A stretch of 64,000 nucleotides of DNA from positions 19,801,419 through 19,865,418 of the forward strand of contig OZ020486.1 in the NCBI GenBank assembly GCA_963971405.1, given 5' to 3'. Positions within the stretch are counted from its first letter, which is position 1, and each line of letters begins with the position of its first letter. The notes below the pieces were generated by a model. That model was not told the origin of the DNA. It saw only the letters and a list, made by a program, of their open reading frames with translations, and did no database searches. Both the position numbers and the translations under genes were made by a program. Of this stretch, positions 1 through 64,000 are shown piece after piece. This DNA is from Psococerastis gibbosa. Taxonomy: Eukaryota; Arthropoda; Insecta; Psocodea; Psocidae.

Positions 1-929
1 GCGCTCGTTTCAAACCGAACTTGCAGGGTCCTGTGGGCGAGATGAAGCTCAAGCCACCCACGCCCAAACCGTTTGCCACAGTCAATGTTGACTTATTGGG
101 TCCATATCCCACCACCCACCCTTATCGCCATAAGTACATCTTCGTATTGGTGGACCAGTTTACGAAATTTGCATACGTTCGTCCCATCAAAGCAGCAACG
201 ACAGCAGCGTGCATCCAAATCCTGGAGCGTGACGTATTACCGGCGCATTCAGCACCAGAAATCCTAATTTCAGATGGTGGTTCGTGCTTCACATCCGCAG
301 ATTTCCAGCAGTGGTGCCAACAGCATTCGATCGCACATCACGTCACCCCTAGATTCGCCCCATGGGAGAACGGAGCCGTCGAAGTTCTGAACAAACCAAT
401 AAAAACGGCGTTGGCCATTTATATGAAGGGCAAACACAATGAATGGGACAAGTATTTACCCCTAATTGAGAGGGCCTTACGATCCGTCCCGCACTCCACG
501 ACAGGTTTCAGCCCCGCGAAGCTACTGTACGGCCACGAACTGCGTCCTCTTTTCCCATCATCTTCGCTATTGCAAGACGGAAACGGGCAGGATATTGAGC
601 CTCACGTCTATTTCCAGGACAAACAGGAGGACCTAGAAAAAATTTACAACAAAGCTGTTCAGGTGGTTCTCAAGCACAAAGAGACACAAGCTCGCGTCTA
701 CAACCTCAGGAGGAAGAAGTCTCCATACGTACCTGGGATGCTGGTCTGGGTCAAGGCCTTCCCACAGTCATCAAAGATCCAACAAATTGTAGGGTCGCTC
801 CAACCGAAATATAAGGGTCCATATAAGATAGCTCAGCTGGCTGGAACCAATCAAGTAATCCTGGAGGCGTTAAAGGGGGTTAACGCTGGTCGTCACGAGA
901 TTAACAATTTAAAGCCTGCTTTCTTGTAA
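1..929 (+). mobile_element. Ty3/Gypsy-type LTR retrotransposon, integrase end
   Basis: This is the 3' end of a Ty3/Gypsy-like pol region. The reading frame at 21-929 carries an integrase core with the DD35E pattern: D24 in VDLLGPY, D85 in SDGGSCF and E121 in ENGAVE, with 35 residues between the last two. Near the end is a GPY-type motif (KYKGPYKI), typical of the C-terminal domain of Gypsy and retroviral integrases. The enzyme would insert the element's cDNA into host DNA. Protease, reverse transcriptase and RNase H would lie left of the window, so the element cannot be judged as a whole. The integrase part in view reads open to its stop, which suggests a fairly young insertion. It is treated here as an old element copy, not a host gene. 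Confidence 0.93.
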
Positions 930-2700
930 TTTTCTGTGGGTTCGGTTATTTAACAAAAAAAAATGCTGTCTTGAGTTTGCTGCGGGTTTCGCATTTTTTT
1001 TTGTATAGGGGGGGGCTATGTAATGATTTAAAAAACAGCGCGGAGTGAGTGGCGGGGATACTTTGAAACTCGAAACGGAAATGAGTCGAAAGGGGAATAA
1101 ATCGAGCATTAACCACGATTAAACACAATTGGGGGCGAGTCAAAATAATATATTGGGTTTTTTGGGGGGTGAGGTTAACCACATGAAGTCAACTTGGGAG
1201 TTAAAAGGTGCCTAAAAGTGGCTAATATGACCGGATAAGGACGAAGTGAGCTGGCAAGTCTCAAACTTGCTCATTCTCTGACTTTCTTGGTGATGAGTTG
1301 CGTCGAGGTTGATTTTTTGTGGTAAGCCCCGTTTTTATTAATTTATGAAATTACGTACCGCCGTAGAACCGGTAGAAACCCCTGAAGAAGAAAAATAAGC
1401 ATAAATATTATACACGAAACAAGTAGGAGCCTAGATAAATGCGTCCATGCGCGATGACGCATGCTTGCCGGCTCAAACCACGTCTGATCAGGAGGAAGTG
1501 GAATTTAAGATAATTTAAGGTAATTACGGTGTGGCTCGAGGAAAACACAAAATAAAAATAAATATAAAATTTGCTACTTAATCTTCACGTCGGATGTCGG
1601 AAAGACCGTCAAGGTCACAGGAAGGTCAGATTGGAGCTGCTCGGCCATATGCAGGGGAAGAAAGGAAGACAAGCTACCACTAAATAATCATTAATTGTTT
1701 CCTCCATAGCACTTGAAAACAGCCACCATGATGGGGTAGGAAAAACTTGTCTGGGCCTAAAGCCGGTCGCTGGGGAGCCACAGCCCGGAGCCTGACCATC
1801 TAGGCTCCGGTAGCCGCCTGGATTTCGGATAGGCGAGATGGAGTGAGCCATGCATATTTTGACCTACCTACGGCCTGCCTAGGGCCTACTACACCCTGCG
1901 GAGTATGCACTCTCTGCGCCCTGCACCTACTAGTGGAAGCCGAGTACCCTGCCGTGAGCTCTGGTCCGTAAGCTTCTTTTTCTTTTATATAATTTTCCAG
2001 TTCGTCAATTTTCCTAAGTTCTGGGCGCAATTTTGCTACCCCCTACATTTCTAAATCATTTAGTCCGTACGTAATTTTGATGAGCTGTCTGTCTTGTCAT
2101 AATCAGCTGATGACACTCCTGGAGCTGTCAAACTTCGGGAGCCTGTTCATTCTTGTTCTAATTACAACATGGTGGTCTAAGAATAGGGACGCTGGGTGTT
2201 TGCAGCCACTTTTGGAACCGTAAAATTGAGGCGTGTGACCCGATCCTTGCCTACGGGAAAGGGGCACGTCTACCGGTCCTTGTTTGGCAGTAATCATTCC
2301 AAAATTGTAGGTTGGCGCCCCGGGTTCGTGTTTTGATTACATTTTAATAAAGAGGTCTCTGTTTTGGCGCAAAAACGCAGCGTCTCTGTGCTTAGATCAC
2401 CAGGTTGTCAATGTATTGTTTTCACTGTACTTACCGTAGTAATTTCGTTTGTCACTCTCACATTATTTTTGTTTTGTTGCTTTTGGAAAAAGCGGAAAAG
2501 TTTTCCCGGCTGGGTTTTTTTCGGTTAATTTTAAAATAAAATAAGAGCTCCTCTGGCTCGGTAATCTTGTTGACTATTTCGGCCATATTGGTTTCTATTG
2601 CCCCGTCTAAGACGTGGTTTTAGCTTAATGCACCCGCTACTGTTTGGCGCTGTTTTTCAATTTAAAAATTATTATTGCACTGTATATTTTGTTGCATTAG
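930..2700 (+). mobile_element. Probable 3' untranslated/LTR zone of the Gypsy-like element
   Basis: There is no coding region downstream of the integrase frame. The stretch has G-rich, polypurine-like tracts near 1005-1016 and 1130-1180, and an AATAAA near 2346, as expected for the 3' non-coding end and LTR of such an element. I could not match two LTRs because the 5' end lies outside the window. Both the right border and the LTR assignment are therefore guesses. Confidence 0.35.
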
Positions 2701-3059
2701 AAGAGAGAGATTGTTGTCGCAGATTTTGTCCAGGTTTCTTTCTGACCTTAACGCTCCCTGAGTTGAGTCTCCGCATGAGGAAGGATGCGGCTCTAGAGTA
2801 TAGCGCCCCGCGATCTGGGTTTCTGTCAGATTCATCGGGAGCTTGACCTCGGTAGCTGCATGTTTCCCTAGTTGTGTTGAGTAGTTTGAAGCCGGAGTGG
2901 GATTAGCTTGGGTGTCGTCTGAGCTAGCCCGTTTAATTTTCGTAACACCAATCCCAGGCTAATCAGGCTCCGGGCTTCAGTGTCTTATCAGGACCGGTCT
3001 TCCGTTAGAAAACGGCTACCTTCTAGAGTAGCCCTAAGTAGTTTATTTCATTTCCCTAA

Positions 3060-6000
3060 GTTCCCGAATCTAACTTTCCTAAGTTAAGCAAGCATAAACA
3101 TCACAAGCAGTTTTATTTAATAAGAACATAGCAGATGTACGAGTATGAGTAACAGAAATGAACATTAAAGTTTAATTTCACATTTGACATATATGAAGGA
3201 ATTTTTACACATATCAGTTTGATTCATCAAATTAGAAATTGTGTAATCCCCCCCTATTACACACTCCCCGATCCAATAAAAATGGGTCTAAGAAAAATTG
3301 GAAAGTGTAATACCTAAATTCAGTTTCAAATCGTATACTTGCAACATGAACCTTCCAAATATTTCTTCGGTCGAATAAATATTAGAGTGTGTAATCAGGG
3401 CAATATTAACTATACTTCGGAGTTCAAAAAAAATTTACCCTACTAAAATACATTGCCATACGTTCTTTAAAATCATTATTTATCTTATTTATCATAGCCT
3501 ATTTTGTTTTGGACATGTATGTAGTGGCATGTGAATCGATTATTTATGAAACCAGTCATGTCCTCCACAAAATTTTTGGGAGAGTTTCCTTCAAAATCTT
3601 GACAAAAAAATTATTTCCCCATCAGGAACGTGACTTGTCAATTTTCCCAAATCTTCAAGGTTTGGCTTCAGTTGACTTTGTTGTCTTTTTGCACGATGAG
3701 TCGATGTTTACAAAACATGGCTTCCATTAAATGAACGGTGAACTTGTGTTTATTAGATGAGGACAGTATCATTCTTGCAACATCTCGAACATTGTAGTTC
3801 TTAATATTTTCTTAATTGACGCAAAGGATAGAAAATGACTGCGAATCGGCAGGCGAAAATATTTTTTTTCAAACCGGCCAGAGCCTGCAAGGATAGAAAA
3901 AAGCGCACCATTGTGTTCTCGTTTTCTTTTTTGAAGGCTTTTCGCTTCTGATTTTGTTATAGAAACGTCTATCACTAATTTTATGAAAGATTTTGCAAAA
4001 CGAATGTTGATTATTGTTGTTGCGCCATCTTGTTTGCTGGTTTCATAAATAATCGATTCATGTGTACTGACAGCTCGACCTATCCCCCCACATTAATCGT
4101 TAACAATTTTCTGGCAAGAAAGTATGTGCCAACTGTCATATGATTTTTGGTCGACCCCTTTCGTTGGCATTTAAAATGAAGTCCTCACAGTCAAGTGTTT
4201 GTAACATAAACAAATCTCCAAACACATAAATATTAATTTTATTTGACAAGGCAAAAGCATTAACTTAATAGGTTTACAAAAGAAAAAAGTAAAGTGCACC
4301 ACGGTTCTCAAATCAGAGAACATGTCGTTTAAAAATTAGCATACACCATATGCAACTGCCAAAATTTTTAGGAACTTAAAATGCAAAAATAGCTGATTTG
4401 CCTTCAATTATATTACTCAATTCATAAAATTAATTTGTATACAGATCGTTGGGTTGGAGGGTTGGATATCACATTGCTAAATAAACAAAGTTGCACACTA
4501 TTTCATTGTTTAACTGTCAAAAATTTTCTTTTAACGTTTGTTACTAGTGAGAATGAAAAAATAACTTACGCCCAGAATAAACGAATCGGTTCCTGTTTAA
4601 TAAGCCGTCTAAACCTTCTAAAAATTTGGTTGCAAACAATCATTGACTCTAGGATTCTAGTTCTTTAGTGTCAGTTTAATGTATACTATACATTCGAATG
4701 GTATGGTTTGTGGCCACATTAATGAAACTGGGAATAAATGCCGCGAGAAGGATTTATTTATCATTTTAACAGTAACAATTTGGTCTACTCGTAAAACAAA
4801 TATACAGTATATATGGACCACACTCAAGGCCTCAGCATTTCATCACGTTGACATTGAATAAACATTTAATAACATAAATAATAAATAAAATATTGCATCT
4901 AACTAACAACATATAACCATGTACAATAAAGGTTTTAACGCTGAATAGAAAGCGGGCATAAAATCTTTGATAATCTTTGATAATATCGATTGAAGGCAAA
5001 CCGCAGCATTATAAAAAAATAACAACTAAGTCAGATTCGAATAACGCTCTTAACGTGAGAGTTAAATGAAAATAAAGTAAAATTGAAAACATTACAATCT
5101 GCGATAGAATGGATAACCATAGTTGTTGTAGTTGATTTTCTTGTATTCAACTATCACATTAGTTGCGTTTATTTAAAGTCAATAATCACAAGATTATTTT
5201 ATATCTTTAATTAAAATTGGCTTGGAATGAACGGCTTTCAAATAGGCATTAGGCCCACACGGACGATTCGCTGAGAAATTTGTCAGAGGAGAAAATGGGA
5301 AGAGTCAACTTGCAGATTTCGGTCGCTGGCTTGACGTTGACTTCAAGCAGGTGCACAGTTTTCCCCTCAACACACCAGCGAACTAGTAATCCTCTGAAGT
5401 GTGGTCAGAAATGGAACATTGCACCAACTCATATGTTCCCTTGACCAATTTCTAAGCTAATCGCCCTAATTCGGATCGTCCGTGTGTACCGGGCCTAAAA
5501 TCCGAAGACTACGTACAATCTGATGTCTTCAAAACAAGGCAAACTCTCAAAAATTTCAGATGAAACCTTAGAAATCATGTAAAATCAGTGGGAGATTTTA
5601 CAGTCAATGACGTTTAACTGCAAATAAATGTTAAACTATCTCGGTATTACAACAGATTGATGGTTATTAGTTTCAAACAATACAACATAGGTCCTAGGCT
5701 ACTATAAATATTATTGCGCATTAGGGCACTGAACAGATTTTTGACACTGCCAATATAGCACATTCTTGTCATATTTTTACTGCAAACTTGTATTAATTTA
5801 CATGTTTACATACCAGCGTACGCCAAAGTAAGAATGACTACGCCATCAGGCATGAAAATGCCTCATAATTATAGGGAAAACATTGGCAAACTGAAATGTT
5901 TTCGAATAGACTATTTATAATCTGATGTAATTATGGGATTTCCGAGACGACGTTTCTTTATCGCTCTGCGCCATACTTCGACAACTCGTCGGGGCCCCTG

Positions 6001-6729
6001 TCCTCACTACAAACTGAGCTGATGATTACGTACGTTAATCAAATTTAGCACTTCGTGGAAAACGACAGGCCTTTTCATAAAATTATATTAACATTTAATT
6101 CGGTCGTCGTAAATATTTTAAAATACGGCTTGTAGTTACCTAGCACGAATGACGGATTATTTTGTTTTCCATTCAAAATGGTTTTCTGGTCCGAATTATT
6201 GCAGCCAAGAATATAAAATAACAAGCTGCAACAACGCCTAGTGATTTAAAATGCCAACAAATCGCGCCTTAATTATAAATTTAGCAGCAGATAAGTAGCT
6301 GCATTCCAGCTGTCGTAATTAATAAAACATACAATCATGACTAAGATTCACACTTCCTTCCTCACTGTCATTTAGAAAGAGGTTATTTAAGTTGACCAAT
6401 AAAACCATTATAATTTAGAATTACCCATCTACCGACAGTACAATACCGATTCCGTAATATACTGTGCAACTGAAATAATACTGATTCTTTCACCAGTGTC
6501 TAAACCGACAGTGAGGCTGTGGCAACCACCTTTAGTCTTGTCAATGAAAACAAAGCAAGCATCCCCTACCATTCAGCTTATGGTTGGTGGAACGGCGAAA
6601 CAAATCAAGTCTTAGAAGATTATTTCAGCACTTATGTCAATCACTTACTTATCCTTATAATTAGAGCGGTCTGAAGAGTATTTATATTGCATCTAAAAGC
6701 ACAGTATTTGGTCGGGAAGCCGAAGTAAA
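3060..6729. other. AT-rich intergenic stretch downstream of Unc-115
   Basis: No gene is recognised here. It lies between the retrotransposon tail and the Unc-115 stop codon and should contain the Unc-115 3' UTR (minus strand), although I did not find a convincing minus-strand AATAAA close to the stop. It holds one TIR element (5251-5496) and a short inverted pair of about 25 bp around ATCGATTATTTATGAAACCA at about 3535 and 4045. Confidence 0.6.
5251..5496. mobile_element. MITE-like element, AGGCCC...ACACGGACG TIR family
   Basis: The left end AGGCCCACACGGACGATTCG and the inverse of the right end, AGGCCCGGTACACACGGACG, are imperfect terminal inverted repeats about 245 bp apart. A related element lies at 9227-9491. 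There is no coding capacity, so it is probably a non-autonomous DNA transposon. The superfamily is not determined; flanking TTA/TAA does not give a clean duplication. Confidence 0.7.
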
Positions 6730-6843
6730 TTAGAAAAGCTTAATGCGACGCTTCATTTCGTTTCTGCGCCACGTCGGCAGCCTGTAGAATTCCGTACGAG
6801 TGCACTGGAACAATCGCTCGAACTCGTTATCCGACAAGTGTCT
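6730..6843 (-). CDS. Unc-115: Unc-115 last exon: C-terminal half of villin headpiece
   Basis: It begins after a TTGCAG acceptor, in phase 0, and ends with TAA at 6730-6732. It encodes RHLSDNEFERLF, then TEFYRLPTWRRNEMKRR and IKLF. The LPTW tryptophan, the basic helix and the terminal LF match the headpiece F-actin-binding core of villin, dematin and abLIM. The domain reaches the exact C-terminus, as usual for this family. Confidence 0.96.
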   Translation of the reverse strand, partial: RHLSDNEFERLFQCTRTEFYRLPTWRRNEMKRRIKLF

Positions 6844-9800
6844 CTGCAACCCAAATCAATCGTTTTATTTAACACATTTTTTATTTCATCTGCGCCTGGG
6901 GCCGCCCTTCAAATTCAATCAAAATTGGTCAAAAATATGGTCATTAAACGTAAAAAATCTGATAAATGGTTTTTAGCTACACGTAAGTTAGGCAAAGATA
7001 TCCCAATTTTTGTCACCATCTAGCGAGTCACCATCTAGCGAGTCCCCTACCTAAAAAATGGCACTGTAAATTTATCCCATCAAATAGGCTACACTTATCA
7101 TGTATTGAAAGGGATGCAAAAAAACTGCTTGTCATAATTTAATAGCAATGGGGTTCACTGACAGGCAGTGCTACTTACTATTTCCGATCAATCAAGATGA
7201 GATTATTATTATTGTTTTCCTATTTAAACGTTGGGTAGTAAAGCTACGAGCTTTTAACAGAAACTCCTTTCGCTAAAAAAAATTATAGAAATTATTATTT
7301 TCTATATTCTATACCTCTAAATTGCAGCGATCAACATCCGATGGCAGACGGTAATTGGTAATAATTAGTAGGTGGTAGGGGTAGATTTTAGGCGGCTCGT
7401 TATTCATGTGCGACAGAGTGGGCAGCGAGCGGCGGATGTGTGGACTGTAAGAAGAGTACCGGAGTCCTTGAAACGTTGATGAAATCGGCAGTTCCGCATT
7501 CTGCAAAGCAATTAATTACTCATTCAATACTATTCATACATAAGGCGGCAATTCCACCGGCGAATTTACTTCATTTGTGATTTGATATTTTTTGTTTGTT
7601 TTGTTTTAAGGAGACTATTATGTAGATACTTAACTTATCTATTATAAATTAAGTTATAATATGGGAGCAGACATCATTAATAAGTCTCACCATATTATAA
7701 CTTAATTTATAATAGATAAGTTAAGTATCTACATAATAGTCTCCTTAAAAAAAAAAAAAATCTCAAATCACAAATGAAGTAAATTCATAAATAATTAGAT
7801 TACTCGTGACTTCGCGGTATTTCATATTAATAAACAAAAAATAACAAAAACTTTTAGAAAAACTTGTTATAACAACCCGAATTAGTAAAACCCAAATAAT
7901 CGTTAAGAAATTAACTTTGTCTAAGAAACCCACTTGTGTTAGTATATAACCCTGAGCGCTTTCGGCAAGAACTGCCATCTATAGAGGGAAACCCACTAGC
8001 ACAGTTACACCTTATCTGCGATTTGAGACTTGCTCAACTCGAGGAGAAGATGCAAATTGCAGATGCACATTTGGCGTCAAAAAAATTTCAAATAGAAATA
8101 GGCACCTACAAGAAAGTAGTAACGCACAAGAAACACAAATCAATATAGTGGTTAATTTTAAGAGAGCCGAAAGGCCTAATCTTCGCCCAAATGAAAAATA
8201 AAGATAATTTTCTTCTTTCAAGTTAATATCAAAAATATATACTACAAGTAGATCCAATTTTAAAGAAATCGCACGAGACATTTGAGCCCGCATCAAACGC
8301 TTTAATTCATTGTATAGCTACGAGTAAGTGCTCTTTTTTGTCACCCTCTGAAACCTCTTGTTGGTTTTATAATTAAATTATGTTTAGTTGAACAACTTAC
8401 CAACGCCTTCCGGTCAACGTCTGAAATCGACCCACCTGAAACTAAATTCAAATCGGTTTCCAAGAAATTCATGTGAATGAATGCATAACGAAAAATATCT
8501 CTGTTAGCTGTAAATAAATAAATAAATAAGGACTTTTTTGTTCTATTACTAAGCCAACCTAGCGGAATTAGGGCTATAAAGCCCTCTCTTACACTCAACT
8601 AGGAAAGCCCAGGACCGCCTGCTTTACATGCCCTCCGAAGCAAAAACCTGAAACCAGTTGTGTTTTTTACTAAATTGATAAGACAATTTTCGTTATGTAT
8701 GAAAACAAGTCATTTAAAGTTACTAAGGTGGCAATTGTGTATATTAATTAAAGTTAACTTTATTTATATTATTATTATGCTACATGCTATAATTATTATT
8801 ATTAACTTTATTTTCTTAAGAAGCTAGGCTTCATTCAAAGCCTGTTACTGTGATTTCACATTAATGATTTTTTAATGAAAAAACTATTGCTATCGTAGTA
8901 TTTTGTGGCCGTCAATACGTACTGTCAGATTTGCCACTGCTAAACTCAGTGCTGTGCGTTTTTTCTCCAAATCCAGTGAAAGAAAAGTCACCCTGTGAAC
9001 AGAACCATTGTGTAAATCAAACAAAATTTAAGAATGAGTTTACCTCAACCTTTTGCAAGAACTCCTCGTAATCTAAAAATAAGAGGAGCTGACGCAATAT
9101 GAATTAGAAAATTTCAATTTACTGTCCATAACAAAATTACCAATCTACTATCCTGTGATGCATATTCAAACGAAACACAAGAAGAGATTACAAAACTACA
9201 ATGTGTTCGATCGTAGGAGGAATCTAAGGTCTGGTACACACGGACGCGGACGTTTCGAATTCAGCAATTCTCAGACCATTTGTCATGGGATCAAATGCGC
9301 AAAAAGCAGTCGAATTTCTGAACGCACTTCTGAAGATTCTTTCTGAGCGTATCGAGGGGAAACCCGAGCACCGGTGTGTGGCCAGTGTCAGAAATCTTCT
9401 AAGTTGACACTGGTTTCCAACCACAACCCATCACAATGACAAATTTCTCAGCGAGTCAACGGCGTGCAAATCGTCCGTGTGTACTGGACCTAGCAGCTGA
9501 CTTCTTTATGAAAGCTACAACCTAGTTATACAGAAAAACATATTTATGTTAACGCATAAAAGGGTATTATAAAAATGAAAGTTCGGAATGAATATCTAAG
9601 AATTTTTAGGTTTAGTCCGGCGCTGACATCATGAAAAAGATGAGAAGTGATGGGAAAAATGGGGGCCATATTTTGGACCCGAATTCAAATTTCTATTTAA
9701 AAATGAAAATCACAGTGTCGATGTAGAATGTCCCCCTACGTAAAATATATTCTAAATATATTCATTTAAAAAACCGTGTATGCTTAGGATACAACATTAA

Positions 9801-12800
9801 AACCAAGTTTCGTAGCCAGTTTTAATAAAACATCATTGGGCTTAGTATTAGTTTATTATTATTTTTAATGTTTGAAATGACATAGACACTACTAAATTGC
9901 AGAGGACGACAATACACTCACCCCTATATGAGAGACGGACCCACCAGTCGAGCTGAAAGTATGGGAACGAGGTGCAAGGCCGTAGCCTGGCTTCGGGACG
10001 TGCCGCAAGGCGCTAACCACTAGAATCATCAAACAGCCCCATTATCACTGAGCCCCTAGACCTATCCTAACAGTCCTTACATCCTTACCTTACCCCCTCC
10101 ATTCCAAATGTAAGCTAATAAATAAATATAATACAGCCATGCAATGAAATAAGATTATTTCAACACGGGAAAATCTTATTTTTTGTATTTTAAAATGTAA
10201 CATTATTCCATTGCATAGCCAATCTTTCCAGAATAGGAATGCTTACGTCAAAATTGGCTCCCACTGGCGTTATCAGATAGGAATTGATTTAAAATATATG
10301 AAATACAAGTAAAATGAATACGTTTTTACATCGCGAAATATAATAGACGAAGCCGCTGGCCTTCTATGGGGATTATTTTTAATCCTAACCAGGAATTACT
10401 TAAAAAAGTGAAGATGCAGCGGCAGTTTAGAATGTGAATCAGCGCTGCCATAGGCAAAAATGAACTACAAATTAGTTTGAAATTGGAGACCAATGTCGAG
10501 CGAGCATTCCGATTCCAGAAACTAATGAAATAGCATGGACACTCACGTTATAGCCGACGCCATAGTCACTGCAATAGCCGCTCGCATACCTTCCCGTGGG
10601 CAATGTCGCTGCTTTCCGACTCGAACCAGGCCGGGAGGAGGTAGAGGCTGTGCAACAACAGGAACATGCTTTCTACACACACGGCAAACAGACTGGATGG
10701 CCTCAGCTTACTCAAAGTTTACGGAGCACAACAAAAGCTCAAATCACGGTTAAATGGCCTTTACCATAAAATAGGACAAATAACTGCATTATATTCAAAA
10801 AGTTAGTAAGAAGTCCACATAGTTTTTTTCAAAATGGTTTGTCTATATGCTCCAAAAAACATTCATCAAGCTATAACAGCACAATATTAAACAGCGCAAG
10901 TAATGCAGCGAAATAAAATGAAATATCTTCTAAAAAAATTTAAGTTTGATGAGACAAAGAGTAAGCGAAGCGGGCCACAAATAGATAAAAAAACATTTCA
11001 AAATCAAAATTATTACAATGATGGAAATAACTGATGTCATGACAAAACGTTATTCACAGCAACAACATAAACAAGTACCTATGCTCAAAAAATTACCACT
11101 CTAAAAAAATGCCCTTGTAGCAAAGCTATACGCTACTCAGTTTGAAAAATAGAATAATCAGAGTGAGCGTATAAGATCAGAATGAAAAGACATGGGAAAA
11201 ATGTGACTTTAAATAAAATTAAATACATTAATACAAAAGAGGACCGGAAGTCAAATTACAATTCAACATCTGCAAGCCTAGCAGGACTACCCTGTTTATT
11301 TAACACAGGTCTGAAGAATTAGTTTTAGATTTAAATTACTTGTAAAAAGGGGTGTCTTATAAATTATTATTTGCAAGTTGGAGGCCAAGTTGAGCCAGAG
11401 GCTTCACCTCTGTAATAAACGCCGACATTGAAGGTATTTTCGGCGGTATTCGACCAACCATCTATCGACCACGGACCAAAAACGGAATTCTCATGACTCC
11501 AGCCGTGAAAGCATTTACGCTTATATTAATCCATTTTGCATTTACCTTCAATCAAATAAATTTCCACTTTAAAGAAGTAGTAATGACTAATTTTTGACCT
11601 CACTTGCCATCGCATTGATATATCGTACAGTATAAAAGGGCTTTAAACGTGGTCTGGATCAATGCAGAAAAATATACTACATTAGAGTAGGTTTTAAATA
11701 ATTTTACTAGATTTGCTAAAAAATCAACTACTTGTTTCTAGATGAAAATTTAACAACAAAAATCATACTGAATACAAAATTAAGACAAAGTCAGTGCAGT
11801 TACTACATATACAAAGTGTGAGGGCAATGTATAACAAATATGAATTTAAAATATTTAAATTGATTTTCCCATGCCATTTAGTGTGAAACTATAAATTAGT
11901 TGAAAACAGCGCTATCCATGCTTAATCCATACTCGTACCTTTTCGCAGTAGACGTCTAAGAACTAGAAATTCTGTTTTTTTTTTTTTTTTTTTGCATCAT
12001 GAAATCAATTATTTCACAGGTATTAATTTATGGGCACGCATATAACCCAATTTAGCTTATTTGCAAACTTTCCCAAGCATTAAAGCCCGATCGGAGTCGA
12101 GAAATATTTCTTCTAACGCCTAAAATCTTTTTTATAGTTCGATATTAATATTTATTGTGAAATTCAACGTTGTACAAAATAGAAACTAGTGGCGTTGGGT
12201 GTCCCGCGGGAGGGGTGACCTTAAGGGCAAATCGGAGAACCATCACTACGCGTTTTTTGTACAAATCAAATTCAATAATTGTGGCATAATAAATACAAAT
12301 TTGCCTGAGTTCTTGAACTCCTTCCATGGGACTACCACACCAATAGTTTTTTTTTTTTTTTTTAATCAAATTCAATCATTGTGGCCAATTTGTGAATGAG
12401 GCACAAAATTAATCATGTATCAAAATATCTTTGCTTCTCCTGATATACACATAACCCTTTCGATTGTCTCTCAAACTCTTTATTAACTGTTAAAACTTGC
12501 AAATTAACTAAATTGCATTATATAGAAATCACTGCTCCAGGTTATATGGTTTGTCCATAAATAGCCGACACATTTATTGTTAAGGCGGGGTTTCCACATA
12601 CGTCAATCGTCAATGAGAAATATGAAATTGAAGGTTTAGCAGACATTAAAGACATACTAAAAATTCTGCTACCACGTCAAAACCATATTTCTCATTGACC
12701 ATTGACGTATGTATGTGGAAACCCCGCCTAACCACAACAAATACATTTCCTGAACAGTTTCTCGAGTAGTATTATAATATTACTAATTTTTTTTACCTTA

Positions 12801-13740
12801 CGGCTGCATTTGAACTTATAAATAGCAACTTAAAAATGAAGTAGGAACAGCATCATGAATTTGATTTAAAGGCCGGATCCGACGAAATATACTTAAAAAT
12901 TAAGTAACGTTGTTTTTATTTTTATTATTAAAATTATTGAATCGGCTCACATAGGCTAACTACATCAGCCGATTCAATAATAACAACAATAATAATAACA
13001 AGATAGGCGTCACTTAAATGATAAGTATCAGTCGTCGGATCGGACCTGAGTACTCGATATTAGCCGTCTTTTAAATCCTACATTCAATGATATAAGCAAC
13101 ACGAGAATTATTGAGAGCAAATGGACCCCCCCCCCCCCTTTTTACGAAGTCACATTTATCGTTAAATTACAATCGTAAAGTCATACATGAGATGTCATAA
13201 AGTATTCTTATACAATTGGCCACAGTTTTGGAACTCCTTCGACCTGACATCATCAGTGAGGGTTATTTTTTACATATCAAGTTCAATGCTGATTCATATT
13301 AGTGACGGAGACACAACGTACATCAAACGTAGAGGAATATTTGTTATAGTTTATGACACCTCATTTATGTCTCTAAGATCAATACCATGTCATGAGAAAT
13401 TTGACTCTACGAAAAAAAATTAACCTTAACTAGCTTTTTATTATATTTCCAAATAATTAAAATTTAAAATTTCCGCTCTAAAAAGTAGAATGGGAGGAAT
13501 TAATAGACAAAATTTTAACCTCCCTGTCTCGTTTCTTTATCTGAATTGCTGGGCGTTTGCAACCAATCCTACCAAAAACCAAACGTGGGTCTTGGTTTTC
13601 TATTTCTATTATTATGATCTACGTTATGGCACTTAAATCAGCACTTTTTAGTAAACTCACAGTAGGTACTTAATTTCAACCAAGCCACGAAAAATAGTAT
13701 TAGTACTTTACTAATTTATTTGCCATAACGTTTTTTCAAA

Positions 13741-13771
<31 letters not shown>

Positions 13772-16700
13772 TAAATCGCATTCAATTAAGCGACTTCGAT
13801 GGCAAGGTGGTAGCGTGCTTTTACTTGTGCGATTCTCTACACGCCATGCGATCGGAGACGTGTCGCAACTCAACACGGGTAATAACCAAGAGGCGACAGA
13901 AAAGGTCAATCGGATACACTCATAAAATTGTTTGTATGCCATTAACCTGTTATAAAAAAATAAATAAGTAAATGTATCCTATTAATCTCTTTAGTCGCCT
14001 CACTAAGTATTGCAACTTAATACTTGCATTGACTAACACCACGCCTCCGATCGCATGGTATGTTGAGTCTCAACTTGAGACTTGCACAAGTACAAGCACG
14101 CTATCGCCTACCACCTTGCCAACAAAGCCGATCATAAACTATTATGGTACTTGGAGAAACCCAATGGAGTTGGATGTGCCTAATAAATGATAATAAAATA
14201 ATAACCTATATTTTTGTGGTTGTCAAGAAGGAAATCTGCGAGTGAAAAAGATCCAAATGCAATTTTCGTATTAAATTGAGGCTCTTAGAAAAAAAAGACT
14301 TTATATGGCGTTTCTACAACATTTTATCAGTAATTAAATTGATAATACGTACCATTATAGTTTGGGATAGCACCGACTGACCGGCCCATTGATGATCGGT
14401 AGCTAGAACTGCGATCCAGTTCATCTTCCTCCCATGGACGAGGGTGGTCCATATTACGGGACGGAGCTGCAAATAAATGAAAGTGTATTAATTGCTACGC
14501 ATTCTCAGTAGGAATACGCCATATGCAGTGAGCTGTGAGGCTATGTTATCTATCATTTTTATGTCGATTCAAAAGCTGAAGCTGGCCGTTAACATTGGTC
14601 ATGCCTGGATCATACCAAATTAGGTTGGTTGATATTATTTATTTTATTTAATACTTTAAGATTTGGTCTGTTCATTGAGCAGCAGAGTACGTTTCTTTAC
14701 GTAGTACGAGGAATTTTTTAGTTTCTGTGCGGGGGCTTTTTCCGTGGAACAGATAGGTGACAGAAATTTACCGAATTATCAAATTCATGGAAAAACTATT
14801 GTAAAAAAAAATGGAAAACACCTTATAATATGGTGTTAATATTTTACCAATTGAATGGACCAAATCTTTATAAAGAAATATTAACTTAAATAAAAAATAT
14901 ATACCGACCTATTTTGTGATGGTCCAGGGGTGGCCAATGTCAACAATAAGCTTCCTTTTAAAAAGTATAATGACTGGGCTCCATTGCTATTGTTGGCGCG
15001 TAGCAAGCTTCAAGGTAAGGGTTGAAGCTAGAATTGAACTCAGCCATAACTTTTTTTAATGAAACGTTCTTAATAAAGCGTATCCAAAACATGGCACTCC
15101 CAGGACTCCCGGGGGAGACTGAAGATGACACTGCTGACTTGAGGACAAAGGCGACGTAAAAGTAAGTAATAATGACTAAACCGAAAATTATGTTTTTTCT
15201 CCGTCATGTCATATCTGTATAGCAAATGAGCAGGATTGAAACCATGGGCGCATTGACCCAATGTAAAGGATGGGGGGGGGGGGGGGGCTTAGGGGGAATA
15301 GTTAGTAAAAAAATACATTCATATAAACACCACTGCCCCAAGAAATGCATTACTTACACGCATTGACAGGGGATTGAAATCGTAGACGATAGTTAGGTTC
15401 TTTCTTAGCAGATGGGACTCGAGAAGCGTTTCGAGGGTCCAGATGATGTAGTTTCCACTGCCGCAACTTCTCGCGTTCTTTTACATTCTGAAGGAACACT
15501 TTACCAATACCGGTGGCAATCTTGCTCAACTCTTCCTCTTCTTTCTACAATAAAAACGATTGCAAATTATTTATTAAGAGCAAAACATAGACATGTTGGG
15601 ATAAACATTTAATGTCATCATAATTATAAGGACCGGTACGAGAGAACAGACTGACAGATATTTCGGCCATAAAAATGTCAACAAGACTCTTGTAGAGGCC
15701 CTTCTCCAGAACAGCATTGCCTTACGAACGTTCCCCACAATGCACCATTTACCACAAATTAGGCAATGACAATGTCTTTTAAACCTGATTAATAATAATA
15801 AAAATAGTCCATTGGTTCCCTTGACGTTCGGATTCCTCGACTTACCTTCAATTTAGCGTTTTCTTCTTGATTTTCCTTTTCTTTGGCATCAACTTCGTCC
15901 TCTTCATCGTCAGACAACCCTTTGTATGAATCTGAATACCGCTTACGTCTCTCTAAAAGAAATTCAAACGTGTATGGTCAGAATAACATAGTTGCATTTT
16001 CTGACACATAATTCTGGCTTACACATGAATGTACAAAAATGTGTTGTTGTTTCTAACGCCTGCTTTCACATTTCTGCTTTAAGCAACCCTGTCAGCCTGG
16101 CGGGGGGAGTGAGTCTGTTTGTTAACTTGAGGCACCCTAAGGGCAGACTCTTTCACCTCAGGGAAAGGGGAGTTGACTTACAGGGATGTACAAAATGTAA
16201 ATCATGCCAGAATTCAAAACAGATACAATTTTGTAGTTTGCCCTAATCATATTCGATATTGATTTATCAACTAATCTGATTGCTCACGGTTTGCTACCAA
16301 GGATACTATAGTACAATGCATTAAGCAGATCATTGCGGCACTCCATATCACAGATTTGTTGGAAAAAAAATTTATAATAGCGAGGGACCAACTGGAAATA
16401 TTAGTATCATCGTACCATGTATGTGAATTTCAACACTGCACAGCTCACGAGCCAAATTCTAACTTCACAAAACAAATTATTGTCAGTTACCTGGATCACT
16501 GTAAGGGTAAGGCGGCGCAGGGAAGTCATCGCGCTCAATTTTCGGTTTCTCGCCCGGCTTGGGTTTTTTCGCATCGGGGAAATGAGCCAATTCAATTGGC
16601 TCTTCGTTGTTCATGTGAGGAGATTTCGGCCGAGGCGTCTCACTGCGGATACTGTCGGCCATGGCTTTCATCCCAGATTTTGAGGTGGTCTTCACGAGAA

Positions 16701-19700
16701 TGCGGCTGCCACTTCGCTGAGACTGCGAAGCTTTGAATAATTGTAAAAATAATTTATTTTAAGTGCGTATGTACGTAGCGGTAGCGTACGTAATAATAAT
16801 AATAATACGTGGGGGTAAAGCCTTGCCACACACCCGCCTTATAGTTACCTCAAAATATGGACACTGCGCCATTAGGTTTGGTGGCATTATTGCTTTGACT
16901 GACCGCAAAGCGATGGGATTATTTGATTTTTACTACTAAAAAATTAAAAAAAAAAAGTAGATTTTCGGTACTTGAACGGACCTACCGAAACCTTTTTTTT
17001 AATATGTAAATTAGAAACTTATACAATTTCTGAAGAACTTATGCTGGGCAAACCGATAGTGGGCTTCAGCATGTACGTGTCTTCCTACTGTTTACAGGCG
17101 TTTAGAAATATATTATCGTATTTTATTTTAGCAGATTCAATGTGAATTGAAGTTAGAAAGTGGTAAAGTAATACTAGTGGCTACAGGCGTTTAGAAATAT
17201 ATTATCGTATTTTATTTTAGCAGATTCAATGTGAATTGAAGTTAGAAAGTGGTAAAGTAATACTAGTGGCTAAGGGGTTAATAGAACGACAATGAGGTGA
17301 GGTTAACTAAAAAGAGTGGAGTTTTACCCCACCTACCCTACAGCACAAACATGAAACCCCTACTAAAGCTTATTGCATTGTTGCCTCAAAAGAGAATGGG
17401 TTAAAAATTTACAGAACTATAGCATTACATAGCCATTAATCATACCACGACCATTACATAACCATACTCGCATACTAATAGGTATTTAAAAGTAGTATGC
17501 AAATTGCTGAGTTACTACGCAAATTTTTACCATCCCTCGGGTGTGTCAACTGCACAATAAGGCAGAAATATTAAGACGCTATCATTTAATGCATACATAC
17601 GCCTGGATTTATAACATGAAAACACTATACTTACAAGATGGTCGGTGAAAATGTGGACTAGTCGGAGGTTTGTCGTAGGGGTCGATGGGTTTCCTCAAAT
17701 AGCACTGACTCGGCTCTTCGGTCAAATAGCTATATGTGTAAATGCGGCTGATGTCTTCAGAGTAAGTAGGTGTTTTGTATTCTCGGAGAATCAGACCTGG
17801 CGAGCCTGTACGCTGGTACGTATACTAGAAATAAAAAAAGCATTTCGTGACGGAAAAGTAATTAGTAAGAAAAAAGATGTCTTATTCAACAACTTTCTAG
17901 GCCACAGAATAATGTGTAAGCAATTAATTATACTTTTAAATAGTAATACTTAGTTCCACTTACCCTAAAAAGGTTGTGGGTTGCGTAAAGGAAGGAATAG
18001 GCGTTTATAGATTATGGCGTCACAACGGGCATGAGGTCACGTGACAGTGTTCTTTTTTTACTGTTTTCGTTAATGCCCTACTTAATAGCGTTAATTTAAG
18101 AAAACAATTATTTTAAGAGATAATAATAAACCTTCTTATGCATTAGAATATGCTCTCTAAAATTGTCAAATAGCCTATTTATTATGCTTCTCTCTCAGTC
18201 AGAGCTGCATTCTTAATAAAATGTTAATGCTTACCAGTCTATTTCCATCATGCAACTTACCCGTCTACTAGTGCTAGAAGGACTACCAATTGAGCCATTT
18301 ACACTGGAGGCACGCGAGCGATACGAAAACTAAAACCCAAAAAACAAGACACGTAATCAAACAAAATAAAAACCAACACAATAGCGAAACAAATTAAAAA
18401 CATAAGTAAAAAATAAAAATGTGAACTAAGCACAAAAGTACATAAACACAAACAAGATGCTACTACACTGGATGCTTGCAGCTTGCGTGAATTATGAGGT
18501 AAACTACGAATAATTAAAATTTGAATGGTGAGGTAAAATTTAATAGGCTTTATTTGCTCAGTTCCAATAGGTAAAATAGGTAGAAGTTTAAACATTTTAT
18601 ACTTTCCATTCAATAATTATATTGACGGGTAAATATATTTTATCGATAAGACTCAGCGCAAAACGACATGCGACCTCGAAATATTGCTAGCAGCCAGACA
18701 AACGTGAACTACACATTGAACATTCGTGAAAGTCTATGCAAGCTATAATAAGCTATTGTATTAGCTTAAGCCCATCAGTTGCACATCAGCAACATTGCAA
18801 ATGGTTACACCGAAAAGTAGAATAATGCTCAAGCAGAAGAGCCCAGTAATTGATTAATATACGAATGCTTCGCCGTTTTTAGACCTCTATTGCAGGGTCA
18901 GGGAAGTAGCTACTTCAAGATTATAATTTTAGGTGACGAGATACACGACAGAACCTCTGTTTTAGCCAAAGGTCACCGATCACTCGCGCTGAAATAACTA
19001 ATTATTTGTTCCATGTATTAATAGGCCCACTTCAAGGGGAGAAAGTTACCATTATTCATTCTGAGACTATCGTTTAATGAGGGTGTCAACATGAAGTCTT
19101 ACCTCTAGATAGTATTTTAATAAAACCTCGTGGACTACATGAACTCTTCAATAGTAATAGTTTGCAAAATTAAGCATGAAAAGGAAACGTGGTATAGGTC
19201 TCCGAACCTTCGGCTATTAAACCCAGGGTTGTAAGCCCTAGTAATTAAACCACCAACACGTGGTGCCTCGGATTCATAATCAATTAGTGAGACTTTCCAG
19301 CTCACCTGTTTTACTAGTCAGCAAACAAATTAAAAATGCATTACTTCAATAAATAAGGCAGGTACCTGTGTCTCACTAACAGCCGAGCTGCTCATGCGGT
19401 CGAACTCGCGTCCTTCCCGGCCGCTCATTTCTCCGTCGGTGTCAGTACAATGCCCATTCTCGATGATACCACCGCCACCATTGAGCACTGTCCCGTTTTC
19501 GGTAGGGCCTGGCCCACAGCGAGGATGCCAGATAGCGCCGCCTGATAAAAGTCATGCAATTAAAGTGGAATAAGGGAAGCTGCGAAGTACCACGGTAAAT
19601 CATTGTCTGTTGTTTCGATGACTTAAAACATGTTAATGTTTTAAATGCAGCAGAAAGGGCCAGTTAGGGGTGCAGGAAAGGAGCTTCCCCGAAGATCGCT

Positions 19701-22700
19701 TTTTATACACGTTGTATAAAAACCGTGGATAAAAATCCGATCGGGTGTACCCTGGGCAACGCAAAGTGGAAACAACTAGCGACTAATCCTTCCACCACTG
19801 AGACCAAAGACGACCTTTGTGTGTGCACCGACCATGGCGTCAGGTTAGGAAGAATACTGCGAACCAGCAGGAATTCTCAATAGTCACACAATCAAGTGGT
19901 TTTCTGATGGCTCTAGGCTAGGACGTACAAAACCAAGAACAGGCCTTGGTGCCTTTGGTCCTGGGGTTAAATATCTGGAGTCTCTTGGGGAGACAACTAC
20001 AGTATACCTCTCGGGGCTTTGCAACTAAAACGGACATCTGTCTAACATAGGCGTCAGAGTCTAGAGCATGCAGATTCTGCAATGAAGGAACGGAGGACCC
20101 CGAGCACATCCTCTTTCACTGCGATGCAATCACACGAAGAAGAGTGCTTGGGAAGCTCGCAGTTACATGTAAAAGACCTACCGCTTCTAAACCCCCTCAA
20201 GATCCTGGCTCTCATGAGGGAGATAGGCCTCGTTTGTTGTAGGGGGCACAATAGGCCCAATAGGCTTAAGTGCACATTGGTAACACCCTGTACCCCATTG
20301 AATAAAATAAAAATCACTCTTCTTGGAAATGTCTCAGTAAACAGTACTGCACGGCATCAGCATCCATTGGAACATGGCGGTGCCGTCCAGTATTTCTTAC
20401 CGAAACATTTCATAGGGTGGTGGTAAGCCGACAGGAGGTTAGCTAACACATCCATTCGAAAAAGCCAATATTCTGGCGGATACCAGTTGTTTCGCTTAAA
20501 TTGCCAAAAACTAATAAATATTAATTAACAGTAAACTTTGGCGGATCCAGAGGTTCCTTAGGTTTTCCCAGGGGGCTCAAAAGATGGAGAATAGCCAGTG
20601 TATTTTCCTGTAATCTTTGAATTTCAATCAAGGAGGTGAAATTTTCAAGACAAAAACGATATCCATAAACGGGACGGGGGTCCCCCGGGGGGAAAATTTG
20701 TGGAAATATAGAAGTAAAATGGTAGGTTTTTAAGCATTTTATACTTATGGATGGGTATCACTGTCGTATGTTTGAACGTAGATTTTTAAACCCTTTATAA
20801 ACTAATTTGTAATTTCAGCCACAGAAGTTGAAGGTCTTTAAGTATTTTATAATTATGTATTTATAGGAAGAAAGTTTACACACGACAAAAACATATTTTC
20901 CCGGTTTTAGCCTAATAAAGCAGAGGATCTGCGTTCTTCCGTGAATGAGGTCGCAGGAAATCTATGCTACGGTATGGGCTTCCCCCAAAAATATGGACCA
21001 ATGTCATGATCCCACCGCGAAAAAAAAAAAAAAAAAAAAAAAAAAATGATGGCCGTTCAGAAGCAGAAAGTATAGATTCTTATGAGAACATTGTTTGCCA
21101 AATGCAGTAATTGCAAAAGCATATATTGTATTTACTGCTATCAACAAAGATATTTGATCAATAGCTTACAGCGCACCCCGCGTGTGGACGAAGAAAAACC
21201 ATAAAACCGTTTTGGGGTCATTCATACATCATGATTATTAAGGAATTAGCAGCTACTTACGCGGCAAATTCGCAAACTTATAGTATCCACCTTAGCTGGT
21301 AGTGTACAATAATGGGGCAATACGCATTTTGACAGCAAAAAAACTTCAGATTTTACAGTCGAATCCTATTCATAAAACTGAAAACAAGGTCGTCGGGAGT
21401 CTCCCTCGGGGGAAATGTTTTGAAAAAATTGGCCTATTCTTATGGCCTATGATACAATATATTATTATAAGATCCGCCTCGCAACAATTATTGCACGACA
21501 TTTCTAAAAATTATGGTTCGCAACTGACTGAGGTAGTCTACCAACCTTGGAGGTACATTTCTTCTCCATCTCCAAATGGATCGCCGCATTTTGTGCATCT
21601 GGCACAAGTGGGGTGAAAATGATGGTTGTCGCCAGCCTGAAGCACTTTGCCGCTTATAAACCGCGAACAATATGCACATTTAACTCCAAATTGCTTCTGA
21701 TAGTCCTTTTCGCAGTATGGAATACCATCCCTAAAATGAAATTACAATTTAGTCCAAATTATTTAGAAAATCTGTATAGAACAGGTATATACAATATTTA
21801 AGTTTTTAGAGCTTTTAGCTTTTAGAGAACATTTGATACATATTAAAACACCCTCCTAACAACTTCCCTCTGTTAAGAGACAACACAAAGAACAAGTTAC
21901 ATTGAATAAGCTCATTCAAATTTTTCTTTTCGAACATTTTTCCTTGCAAGAAGACATCGTTTAGTGCACTTTTTCCAGAATTACTTATATTTGTTCCACA
22001 GGAAATGTCACCACTTGTGGTAAAAAAAAGAAAAAAGAATTGAAGTGCCACATACTTCCCCATGTATTCCCCATAAAGAACAATGTCGCAGGTTTGACAC
22101 TTGAAGCACGGAATATGCCACTGCCGTTCCAAAGCGATCAGCGCCTGTCCCTCCTTCAACTCCTCCCCACACCCTGCACAGGCAGCTGTAAACAACAATA
22201 AAACGACAATCAAAGACTGGCCATGAAAAGGTTTACCTTACGAAAGGTAAGGTATAAATATCGGAAATTAAAATCATTCTACCGCAATGCAACCGATATA
22301 TTATGGTGTTCCCATCATCTCATGGAAATCGCGGTAAGGAATACTCCTTACACCTCCATGCATTGGTAGATGGCTGTGCAGTCCAGTATGCATTACTTTT
22401 CAAACGATGTAATAAGACCAGGCGTAAGGGTGGGTTCTACCAAGTAGGATTAACCGTTCCTGCGGCTAAATTCTACACGCAGGTACGCCTGGGCCCTAGC
22501 ATCAGTCCATCTTCCAATATAAGCACCTAGCCTAATATGTTCAGCTTCTAGGCACTCACGTGACATTATATACGCATCCGTGTGGACCAACTCTACACAT
22601 ATGAATGGTCTAAAGTCTAAACCCTATACTACGCAAGCTAAGAATGGAATCAGCTAGTTTGGTGTGATGGCGCATGCATATTTCAGATTCTAAATTGTAA

Positions 22701-25590
22701 ACAAAACATACCAGGGGCATTTTACAGGGGGGCGGCGGGATTTCCTACCGATGACTGTATTATTTAACAGAGGGTTAGTTGGACTTACATTGCCTGTTGT
22801 GTTAATAGTCATTAAGAGGCATGAGCCTCATGGGAACAATTAGGGCGGAGCCCATTGTCAGGGGAAGGGGGCTCCGTCCTAATGAGATTCATTTGTGACG
22901 TCATTTTGTACATGGCAGCACCAGTTGCAATGATATCAAAGTCTTGATTTTTCCATAAGCCTCTATACTATTTTTAAATTATTTTTAATTACGTATTATT
23001 TTAGTGATATTTTTCTATAAATCATGGAGAATATATATATATTAAATTATATTCAGCGAAATAAGGTCCAGGCATAGTAAAAATACTATAAAAAATATTA
23101 AGAGAATTAATTAGATGCTAAGAGCTTAGTTTTCACATGCGAATGGCGGCCATTTTGAATAATATGGATATCGTTTTGTCGTCAGCGAACCTAGTGACCA
23201 AAACTGTCCCTACAGAACCTCATTGTTTATTAATTAAATAATAATACAAGTTCTGTTACCGTTAGCACCAGAAGGGCTGGTTGCTGGTGAGCGTGCATCC
23301 TTCACTGGGATCTGTGTGCATTTCTGGCATAGCACCTCCTTACCAGTGTATGTCACCCTTTCCCCGGACGGGAAAGCTTGCCTAAAAAAACAAAGAACAC
23401 ACATATAACGTATGGGTCAAACAACAAAAGTTATCAGTTTGAATATAGGGTACAATTATCATCCTACTGGATTTAAAGAGATAAGCTACGTAGAAAACTG
23501 GCACTCCAAAATTAATACTTTTTATTTTCTATTGAATTAACTGAGGAATTTATTAATGATTTGGTTCAGTTAAGTTGCACAAGACTACTTTATGCATCAT
23601 ACAATAGAGTATTTTCCATTTTTGGTGTTAAGTTTATCGATGAAATTCTATTGTACGTGAAATTTTACATTTTAGCCCCAATCATTTTTATGATAGAACT
23701 ATGGTACTCTACATTAAAAATGTCAATTTTATGATGCACGAAGTAGTCTTCTACAACAAAAATAAACAAAAGCTTTAATAACTTGCTTTGTTAATTAATT
23801 TAAAAGTCATTAAAAACAATGTTGCCAATTTTCTACGTATAATATTAACACCATTCTTATCGATTACATCATCAATTAAATACCTGTATGGGAATAGCTG
23901 TATCTAGTTACTGCACTTACAAAAATTATTTTATGCTTCACGTAACAACGTAGACGAGCATATAGTGTTCTCATGTTTTAAAAAAGCTTATGACGACAAA
24001 CTTGTCTAAACAAACCTGCAGCGAGCACAGGTGAAGCACTTCTGGTGGTAGGTATTGCCGAGAGCTGTGACGACTTCCCCTTCCACGTACAGGTTGCAAT
24101 GTGCGCACTTCGTCCCAAACTGCTGTTGATAGTCGCTTGTGCAGTAGTATGCACCATTTTTGCAGAAGAAACCGCCTTGAGCCAAAGAGTTCTTGCAAGC
24201 TGCAGCAACGAAATGCACTTAATTACTACCTAAACTGACGAATAACTTAAAAACTACCCGTACTTTTTCTAATGCCAACTTCTTGTCATCATCATGTGAT
24301 AGCTTAAAGCAGATTTTTTATTTATGGCAGTTAGCCAGTTATCGTCCGTTGCAATTCTCCGTCACCATGTCTCATGTTCATTGCTTTCCAATTTATACCT
24401 AGTATAAGGAAAGCTTTGTGATGGTCCAAGTTTTGAGGTCCCAGGAATACAAAAGTGTTTTTTACGATATGTCTGTCTGTCTGTTCATAGATTTCCGGGC
24501 AAACTACTTGGCCGATTTTGATGAAATTTTGCATGTAGGTTCACAAAAATCATACCTCGGGACCATTTTTTTTTATTTTGCGCTAACTCAATTTGGGGGG
24601 TTTTTTTCTAAAAAAACTCCAAAAAAACGTCTAAAATTTTTTTTTCTCAAACGGCTCCAACGATTTCTTTTAAATTCACATATATTGTAGCCGTTATTAA
24701 TTTTTACAAAATGCGGGGGGTCGCTTGCCCCTTTATAGTTTGCTACGGGGGGCAAAAAAAATAAAAATAACTAAATTTTAATGAAAAATGACTAAAAAAT
24801 AATTTTTCTGCGAAACCTTTCTATCGATGATTTCTACCTTCAGTCATGTTTTAGGTGTTAAATTGAGTAACGAAACCGGACAGGTTGCTTTCCCGAAAAA
24901 GTATTTAGTTTTTTGCAAAAAATTATTTTTTGAAAAAATGAAAGCAAATTCACGCTCAAATGCATTGCGTGCCCTGCCATTATTGCTGTGTGGTTATGTG
25001 TTGGTCTGACCTATCTAGAATTTACGTCACCTGCAATGACGTCCTGTGGATGTCAGGTGAAATGCCACTAGGTACAGGGAGACTTTAAAACAGAAAAGAT
25101 TCAAACCCGGCTTAAATGGAAACGTAGATATTGGTCCCCTGGATCATGCAGTCCTATTTTATTATTTAATTTACTACATAATCTAAAAAGATTTGGTCTA
25201 CCGAAGTTGTGGAGGACTAATTCATGCACAATATTATAGGGTATTGTTTTTCAGTATCACACAGGTCCAGATCGATCCAAGTCCATAATTTTCTCATTTT
25301 AAATGGACTGTAATACAGTATAGTATAGTAATAGAAGCCATAGCACAAGTAAATTAATTTAACCCACTATGGGGGTTAAAATGTAAACAAGAGATCTTAT
25401 TAAAATGGAAAGTGCTATTCTAAATAGTTTTGTGCTATGGTTGCATAAGGCCAGCATTTAAAATTGAAACTCCGCCTTTGCCATTAAAACTTACATTGAC
25501 ATTTGAAGCAACTAATATGAAAGTACTTGTCTTGAACGCGAAGCACCTCCCCCGAGCATTTCTTCTTGCAATTCTGGCAGTAGGTCTTAC
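6730..25590 (-). CDS. Unc-115: Unc-115 / actin-binding LIM protein (abLIM) orthologue, gene span
   Basis: This gene runs on the minus strand in fifteen exons, listed 5' to 3': 25495-25590, 24016-24199, 23260-23381, 22056-22185, 21546-21730, 19366-19541, 18261-18329, 17635-17824, 16491-16730, 15846-15952, 15358-15544, 14353-14466, 10547-10647, 7315-7500 and 6730-6843. All introns are GT-AG and all phases join without a break, giving 733 residues plus stop. In order they encode four LIM zinc-finger domains, a Ser/Pro- and charge-rich linker, and a villin headpiece ending RRIKLF. Family members bind F-actin through the headpiece and act in lamellipodia, filopodia and axon guidance downstream of Rac; LIM domains bind proteins. 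The order 4xLIM-linker-headpiece is diagnostic for abLIM/Unc-115. The first exon shown begins in phase 1, so an upstream start exon is required; the best candidate is 50363-51245. Confidence 0.95.
7315..7500 (-). CDS. Unc-115: Unc-115 exon: linker and first half of villin headpiece
   Basis: This exon has 62 codons, phase 0 at both ends, between a TTTGCAG acceptor and a GAG|GTATAG donor. The first 35 residues are linker. The rest, PPKIYPYHLLIITNYRLP followed by SDVDRCNLE, is the N-terminal subdomain of the headpiece and is nearly invariant in the abLIM family. The intron upstream carries the 7562-7787 palindrome. Confidence 0.96.
7562..7787. repeat. Intronic foldback palindrome
   Basis: This is a long inverted repeat. 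The arms at about 7608-7664 and 7690-7746 are essentially perfect complements (AAGGAGACTATTATGTAGAT and onward). The flanks 7562-7585 and 7763-7787 continue the symmetry (ACTTCATTTGTGATTTGA), separated from the core by T-rich and A-rich tracts. The loop is about 25 bases. There is no coding capacity. It is a MITE or foldback element in the intron just upstream of the first headpiece exon. Confidence 0.9.
8509..8645 (-). mobile_element. SINE copy, minus orientation, tRNA-like head missing
   Basis: This shares the body of the SINE at 54010-54235: GGAGGGCATGTAAAGCAGGC, then TTTCCTAGTTGAGTGTAAGA, then GCTAGGTTGGCTTAGTAATA in minus orientation. It ends in a simple ATTT tail. The tRNA-like promoter part is absent, so it is a 5'-truncated copy. 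Confidence 0.72.
9227..9491. mobile_element. MITE-like element related to 5251-5496
   Basis: The ends AGGTCTGGTACACACGGACG and (inverse of the right end) AGGTCCAGTACACACGGACG are 20-bp terminal inverted repeats with two mismatches. They share the ACACGGACG core with the 5251 element. There is no open coding region, so it is non-autonomous. It sits in the Unc-115 intron between 7501 and 10546. Confidence 0.75.
10547..10647 (-). CDS. Unc-115: Unc-115 exon: linker (GRYASGYCSDYG)
   Basis: It lies between a GTTGCACAG acceptor and an AAC|GTGAGT donor, and joins phase 1 upstream to phase 0 downstream exactly. It encodes a Ser/Gly/Tyr-rich linker segment (STSSRPGSSRK, then ATLPTGRYASGYCSDYG). No domain is recognised. 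It was identified from splice signals and phase, since it is too short and too poorly conserved to stand alone. Confidence 0.8.
12584..12728. mobile_element. Short MITE with 3-bp TAA target duplication
   Basis: The 145-bp element has terminal inverted repeats of about 40 bp beginning GGCGGGGTTTCCACATACGT. It is flanked by TAA on both sides (12581-12583 and 12729-12731). A 3-bp TWA duplication is typical of PIF/Harbinger transposons, so this is probably a non-autonomous member. The same end sequence, GGYGGSGTTTCCAC, bounds the 57954-58195 element. Confidence 0.85.
12870..13046. mobile_element. Short MITE, AGGCCGGATCCGACGA ends
   Basis: This 177-bp element has inverted ends AGGCCGGATCCGACGA and (inverse) AGGTCCGATCCGACGA. 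It also contains an internal palindrome, ATTGAATCGGCT ... AGCCGATTCAAT. There is no clear target duplication and no coding capacity. Confidence 0.75.
13180..13420 (+). repeat. Dispersed repeat, copy 1
   Basis: It shares blocks with 53340-53640: ATGAGATGTCATAAA, GGAACTCCTTCGACCTGACA, ATAGTTTATGACACCTCATT and ATGAGAAATTTGACT, in the same order and strand. It is an unclassified dispersed family. There are no ends by which to name a superfamily. Confidence 0.7.
13791..14131. mobile_element. Foldback element with GGCAAGGTGGTAG ends
   Basis: The left end CGACTTCGATGGCAAGGTGG and the inverse of the right end CGGCTTTGTTGGCAAGGTGG match, and the similarity continues through AGCGTGCTT and ACTTGTGCRA, then CATGCGATCGGAG. 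The inverted arms are about 75-95 bp, with a loop of about 150 bp. A pure A tract lies just left of it. It is a non-coding DNA transposon relic in an Unc-115 intron. Confidence 0.8.
14353..14466 (-). CDS. Unc-115: Unc-115 exon: linker (DHPRPWEEDELDRSSSYRSS)
   Basis: It lies between a TTTGCAG acceptor and an AATG|GTACGT donor. It carries 38 codons, one of them split, and ends in phase 1. It encodes PSRNMDHPRPWEEDELDRSS and SYRSSMGRSVGAIPNYN, an acidic-then-serine-rich part of the linker. It continues the SPVN motif that ends the previous exon. Confidence 0.92.
15358..15544 (-). CDS. Unc-115: Unc-115 exon: linker helix (GKVFLQNVKEREKLRQWKLH)
   Basis: It lies between TTGTAG and T|GTAAGT. It encodes a charged, probably helical segment, KEEEELSKIATGIGKVFLQN then VKEREKLRQWKLHHLDPRNA, and ends YRLRFQSPVNA. 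The preceding exon ends in a Glu/Lys stretch, so the two together may form a coiled coil or long helix in the linker before the headpiece. Confidence 0.94.
15846..15952 (-). CDS. Unc-115: Unc-115 exon: acidic linker
   Basis: It lies between TTTTAG and AAG|GTAAGT and ends in phase 0. It encodes RRKRYSDSYKGLSDDEEDEV and then DAKEKENQEENAKLK: a basic patch, a DDEEDE acidic run that may be a CK2 target, then a helix. This is the weakly conserved part of the abLIM linker. Confidence 0.92.
16491..16730 (-). CDS. Unc-115: Unc-115 exon: linker (KPKIERDDFPAPPYPYSDP)
   Basis: This is the longest linker exon, 240 bp, ending G|GTAACT. It encodes SQSQRSGSRILVKTTSKSG, then PRPKSPHMNNEEPIELAH, and ends with KIERDDFPAPPYPYSDP, a proline-rich segment conserved in abLIM proteins. 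Two acceptors lie close together, CAAAG|CT at 16730 and GCAG|TC a few bases downstream; the first keeps the frame with the preceding exon. Confidence 0.94.
17093..17270 (+). repeat. Perfect 89-bp tandem duplication
   Basis: Two consecutive 89-bp units, 17093-17181 and 17182-17270, each beginning TACAGGCGTTTAGAAATATA, appear identical. They lie in the Unc-115 intron between 16731 and 17634. Absence of divergence points to a recent slip or duplication, or to an assembly stutter. Confidence 0.93.
17635..17824 (-). CDS. Unc-115: Unc-115 exon: conserved post-LIM segment (GLILREYKTPTYSEDISRIY)
   Basis: It lies between TTTCTAG and T|GTAAGT, phase 0 in and phase 1 out. It encodes SPGLILREYKTPTYSED, then ISRIYTYSYLTEEPSQCYL and RKPIDPYDKPPTSPHFHR. 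In insect Unc-115 proteins this Tyr- and Pro-rich block is the best-conserved part between LIM4 and the headpiece, which makes the orthology call firm. Confidence 0.95.
18261..18329 (-). CDS. Unc-115: Unc-115 exon: 23-codon symmetric cassette
   Basis: This 69-bp exon is phase 0 on both sides, between GGTTTTAG and CGG|GTAAGT. It encodes FSYRSRASSVNGSIGSPSS followed by TSRR, a Ser/Arg-rich segment. Because it can be skipped without changing frame, it may be an alternative cassette. Confidence 0.85.
19366..19541 (-). CDS. Unc-115: Unc-115 exon: end of LIM4 and start of linker
   Basis: It follows a TTATCAG acceptor and ends CAG|GTACCT in phase 0. The first residues, GAIWHPRC, complete the last zinc-binding pair of LIM4. 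The rest is a Gly- and charge-rich linker (VLNGGGGIIENGHC, then DGEMSGREGREFDRMSSSA). The W-H-P-x-C signature is the usual LIM4 end in abLIM. Confidence 0.94.
19690..20320 (+). mobile_element. LINE 3' end: RNase H and zinc-knuckle tail (R1/Jockey-like)
   Basis: Around 19890-19960 the plus strand reads KWFSDGSRLGRTKPRTGLGA, the start of a LINE RNase H domain (xFxDGS). After a break, 20072-20150 reads CRFCNEGTEDPEHILFHC, the C-x2-C-x8-H-x4-C knuckle that follows RT/RNase H in R1/Jockey-like elements. The two lie in different frames with most of RNase H missing between, so this is an internally deleted, dead 3' fragment. It ends near an AATAAAATAAAAA-rich tail and is inserted in an Unc-115 intron. 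Confidence 0.8.
20525..20960. repeat. Dispersed repeat with GGGGTCCCCCGGGGG motif
   Basis: Blocks such as GGGGTCCCCCGGGGGGAAAA and GGTTTTTAAGCATTTTATA recur in related form at about 21385-21430, 33380-33420 and inside 62400-62700. It is probably part of one mobile family of unknown class. No protein is encoded. Confidence 0.55.
21546..21730 (-). CDS. Unc-115: Unc-115 exon: end of LIM3 and most of LIM4
   Basis: It lies between TTTTAG and CAAG|GTTGGT. It encodes DGIPYCEKDYQKQFGVKC (the last zinc ligands of LIM3 and start of LIM4), AYCSRFISGKVLQAGDNHHF, then HPTCARCTKCGDPFGDGEEM. The C-x2-C, H-x2-C and C-x2-C spacing of LIM4 is intact. Confidence 0.96.
22056..22185 (-). CDS. Unc-115: Unc-115 exon: LIM3
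   Basis: It follows TTTACAG and ends AA|GTATGT. It encodes CAGCGEELKEGQALIALERQ, then WHIPCFKCQTCDIVLYGEYM, the N-terminal zinc finger and centre of LIM3. The closest family pattern is vertebrate abLIM LIM3 (CAGCGRDIKNGQALLALDKQ). Confidence 0.96.
23260..23381 (-). CDS. Unc-115: Unc-115 exon: end of LIM2 and LIM2-LIM3 spacer
   Basis: It lies between a TTTTTTTAG acceptor and AACG|GTAACA. It encodes QAFPSGERVTYTGKEVLCQK and C, the second zinc finger of LIM2, then the spacer TQIPVKDARSPATSPSGAN. This spacer sits where abLIM proteins carry a variable Ser/Pro stretch. Confidence 0.95.
24016..24199 (-). CDS. Unc-115: Unc-115 exon: end of LIM1 and most of LIM2
   Basis: It lies between a GTTGCTGCAG acceptor and CAG|GTTTGT. 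It encodes CKNSLAQGGFFCKNGAYYCT and SDYQQQFG (end of LIM1), then TKCAHCNLYVEGEVVTALGN and TYHQKCFTCARC (LIM2). The SLAQGGFF and VEGEVVTALG strings are near-identical to abLIM LIM1/LIM2. Confidence 0.97.
24380..25060 (-). mobile_element. GACA-bearing dispersed element, copy 1 (far end eroded)
   Basis: It starts TTGCTTTCCAATTTATACCT, then AGTATAAGGAAAGCTTTGTG, then a short GTCTGTCTGTCTGT tract, and runs through the family's G-rich and T-rich middle to about 25060. The distal end with GAACCGGTCCGAG is missing. There is no real coding region. It lies in the Unc-115 intron between LIM1 exons. Confidence 0.85.
25495..25590 (-). CDS. Unc-115: Unc-115 exon: first zinc finger of LIM1
   Basis: It lies between TTGCTTTCAG and CAAT|GTAAGT. 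It encodes KTYCQNCKKKCSGEVLRVQD, then KYFHISCFKCQ, the first half of LIM1. It needs one nucleotide from an upstream exon to complete its first codon, so this is not the start exon. An exon ending in phase 1 must lie upstream; 50363-51245 fits exactly. Confidence 0.96.
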
Positions 25591-28205
25591 CTGAAAGCAA
25601 TAATAAAGACATATTATTATTATTTAGAACAAATTGTCACTGATTGCCATTGATGACAATAAAAAACATGGCACGACAACCCTTGAGTCAAAAGTATAGT
25701 CTTCGTGAGGTTACAGTCAAGGATATTGTAGTTAAATTACCATTACTCATAATAAGCTAATTAAAAAATAAGCTTAGAGCTTGTAAAATTATACAACAAT
25801 GTATTCACAATACCAATTGAATATGAATTGAATAACTCTTTGTGTAGACTATGTAATACAAATAAATTTGGTAGCAGGGTGTCAGTAATTTGATATTAGG
25901 TAGGCCCACATTTCGTCCATACCCTTTAAACGAAATCAGATCTCGACACGACTGGGAAATACTCCAACAAAAAGCAGACAACCTGATACCCGCGAACCTG
26001 TGACCAATTAGTTGATTTTTACTGATATCCTGCAGCCATTCAGAGCGTACTAAACTTATCACACGATTTGAATGGATTTAGTGGTTCAATAAATGCCATT
26101 AAAATTGTAGGCATATTCGCATATATCACACTCAACGGTCAGGCTCAAACCTGTTCTGATAAGCCAAGAGCTCGAACGTCCATATTTTCGCTACACGAGT
26201 ATATAATTCACAATGCACAACAATTTCTGCAATTAATATTGGCTGGAGCAGCACTGCAATGCATCGTATTAAGCCAATCAATTTCTAAGCATAGACTAAT
26301 CGTGTAAAAGACGTTGGAACCTCTGTTATGAAAATAATTGGCATTTACGCATAGCCGACTTAATAAAGCACCATCAAAGTCACAAACTATATCCAAACAT
26401 TCGCAGACCACAGGTTAGGGCGTTAGGCGTTACGATTAACCAAAAAATTGTACCAGACTTCGCAGACACCATAGATTTCTTCTTCCGCGGTCGGCCGGAA
26501 AAGTCGTCCAAAGGGGCATGGGTACACAGCAGCAGCCCAGCGCTAACCCAACCATTAATAAAAACCATAACAATTACAGAAAAATCACATTCAATTCCCT
26601 TCTAACACGAGAAAATGCCACAAAACACCTAGAGCAAAGCCCAGGCATTCCGTGAACCAATAGCAACATGGACTGGTACTAATAAAAAGCCAAGCACGCG
26701 GGACCAAGCGGTACTACTAACATCTAGCCAAACACGGTTCACTGCAATGTGGTTCCACAAAGGGCGCTTGTAATTGAGCCGTGTCGGAGACATGTGGTTT
26801 GCATTTAACAATCCAAATATTTTGGACGAGACATCCATCATCCTATCAACGAAATCCTTTGTTTATTTCAATGGGGGCTCGTGCCGTCTAAATGGACAGA
26901 CAGGAAAACGGACTAGAATCACGTCACGACTCAAGTGTGGCCTATTTCTATTATAGTACATTGTCATGCGAAACCACTGACTTTCTTAGATTTCAGTGAC
27001 AATCATTTTTGACAAATTTTTTCCGCTTTCGTTAACTGATTGAGCTGATTGAGGAAGCTTTCAAGGCAATAGAAGAAAGGGAAGGAAGCGAAAGACGAAG
27101 TGACGCCCCAAGACAAATATAGGTTTCCCATGGAGGGTCGACTCCCTACACCTCTTCTAATCCAAGACCAAGTCAACAGCACTGGATAGGCTATTCTGTC
27201 CGTGCACTTTTCCTCCCTTTTTATTTTTCATACATTTTCAAATTACTTGCCGGGGATTAATTTCTTAGGCTGGCGGTTGTGATAGCATTGAGTCTTACAA
27301 TAGGCTACAAACTAATTATTTTCAACTCATTGCCGGTAAGATGAACATACATGTTGAAGTTTCATGATTTTGGGTTTCAATCGATTAAAAAAGCACGCTA
27401 AAAATTATTACAAGTGTCATAAATCAGGACACGCGCAGTAACGCGGCGAATTATTGAGAAATGCAAGAAAGGCTTTTGTAAAAGAAGCATTCTCATAATA
27501 ATACTCCCTCAATTTTGCAGATGTTTTCAACCGAGTTCTGGGGGATAAGAGGTTTGAAATTTAATGACTTCAATAATTTGTCGAGCATATCTTTATAACA
27601 TATAATTAGATAATAAAGTTAATGTCATCTTGCAATTTGTATGTATTGTATCAATCGTGACAATTGCCACTTCACTCCCATATTCATTAGAGCCTATCAT
27701 GGTATCCCATTCTGTCCATTTGGCACAGTCAAATGAAGCTTCTGGGCTTTGGCCACACATTTCATTGTTTCTTGTTGACAACAATAATGTGGTGTGACAT
27801 AAAACAGGCCCAGTAATAAGTGGCGCATTTCCAACGGGCCTTAACAAATGCATGAGATATGGGCAAACTATACATTCCTGCATGACCAGAGTCGTCAATT
27901 AATTATCTTGCCAAGTGGTATAGTTGTCCTCCTAATCTTCGGTAACAAATTACACGGAGTAGTTCGGTCCACATTCACATTCTCCAATACAGTGGGATAT
28001 TGTAAAATTTCAAGAACCGGGCCAAATCCATAATATAAAATACACTAAATTAGCAAAAATTAGCTTGTTTTCTCGTTAATCGAAGAAAGTTGTGATGATG
28101 CGGCACGAACTGCACTTCCATGTTAGGTCGTTGTTTTAATTCCAGGTTCTTAGCTTTCTGCATTCCCAATACGTGACGGAAAACATCTAGCCGGGAGGCC
28201 AACTA
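25591..28205. other. Stretch with no recognised gene
   Basis: This is probably the start of the large first intron of the Unc-115 long isoform. A minus-strand open stretch at 27593-27898 (101 codons) has no recognisable domain or splice context, and I do not call it a gene. No clear repeat ends were seen. Confidence 0.5.
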
Positions 28206-29054
28206 AAAAGAACCGGTCCGAGTTTACTCGAACATGCTTTCCAATTTATCAAAATTAGTAGATAGAGAAAATTAGTAATTTCATGGTAAATAATTTTCCT
28301 ATGATTAAATTTCCGATATCTCGGGGGGGGGGGGGTGTCCACCTGACGTCACTTGTCACTGGTGGTGAGGTAAATTCTAGATAGGTCAGACCAACACATT
28401 ACCACACAGCAATACTGGCAGGGCACGCAATGCATTTGAGCGTGAATTTTCAATCATTTTTTCAAAAACATTTTTTTGTACAAAACCAAATCCTTTTTTG
28501 GGAAAGCAACCTGTCCGGTTTCGTTACTCAATTTAACACCTAGAACATACCTGAAGGTAGAAATCATCGATAGAAAGGTTTCGCAGAAAAATTATTTTTT
28601 AGTCATTTTTCATTAAAATTTAGTCATTTTCATTTTTTTACCCCAGAAGCAAACTATCAAGGGGCAAGCGACCCCCCGCATTTTATCAACATTAACAACA
28701 ACTACAATATCTGTGAATTTAAAAGAAATCGTTGGAGCCGTTTTTGGGAAATAATGTTTTTAGACGTTTTTTTGAAGTTTTTTGAAAATAAAAACCCCCC
28801 CAAATTGAGTTAGCCCAAAATAAAAATGTGAACCTACATGCCGAATTTCATCAAAATCGACCGAGTAGTTTGCCCGGAAATCGACGCACAGACAGACAGA
28901 CAGACAGACAGGCAGACAGGCAGACAGACATTTCGTAAAAACCACTTTTTTGGGTTCCTGGGACCTTAAAACATATAAATCCGTTGAAATCTCGGAATCG
29001 AAAATTTCGACCGTCACAAAGCTTTCCTTATACTACGCATAAATTGGAAAGCAA
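28206..29054 (+). mobile_element. GACA-bearing dispersed element, copy 2 (complete-looking)
   Basis: It starts AAGAACCGGTCCGAGTTTAC, then CATGCTTTCCAATTTAT, and ends TATACTACGCATAAATTGGA then AAGCAAT. The subterminal GCTTTCCAATTTAT and terminal ATAAATTGGAAAGC are inverted copies. In between are a G tract, a CCTGACGTCACTTG site, T-rich blocks and a GACA microsatellite. At 849 bp it is one of three full-length copies (with 46757 and 58767). Confidence 0.88.
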
Positions 29055-30474
29055 TAAGACTAGGTATATTTCACGTATATCATATACATACATAATATCA
29101 TTATAAAATTTACGTCTATATAACCATTCTCACACCACGTTTCTTAACGTTTTAACATAAATAATTATTTTTAATAAGGAGTTGAAAGCTAATGGGGATA
29201 CTAAGGGGAGAGGAATCAGGCGGGCTGGATGGGCATCCGCAGCTTAGTCAATCAACGTTTTCTCGTGTAAGCGGGGAGTTCTCGCCATAAACCTAATACA
29301 GTGAAATCAAGCTACTTAGATTGCGCGTTAATTGCTCCGAAACTTATTGGGCCGGAGTCTGTTGTCAGTCTTGATATACCTGAGTCCTGAGATACCGTAA
29401 CACTGAAGCCATTACAACAATACCCTGAAAAGTATGGCAGCCGCAGCGTATTTCTTTATTTCCCAGGGTCCACGTAGTTTTTATATATTAGTTAGATTTC
29501 TTATTATTATACCAGTACTATAAATTCCGTAAAATTCAAAAATTGAGGAGCTCCAAATCTTTGATTCTACACTCTACAGCGCGGAAGAGAGATATATTCC
29601 TTAGTTACGTCTAGTTAATTTCGTTATTCATGGTATGCTAAACCTGGAAAGTCGCTGCGTCTTGCTGTAAAGTTGTTGGATCAGGATTAAGGTGCTTAAT
29701 ATCCTGTAGGTATACAAGTTCCAACACTTGATCGAACAATGGTTAGCATTTACTATCCTCCAACTCGAGTGAGTTCTATTGTCACGAGCACGCGAAAAGA
29801 AATAGTGTCACGTTTTGTACGGGCGCCTCCACACCGGAATACGGACAATAATTTTCCAAGTCAATGCACTCGTTCAATAACCCTACCTTTCACCGCACTG
29901 CAGTACACCATCAACTTTTACAATAATATTCTACATACCTAGTAACTCCAATACGGGCTTCGAAGGCCAGTAATACTTGGAATAATTGACTGAAAAGAAT
30001 GAATTTACGAGAAATGCAAAATAGCTAAGTTGAGTAGCTCGCAGACTTGTGCTTCAGTTAGTGCTGCTCTTTGTCACAGAGAATCAAAAAAAGTAGCCTG
30101 AAAATCAGGATCTACAGCTATAGAGATTAGTGGTCCAGGGACAAAGTCCCACTTTTACTCATTATTTTCTTTAACCAATGTATTCTCTGCGCAATGCACA
30201 GAGGAGGTTTATTTAGTTATAAAATTGATTAATTCACAGCAATATTCCAATTTAATACTAATCACTCCCTTTGCACGCAAGTCAGTAGATTCATATTTCC
30301 CGTTATGGATACTTCTGGCACCCTCGGGGTCCGATACTCGAAATATATGGCCTTATCTAGTTTGGCAATACACAAGATCAAAAATTACTTCAAGTATGAT
30401 AACACGCCATCAATAACAAAGCTTAATCGTCTATTGACACCTACGACCAATAATATAGGTCAATAGACGTTCTA
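29055..30474. other. Stretch with no recognised gene, left of the giant inverted repeat
   Basis: No domain-bearing reading frame was seen. At 30428-30469, just outside the arm, is a small hairpin with CGTCTATTGAC arms that nearly abuts the arm boundary. Confidence 0.5.
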
Positions 30475-30512
30475 ATAGACCGGGTGCCACCTATCCTTCG
30501 GTTCTGTGAAGT

Positions 30513-32290
30513 GGTGGCAAATTTTCACACTATGTCCGTAATAGTCCATTGGCTGGATATGGCGAAAAGGGATTTCTGGCTGGCGGGAGCGGTAGCATTT
30601 GGACAGGGGATTTTTTTTTCGAACATATTTTTAAACGAAAATTCACGAAACGAGTGGCACGTTGAGATGCTACCAAAATGACAAGTGGCACTCAAATATA
30701 GGTGTAAACTTCCTGCCAGAAGATTTTTCCATGGTTAACCCCTCTCCAGAGGGTGGTAAAATCAGCTGTGAGTACCAAAAATTTGCTGAAGAGGTGGCAA
30801 ATTAAATTTACCTATGTGTGCAAGCTTGTCGCCTGACAATCATAAAAAACAGTATGCCAGACGTTTTTAGCGACAGCAACCCCTTGCCAGAAGGGTCGGA
30901 AATTTATCCTAGGGTGTTCTATGTTAAAAGGGTGGCAGCGGAAAAAACATTATACCGTATAGTACTTGTGAATATAATGTTAGAAATCTTGATCACAGAC
31001 ATTTTAGGTGCAATGGGGGTTGATACAGAAGGGTGGAAGTCACCACCCAAGGTGCAAAATTAGTTGAAAAGGTGGCAACTTAATTTCGTCGTATACATCA
31101 TTGGGTACTTCATATTCATAATTGAAATTTTTGTCCCAGAAGTTTTCTCATGCTTTTCCCTTAGCAAGAGAGGGTAGTAATTTATCTGGGGTGTGATTTC
31201 GATGTAAGGGTGGCACGGGAAATCCATCCTAAAACAGTTCCTTTGGACTAATTTATGGCGGGAAACAACCCCACAGAATATTATAGGGTGGTTAGGGGTG
31301 ATCCAGAGGGGTGGAAAGTCAAATGCTGAGGGATAAAATTGGCTGAAGAGGTGGCAGTCTAAATCGTAGCTTAAATGCCTTAAATTGGTGCCTGGTTTAC
31401 TATGTTATTGGTCACAGACATTACATTCGGTAACTACCCCTTCCCAGAAGGGATGGAAAATTTATAACCAGTTTCGATCCTTAAAGAGGGTGGCAGCGTA
31501 AAAAATGCTGGAAAGGGTCGCAAGCAAGTGTAGTATGGCAAAAAACTTACTCCCAGAACTATCACTCACGGAGGGGTAGGTGACAGAAGGGTTCAAACCA
31601 GGGATGAAACGGAGAAAAGTGGCTAAAAAGGTGGCAACTTTATTTCTACCTTTTTGTTAAGTAAGTTACTACTAGTATCTGGAAAATTGTCTCCCAGAAA
31701 TTTCTTTCTCATTTTTCCCCTCCCCAGAGGGGGTAGAAATTTATCAGGGGTGGGATTTCACTATAAAGGTGGCATGAAAAATTCAACGCGAAATAGCTGC
31801 TTTTTGCCCATATATGGCGGGTAACCCAATGCCAGAATATTATATTATAATTAAGGGTGATCCAGAGGGGTAGCAAACCATAAGCTGAGGGATAAAATTA
31901 TTTAAAGAGGTGGCGCCTTGAAATTTTGCTATGTGTTAGTATAGTTAACTGCAAGTACGAAAAAATCGGTCCCAGAAATTTTATGCGATGCCTACCCCTC
32001 CCCAGAGGGGGTAGAAATTTATCAGGGGTGGGATTTCACTGTAAAGGTGGCATGAAAAATCCAACGCGAAATAGCTGCTTCTTGCCCATATATGGCGGGT
32101 AACCCAATGCCAGAATATTATATTATAATTAAGGGTGATCCAGAGGGGTAGCAAACCATAACCTGTAAATTCCATGAAAAGGTGGCGTCTTGAAATTTTG
32201 CTATGTGTTAGTATATTAAAATATGAGTACGAAAAAATCGGTCCCAGAAGTTTTATGCGATGCCTAACCCTCCCCAGACGGGGTAAAAGC
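30513..32290 (+). repeat. Degenerate tandem array, monomer about 139 bp
   Basis: The core GGTGGCA (or one-base variants) falls at 30513, 30653, 30793, 30931, 31071, 31209, 31350, 31489, 31630, 31769, 31909, 32046 and 32181, a spacing of 135-141 bp throughout. A second motif, CCCCTCCCCAGAGGGG and relatives, recurs at the same period. Adjacent monomers alternate in flavour, and 31720-31985 and 31990-32280 are a near-identical pair, so a higher-order unit of about 275 bp overlies the monomer. Confidence 0.92.
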
Positions 32291-32659
32291 AGGAAAGTCA
32301 ATTTTAATCACTAACCCGGACTTTGTGCCAGTCTCTAATATTGATCCATTCATATTACCAATACCGTTTGCCTACATTTTAAAAGCACTTATCCCCAGTG
32401 GCGAAATTTGAATAGCTCCATGGGGGGTGGGGGTTGCAACCTATACAGTAAATGTTAATATGAGTATTTCAGAGTATTACAATTGAGTATGTACCGACTG
32501 GAAATTTAAATATAGGTACTTAACGAAATAGAGTAGATTTTTTAAACATTTTCTATTTTTATCAAAGCCCCTGGACCTCTTGTGGCTACGGCTATCCCGT
32601 AGCAGTGAATTAATCGTTGGCAATTCCACCACCAAGTAATAAATTAATAACGCCGCGCC

Positions 32660-33281
32660 ATTTCATATAATTTCTTCAAAAAATAATTTGTAGCACAGAA
32701 CCAAATATTTTTTTGGGAAAGAAACCTATTTGGTTTTTTTACTCTATTGAACACCTAAAACATACCTGAAGGTAGATATCATCGATAGAAAGGTGCAGCA
32801 GAAAAATTATTTTTTAGTCATTTTTCAAGAAAATTGAGATATTTTTATTTTTTTACCCCTAAAAGCAAACTATCAAGGTGCAAGCGACCCACCGCATTTT
32901 GTTAACATTACTAACGACTACAATATGTGAATTCAAAAGAAATCGTTGGAGTTGTCTTTGAGAAATAATTTTTTTTATACGTTTTTTTTTTAGTTTTTTG
33001 AAAATAAAAACCCCCAAACTGAGTTAGCATCAAATAAAAAGAATTGCCTCGAGGTACGATTTTTGTGAACCTACATGCCAAATGTCATCAAAATCCACAG
33101 AGTACTTTGCCCGGAAATCGATGAACAGACTGACAGAGCAACAGACCGACATTTCGTAAAAAACACTATTTGGGGTTCCTGGGACCTCAAAACGTGTAAA
33201 TCCGTTTCTCTCGGAATCTCGGAACAGAACATTTTGACCATCACAAAGCTTTCCTTATACTACGTATAAACTAAAAAACAA
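32660..33281 (+). mobile_element. GACA-bearing dispersed element, copy 3 (within left arm)
   Basis: It has the family's middle and right end (TTTTTGGGAAAG, CCTGAAGGTAGATATCATCG, TTGCCCGGAAATCG, CCTTATACTACGTATAA) but only two GACA-like units, and its left end is missing. It is duplicated with the arm, so it inserted before the inverted duplication arose. Confidence 0.85.
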
Positions 33282-34579
33282 TAATGTGTGTTTCAACCAT
33301 AAATGCGAATTTTTTAATGCAAAAACATTAATCAACGGAGGAGAATTTTTTGATAATATACAGTACATGCATTGCGTAGGAGTAAGATGGTTGGTTTTTA
33401 AGCATTTTATATTCTTTTATTTATAATTAAACCTCTCCTCCTCTGTAGATCCCTCCCGCACATCAGCCGCGATGGTAAGGATAACTTACATGCTTACACC
33501 TGTAACTCTACGTTCGATTCGACGAGAAAGAAATTTTTGACCCCATAATTTGGAATATTTGGATTATAATTGCCTCATTTTTTTATTTGGTGCCCATGTT
33601 TCAACATAGGTCCCATGTCCTATTTATGCAATTTAGTCAAAATGTGCATTTAGATTATTTTCAGATCATGGAGATATACAGTAAGTCTACTTAATACCCC
33701 ATAGCCTCATCGATACATAATACAAATACCATAGCCTCGGTAGCCTATAATAAGATAAGATAGGGGCAGGTCCTATTTCCGGAAATGTGGTCGCTGTTCT
33801 TGAATAAATAAAATTCTCAAAAAAAAAAAAAAAAACGGCTAGTTGGAATGAGTTTACGTGAATCTGTGGACGAAATCATCATTTATCTTGCACGGTAATT
33901 GAGGTTATTAGATTGAAAATTAAGGTGGCGAAATTACCGCTAGACAAGTTCGTTGCGGATTTCTAATTCAGGGCCTTCTGAGATACGAGACATCCCATGT
34001 TTTTTGGGCATCAATTACATTATACATTTATTATGTAGGTACTATTTTTAGCTACCTACCAAAATCATTTATCTACCTATTATTTCATATCCTCCTGGAG
34101 CCAGTGATACAAGTTGGTAATTAAATTTGCAAACAGTTTAATAATTGGCGATGATTTGGCCAATTTTAGTGGTGAAACTTATAAAACGTTTGCTTACGCC
34201 TTATAAGTTCAGTACGTGCTTTTGGCATTAGTCTGATATCTGAATTATGGCCCTGGTAGTAATATGAATTATGATTCAACGGTAATCAGAATAAAAAAGG
34301 CTACTTTTTCAATTATTTCCTATCTCGATAAGCACAATTAAAATAATATTTAATTTTCTCGCTTTGCCAATAAATTTAGGATCTACAATTAAAGCTCACA
34401 GCTAGTCCTTCACTATTGGCCTGTTGGTTTTAATTTATAGGCTACCTTTCATTTCGGTTTTGAATTTGCGAAAAATATTATCGAAATGGGCCTGACTGTG
34501 AGACTACGAAATCTTTAAGAAATCCTTTTTTTTACTGATGTTATTCTCTAGTTCACCAAAACGGGCCAATAATAAGGCA

Positions 34580-35099
34580 AGGGGAGATCGGGGAAAGATG
34601 GATTGCGTAAAGTGGGACTCCTAAAACTTGAAGAATAACTTAACCTTTCAATAAATTGGCAACTTACCGACATACCAGTTAGTCTGTCAAGACCTGAGAA
34701 CATATTTAGCGCAACTGTTTCCATCTTACCCCAAGGAGTCAGTGTTAATCTTAGCCCACCATGTCATTGACAAGAAATGATGTTATGTAAGAAATAGTCT
34801 ATCTAAGTTTTCCAAAATTATTAAGTATTATGAATTTTTACGACTTTTCTCATGCAACTGAGAAGAAATTAGTAAATAATTAGAAACATTCAATTTGTTA
34901 AAACTTACTAAAGTGAACCATATTACTAAAAGCGTGACATAAAAAACGTCATTTTCAATACAACCTCAAAAAAACAACCAAGAAATTCTTGTGCCGCGAT
35001 TACCGGTCAGTTTGGCAGTTCATTTATGTCACTTTCAAAACTACCACCAGTTTTTAGTTTGGCGGAAATTTGACTATCAATCTTACCCCAATCTCCCCT
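34580..35099. mobile_element. TIR element, AGGGGAGATYGGGG ends
   Basis: The ends AGGGGAGATCGGGGAAAGAT and (inverse) AGGGGAGATTGGGGTAAGAT are 20-bp inverted repeats with two mismatches. Related ATCTTACCCC-type strings occur inside. It is 520 bp and non-coding, a MITE in the inverted-repeat spacer. Confidence 0.75.
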
Positions 35100-35329
35100 A
35101 GCCAACACAATGCTGCTGCAGTTGAAATCCAAATGTATTAATTATTGGCTTATATATACCTTCGCGGATTAAACAACAACTACACCTATTATGAAAGGAA
35201 AAAATTTATAGCTTATGGTCATTTTCATTCGGTCTTCGCATTTCGGATTGTTTCTAAACCGTTAGTAGCTAGTTGGTTCCTGTATCCATGATTTGAGTGC
35301 TTTCATGTTTTCTACTAGGACAGCTGCAG

Positions 35330-35900
35330 TTACGCCGGTATAGATTAGGAATAATACTTAGGTCTTTATCATCGTTGCCAACATCAGGGTATCAAGCAAA
35401 TTCTCGTGCCTTACATAGTCAAAAGTCTTTTAGAAGTCAATAAAACACAAGTAGACATCTTTGTTAATGTCCAGACGTCTTTTAGCCAACAGTTGTAAGC
35501 CATACAATGCATCCTCCCGCGGGTGCCTCACCCATTGCTAAAGCGACGCCACGCCATGCCACGCTCACATCACTTTTAGGATAATATAAGCTCTTTTAAA
35601 TTATTTTCAAGAATATTTTTTTAGCGGTTTACTTATCAAGGTGATCGTCTTGTGTCTTGTGTTTCTTCGGTTTGATGTCTGCCTGCTTAATACAAAACAT
35701 GCTCTACTTCATGGGTCATAATCATAATACTGCAGCGGATTCAACTCCATGCTCCTCACCGTCGTAGAGGTTCTAAAGATCTTCCACACATGTCCCCAGC
35801 TTGCCTAGCACAGAAGTGATAACATTTCCCTGTCCCCGTCCTTGTTTATTATTGCCTTTATTCTCATGTGTAGATTAAACGAGTCACGTCTGTTCTCCAT
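35330..35900 (-). mobile_element. LINE reverse-transcriptase relic (RTE-like clade)
   Basis: On the minus strand at about 35530-35350 the reading HPREDALYGLQLLAKRRLD then INKDVYLCFIDF, a stop, KTFDYVRHENLL matches the RT segment REAIFGLQLL...VYLCFIDFEKAFDRVRHE of arthropod RTE-like LINEs. The stop codon inside the conserved block shows it is dead. Farther upstream the similarity fades (about 35700-35900). Confidence 0.75.
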
Positions 35901-37299
35901 CCCTTCCATTTCCCTGCAGTTCCTTTTCCATTCTCTCCTTAGTCAATGCAATTTTCATCTGTACCTCACGTTTGACCTCTTATGTTATGAATAGGGGCTC
36001 AAAACAAACTTTTATAAATGCCATAAGGGATGAATTTCTTGATTTCACATTTGGATGTGGTAGAATGGAGAGGATACCAAGAGACTGGCAAGTCCTAGAC
36101 GAAGAGTCTGCATCCGACCAATGCTACGTGGCATTTGTACGCCAACAGAACAAGCCACTCCATTAATGATAGCTCTACATTACCTTCGAAAAAGTTTCAC
36201 CCAAAACTCCTTGGTGGACGAAGAGAATTGAAAAATCCCTTTCGGCTCTGGCCGATCAGGTGTAGGGAGAATCCGCAGCCCCTGCTTTTTCTCTACGCTA
36301 CCTACGCTATGTAAGTGATAACAAATAAAAAATACTTCATTATTTTCCCGACCACAGCATAACACACAAAACACTCTTGTGTTACAAGTTTCGAACCACA
36401 ATGCTGACTATGAACTTTACTTATCAAACCATTTTCACTTTAACTGGGCGCCATCTTAAAATGGTTGATTTGTCGTAAAAAGTGTAGATTTCATTATCGT
36501 AGATAATAATACGGGCTTTCAGTCAGATTTTAATTCATTTCTCTTCGACCAATATTAACTGAGATATGAATTATATGGGGTTTCAATCAGCTCCCATCTT
36601 GTAACTGAACAGTGGATCTTGCTGGTTAACGAACTCGATATCAAGACATTTGTATGATCAATTTATGCGCTACTTCCATCGAAATCGGATAATATCTACG
36701 GAAGTTAGAGTGTTTCCTAAAATCGATATACACACATTATTTGTACATACATAGGTTACATAAGTACAGTCATACTGTACACATATATATATATATAATG
36801 TATAATATTTTGAATGGAGGGTGGTTTTAGGCTCAGGGGGTCATGAAATGAAAAGTTGTGAAGAAATTTTCGGAAAGTTGAACATTGGTCGCCATCTCAA
36901 TAGGTGGATGAATCTCCCTAAATCTTTGAAAGCTAACCAGCGAACGATAAAAAAGAATAAGACGAGGGGGTCACAAAGTAGTACCTACTGCTGAATACAA
37001 AACGGCAATGTAAGCGAGAAATACGAGCCTCCAAACGGAGATGATGGCGTTTTTACTGCAAATCTTTCAGAAGCAACAAGGCTGCAAGAAACCTTACCTA
37101 AAGATAAACGCATTATTCAATGGAACTCTCTTCAGTAACAGAAGAAATATCTCTACAGCATTCTAATGCCGAAGCCTTGTAGCTCCTAATAGAGACGCAT
37201 TCCCCTGACTGTAAGTTTGGCTCTGACAGTAATCTACATCCTGGCGAAGACTCTACAGCAGGCGTTTCTTCACTTTCAGATGTCAACCCAACCTGGTTA

Positions 37300-37850
37300 A
37301 CGGAAGAATGAGTGGCGCATGCTTTGGAATATTTTCCCCCTTTAAATCACCGGACAGATGTAGGATCTTCCCCTTACTCCTTTAAAAAGAAATTCTTGAG
37401 GTTACTAAATTCCTTGTACCCTATGGTCCCTCACCGCGGCCTGGGGCTTTACCTAAATCTACTACTACTAAATTCTTTACAGCGATTTATAAGAGCTGCT
37501 TAAGGTTTAGTTCCATCACTTCCATACCCATCAAGTGGCGGGAAGTCTAGATGATCTTCATTCCCAAACACGATAGATCCGCGGTTACACCAAGCCATTG
37601 GCGTTCAGACCTATTAGCCTCAGTTCCTTTTTGCTATACGAAATGCTAATGGAACGAGAAATCAGGCTTACTTTCACCAGCAGCAATGCATTGCACGACA
37701 GTCAGCCAGGACTCAGGCCAGGGCGGTCAACAGAAAGCGCCCTGCATAGTTTTGTCACGTAACTAGAAGGGAATCTTGACAGTAAAGAAATAGTGCTCTG
37801 TGTATTTCTTGACGTGGGTGGTGGTTTTGCGAATTTAATTCTTATTTGAT
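37300..37850 (+). mobile_element. LINE reverse-transcriptase relic (R1/Jockey-like clade)
   Basis: The plus strand reads, across several frames, EYFPPFKSPDRCRIFP (degenerate form of the FKSPGPDGIFP motif), WREVxMIFIPKHDRS (IPK motif), FRPISLSSFLLYEMLMEREI (RPISL motif), and ALHSFVT followed by EGNLDSKEIVLCVFLDVGGG (FLDIEGAF motif). The order is that of the RT palm and fingers in R1/Jockey LINEs. At least two frameshifts and several stops mark it as dead. It is 5'- and 3'-truncated. Confidence 0.85.
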
Positions 37851-38329
37851 AGGGGTATTCACTGCGTATGATTTACCCTAAGGGAAATTAAGGGAAAAAA
37901 CTTCAGTTTTTCTCATGGGTTTTCTACGCAGAAAAATAATGCCATAAGGAAACGCATTTCAAAACGTTCCCGCACTTTACCCAAATACTTGGCTGGGTAA
38001 ACTGAGCTTGGGGAATCGAAAACACAGAACGGTCATATTTGCTGTTGTTTACTTGTTTTGCATTTGAATTTTGGTTTTTATTCATATTTAATTAAAAAAT
38101 AAAATAAACAACAAAGGGAAACATATATATGGCAAGAGTTGGATGCTCATAAGTTAATAGAAAGAAACTAATTAAAAGAAACTTTGGAGGTAAGTTAGGT
38201 TAGGCCGGATCAAGTGGGAAACGTAGAGATGCACGTTTCCATGGCATTATTTTTCTACGCAGAAAAACTGTTCTATTCCCTCAGTTTCCTACTTTCCCAT
38301 AGGGAAAACCAAACGCATTTAATACCTCT
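37851..38329. mobile_element. TIR element, AGGGGTATTCACTGCGT ends
   Basis: The left end AGGGGTATTCACTGCGT and the inverse of the right end AGAGGTATTAAATGCGT are imperfect inverted repeats. Internal inverted pairs around CTACGCAGAAAAA and ATGGCATTATT add foldback character. A similar end, AGGGGTATTCACTGTGTG, lies alone at about 52790. It interrupts the end of the LINE relic. Confidence 0.65.
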
Positions 38330-38496
38330 GACTAATATTGGCAGGATCATCGCCAATTATTAAACTGTTTGCAAATTTAATTACCAACTTGTATCACTGG
38401 CTCCAGGAGGATAGGACTTAATAGGTAGATAAATGCTTTTGGTAGATAGCCAATAATAGTACCTACATAATAAATGTATAATGTAATTGATGCCCA

Positions 38497-39943
38497 AATA
38501 TATTGGCTAAGCGCTTATTGTACTTTCATTGATCAAGCAAAGATCAACCATGTCTTGAAGCTATGGATTTTGATTAATGGAGCAATATGGCATGTAACAT
38601 GTAATAGTAGTTCATAATAAATGTGTGTAGCACTGTTAGTGGAGTGCAATTACACAAAAACCTCGGAATCCAGGGACAGTCCATGAATATTTATAAAAAT
38701 TTTAAAAATGTGTTGTTAGTGGTATATAGAAAAAAGTTTTAAAAATTTTTTTTTGTCGTAACGGAGTGTTAGTGGTCTCGTTCGAGAGGCGGGACTATAA
38801 AGTTCTGTCTTACATAGTTTTGAAGATCAAAACATTAAGATCACGTCTTCCAATCTCGATACAATGAGTATTGGTGGAGTGCCGTGAGAAAAAAAGGTAA
38901 CCCTGTAGTTTAAAATTGAGAGGGGGCAAAAATGTTTTTTTAACATTTATCTATATACTACTAAAACACATTTTGAAGCTTTTATAAACATGCATTGACT
39001 GAATTCAGAGGCATAACCATTTTTTTTTACTCACGGCGCTCCACTAACACTCATTGTATCGAGATTGGAAGACGGGATCTTAACGTTTCAATCTTCAAAA
39101 CTATGTAAGGCAGAACTTAATAGTCCCGCCACTAGAACGAGACCACTAACACTCCCTTACGACATAAACCGACCGAATGGTGCGCATTACAAAACAGGAA
39201 GTTACGCTGCCACACCCTGTAGATAAAAATTGTGAGCGGGCAAAACATTTTTTTAACATTTTTCTATATACCGGTGCTATTAAAAAACTATTTTCGAAGT
39301 TTTTATAAATATTCATTGACTGTCCCTGAATTCCGAGGCTTTTCCATTTTTTTGACTTACGGCGCTCCACTAATACTCAATGTATCGAGCATGGGGAACG
39401 TGATCTAAATGTTTTGATCTTCGGAACTATGTACGCCTAAGACAAAAGTGTCTAGTCCCACTTCTCGAACGAGACCATAAACACTTCGCTAAGACATTCC
39501 CCGACCGAATGGCGCGCATTCCTAAATGAGGAAGTTACGCGGCCACACCCTGTAGCTAAAAATTAAGAGCGGTGAAATTTTTTTTTTTAACTTTTTTCTA
39601 TATATCACTAACAATACATTTTTAAAATTTTTATAAATATTCATGGACTGTCCCTGGATTCTGAGGTTTTGCCATTTTTTTTTTTTTTTTGTCTAATTTA
39701 ACTCCACTATGTATCCGGCATTGGATTTTCATTAAAAAAATTCACAATGGGATCCCTATTGGCATAGGTGCTTCGAAGAACAATATAGAGAAATAGCCGT
39801 CATGAATCCATACAAAAATAAGTTGTATTCACCCTCACAGCTATGGCTCCTGAAACGCCGCTACATCACCAAGTAGGGCTAGGACCTATGACCATTCGTC
39901 TATGGAAATCGTAGATTCTGTCCAGAAGCCGGAAGTTTCGGGG
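38497..39943. mobile_element. Insertion in the right arm: foldback/tandem element with GTTAGTGG motifs
   Basis: It is absent from the left arm, where the flanking sequence is continuous (AACATGGGATG side joined to GGGCATCAATTAC side). Inside, 38635-38760 is inverted relative to about 39590-39715 (CCAGGGACAGTCCATGAATA, GTGTTGTTAGTG). The block around CTCATTGTATCGAGATTGGA is repeated in both orientations at about 38860, 39050 and 39380. It looks like a foldback or satellite-like composite, with no coding capacity. Confidence 0.8.
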
Positions 39944-40929
39944 AAAACATGGGATGTCTCGTATCTCAGAAGGCCCTGAATTAGAAATCCGCAACGAAAC
40001 TTGTCTAGCGGTAATTTCGCCACCTTAATTTTCAATCTAATAACCTCAATTACCGTGCAAGGTAAATGATAATTTCGTCCACAGATTCACATAAACTCAT
40101 TCCAACTAGCCGTTTTTTTTTTTTTTTTTTTTTTGAGAATTTTATTTATTCAAGAACAGCGACCACATTTCCGGAAATAGGACCTGACCCTATCTTATCT
40201 TATTATAGGCTACCGAGGCTATGATATTTGAGGAGCTTAGTTACAAACGTGGCAACTCCATTTTTTCACAAAATTAGGTTTTGATCCGACCTTGCAGAAA
40301 ATTGTAATGTCCACCTGCACGTTGTAAAATAAAGTGACAAAAGCAGCCAGATTGCGCACAGAAGCGCTGAGAAGTCTGGGGTTAGCTATAAACTTAATGC
40401 AATTTTCAACAGAAAATCCGCTCTCCTGAAAAATTCTAAAACTTGGAGTTGGCCATGATTGTAAACAGCCTCCCCAATTTTGTATTACGAATGAGGCTAT
40501 GGGGTATTAAGTAGACTTACTGTATCATCTCCATGATCTGAAAATAATCTAAATGCACATTTTGACTAAATTGCATAAATAGGACATGGGACCTATGTTG
40601 AAACATGGGCACCAAATAAAAAAATGAGGCAATTATAATCCAAATATTCCAAATTATGGGGTCAAAAATTTCTTTCTCGTCGAATCGAACGTAGAGTTAC
40701 AGGTGTAAGCATGTAAGTTATCCTTACCATCGCGGCTGATGTGCGGGAGGGATCTACAGAGGAGGAGAGGTTTAATTATAAATAAAAGAATATAAAATGC
40801 TTAAAAACCAACCATCTTACTCCTACGCAATGCATGTACTGTATATTATCAAAAAATTCTCCTCCGTTGATTAATGTTTTTGCATTAAAAAATTCGCATT
40901 TATGGTTGAAACACACATTATTGTTTTTT

Positions 40930-41545
40930 AGTTTATACGTAGTATAAGGAAAGCTTTGTGATGGTCAAGATGTTCTGTTCCGAGATTCCGAGAGAAACGG
41001 ATTTACACGTTTTGAGGTCCCAGGAACCCCAAATAGTGTTTTTTACGAAATGTCGGTCTGTTGCTCTGTCAGTCTGTTCATCGATTTCCGGGCAAAGTAC
41101 TCTGTGGATTTTGATGACATTTGGCATGTAGGTTCACAAAAATCGTACCTCGAGGCAATTCTTTTTATTTGATGCTAACTCAGTTTGGGGGTTTTTATTT
41201 TCAAAAAACTAAAAAAAAACGTATAAAAAAAATTATTTCTCAAAAACAACTCCAACGTTTTCTTTAGAATTCACATATTGTAGTCGTTAGTAATGTTAAC
41301 AAAATGCGGTGGGTCGCTTGCACCTTGATAGTTTGCTTTTAGGGGTAAAAAAATAAAAATATCTCAATTTTCTTGAAAAATGACTAAAAAATAATTTTTC
41401 TGCTGCACCTTTCTATCGATGATATCTACCTTCAGGTATGTTTTAGGTGTTCAATAGAGTAAAAAAACCAAATAGGTTTCTTTCCCAAAAAAATATTTGG
41501 TTCTGTGCTACAAATTATTTTTTGAAGAAATTATATGAAATGGCG
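40930..41545 (-). mobile_element. GACA-bearing dispersed element, copy 4 (within right arm)
   Basis: This is the mirror of copy 3: TTTATACGTAGTATAAGGAA at its start, then AAGCTTTGTGATGGTC and the same truncated left end. It differs from copy 3 at only a few positions. Confidence 0.85.
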
Positions 41546-41899
41546 CGGCGTTATTAATTTATTACTTGGTGGTGGAATTGCCAACGATTAATTCACTGCT
41601 ACGGGATAGCCGTAGCCACAAGAGTTCCAGGGGCTTTGATAAAAATAGAAAATGTTTAAAAAATCTACTCTATTTCGTTAAGTACCTATATTTAAATTTC
41701 CAGTCGGTACATACTCAATTGTAATACTCTGAAATACTCATATTAACATTTACTGTATAGGTTGCAACCCCCACCCCCCATGGAGCTATTCAAATTTCGC
41801 CACTGGGGATAAGTGCTTTTAAAATGTAGGCCAACGGTATTGGTAATATGAATGGATCAATATTAGAGACTGGCACAAAGTCCGGGTTAGTGATTAAAA

Positions 41900-43697
41900 T
41901 TGACTTTCCTGCTTTTACCCCGTCTGGGGAGGGTTAGGCATCGCATAAAACTTCTGGGACCGATTTTTTCGTACTCATATTTTAATATACTAACACATAG
42001 CAAAATTTCAAGACGCCACCTTTTCATGGAATTTACAGGTTATGGTTTGCTACCCCTCTGGATCACCCTTAATTATAATATAATATTCTGGCATTGGGTT
42101 ACCCGCCATATATGGGCAAGAAGCAGCTATTTCGCGTTGGATTTTTCATGCCACCTTTACAGTGAAATCCCACCCCTGATAAATTTCTACCCCCTCTGGG
42201 GAGGGGTAGGCATCGCATAAAATTTCTGGGACCGATTTTTTCGTACTTGCAGTTAACTATACTAACACATAGCAAAATTTCAAGGCGCCACCTCTTTAAA
42301 TAATTTTATCCCTCAGCTTATGGTTTGCTACCCCTCTGGATCACCCTTAATTATAATATAATATTCTGGCATTGGGTTACCCGCCATATATGGGCAAAAA
42401 GCAGCTATTTCGCGTTGAATTTTTCATGCCACCTTTATAGTGAAATCCCACCCCTGATAAATTTCTACCCCCTCTGGGGAGGGGAAAAATGAGAAAGAAA
42501 TTTCTGGGAGACAATTTTCCAGATACTAGTAGTAACTTACTTAACAAAAAGGTAGAAATAAAGTTGCCACCTTTTTAGCCACTTTTCTCCGTTTCATCCC
42601 TGGTTTGAACCCTTCTGTCACCTACCCCTCCGTGAGTGATAGTTCTGGGAGTAAGTTTTTTGCCATACTACACTTGCTTGCGACCCTTTCCAGCATTTTT
42701 TACGCTGCCACCCTCTTTAAGGATCGAAACTGGTTATAAATTTTCCATCCCTTCTGGGAAGGGGTAGTTACCGAATGTAATGTCTGTGACCAATAACATA
42801 GTAAACCAGGCACCAATTTAAGGCATTTAAGCTACGATTTAGACTGCCACCTCTTCAGCCAATTTTATCCCTCAGCATTTGACTTTCCACCCCTCTGGAT
42901 CACCCCTAACCACCCTATAATATTCTGTGGGGTTGTTTCCCGCCATAAATTAGTCCAAAGGAACTGTTTTAGGATGGATTTCCCGTGCCACCCTTACATC
43001 GAAATCCCACCCCAGACAAATTACTACCCTCTCTTGCTAAGGGAAAAGCATGAGAAAACTTCTGGGACAAAAATTTCAATTATGAATATGAAGTACCCAA
43101 TGATGTATACGACGAAATTAAGTTGCCACCTTTTCAACTAATTTTGCACCTTGGGTGGTGACTTCCACCCTTCTGTATCAACCCCCATTGCACCTAAAAT
43201 GTCTGTGATCAAGATTTCTAACATTATATTCACAAGTACTATACGGTATAATGTTTTTTCCGCTGCCACCCTTTTAACATAGAACACCCTAGGATAAATT
43301 TCCGACCCTTCTGGCAAGGGGTTGCTGTCGCTAAAAACGTCTGGCATACTGTTTTTTATGATTGTCAGGTGACAAGCTTGCACACATAGGTAAATTTAAT
43401 TTGCCACCTCTTCAGCAAATTTTTGGTACTCACAGCTGATTTTACCACCCTCTGGAGAGGGGTTAACCATGGAAAAATCTTCTGGCAGGAAGTTTACACC
43501 TATATTTGAGTGCCACTTGTCATTTTGGTAGCATCTCAACGTGCCACTCGTTTCGTGAATTTTCGCTTAAAAATATTTTCGAAAAAAAAATCCCCTGTCC
43601 AAATGCTACCGCTCCCGCCAGCCAGAAATCCCTTTTCGCCATATCCAGCCAATGGACTACTACGGACATAGTGTGAAAATTTGCCACCACTTCACAG
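41900..43697 (-). repeat. 139-bp tandem array in the right arm
   Basis: This is the inverted copy of the array at 30513-32290. The core appears on the plus strand as TGCCACC/TGCCACT at the same spacing of about 139 bp. Open stretches in the array come from its low stop density and are not genes. Confidence 0.9.
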
Positions 43698-43726
43698 AAC
43701 CGAAGGATAGGTGGCACCCGGTCTAT

Positions 43727-45397
43727 AATAACATCCCGCGCAATTTCAGTGAACTGATAAACAACCGACTATATTAAGCAAAGGACAGTACTGCAATATA
43801 ATGCCAAACAACAAGAAGATTCCTTGCAAAATAGGCTATAGGCAACATACACAAATGTTTTTCTCAGCGATTGGTTGACAGGAACTCCCTACCGTATCAT
43901 CCTCCAGCTCTCGATCATGCGCCTTCCTATTCAGCGCATTGTACGTTTGTTTAAAAGCTAGCAGACCAAAAAGTCATGACTAATAATGTAAGGTGACCTA
44001 TTTATTATTTACAATAGCGACTTCTATTTAATTTAATGACGACTTAACCAAAATAATTGAATTTATTAATTCCTCGGTCTGCAGCTGCATAATCAGTAAA
44101 TGTGCATGTAGATAATAAATTAGAGCACGCCTTCATCTAACAAAAGACGTGGAATTACATTGTTCCAGAAGTCAGAGAAGACACAAAAATAAATTAAAAT
44201 TGGCTATCGCCATCACCGAAAGTGGGGGAGGTGCATAGCCTAATAATAGCTGCCGACAACTCTTAACTACATTAAATTTTGTCGCTGCACCACACGGCGC
44301 TTCAATCTCAAAGATAAAAGAAAATTGTCTTTATTTTCCAACTTGGACTCTGGCCCAATCATGACAAAAGACCTTATTTCAACCACGGCAAGTGAAGCCT
44401 CATCCAAGAAACTGGCTGGATGCATTACGATAATGCGGCTTCCATTTTAGTTGCTAGGACAACGTGTGACCTTGACACAGTAAAACTGCAGTCCACGCCT
44501 TCGTCGATTTCCCCCTCCCGCCAATTCCATTGTCCCCAAATGTTACCAATGAAACGTTTGCCTAGAAAACTTGGAGAATGCTTGCCCCCAAACAATCAAA
44601 CGTGTTAAATGTTACCTTCTTGTAATAAATCTGAACCGGAATCTGAAAATGCTTAATAAATTTAGCCGGTTTGGGTCTCGTCCAAGGGAAGGCTTCAATC
44701 ATTTTGAAATTAGCCTCCAGGTTACTGCACTTTCTGATTATAATTATAAGCTGCGCATGGGCATAGACAATATTTTTATTTTTATTTATTCAGGAAGTAA
44801 GTTCATTTTTTAAAGAAACATACTAGGAAGAGAAGAAACTAGGCTAATTTAATAACATCAGAGCAAAGTCAGTAAACGTGCTTGTAGGATTGCAGATAAT
44901 AAATGAAAACACCATTATAGAATTAGGGCATAAAGAGGGGAAAATAGGTCCAATGTCACGAACATGTTTGGAAAAACCATGAATACTGGACAGTACACAG
45001 ACGGTCATTAGCAAAGAAAAGAACCGGTACGATTGAAACCGTACATGATTTCGTAACTAACTATCAATTATTAATGAGTGGAACCAACCATCTAGATTCT
45101 GGAGTAAATAATTGTCCTGGCAATTTATATACTGCTATTACGATTTTCCCAATCTTAAATCATTGGATCGTTCGATAGATTGTCCAAAATCTGCCATCTG
45201 CCATGTGTGCAAAGCGCCAACAAAACACTAAAAATGCAACAGAATGCAATGGATTTTCCTACATAGGCTATTTAAAGAAAAACCAATCATAAACTACCAA
45301 ACTTGGTTGAGGAGGCAACCTGCGTGGTTTGTTCCACGGTTTAGCATTATTAAAAAATCCTACCAGAACTTATGAAGCATTGATGGATACCTTTTCT

Positions 45398-45404
<7 letters not shown>
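43727..45404. other. Stretch with no recognised gene, right of the giant inverted repeat
   Basis: It is AT-rich with scattered short open stretches and no domain. A long T tract lies at about 45402-45429, at the head of the next element relic. Confidence 0.5.
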
Positions 45405-45431
<27 letters not shown>

Positions 45432-45778
45432 CCCAGAACCAAAACCATGAATCAAAGAAAAACCTTCAGAATCGATTTTTAGAACAAAAATTGAGACCTT
45501 TTTTGGCGTTTGTAAGGAGTAAAATCCCCAATATTCAGTAAGCCCAAAATATATAAAAAATTGTCCCTAGATAAAATTTTTGTAAACCTATACATGCTGA
45601 ATTTCATCAAAATCCATTGAGTAGTCCAATCGACACAAACAGATGATATGATAGGACCGATAGACGATTAGCAAAAATTACGTTTTTGGAGTTCCAAACA
45701 AAACCGAATAAATCTCAAAATCCAAAATTTCGACCATCACAAACTTTCCTTGTACTAGCGTATAAGTAGAAAAGCAAT
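45405..45778 (+). mobile_element. GACA-bearing dispersed element, copy 5 (old, diverged)
   Basis: Recognisable parts are GAATTTCATCAAAATCCATT, GAGTAGTC, a lost GACA tract, AATTTCGACCATCACAAA and CTTTCCTTGTACTAGCGTAT ending AGAAAAGCAAT. It is the most diverged copy, so the family has been active over a long period. Confidence 0.75.
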
Positions 45779-46039
45779 AAATAATATCCAACACTAAATT
45801 TCAGAATAACACTTGACACTAACAGTTAAATATTTTCGTCTGTCCCTTTCTGTCCCCGTACAAAAGGAATCAGTTTCATTATGTAGAGTGAATCTGAGCA
45901 GTGCTTGCATGTAAGGCTATAAAGAGGAATAGGGGAACTTGACTACGTTACGTATTCATAAGGTGACGGGCTCGCTCCTCTCATTCAACTGACCTTGTCT
46001 AATTAGGTCAATGAGTCAATTCCTGCGGCCATCAGAACC

Positions 46040-46720
46040 ATTTTCCAGCAGCACGCATATACCCTGCCATTGCAGTACCAACTCTCAACATTACACCACA
46101 AAGGATAAATTGTGGACGGGAACACAATGGACCATGTGCACCATATTGTGTGCTATGGTCAATGCCACAAATTATTGGGTACATCCGAGCAAAGATTGCC
46201 AAGAGTCTGTAACAACGTGAAAACACATTTGGCAGGAGTGTGTGGGAGGTTATTGAACGGAGTCGAATAATCCCACTACCCTATCAACCGATAAAACTTC
46301 CTCCTTAAATGCCTCTTCTATCGACCTTTGAGACTGCTGCTCTGAAAAGGGAAGTCTCAGGGTTTTCTACCAGGATGTCCTTCTTCTGCTGTGAGCCCTC
46401 AGTCCTTCTACCTTCCCTTGGATTATTACATGCAGGTGATAAATTTCGTTCCTCGTCACATGGCCGGGGTATATCAGTTCTCGGTTTTTACCGTCAGCAG
46501 CAACTCTGCATCTGTATCCATTCACCTCAGGATCTCATTAGGGACACAATCTCTCCAGGATATATGCAGCATTCGTCTGTATACCCACATTTCAAATGAT
46601 TCAACATTTCAACTGATTCTGTTCTCCATATAGCTCGTGTCAACGCCCCTCCCTCCATACCACATAGAACAATAAAACTACCCGACGTTAATAATGCCAC
46701 AAAAAGTTCCACACACATGC
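46040..46720 (-). mobile_element. LINE 3'-terminal relic (endonuclease-RT type)
   Basis: On the minus strand the string YGMEGGALTRAIWRTESVEM then LNHLKCGYTDECCIYPGEIV corresponds to the common post-RT LINE motif (LYG.E.WTLTK..W.R.EAFEMW.YRR.L.I.W). It is followed, in a shifted frame, by EIYHLHVIIQGKVEGLRAHS and RRRTSWWKTL, the IIQGKVEGKR..RR..SWL motif. The frames are broken and it is dead. It may be the same broad clade as 35330-35900. Confidence 0.75.
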
Positions 46721-46756
46721 ATATACTCTAGGACAGACAACACTGCGACAAATAAT

Positions 46757-47394
46757 AAGAACCGGTCCGAGTTTACTCGAACATGCTTTCCAATTATCAA
46801 CATTAGTAGAAAGAGAATTTGAGTAATTTCATGGTAAATAATTTTCCAGTGGTTAAATTTCCGATATATGGGGGGGGGGGTTGGGTTGTCCACCTGACGT
46901 CACTGGAAGTGAGGTAAATTCTAGACCAACACATTAATTTTTCAAAAAATAATATTTTGTGCAAAACCAAATATTTTTTTGGGAAAGCAACATATCCGGT
47001 TTCGTTACTCAATTTAACACCTAAAACATGCCTGAAGGTAGAAATCATCGATAGAAAGGTTTCGCAGAAAAATTATTTTTTAGTAATTTTTCATTAAAAT
47101 TTAGTAATTTTTATTTTTTTACCCCCAGAAGCAAACTATCAAGGGGCAAGCGACCCCCCCCCCTTTTTGTCAACATTAATAACGACTACAATATATGAGA
47201 ATTTAAAAGAAATCGTTGGAGCCGTTTTTGAGAAATAATTTTTTAGACGTTTTTTTGAAGTTTTTTGAAAATAAAAACCCCCCAAATTGAGTTAGCCCAA
47301 AATAAAAATAAAATGGTCCCGAGGTATGACTTTTGTGAATCTACATGCCGAATTTCATCAAAATCGACCGAGTAGTTTGCCCGGAAATCAACGA

Positions 47395-47433
<39 letters not shown>

Positions 47434-47558
47434 TTTCGTAAAAACCACTTTTTTGTGTTACTGGGACCTGAAAACGTGTAAATCCGTTGAAATCTCGGAA
47501 TCGAAAATTTCGACCATCACAAAGCTTTCCTTATACTACGTATAAATTGGAAAGCAAT
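46757..47558 (+). mobile_element. GACA-bearing dispersed element, copy 6 (complete-looking)
   Basis: It starts AAGAACCGGTCCGAGTTTAC and ends TATACTACGTATAAATTGGA then AAGCAAT. The GACA tract is a nearly uninterrupted run of about nine units at 47397-47431. At 802 bp it is close to the consensus with the best-preserved ends, so it is probably one of the younger copies. Confidence 0.9.
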
Positions 47559-50362
47559 TAAGCAAAAATTAACGAGAAATGGGAATCGACGTTGGAAGCA
47601 GAATTCAAAACAAAACGTATTTTATTAAAAATCGAGAAGGTATTTACTATCCATAAAATAATAGATTGTTATTATTTTTTTTCAATAATGAAACTGATAA
47701 TGATAATGATGATGATAAAGTATTCATTACGGTGTATAATTTTCAAGGTCGTTCCTCCAGTTGCATTAACTATGCCACAACAGATAATAATCGACAACCT
47801 TCGAGGAACCCAACATTTAAAACAATTAACAAACATTGTTTTTTTTATGATAAAAACACAATAAGATAATTCTAGGTCACCAAGTAAAACTGTAGGTTTT
47901 ACCCTCAAGACTACGACAACCATCATATTTAACAGGGGTATAGGTGGAGGCCTAACAATACTGGAACCACTAATATATTATTTATATAGCCGACGACGGG
48001 ACTGCCATCATGGGCTTGAACCAATCATTATTTTCTGTCACACATATTAAAACAATTTAATAAATATTTATTAATGCAAATTTATTAATTGGCGCACCAT
48101 GATTTAGGTTATACAATGAATTTTTCATTTGTAGTCGGATAAGCGAGTTTCAAAAACGCAAAATGTAGACTCATATCTCTTAGAGCAAACTATTTTTATC
48201 AGATTGGAATTTGGTTGGGAACGTTAGATCACCATGTCAAGAGAGCACTGCGGAAGTGTGTGTCAGGATGGTTCGAGTCGCGAGCGTAGACAAACGTCTG
48301 ATATACGCGTCTGGCTCATCTATTGTTAGATCAAAAGAATAATGCATCTCAATTATTATTATTTCCTGCAGGCCTTCTTATGGATAGTCGTAGGCGTCAT
48401 AGTCCATTGAACCGCGCCCTATGGCGAATGTACAATAAATTTAATGTGGTTTCTTCATGGTCACCTTAAATATATAAATCAATTTCTAAATAATGACTTT
48501 TTGTTTTATTATAAATCCAACATAGCGGAGTTAGGGCAATACAATCTTACACTCAACTAGGAACCGCCTGCTTTACATGCCCCCGAAGTATGGTCAGAAA
48601 ATGCAGCAAGCGTGAGACTAGAACCAACCACCTTTCGGAGTAACCGAAATTAGAGGACACAGAAAAAAAGGGATTTGGCCCAATGCCAACGACCCCATGG
48701 ATTTGTCTGAGATCTTTATATGTCTATATGAATGTTTGGATATTGGCATACTGGTATACCTGGTCGTCGTTGTCAACCTACACCAGCTACAAGCGATAAT
48801 GGACAAGCTGAGACAAGCATACAATTGACACAATGGAACAGGCGTAAGCAAGACTTTACAAAGTACGGATAAGAGTCATAATAATACCCAAGCAGATACT
48901 ACAAAACTCAGCCGTTAATAGATTTCTAATGTTACCAGCATACAAAAACTTTAAATTAATCCCATTTAAATAACGTAATTCTTAATTGCAACAATAATTA
49001 ATTAATTAACTTCACCGCATCTGGATCGAACGTTATTACCAGCGCCCCCGGAAGATTTTTTATAATATAAAAACTTACCTGAAACAATAGAAAGCGACAA
49101 TTTATTTTAAGATTTTAATAACTATTCAGCTGCAGAGCACTAAATTGTTTTTTCTATTCTGAAACAAATTTATATTCTCAACCCTTATACCTATGTCCCA
49201 GTCTCATCATTTGAAATTATTTAAGTATGATATATGGAATATACAGTATGACATGATGTGTCACAACTTAAGTGGCAATATGCCAACTTTTCTTCGGAAT
49301 ATCTAGGAATATCTATCGGACGAGGATCATCTGAGGTGTGCACTGCCTTAACCCACCCTACCCACGACATTACAAATCGCTACTGGCTCAACAGCCACGG
49401 ACGGGCGTTGGATAAAGTAAAAAAGTATCTCGTAAAGGAATTAAGTTTAAGAGTTAAATATGGGTACTCAGTACTAACACACCTGCACAGTTGTAAATTA
49501 ATAAGCCTGAAATATCGCACATTGGAAACTTTGTAATTTATTTATATTTTACTGTATTTGATGACTTTTTCACCGCCCATCGGTATGCAGCCTAAGTACC
49601 AGAAAGTATAAAAATAAAACGATAAAAGTTCCACAGTAAAAATTAAGATAGCAAATGACAAAAGTTGAAATCCCATGTCATTAGGCTCTCACTATTCGTC
49701 GACAGGGTTCTCCTCAGGGTCTATAAAAAGCGGCTGATGGCACAATTATTGAAGGCATTTCATTATCACCATTATCATTGTTAGCACAGGCAGAGCCCCG
49801 TGCAAATATTGAGACTATGGGTGTTAAAAAATCACCTACAATAAGAACAAGGCACACACTACATTTAATAACCATACCACGACAGTCAAACAATTCTCAG
49901 GGGGCATATGATCATACACAAATAAAGTTTCATGAAAATACTATATACTTGGATATTAATAGGTATTGAGCAGCAAAAGAGTACGTTTCAACCAGATAGA
50001 AACAGAATTATTTAACCATCTGATCAGAGCACAGATAACTGGCACAGTGGATAATTGAATTTTTTTCGGCATTTTTTGCTTTTTACGGTAAGTTCTAAAT
50101 TAGGTAATATATATGTTAGTACTCGTATAGTTTATTTAATCAGTCTATTCAGTTTTAGGGAAGACATAGAGTCGGTTAAACAATATGTAGGAGCGAAAAG
50201 AATACTGTGCATGATCACGATCATCCGACGCCCAGAGTAGAATACATTAAATTTGTACGAATAAGTTCAACTGCTCAAGGTAGATATCTCAATCAGTGGA
50301 GTTGGGTTCTTAAACTAACTGACCAATACAACTAACTAAATTCATATCATAGCAAAGCTTAC
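47559..50362. other. Stretch with no recognised gene, near the 5' end of the presumed large intron
   Basis: It contains one SINE relic (48490-48650) and simple AT-rich DNA. The open stretch 49258-49536 on the plus strand has no recognisable domain. Confidence 0.5.
48490..48650 (-). mobile_element. SINE copy with partial tRNA-like head, minus orientation
   Basis: On the minus strand it contains GGTTGGTTCTAGTCTCACGC (a degenerate Pol III B box), then GGGCATGTAAAGCAGGCGGT, CCTAGTTGAGTGTAAGATTG and a tail. It is the same family as 54010-54235. Confidence 0.72.
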
Positions 50363-51245
50363 TTTTTCCAGAACGCGGCGACTCCCAGCAGAAAGGTGAA
50401 ATAGCATCCTCATCATCAATCATAACTTTCTCCCCAGTACCATCCATAATTTTATCAATTGCAGTTCTGATGATGGGATCGGCTTTCGGAGCAGCTATCA
50501 ATGTATTATCAACGGGCGAACTCTTGGTTCGCTCTATTGTTTTCGGCTGCGGAAGAACATCCTCCTCATCAATCTGGAGATTTTCTTGCAACACAGTTAA
50601 CATATTCTTTTCAAACTCCGTTTCCAACTTTAACAACCGATCTAGGTTGTCTACCCTCTTTTCAAATATTTGGGCTCGTTTCTGAAGACTATTAAGCCGA
50701 TCCATAAGTGTATCTTCCCAGTCTTCGTCTTCCTCGATCTCATTATCATCACAGCTCCGAACACGAAGGCATGGCTTACGTTCGACAATCCTGTCCCTTC
50801 CCGAATAACTTTGACTTCTTTTTATGCTTCTATCAGCCTCGAGCAATTCTTCTTCCCTCCTTAAGCTCTTATTCACTATGAGATCAATTATGTTATCAAT
50901 ACTGTCAGCTTTTGTAAGCAAAACTTGGACATTGTTTTCACAGTCCCCTACTGTTTCGCCATCTTTTAATTTAGTGCATTGTACTTCACAGTTCTTCAAA
51001 GGTACTTGTCTTATAATAATACTGTCTACAACATCGTTATTGTTGTTATTTCTTAGAAGCTGGTTGCATGTAGCCAAAGGTGTATTTTCATTTGCAGCAT
51101 CATCTTCGTCTTCAGTTATGACTAGATCAGTTACAGGTTCAGTTCTTGAGTTGAGCCGTTCGATCAACTTATTTATATTAGTCTGTCGTTCACTTAACTT
51201 CTGCGTTTCACTCTCCCCTTTTAATTTACTTTTTGTCTTACCCAT
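50363..51245 (-). CDS. Unc-115: Candidate first coding exon of the Unc-115 long isoform
   Basis: This minus-strand exon encodes 294 residues plus one base. The ATG at 51245-51243 has a good context (AACATGG) and an in-frame TAG 24 bases upstream ends the frame, so the start is well supported. It ends at a strong donor, AAAAA|GTAAGC. Its leftover base A joined to GT of the 25590 exon gives AGT (Ser), reading SGKS-KTYCQNC into LIM1 without a frame break. The protein begins MGKTKSKLKG, has acidic stretches (TEDEDD, EIEEDEDWED), a likely coiled coil at about residues 176-224, and SFCWE-like aromatic residues near the end; no named domain is recognised. Linkage to Unc-115 is inferred from strand, phase and lack of an alternative partner; it could belong to a separate gene. 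Confidence 0.7.
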
Positions 51246-51827
51246 GTTAGCAGTTTTTGATAGAAGCAACCCACGAAACTAGATTCACTTTGTCATACTG
51301 TAATAATCATAAGTTACATAACATTTATAATATAAAACTAAGCATGCACATTGCACAGCAGGGTTAATGCGGTCTTAAAATTGGCAAGACCTTGACAGAA
51401 AGGAAGACGGTTATTAAGCTTCGGTCTTTGGAGGTAGCAAACACGTGCTTTGTCATTTGGCAAGTCAATAGGTCTGCATACAAAGAGTCAATCAAAATGG
51501 AATCGCAAGTCAACGCGGTTGCGCAAGAGAACCCATTGTACATAAACTCAGCATCATAAACCAAGCAATTGGTTTGTATAAAAACACAGAAAACTTTAAA
51601 TACACCTAAAGGGCTTCCACCGAGCGTAGACCAAAAACCCATGCCAGGTTAGGGTTAGAGCTTGGCTAATCGCTATGCAGAGCTGTGGTGGGCCACCTCA
51701 CAGATAGCCAGTCTTGTCTTTCACCCCCCCCCCCCCCCCATCTTCCCAGTGTAACTAAATAAAGGGTTCGATTGATTTTTTTTTTATCGGACACCAAAAG
51801 GAGACAGTGCAGACTAGGTCGCATCTG

Positions 51828-52110
51828 ACTCAAGTGTTAACACCTACATGCCCCGCCGAGGCATAGATTGTGGGTTCGAATCCCGACAAGTTCTGAATTT
51901 CCTTGATTCCCTCATGTCGGTGAACGAGGAGGTTGCTTCTTAAACCTAGGTCAATGTCATAAATTGATAATTTAACCTTTCTACACATATTTTGTGAATC
52001 TATGCATCAAACTTCACAGACTTCACTCCAGCAGTAAGCTACACACATTTGTATTATGTATTTTCCTTTGTACTTTCCTTATTATTGCTTTCCAATTAAT
52101 TTTTTTAAAG
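51828..52110 (+). mobile_element. Possible tRNA-derived SINE, second family
   Basis: TGTGGGTTCGAATCCCGAC is a perfect Pol III B box. Upstream, GCATCTGACTCAAGTGTTAA could stand for the A-box region. The downstream part is AT-rich and ends without a clear tail. Only one copy was seen in the window, so the boundaries are approximate. Confidence 0.5.
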
Positions 52111-53339
52111 CAATGAAAAATGCACGGCACTTCAAAGAGCATGATTATTTTAAATTCAATCTAAAACATGTTTCCGTTAAATTCTCGAATTGAAGTTATC
52201 AATTTACAGTACATCAAACACATTATTCCTAATTTAGTAAAATTAAAAAACTTATACGTGAGTGAAAGAACAGGAAGTTTGAATAGTCGACATGAAACCC
52301 TTGAATGGCTCCCCGAAACGAAACCCGTAATTGGGTCTCCACCACACGGAATACAACAGCCAATCAAAACATAGGCTAGTCATACAAGGCCCGCAGTGGA
52401 GCCTAAATTACTCTCACATAAATTGACCCTGACCTTTCAATTTCAATCAACTAACGAAAAAATACCCAAAACTCAAAAGATTAGTTGTTCGTTGGATAAA
52501 AACTAGTTTCAATCTAGGCTATTCAATATTTTAAATTATATTACCTAACTTAAAAAGTAGATAATGGGGATTAATACAGTAAATATCCAGTAATATTCAA
52601 TAAAATGTTAAATAAAATTCAGTATTATTAACATTTCCAAAAACAGTGGATTCGCTTTAGGTGACTCGGAATTTTATACTAGTTATCAGATGGGATGGCA
52701 TGCACATTGCCATGGTCGTACATAGTTGCATTTTATCTTAAGAGCATCAGCTGGTAAGTACTCAAAACTAGGCGATGATAAGATTTTAGGGGTATTCACT
52801 GTGTGATTCAGCTTCAGCATGCTAAATGTTGAAAAATTAAATACGGAAATATAAACATCGTAAAGAAGCCTTTAAATAGTCCTGTTACAATTTAATCCTC
52901 ATAAAATGTGAATAAATAATAAATATAAATAAAATACTAGAAAATAATAATTAATAATTTAAAATTAACCCCTAAGACTCGAAATATCCGCTGATAAACA
53001 ATTTAAAAATGTAATAAAATTAAAATTGTGGCGGCGACAAATATCAATTTTCAAGACTTAGCAAATAATGGTGGGACCCACTCTTGGTCAGTTTCAGTCC
53101 AATGTTAAAATTGATTTCTACAATAGTTATTTGGAAATTCACTTGAATTTAGAACTTCCTTAGATTTTACGTTAAAATATGATGCTGGGTGAAGTAGAAT
53201 TGCGGAGAATAATCTATCCTCCTAATCTCAATAGCAAATGTCATATTCCGAAACCTAAATCTCATGCAAGCTTAAGAGCAAATGGAGCCACGCATTTACA
53301 GTTTTTTTATTCTTTTTGTACAAAACTAAATTTCTTAAG

Positions 53340-53640
53340 AAATGTCAATCATAGAGTCATACAAGACAACATGAGATGTCATAAAAGAGAAGACATGTTC
53401 CTCTCCTTTTTGACATTTATTATATAGTAATAAAATGATCCGTCGCCGGGGCTAACACCCATTGGCCACAGGTTGGGAACTCCTTCGACCTGACATCTTT
53501 CACAAATGAAGTGCAATAACTGTGCCCGATCGGTGTTAGTGACGCCTACATAATGTACAGCAAAAGCGTATATGTTTATAGTTTATGACACCTCATTTAC
53601 GTTCGATCGATATTTCATGAGAAATTTGACTTTGGCGCAA
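53340..53640 (+). repeat. Dispersed repeat, copy 2
   Basis: It is the same family as 13180-13420, sharing GGAACTCCTTCGACCTGACA and ATAGTTTATGACACCTCATT in order. Between them lies TTAGTGACG, also shared. Confidence 0.7.
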
Positions 53641-54009
53641 AAAATGGAAAGGGGGGCTAAATTTGCCCTTAAACGGCAATTTCCGAATAGATTGACATAT
53701 TAATTGCCAATCAATTATATCGTATCGCGCTTGTGAATTAACAGTCAGTCCACCACAAAGCTGCGGATGTTCATTCTACTTTCGGCGGTTAATTACCAGA
53801 CAGCAGCCATATAATCAGTGACCCAGTTTTTAAAAATTCTACATTATGTTGCGAGCTCAACGCTTTAGCGTGGGAATCTGCATGCTTGAAACATACATTA
53901 CATATCATCATCTTTCCACTTCACAATTTTTATCAATGACCCTCAGAAGGAATTGCTCCTTCGCAAAATTTAGGTCTAATCCCACCGCCTTATTTTCTTA
54001 GTGGTTAAA

Positions 54010-54235
54010 GAGTATATGATGTCAAGACATGTAGAGTAGTGGTCCAGACTCTGACTTTCACCCGAAAGGTTGTTGGTTCGAGTCCTACACTTCCTACATT
54101 TTCTGGCCATGCTTCGGAGGGCATGTAAAGCAGGCAGTCCCGGGCTTTCCTAGTTGAGGGTGAGAGAGGGCTTTATAGCCCTAATTCCGCTAGGTTGGCT
54201 TAGTAATAGAAGAAAAAAATTCCTTATTTATTTTT
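54010..54235 (+). mobile_element. tRNA-derived SINE, fullest copy
   Basis: The head reads GTCAAGACATGTAGAGTAGT, GGTCCAGACTCTGACTTTC, then TTGTTGGTTCGAGTCCTACA, with a perfect B box (GGTTCGAGTCC) and a plausible A box (TAGAGTAGTGG). The body is GGAGGGCATGTAAAGCAGGC through GCTAGGTTGGCTTAGTAATA, with an A/T-rich tail. Other copies are 8509-8645, 48490-48650 and 55322-55443. It is transcribed by RNA polymerase III when active and depends on a LINE for movement. Confidence 0.85.
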
Positions 54236-55321
54236 TATTAATTTATTTATATGGGACCTTGACACTTCGAAATCTGAAACTTCTAGTATTTATTTTTTAT
54301 TTAATTATTTTATTAAGATTTAGTACATTAAAATTGATGACTACTTCATACAATATAGCGTCGTAAGAAATTTTTACATTTTGGTACAACAATTTTTCAT
54401 TGGGAACTCAAGTTGCACGCAGCCTAATATAAAATGCATGAAAAAATTATATTTAAAAAAAAAAAATACCTTTAAAATATCATGCATAGTCTTCTACATT
54501 CTACGACTTGAATAGACCAACTAAATCTTAAATAACCTGCAAAAAAAATTAAATAAAAAATGCCAGATTCCATTTTTTTACGTTTTAAACCCTCTTTAAA
54601 TGTGAATTTTCCTATCGGGGTCATGAGAAAAAAAAAAAAATCTGTTTGGAGTACAACAAATTCTGATTTCAACGAGCTTGATATGAAATAATATAAGTTT
54701 TATCAAATTCTAATTAGATGGAAGAAAATTTATGTCGCACTTGTAAATGTCAATCAATAAACGTCCAAAACTAATCACAGAAGCACTGAACACACCACCA
54801 ACAGTACTGATAACCAATACAAGCATCTCACCAACAGCTCTATCGAACCGCTAATTGGTACTGCAGACTCATTATCACTATGTACTGATACCCGAGAGAA
54901 CCATTTTCAACGTTCCGGCAAGGTACACGAAATAAGTATCCCACCCGTTCACGTCGTAGCGTATGAGGTTGATTTTGCTGAGCTCGGAACGTGTACCTGG
55001 TTTTAATAGCTATCATATACTCCACAACGGCCTGACTCCGCAATTACACACACTGTTGTACAGTGCCAAGGTCGGCTAGAAGCCTAGGCATAAAATTGAG
55101 TAGCTAAAACACAGGTTATAACGATAGATTCACAGGAGAAGAAAAAAAGGGAATTTTTATATGGAGAGATGAATTAGAATTTTGGCGGCGCCGTACTGTA
55201 CAATGCTTGTTCACCCCCAAGGAATGCTAAACAGGTAAAGGTAAGAGTGCCACTTAACTAATAATGGCAACTGCTGCTGAACAACGTGTAACAAATCATA
55301 ACGCGTTTAAAATTGAAATCG

Positions 55322-55443
55322 TCGTCAAGACATGTAGCGTAGTGGTACGGACTCTGACTTTCACCCGAAAGGTTGTTGGTTCTTGACCCACACTGGCTAC
55401 ATTTTCTGGCCATGCTTTGGAGGGCATGTAAAGCAGGCGGTCC
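55322..55443 (+). mobile_element. tRNA-derived SINE, 3'-truncated copy
   Basis: It has the head GTCAAGACATGTAGCGTAGT, CTGACTTTCACCCGAAAGGT, a mutated B box (GGTTCTTGACC) and the body to AAAGCAGGCGGTCC. There it passes into a different repeat (GCATTGGAACATGACCGCGC), related to 20350-20425. Confidence 0.78.
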
Positions 55444-55636
55444 ATGCATTGGAACATGACCGCGCCGTCCAGTATTCCTAAAGGAAACATTTCAAACTGT
55501 GGTGGCACGGCCATAGTAAGTGTTTTACCGATACCGTGGCTACTGGCTGTGATTGCGTGTCGTATTTTGAAGGGGTTTTTACGGACGGGCGGGATTAGGC
55601 GGGTAGGCCTACTACCCCGTGATCTCATGGACTTTT

Positions 55637-55745
55637 TGTTTTCCAATGCTTTGTTATGGTCGAAATTTTCGATTTCGAGATTTCAGTGGATTTAAACGCT
55701 TTGAGGTCCCAGAAACCAAAAGTTTTATTTTTTACGAAATGTTCG
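55637..55745 (-). mobile_element. GACA-bearing dispersed element, fragment (copy 7)
   Basis: It contains only the end part: TTATGGTCGAAATTTTCGAT, TTTGAGGTCCCAGAAACC and TTTTTTACGAAATGT, stopping where the GACA tract should start. Confidence 0.75.
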
Positions 55746-56313
55746 AACCCTACCGCCGTTATAACTGTGTATATCAATAAATTCAGTGCTTTGGGAAGGG
55801 GATAGTCGAGGCAACCGTACTGTAACGTTCGGAAAATTATTTCAAATCAAATATATTTTTTTACTGTTTTTCTTGTACAATTTCTTAGTAATGTGGTTCA
55901 GAGGGGCACCTTTGGACATTCCCGTGATGGGCCCCTCAATCTAATCCTAAAATTAAATTAAAATTAAAATAGAGAAAATGTTTAAGTTTAAAAATTTACA
56001 ATCAAATAAAACTAATTACAAAGTCAACAAATTACTTAAAATTAACACGTAGTGCCCTTAGTTGCCATTCATATGGCTCCTTATTGTTTCTGTAATACTG
56101 TGGAGGTTTTGCGAAGTATAGCAATGAAATTTATTTACCATGGAACTACTCATATTACCTACTAGTATTTCGGTAAACTATAGTGATTGATAAATAGGAA
56201 AACATGTACGGGTTGACCCGTACGGATTGTTTACATTATTGGGTGTCGTTCCCGCATAAATTTTGGCCATTGGTACACTGGTACACGACCCATACTTGTG
56301 ACTGGCTACAAGC

Positions 56314-56481
56314 CAGGGCCGTGCCCAGGGGGTGGTCCATGGGGTCCCCCCCCCCCCCGAAATAAATTTTTGTATGTAAACCTGTATGGTTTGAAGAATT
56401 TATCCATTAATTCATTAACAAATTATGTAAAAAAAAATTGGACCCCCCCCCCCCCGAAATCAAAACCTGGGCACAGCCTTG
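56314..56481. mobile_element. Short hAT-like MITE with 8-bp target duplication
   Basis: The ends CAGGGCCGTGCCCAGG and (inverse) CAAGGCTGTGCCCAGG are terminal inverted repeats. The flanks CTACAAGC (56306-56313) and CTACAGGC (56482-56489) form an 8-bp target duplication with one mismatch, the hAT hallmark. Long C tracts sit inside both ends. The element is 168 bp and non-coding. Confidence 0.83.
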
Positions 56482-57884
56482 CTACAGGCGACAATAGGCA
56501 AGCAGAGACAGACATGCATGCCTCGTTCTAACAGGCATGTTGGTGAACGAAACATGATTGGATGTCGCAACTCGGAAATGTCAGTGATTCTTAGCTACTG
56601 TAAGTCATTATTTGAAAGTTAGCTAAGGTTTTGAAAACTACAACATTTTTGAATTAATAGGGCATTGGAAATATTTCAAATAAATTAAAATATTCAAACT
56701 GTCGTATTAAACGTTGAACTACAAACGCACGCTTTGGTAACATAGAAAACAAGAGGTGGGGAAAATTAATAACTTATGGACGACTCCCCAAAGAGATAAA
56801 ATGCAATATAACCTTGTCACTTATCAAAGCACACAAACTATAGACCAACCGCAATGAGCCCCGTGACTTGAGTAACCTATCACAGGTGACGTCAATATTC
56901 GCACATCGTCCCCAAGTCAACATAACTTATTATTAACTCCGGCATCAAGGTCTAAAGGTTGAAGAACCTCAATAGTAAATGGTGGCCCAACATTTAAGGT
57001 TAAGAATGATTTCTCTTCATGACATCGCAGCATTGTTTTATATGGGCCACAGGCTCTGAAATCAAAATTCACGCCCAAACGCTGTAAGTTTAAAATAGCT
57101 ACAGAACTGTGCCTAAGAAGCACTAAGCACGCTGTGACAATGCATTAGAACCGTGAAGATATTTGAACAAAGGTCAAGTCCAAATGTGTTGGGAATTTTC
57201 AAGTAAAAAACAGACCATATCTAAAAGAAAATGTAAACACCTGATTCTGATCCCTGATGTAGATCTAACAAGTTTCAGAAATGGTAAAGAACAACTTGGC
57301 AAGTCCAATAGAAATGGCCAATGAAGGCACGTACGCACGTACAGGCCCGAAGACAGCCAGTTTAGGCTGAAATTCTATAGAGACTGAATGAAGAGGTAGG
57401 TGTGCACACACCCGAAACGGCATATTTAGGGTCAAATTTACTTCGCAATGATGGCAATGAAACCAGGAACCACGCTCATAGTCCCAATGCCTTCTTCGTC
57501 GCAAATCAGATCTTTCAGCATACATAGCCGGTTTACTTTTACTATAGGGTAATTCAAAGCACTAACCGTTTCAAGGTTTTCAAAATTAACCGTTTGAAAC
57601 CGTGTAGGGCTACTGGAACGGCTATCTATTGTATATAAATATGACGTTTTATAGGGAAGGTGGAGGTAAAGACCCGCACTTTACAGTCGAACTCACCTCA
57701 CAATTTATTATATATATATATATTATATTTTACAGTTAAATCCTTTAGCCACTAGTCAACCAGCTGAGGCCTTTTCACATTGAATCAGCCAAAAAGAAAG
57801 AAGAAAATATCACTAGGGCTGCTGATCAAGACCTTCTGACCTAAACGTAGCTACAAATACGAGGCTTTGTGTTACGACAGAAGG

Positions 57885-58265
57885 CGCCCATTCCATCGAC
57901 CGGCTAGGGCTATTTCCAAAAACGGTGACGTGGTAGCAGACATTCAAGACTTAGGTGGCGTTTCCACCGACCTCGCATTGCAGAATGCAAATGTCATTGA
58001 CGGAAATTAGAATTTTTCTTTTTATAGAAATCTATTAAAATGTTTGTACGTAACATATCCCATGACGCCATTTTTTAATTTTAGTTTGTTTGTTTGTGAT
58101 TTTACTGTATTATCATTGATCAATTTTAACTATGGCATGGAGGAAAATAAACATTTCCGTCAATTCTGCAATGCGAGGTCGGTGGAAACCCCGCCTGAGT
58201 CTTGAATGTCTGCTACCACGTCACCGTTTTTGGAAATAGCCCTAGCCGGTCAATGGAATGGGCAC
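57885..58265. repeat. Palindrome with a MITE at its centre
   Basis: The outer arms at about 57888-57953 and 58197-58262 are near-perfect complements (GGCTAGGGCTATTTCCAAAA, GTGACGTGGTAGCAGACATT). At the centre, 57954-58195 is bounded by GGTGGCGTTTCCACCGACCT and its inverse (GGCGGGGTTTCCACCGACCT), the same end type as the MITE at 12584-12728. The whole can fold into one hairpin of about 380 bases. Confidence 0.85.
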
Positions 58266-58766
58266 CGAAGCAAAAACACGCACATGTTAATACCCACTGT
58301 CAGTTCTTCGTCATCAAAGTAGAGGAAGTCTTTTTCGTCCCCGCACCTTTAAACACACTCGATGCCGATTTTGTAAAATTGTAATTAGAATCCACCATCT
58401 TCAGTCGTATCAATATACTGAATCCTGCGACACCCTAATTTCAGCAATCGGTTGATTATATCTAGGGCGAAATCTCCCGGCAAAAGCTCACCATTTTTTG
58501 CATCATAGCTTCAAATAAAATTAGAAACAATGCCTTTGCCACGGTATCAGATTAATTCGGTACACCCCACCGCCCTTAGTCAAGAACCACTAATATTTTT
58601 CACCAAACGCCACTCTCTCGAAAAGCTTTCGAATTGTGCCATGATCACGCTTCGAATTTCAGTATTTAGAGGTCATATTTAAAAAAACTTCGTTAAGTAA
58701 GTGCTTTACTAATTTTTGATAAGTAAAAATAAACTATTCTTTTGGTCATGGTAAGGAGCGCAGTCA

Positions 58767-59848
58767 AAAGAACCGGTCCGAGTTTACTCGAACATGCTTT
58801 CCAAATTTTCAAAATTAGTAGATAGAGAAAATGAGTAATTTCATGGTAAACAATTTTCCTATGGTTAAATTTCCGATATCTCGGGGGGGGGGGGGGGGGG
58901 GGGGTTGTCCACCTGACGTCACTGGAGGTGAGGTAAATTCTAGATAGGTCAGACACATTACCACACAGCAATACTAGCAGGGCACGCAATGCATTTGAGC
59001 ATGAATTTTCAATCATTTTTTCAAAAAAACATTTTTTTTTACAAAACCAAATGCTTTTCTGGGAAAGCAACCTGTCCGGTTTCCTTACTCAATTTAACAC
59101 CTAAAACATGCCTGAAGGTAGAAATCATCGACAGAAAGGTTTCGCAGAAAAATTATTTTTTAGTCATTTTTCATTATAATTTAGTTATTTTATTTTTTTA
59201 CCCCCAGAAGCTAACTATCAAGGGGTAAGCGACCCCCCGCATTTTATCAACATTAAGAACGACTAGAATATATGTGAATTTAAAAGAAGTCATTGGAGCC
59301 GTTTTTGAGAAATAATTTTTTAGAGAAATTAAAACACATACAACACAGTAATAATGGCAGGGCAGGCAATGCATTTCAGCGTGAAGTTTCTATCATTTTA
59401 AAAAAAAAAATTTTTTGCGCAAAAGCAAATAGTTTTTTGGGAAAGCCAACTGTCCGGTTTCGTTACTGAACTTAACACCTAAAACATGCCTGAAGGTAGA
59501 AATCATCGATAGAAAAGTTTCGCAGAAATATTATTTTTTAGTCATTTTTCATTAAAATTAAGTTATTTTTATTTTTTTACCCCCAGAAGCAAACTATCAA
59601 GGGGTAAGCGACCCCCCGCATTTTATCAACATTAAGAACGACTAGAATATATGTGAATTTAAAAGAAATCATTGGAGCCGTTTTTTAGAAATAATTTTTT
59701 TTGACGTTTTTTTGGAGTTTTTTGAGAATGAAACCCCCCCAAATTGAGTCAGCCCCAAATAAAAAAAATGGTCTCGAGGTACAATTTTGTGAACCTACAT
59801 GCCGAATTTCATCAAAATCGACCGAGTAGTTTGCCCGGAAATCTACGC

Positions 59849-59882
<34 letters not shown>

Positions 59883-60017
59883 GGACAGACATTTTGTAAA
59901 AACCACTTTTTTGGGTTCCTGGGACCTTAAAACGTGTAAATCCGTTGAAATCTCGGAATCGAAAATTTCGACCGTCACAAAGCTTTCCTTATACTACGTA
60001 TAAATTGGAAAGCAACA
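58767..60017 (+). mobile_element. GACA-bearing dispersed element, copy 8 (internally duplicated)
   Basis: Full family ends are present (AAGAACCGGTCCGAGTTTAC to ATAAATTGGAAAGCAAC), but the copy is 1251 bp because about 370 bp in the middle occurs twice: roughly 58960-59330 and 59335-59700, each with CACACAGCAATA-like, CCTGAAGGTAGAAATCATCG and GGGGTAAGCGACCCCCCGCA blocks. The second GACA tract is interrupted. Confidence 0.87.
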
Positions 60018-60043
60018 ATAATCTTACCAAGACTAGCCGCACA

Positions 60044-60119
60044 CAGGGGCGGCTCGTCCATAAGGGCACTGGGGCTACAGCCCTCCCATAATTTTACAGG
60101 CAAACAAAGCAATTTCCTT

Positions 60120-60164
<45 letters not shown>

Positions 60165-60755
60165 TAATAATATACTATTCTGAAGAAAAATGCAACTGCT
60201 ACAATTCGGCTATGCCATGTGCGTGCTCTGGGCAACTTGGGGCAATTTTCAATTTAGCCCCGGGTCGCCATGGCAACCGAGTCAGGCAAAAGTTAAGAAG
60301 ATCGTTCGCACCATTGAAAAGGTGTACACAACTTTTCTCTTATGGACCTTGCAATGCAATTCATGCCATATGCATTTTTACATGGGCAGCGGGGCAGCGC
60401 CCCAAAAATGACTTTAAATGTTTCGTATTGATAATAACGTTGAATATTGGTATTTTTTTAAAATCATAATTATAAGAGTTATTTTTGAGAAGAGTTTCAC
60501 TATTTTGTCATGACTGATGATTATTATAAAATTTTTCAAAGAAGAATTTTTGACTAGGGAAGTCAGGTTCTGCCCAACGGGCAGGCAGGGTAATGTAAAC
60601 AAATATTACAAAAATGTAAAGAGCGAGTGATAGACTTGTTTGCTACATCGAAATGCCGAAGAATCTATTTGATATTCAAGTAGTGGTAAGTTATATGCTA
60701 TTACTTTATTACAATTCGTTGCCCCACCATTTTGATACACCACGAGCCGCCACTG
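60044..60755. mobile_element. Non-autonomous hAT-like element with exact 8-bp target duplication
   Basis: The ends CAGGGGCGGCTCGT and (inverse) CAGTGGCGGCTCGT are terminal inverted repeats. GCCGCACA occurs directly on both sides, at 60036-60043 and 60756-60763, an exact 8-bp duplication typical of hAT transposons. The element is 712 bp with no transposase. It holds an (AAT)n microsatellite at about 60121-60173. It sits 26 bp right of the GACA-bearing element. Confidence 0.92.
60121..60173 (+). repeat. (AAT)n microsatellite
   Basis: An almost pure AAT repeat of about 16 units lies inside the hAT-like element. Confidence 0.95.
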
Positions 60756-60763
60756 GCCGCACA

Positions 60764-62114
60764 GCTTCCATATTTTGTGGTAAATATCAGGCGGGTAGTG
60801 CGTGGCTTCCTCCCGTGCCCCCCCCCCTCCCCCTGCAAGAACGGGTTAGGGATATATAACTACAATGATTCAGAAATAAAATTCTTTTCCACGGAAATGC
60901 TGTAGGTCGCTGCAGTAAGTGTTGTGATGGCCTACTCAATGAGTACATGTCCAATAATGTCAAACATGGTCCAGCAAAAGCAAACGTGACGTTGTAGAGA
61001 ATAGACCACAGTACTCCAACTTCCCAGCTCCTCGTCGGTAAGATGAAATTGCGATAAGAATGATGTAATCCACAAGCCCGTCAGGCCAACTTGACTCTTG
61101 ACAATTACCAGAGCTGTTTCGAATCTTACTATAGTGCATTGTATTATGCTCAACTGTAGAGAGACTCGACTATAACCGAATTCAATGGTTTAACAAATTG
61201 ATGGAGAGTTCGTGAAGCACAGGCGGTGGCATACCATAGGGCAGCGGTTAAGACTATATTGTTTTAGGGCTTTGGTTCTAAGCCATAAAAACATCCCTAG
61301 CTGCTGAAGCTCATTAGGGTTGGATTCAGCACAGGAATAAAAAACATATACAGTCCATATACTGCATAATAGTAATGCAGTTGTTTAAAATATGACGACA
61401 AAAATTCGTCTTGTTGTTCGAACAACTAATTTCTGTTCTTTGTTACATCTACTAGCATAAACATAGGAAGAAAATATATTACAAACTATGGTTTATTATT
61501 ATTTTATTATTGCACTTAGATGTGGCGATCATCTGAATGACATAATGTACATGTATGATTCAAACATATCCTTATCGCCGAACGGTCAAAAGCACTACTT
61601 CATTCATATCATAAGCACACCTGGGTTACCAAGGTGCGATAAGTACCTGGATGTTTGACCATTATTAGCCATTGTTAAACAATAATAAAACGGAAAGGCG
61701 CGGTTGGCCTATGAAGAGCGATGACTAAACACATGACGTAACCGCGGCTAATAATGCATACTATCATGACAAATTCAAACAGAGGCCTCCTGCAGAATAA
61801 CTACAAAGATAAAACAGCTGAGTGGCAGCAATTAATTCCATTTATTCCCGTATAAATCTCGTTACACAGTGCTGTGTAATAAACACTTACCTATAAAAGA
61901 AGGTAAACCTCTTAATGGAAAGTTCATACATGATTATTATGATAAGATGATGCCTTCTTGGCTTCACACTAGACAGAAGTCAGAACTGAACTTTCCAGAC
62001 GTGCGAACTTGTACTACGTATAGAATCGCCCCCCCCCCTCCCGAAAAAAACGTGGTAACGAGCCTGTTGAAAATAATACGTACTTATTGTCTGGCGCTAG
62101 CCTAAACAACCTAC
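60764..62114. other. Stretch with no recognised gene
   Basis: A weak tRNA-like head lies at about 61216-61290 (CATAGGGCAGCGGTTAAGAC and GGTTCTAAGCC), possibly a third SINE type. Otherwise it is AT-rich unique DNA. Confidence 0.45.
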
Positions 62115-63080
62115 TGTGGCGGAGTGGAAAATACTTGTAGCTATTAGCTACCTTGCAAAAAAAGAATATTATTGTTTTGTTTTTAAAAATGCTCGACAGT
62201 GCCGGATTAACCCCTGGGGGGCCGGGGGCACAAGATATGGGGGGCCGTGGGTGCAAACCAGAGGGAGGCGGACGAGGGGGCCCCAGACAGAGGCGGTCCC
62301 AGACCTCATAAAAGGGGGAGGCACTTGCCAGTGGCGTAACGACAGGTTTTCGAAGGTGTGGTATAATTTGGTGCCTCTGCACCCATTTTCATAAACGTTG
62401 CTCAGGAGACAGAGGGCTTAAATATTGGGGTTTTCCACATTTTGAGAGCAAGAAAGCTTACCTACACATTACAAAGAATCAATATAATTATGGACAAGGG
62501 GGCCCGGGGGTCTCCCCCGGGAGAATATTTTAGAAAAATAGGGTTGAAATGGTGAGGTTTTACGCATTTTGAGAGCAACAAGTCTTATATTATATTAGAA
62601 TGAATAAATATACTTGTGGACAAGGGGGGCCCGGGGGTCTAAAATACTGAGGTTTTGCGCATTTTGAGTGCTGTAACACTTAGATTTTAGAGGCAAAGAA
62701 TATAACTGCCTTCCAAAGGGGGGAGGGGGGGCGATAGCAGGTCGCTTCGTCAGCCTCTGGTGCAAGTTGCAACCTCCTCTAAAATTCATAAATCTACCTA
62801 CCAGCATTGCAGGAAAAAAAAATAATAATAACACTACTTCCCGCCAATTTCAAAACTTTTAAATTCTATTTGTTTAAATTTCAATCTTAAAATATCTCAT
62901 TCTGGGGGGGCCGGAATTTTAGGCATTTCTGGGGGGGGCTGGGGGCCTGTGCCCTAAGTGCCCATGGGTTAATCCCAAATAAACAAATCTTATAAACAAT
63001 ATAAAGAGTTTTATTTCAATATTAACAATAATATTCCTTTCTTGCAAGGTAGCTAATAGCTACTTTTCCACTCCGCCACA
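62115..63080. mobile_element. Nested TIR element, TGTGGCGGAGTGG ends
   Basis: The left end TGTGGCGGAGTGGAAAA and its inverse at the right end, with the shared GTAGCTATTAGCTACCTTGC, make arms of about 55 bp. CTAC flanks both sides (62111-62114 and 63081-63084), a possible 4-bp target duplication. Inside, about 62199-62975 is a second inverted structure (GGATTAACCCCTGGGGGG at left, CCCATGGGTTAATCC at right) filled with G-rich tandem blocks (GGGGGGCCCGGGGGTCT, TTTTGCGCATTTTGAGAGC). It appears that one element lies inside another. Confidence 0.82.
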
Positions 63081-63084
63081 CTAC

Positions 63085-64000
63085 CTACCGAATATTAATT
63101 TCTTCCTGAACCACCTTCGGTCATAAGCCGTTGTATTGTAATGTACAAGGAAATATTGTGTTAGTTGAACGGCTATTTTCTAGATTTTTATGAAAATAGG
63201 AGGGGCTCCTCCGTATATATACTGGGGGTTGGGGACAGTCGTTGAGTCGTTAGTAACACAAATCAACCCTAGAAAGTCTGGGTAGGCCACTTATGAACAT
63301 AGCCACCGATCTTTTCTTAGTAGGGATAGTTTGACATGGGATAACACTTAAGATAGTATTTTACTAAAAGTCAGACACCTAATCCATCATTAAAAAAGCG
63401 GTAGGCCTAGTTAAATCCAAAATAAAAATTTTTCGTTGCCTACTTAAATAATTGTCATCCGGATTTTAACCATATACAGGATAGTCAGAGTAGATAGCTG
63501 TCAAATTGTAAAGCCAGCCATAGACACCTAAAGATGAGGGATGTCCCAGCATATTTATTTGAATGAGTGAGTATTAAATACAACTTTACCTAAATAAGTT
63601 TCCGCGGACCCTACTTCATGGGAGGGACTAATACAGTTAATATTAAAAATGAAGTTTACTATTTCTACTGCAGGTTTAATTCGACTTTTGCAGTAGCACG
63701 TATAGCCTAGATCGCAGATAAGCTGGAGATAGCAATGCTCCACGCCCACTTTATTAGGTAATGACATAACTCTTGATACGTTTACTAGCTTCCAACACAT
63801 TCAAAAACTTGAAAATTCGACAATTATAACGCTTATAGGAGCTTATTTAGTCATTACATTGACACCTTTTAAGGGCTGTAGAAGAACGGGTCGGCAAAGT
63901 AGCTAGGTCCTAGGTTTTGATAGCCTGCGTATCATAACTGATATAAGTACACATAGAAGTGAGTGCACTGCGCTAAGTAAAAAAAGTCAGCATGGCTAGA
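63085..64000. other. Stretch with no recognised gene
   Basis: No domain, repeat end or RNA gene was recognised to the end of the window. Confidence 0.45.

Follow-up and report, generated by a model that had tools for sequence, protein, structure and literature searches.

Evidence for a long inverted repeat of mobile-element-type DNA, with arms that diverge inwards, in a predicted Unc-115/abLIM intron

Described systems with long inverted repeats

Foldback transposons combine long inverted ends with outer tandem repeats. According to the description of Tetris from Drosophila virilis, its terminal inverted repeats (TIRs) reach up to 1735 bp, carry internal tandem repeats of about 220 bp and enclose a non-coding middle (PMC4079207), and Galileo of D. 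mojavensis is described as having extended its TIRs via the recruitment of adjacent internal sequence, behind which its authors suggest TIR–TIR recombination and conversion (PMC3573991). The target-site duplications given in these accounts measure 7 bp for Galileo (PMC3573991) and 8–10 bp for Tetris (PMC4079207). Long inverted repeats with very similar arms are also known from Caenorhabditis, for example the C. elegans F44E5.4 locus with arms of 2207 bp and 99.7% identity (PMC1803023), and from palindrome P6 of the human Y chromosome (PMC3723533). Furthermore, palindromes have been reported from Folsomia candida (PMC5490193), and in the hairpin-RNA (hpRNA) loci of D. simulans, as that report describes them, the arms can include transposon sequence, as in hp-ODox2 (PMC10317233).

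The locus described here was found in a window of 64 kb, the whole stretch of DNA that was analysed, and is a good example of a long DNA palindrome, a kind that is already known and for which precedents exist. Although it is foldback-like, it cannot be classified as a foldback element. Long inverted ends and outer tandem repeats are shared with these transposons, the repeat units measuring about 220 bp in Tetris and about 210 bp in Galileo F against 278 bp here. The non-coding middle is shared with Tetris, and a further likeness lies in Galileo, whose ends are described as growing by recruiting internal sequence. In contrast to both, an exact 7-bp or 8–10-bp target-site duplication is missing here, where only an imperfect 7-bp candidate was seen; the arms are about twice as long as the longest TIR given for Tetris, and no second copy is present within the window. 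As in P6 (PMC3723533) and the Caenorhabditis repeats (PMC1803023), where arm identity is ascribed to arm-to-arm conversion, two near-identical arms flank a spacer, but the present palindrome is repeat-derived with no gene found in its arms, and conversion is deduced from a gradient within the locus instead of from orthologues. The F. candida palindromes are likewise inverted duplications in an animal genome, but consist of collinear gene blocks which, according to their authors, concerted evolution does not explain (PMC5490193). Like the D. simulans loci (PMC10317233), the inverted repeat could form long double-stranded RNA if transcribed.

Architecture and repeat content of the palindrome

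Using a BLASTN search of the window against itself we could match the left arm to the reverse complement of the right arm over the full extents given in Table 1. This bears out the giant inverted repeat of the original prediction, which had let the right arm begin at 38347 on its loop side, 16 bp short of the edge found here. The match consists of an outer block (30475–33721 against 43726–40477, minus strand; 99.45% identity over 3251 columns with 13 mismatches and 5 gap openings), a second block (33723–34003 against 40230–39944; 96.2%) and an innermost block (34003–34170 against 38498–38331; 93.5%). The left arm measures 3.70 kb and the right arm 5.40 kb, the surplus being due to two stretches found in the right arm only, as had been predicted; the alignments put them at about 245 bp and 1.45 kb, and both fall between the three aligned blocks and split them. 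The longest run of perfect match between the arms is 1174 bp, and a chance origin is therefore out of question. The outer flanks of the palindrome differ from each other.

The link to Unc-115, originally left as beside or inside the gene, can be stated more closely, as the whole palindrome lies within a predicted intron. This intron was read from the sequence, with a GTAAG donor after ...SGK, a TTTCAG acceptor before the LIM1 exon and compatible phases, and the LIM exons support the assignment to Unc-115/abLIM, an animal actin-binding gene. When the protein of the exon at 50.3–51.3 kb was searched in viral_contigs, 26 stretches matched the pattern and none was confirmed, a negative of little weight in a viral collection.

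Table 1: Features of the palindrome and its surroundings, in positions of the window.
Feature	Position	Strand	Remarks
Predicted phase-1 intron of Unc-115/abLIM	25591–50362	-	24.8 kb; encloses whole palindrome
Left arm	30475–34170	+	3696 bp; self-BLAST, blockwise alignment
Outer domain of left arm	30475–32310	+	Degenerate array of tandem repeats with 278-bp period; from 30793 on, GGTGGC spaced by ~139 bp
Truncated dispersed-repeat copy nested in left arm	32661–33285	+	Same copy in right arm at 40917–41540
Loop	34171–38330	.	4160 bp; holds decayed repeat debris
Decayed reverse-transcriptase fragment in loop	37604–37834	+	RVT_1, E 0.0052, 16.9 bits (under Pfam curated cut-off of 29.6)
MITE-like element	37851–38330	.	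~100-bp inverted ends, 71% alike; abuts inner edge of right arm
Right arm	38331–43726	-	5396 bp including two stretches missing from left arm; self-BLAST, alignments
Right-arm-only stretch, ~1.45 kb	38499–39943	-	Partly nested direct (326-bp period) and inverted repeats
Right-arm-only stretch, ~245 bp	40231–40476	-	From alignments; matches no repeat elsewhere in window

In both arms the outermost 1.84 kb consists of a degenerate tandem array. In the left outer domain the autocorrelation peaks at 278 and 559, and GGTGGC occurs 12 times against a mean of 0.6 (maximum 5 in 1000) under a first-order Markov model, while TRF found the right-arm array at 41916–42484 with a period of 278 and 2.1 copies. 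The terminal segment of the arm also carries the GTGGCA-type motif of the array, the first GGTGGC being 38 bp in from the outer edge. Further inwards follows the truncated dispersed repeat, which is about 80–84% identical to copies at about 24.4, 28.4, 46.9 and 59.4 kb of the window. As the same truncated copy is present in both arms, they must be copies of each other and not independent insertions. For the identical translations that had been noticed between the arms no coding meaning was found, as a six-frame search of the left arm against Pfam gave no family within the E limit of 0.1. The origin of the arms from repeats, namely the 278-bp array and the truncated dispersed repeat, and their layout like that of foldback transposons go beyond the original prediction.

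The loop had been called unique, and at E 1e-4 it indeed found no partner elsewhere in the window; the only match was between inverted ends within the loop itself. Its coding content in six frames against Pfam is one decayed RVT_1 fragment below the cut-off and nothing more. Comparison of the loop with itself gave the ends of the MITE-like element (37851–37954 and 38329–38234), around which no target-site duplication beyond chance was seen.

Divergence between the arms

All divergence counts were taken from blockwise alignments, because a single whole-arm alignment misplaces the innermost block owing to the 1.45-kb stretch. The limits of the blocks were set from the BLAST pieces, omitting gap columns and 13 left-arm bases beside the 245-bp stretch (33710–33722) whose alignment is ambiguous. 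The arm-to-arm substitution count proposed in the original prediction then gave, from the outer to the innermost block, 12/3234 (0.37%), 5/281 (1.8%) and 11/167 (6.6%). The outer block differs from both inner blocks together with a Fisher p of 1.4e-8, and the single steps have p values of 0.009 and 0.015, the gradient resting on 16 differences in 448 columns with short innermost blocks. Thus, the arms are near-identical as claimed in their outer 3.2 kb, but not uniformly so, since divergence grows inwards; identity above 99% spans kilobases, yet varies in patches along the arms. The best single change point separates 17/3558 from 11/124 differences, a gain matched in none of 300 permutations, and the result holds with 20 or 40 columns trimmed from the inner edge. 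Its position, 34047, is about 44 bp further inwards than the second insertion and does not coincide with it. Among 15 differences of the outer block 7 could be polarised, with 4 derived in the right arm and 3 in the left.

Such a gradient is not predicted by one recent duplication, but it is by an inverted repeat of greater age whose outer arms were recopied, and it supports the earlier suggestion that gene conversion keeps the arms alike. From the sequence, the outer portion of one arm looks as if it had been recopied more recently from the other. If the assembly is right, the locus would record the ageing of a long inverted repeat within one sequence, with recent homogenisation outside, older relics inside and divergence steps near the insertions, and the idea that heterologies limit copying between arms would become testable in relatives.

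Origin of the palindrome

Most likely, the long inverted repeat is genuine and made of mobile-element-type DNA, and it is probably selfish or neutral. We see an even chance that its arms, in a foldback-type non-autonomous layout, go back to an inverted duplication or to the terminal repeats of a foldback element, and that the outer 3.2 kb were recopied later. The layout of long arms, outer tandemly repeated domain, inner domain and non-coding middle is foldback-like. The palindrome would have either inserted into the Unc-115 intron or grown there. Later, gene conversion or break repair templated by the opposite arm would have overwritten one arm over its outer 3.2 kb. Copying may have ended near the large arm-specific insertions, leaving the inner 0.45 kb older. 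The palindrome may thereby add a foldback-like case with very long inverted ends, in an intron where long double-stranded RNA could form.

In the search for an exact target-site duplication the best candidate was a 3-bp TAA, which 1371 of 5000 random placements equalled or bettered, and a 5-bp TAATA obtained with independently slipping ends was discounted, since a match of at least 5 bp came up in 537 of 3000 random pairs. A mirror scan gave an imperfect 7-bp duplication with one mismatch, reached by 182 of 5000 random placements in an uncorrected null that was run after the match had been seen; we regard it as suggestive and left our assessment unchanged. No transposase was detected in the left arm, the loop or the right-arm insertion region (Pfam, six frames, E 0.1 or better), and a recognisable transposase within the element was rejected, the loop, the left arm and 38331–40490 giving only the weak RVT_1. 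Allowing for up to 3 mismatches, the terminal 16-mer is confined within the window to the two palindrome ends. As exact patterns, the array unit and the palindrome end had no match in viral_contigs, which is not an animal-genome collection, and the dispersed-repeat patterns, one searched in viral_contigs and two in genome_contigs, had none either, which carries little weight, as all of these were exact patterns and the collections are viral and prokaryotic. Rfam gave no match at the gathering threshold.

Somewhat doubtful, though a serious candidate, is the ordinary duplication of an intronic segment in inverted orientation, by template switch or break repair, followed by arm-to-arm conversion. 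It needs no transposon unit, and the satellite-like array and the old mobile-element pieces would be included by happenstance. Inverted repeats whose likeness is ascribed to conversion are described in the reports on Caenorhabditis (PMC1803023) and human Y P6 (PMC3723533). In favour of this reading are also the lack of an exact target-site duplication beyond chance, of a detected transposase and of a further copy within the window, the composite make-up of the arms and the unrelated debris in the loop. On the other hand, both outer edges coincide with the start of the motif-bearing domain, where a random end need not be, and the imperfect 7-bp duplication is rare among random placements. The nested repeat in the arms and the old debris in the loop, as in an ordinary inverted segmental duplication, speak against a foldback origin.

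An assembly error behind the palindrome, that is a chimeric or haplotype-confused join mirroring one locus, is unlikely. The outer divergence of 0.37% does fall in the range of allelic heterozygosity, but several observations argue against it: the loop of 4160 bp is not repeated elsewhere in the window, two large stretches are specific to one arm, the flanks differ and the inner block is diverged by 6.6%. The changes on both arms argue against it as well, but taken alone would also be compatible with a two-haplotype mis-join. A missed-adapter read produces a mirror without a loop, with arms identical apart from read errors, and the loop, the arm-specific stretches and the inner block do not conform to this.

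It is quite improbable that the palindrome is an intronic hairpin-RNA gene whose siRNAs target the dispersed repeat family that is represented in the arms. Transcription of Unc-115 would then let the intron fold into a duplex of about 3.2 kb, to be processed by Dicer into siRNAs, and gene conversion between the arms would keep the trigger double-stranded. The arms share 81 perfect 21-mer start positions with the dispersed family at four loci elsewhere in the window, and the potential duplex in the predicted intron could contain perfect runs of up to 1174 bp. A separate origin of the two arms, by insertion of members of one repeat family in opposite directions, is conceivable in repeat-rich DNA with several copies of one family in the window. 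It was rejected on the truncated nested repeat common to both arms, with an outer identity of 99.4% against about 80–84% for the other family copies and exact matching flanks of only 3 bp (left arm) and 5 bp (right arm), 5 or more being reached by 537/3000 random pairs.

At the outer end of the palindrome a Helitron-like 3' hairpin was considered and dropped, as its fold has a z of -1.04 and 32 of 200 shuffles fold as well. A 7-bp stem, TGCCACC/GGTGGCA, is found about 10 nt from the outer edge.

The inverted repeat and its predicted host gene

By self-comparison of the window we found a giant inverted repeat where the original prediction had placed it, with arms that align in three blocks (see table) and perfect runs of up to 1174, 442, 358 and 352 bp in the outer arms. 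The alignments also bore out the two insertions described for the right arm, which is the longer one because of stretches of ~245 bp and ~1.45 kb that have no left-arm counterpart. The loop, claimed to be unique, has no relative elsewhere within the window at E 1e-4.

Features of the inverted repeat, its predicted host gene and the other repeats (window positions)
Feature	Position	Strand	Remarks
Outer block	30475-33721 / 43726-40477		99.45% identity, 3251 columns
Middle block	33723-34003 / 40230-39944		96.2% identity
Innermost block	34003-34170 / 38498-38331		93.5% identity
Loop	34171-38330
First right-arm insertion	40231-40476		~245 bp
Second right-arm insertion	38499-39943		~1.45 kb
MITE-like element in loop	37851-38330
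Truncated dispersed-repeat copy	32661-33285
Other dispersed-repeat copies (~0.85 kb)	28200-29058, 46749-47562, 58766-60022, 24430-25050 (reverse)		at ~28.4, 46.9, 59.4, 24.4 kb
LIM-domain exons	~25.5, 24.1, 23.3, 22.1, 21.6 kb	minus	read from sequence
LIM1 exon start	25590	minus	after TTTCAG
322-codon frame	50310-51278		GTAAG donor at 50362, phase matching LIM1 exon
11-bp inverted repeat	30428-30469		20-bp loop
Self-complementary palindrome	7562-7786		225 bp
MITE-like candidate	57886-57986 / 58163-58263		101-bp arms
Tandem duplication	17093-17279		89 bp

The repeat had been placed beside or inside Unc-115, as abLIM is called in invertebrates. The one of the five LIM exons scanned against Pfam gave a LIM match (E 1.2e-8), and the solved structures that matched the joined exons best were the LIM domains of abLIM3 (E 1.4e-27) and abLIM2 (E 8.2e-24), which supports this name for the gene. 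The upstream 322-codon frame, for which Pfam gave no family above cut-off, is probably part of Unc-115, and splicing from its donor to the LIM1 acceptor is predicted from the sequence. As donor and acceptor are in matching phase (a 1-in-3 agreement by chance), the palindrome lies inside an intron predicted to be 24,772 bp long.

Anatomy and origin of the palindrome

The outer 1.84 kb of the arms is a degenerate tandem array, in which GGTGGC occurs 12 times (0.6 expected) with 10 of 11 spacings being 135-141 bp, autocorrelation peaks at 278 and 559 bp and 91% likeness between the two innermost units. Inward of it lies the truncated copy of the dispersed repeat, ~80-84% like the other copies of the family; being common to both arms, it was inserted before the arm duplication or the last homogenisation. 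Neither the left arm nor the right-arm insertion region showed a Pfam family in six frames, and a decayed RVT_1 fragment is the sole Pfam signal of the loop. The second insertion is partly made of 326-bp direct and inverted repeats. The MITE-like element, which adjoins the right arm at its inner edge, shows no target-site duplication beyond chance; a rearrangement may have had its breakpoint here. A perfect 11-bp inverted repeat, possibly a chance one, was seen immediately to the left of the palindrome.

The layout of the palindrome is that of a foldback element. Tetris combines flanking, tandem (~220-bp units) and inner domains with a middle that is non-coding (PMC4079207). The ends of Galileo grow longer as internal sequence is recruited into them, recombination and conversion being the mechanism that its authors suggest (PMC3573991). 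Target duplications are 8-10 bp in Tetris and 7 bp in Galileo, whereas the best exact one here is 3 bp, a length that chance matched or surpassed in 1371 of 5000 random placements. Allowing one mismatch gives a 7-bp pair that is suggestive of a Galileo-sized target duplication; it was tested after it had been sighted, and 182 of 5000 random placements reach it. An inverted segmental duplication of a repeat-rich intron comes a close second to the proposed foldback element, since the best exact target duplication is short and the terminal 16-mer is found within the window only at the two ends of the palindrome.

Divergence between the arms

Mismatches amount to 12/3234 in the outer block, 5/281 between the two insertions and 11/167 inside the second one. 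The outer block differs from the two inner blocks combined (Fisher p 1.4e-8), with p 0.009 and 0.015 for the first and second single step. In a change-point scan, position 34047 came out as the best single break (17/3558 vs 11/124), and its gain was reached in 0 of 300 permutations, whether the inner edge was trimmed or not; as this break falls 44 bp to the inside of the second insertion, steps and insertions are linked only approximately. With a single inverted duplication, divergence would be uniform along the whole arm. Most simply, the pattern would be explained by an older inverted repeat whose outer arms were then recopied, the recopying having been limited near heterologies. Repeat copies or tandem units, serving as outgroups, gave a direction of change for 7 of the 15 outer differences: four are derived in the right arm and three in the left, so each arm has its own mutations. 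Several features argue against an assembly artefact, whether from mirroring of a read or from a simple mis-join: there is a loop between the arms, the arms have specific stretches, the outer flanks differ, both arms carry mutations and the inner divergence is 6.6%.

Arm conversion is already known for long inverted repeats of the human Y chromosome (PMC3723533) and has been proposed for those of Caenorhabditis (PMC1803023), and gene-bearing palindromes are reported in the springtail Folsomia candida (PMC5490193). Among the matches listed from the open-licence literature, titles and abstract openings do not name this locus.

Possible hairpin RNA and other repeats

Transcription of the intron, if it occurs, would give a near-perfect duplex. 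Perfect matches to the arms start at 81 21-mer positions elsewhere in the window, at the four dispersed-family copies. A hairpin-RNA role like that of the D. simulans hpRNA loci (PMC10317233) would be possible but unsupported.

The dispersed-repeat copies contain an ACAG microsatellite; in the 28-kb copy the two ends read as a short inverted repeat (TGCTTTCCAATTTAT / ATAAATTGGAAAGCA), and an internal duplication occurs in the 59-kb copy. By self-comparison, the 225-bp palindrome matches its own reverse complement at ~90%. The arms of the MITE-like candidate, a short inverted repeat, are 96% alike, and the tandem duplication is recent, its copies being 98% alike.
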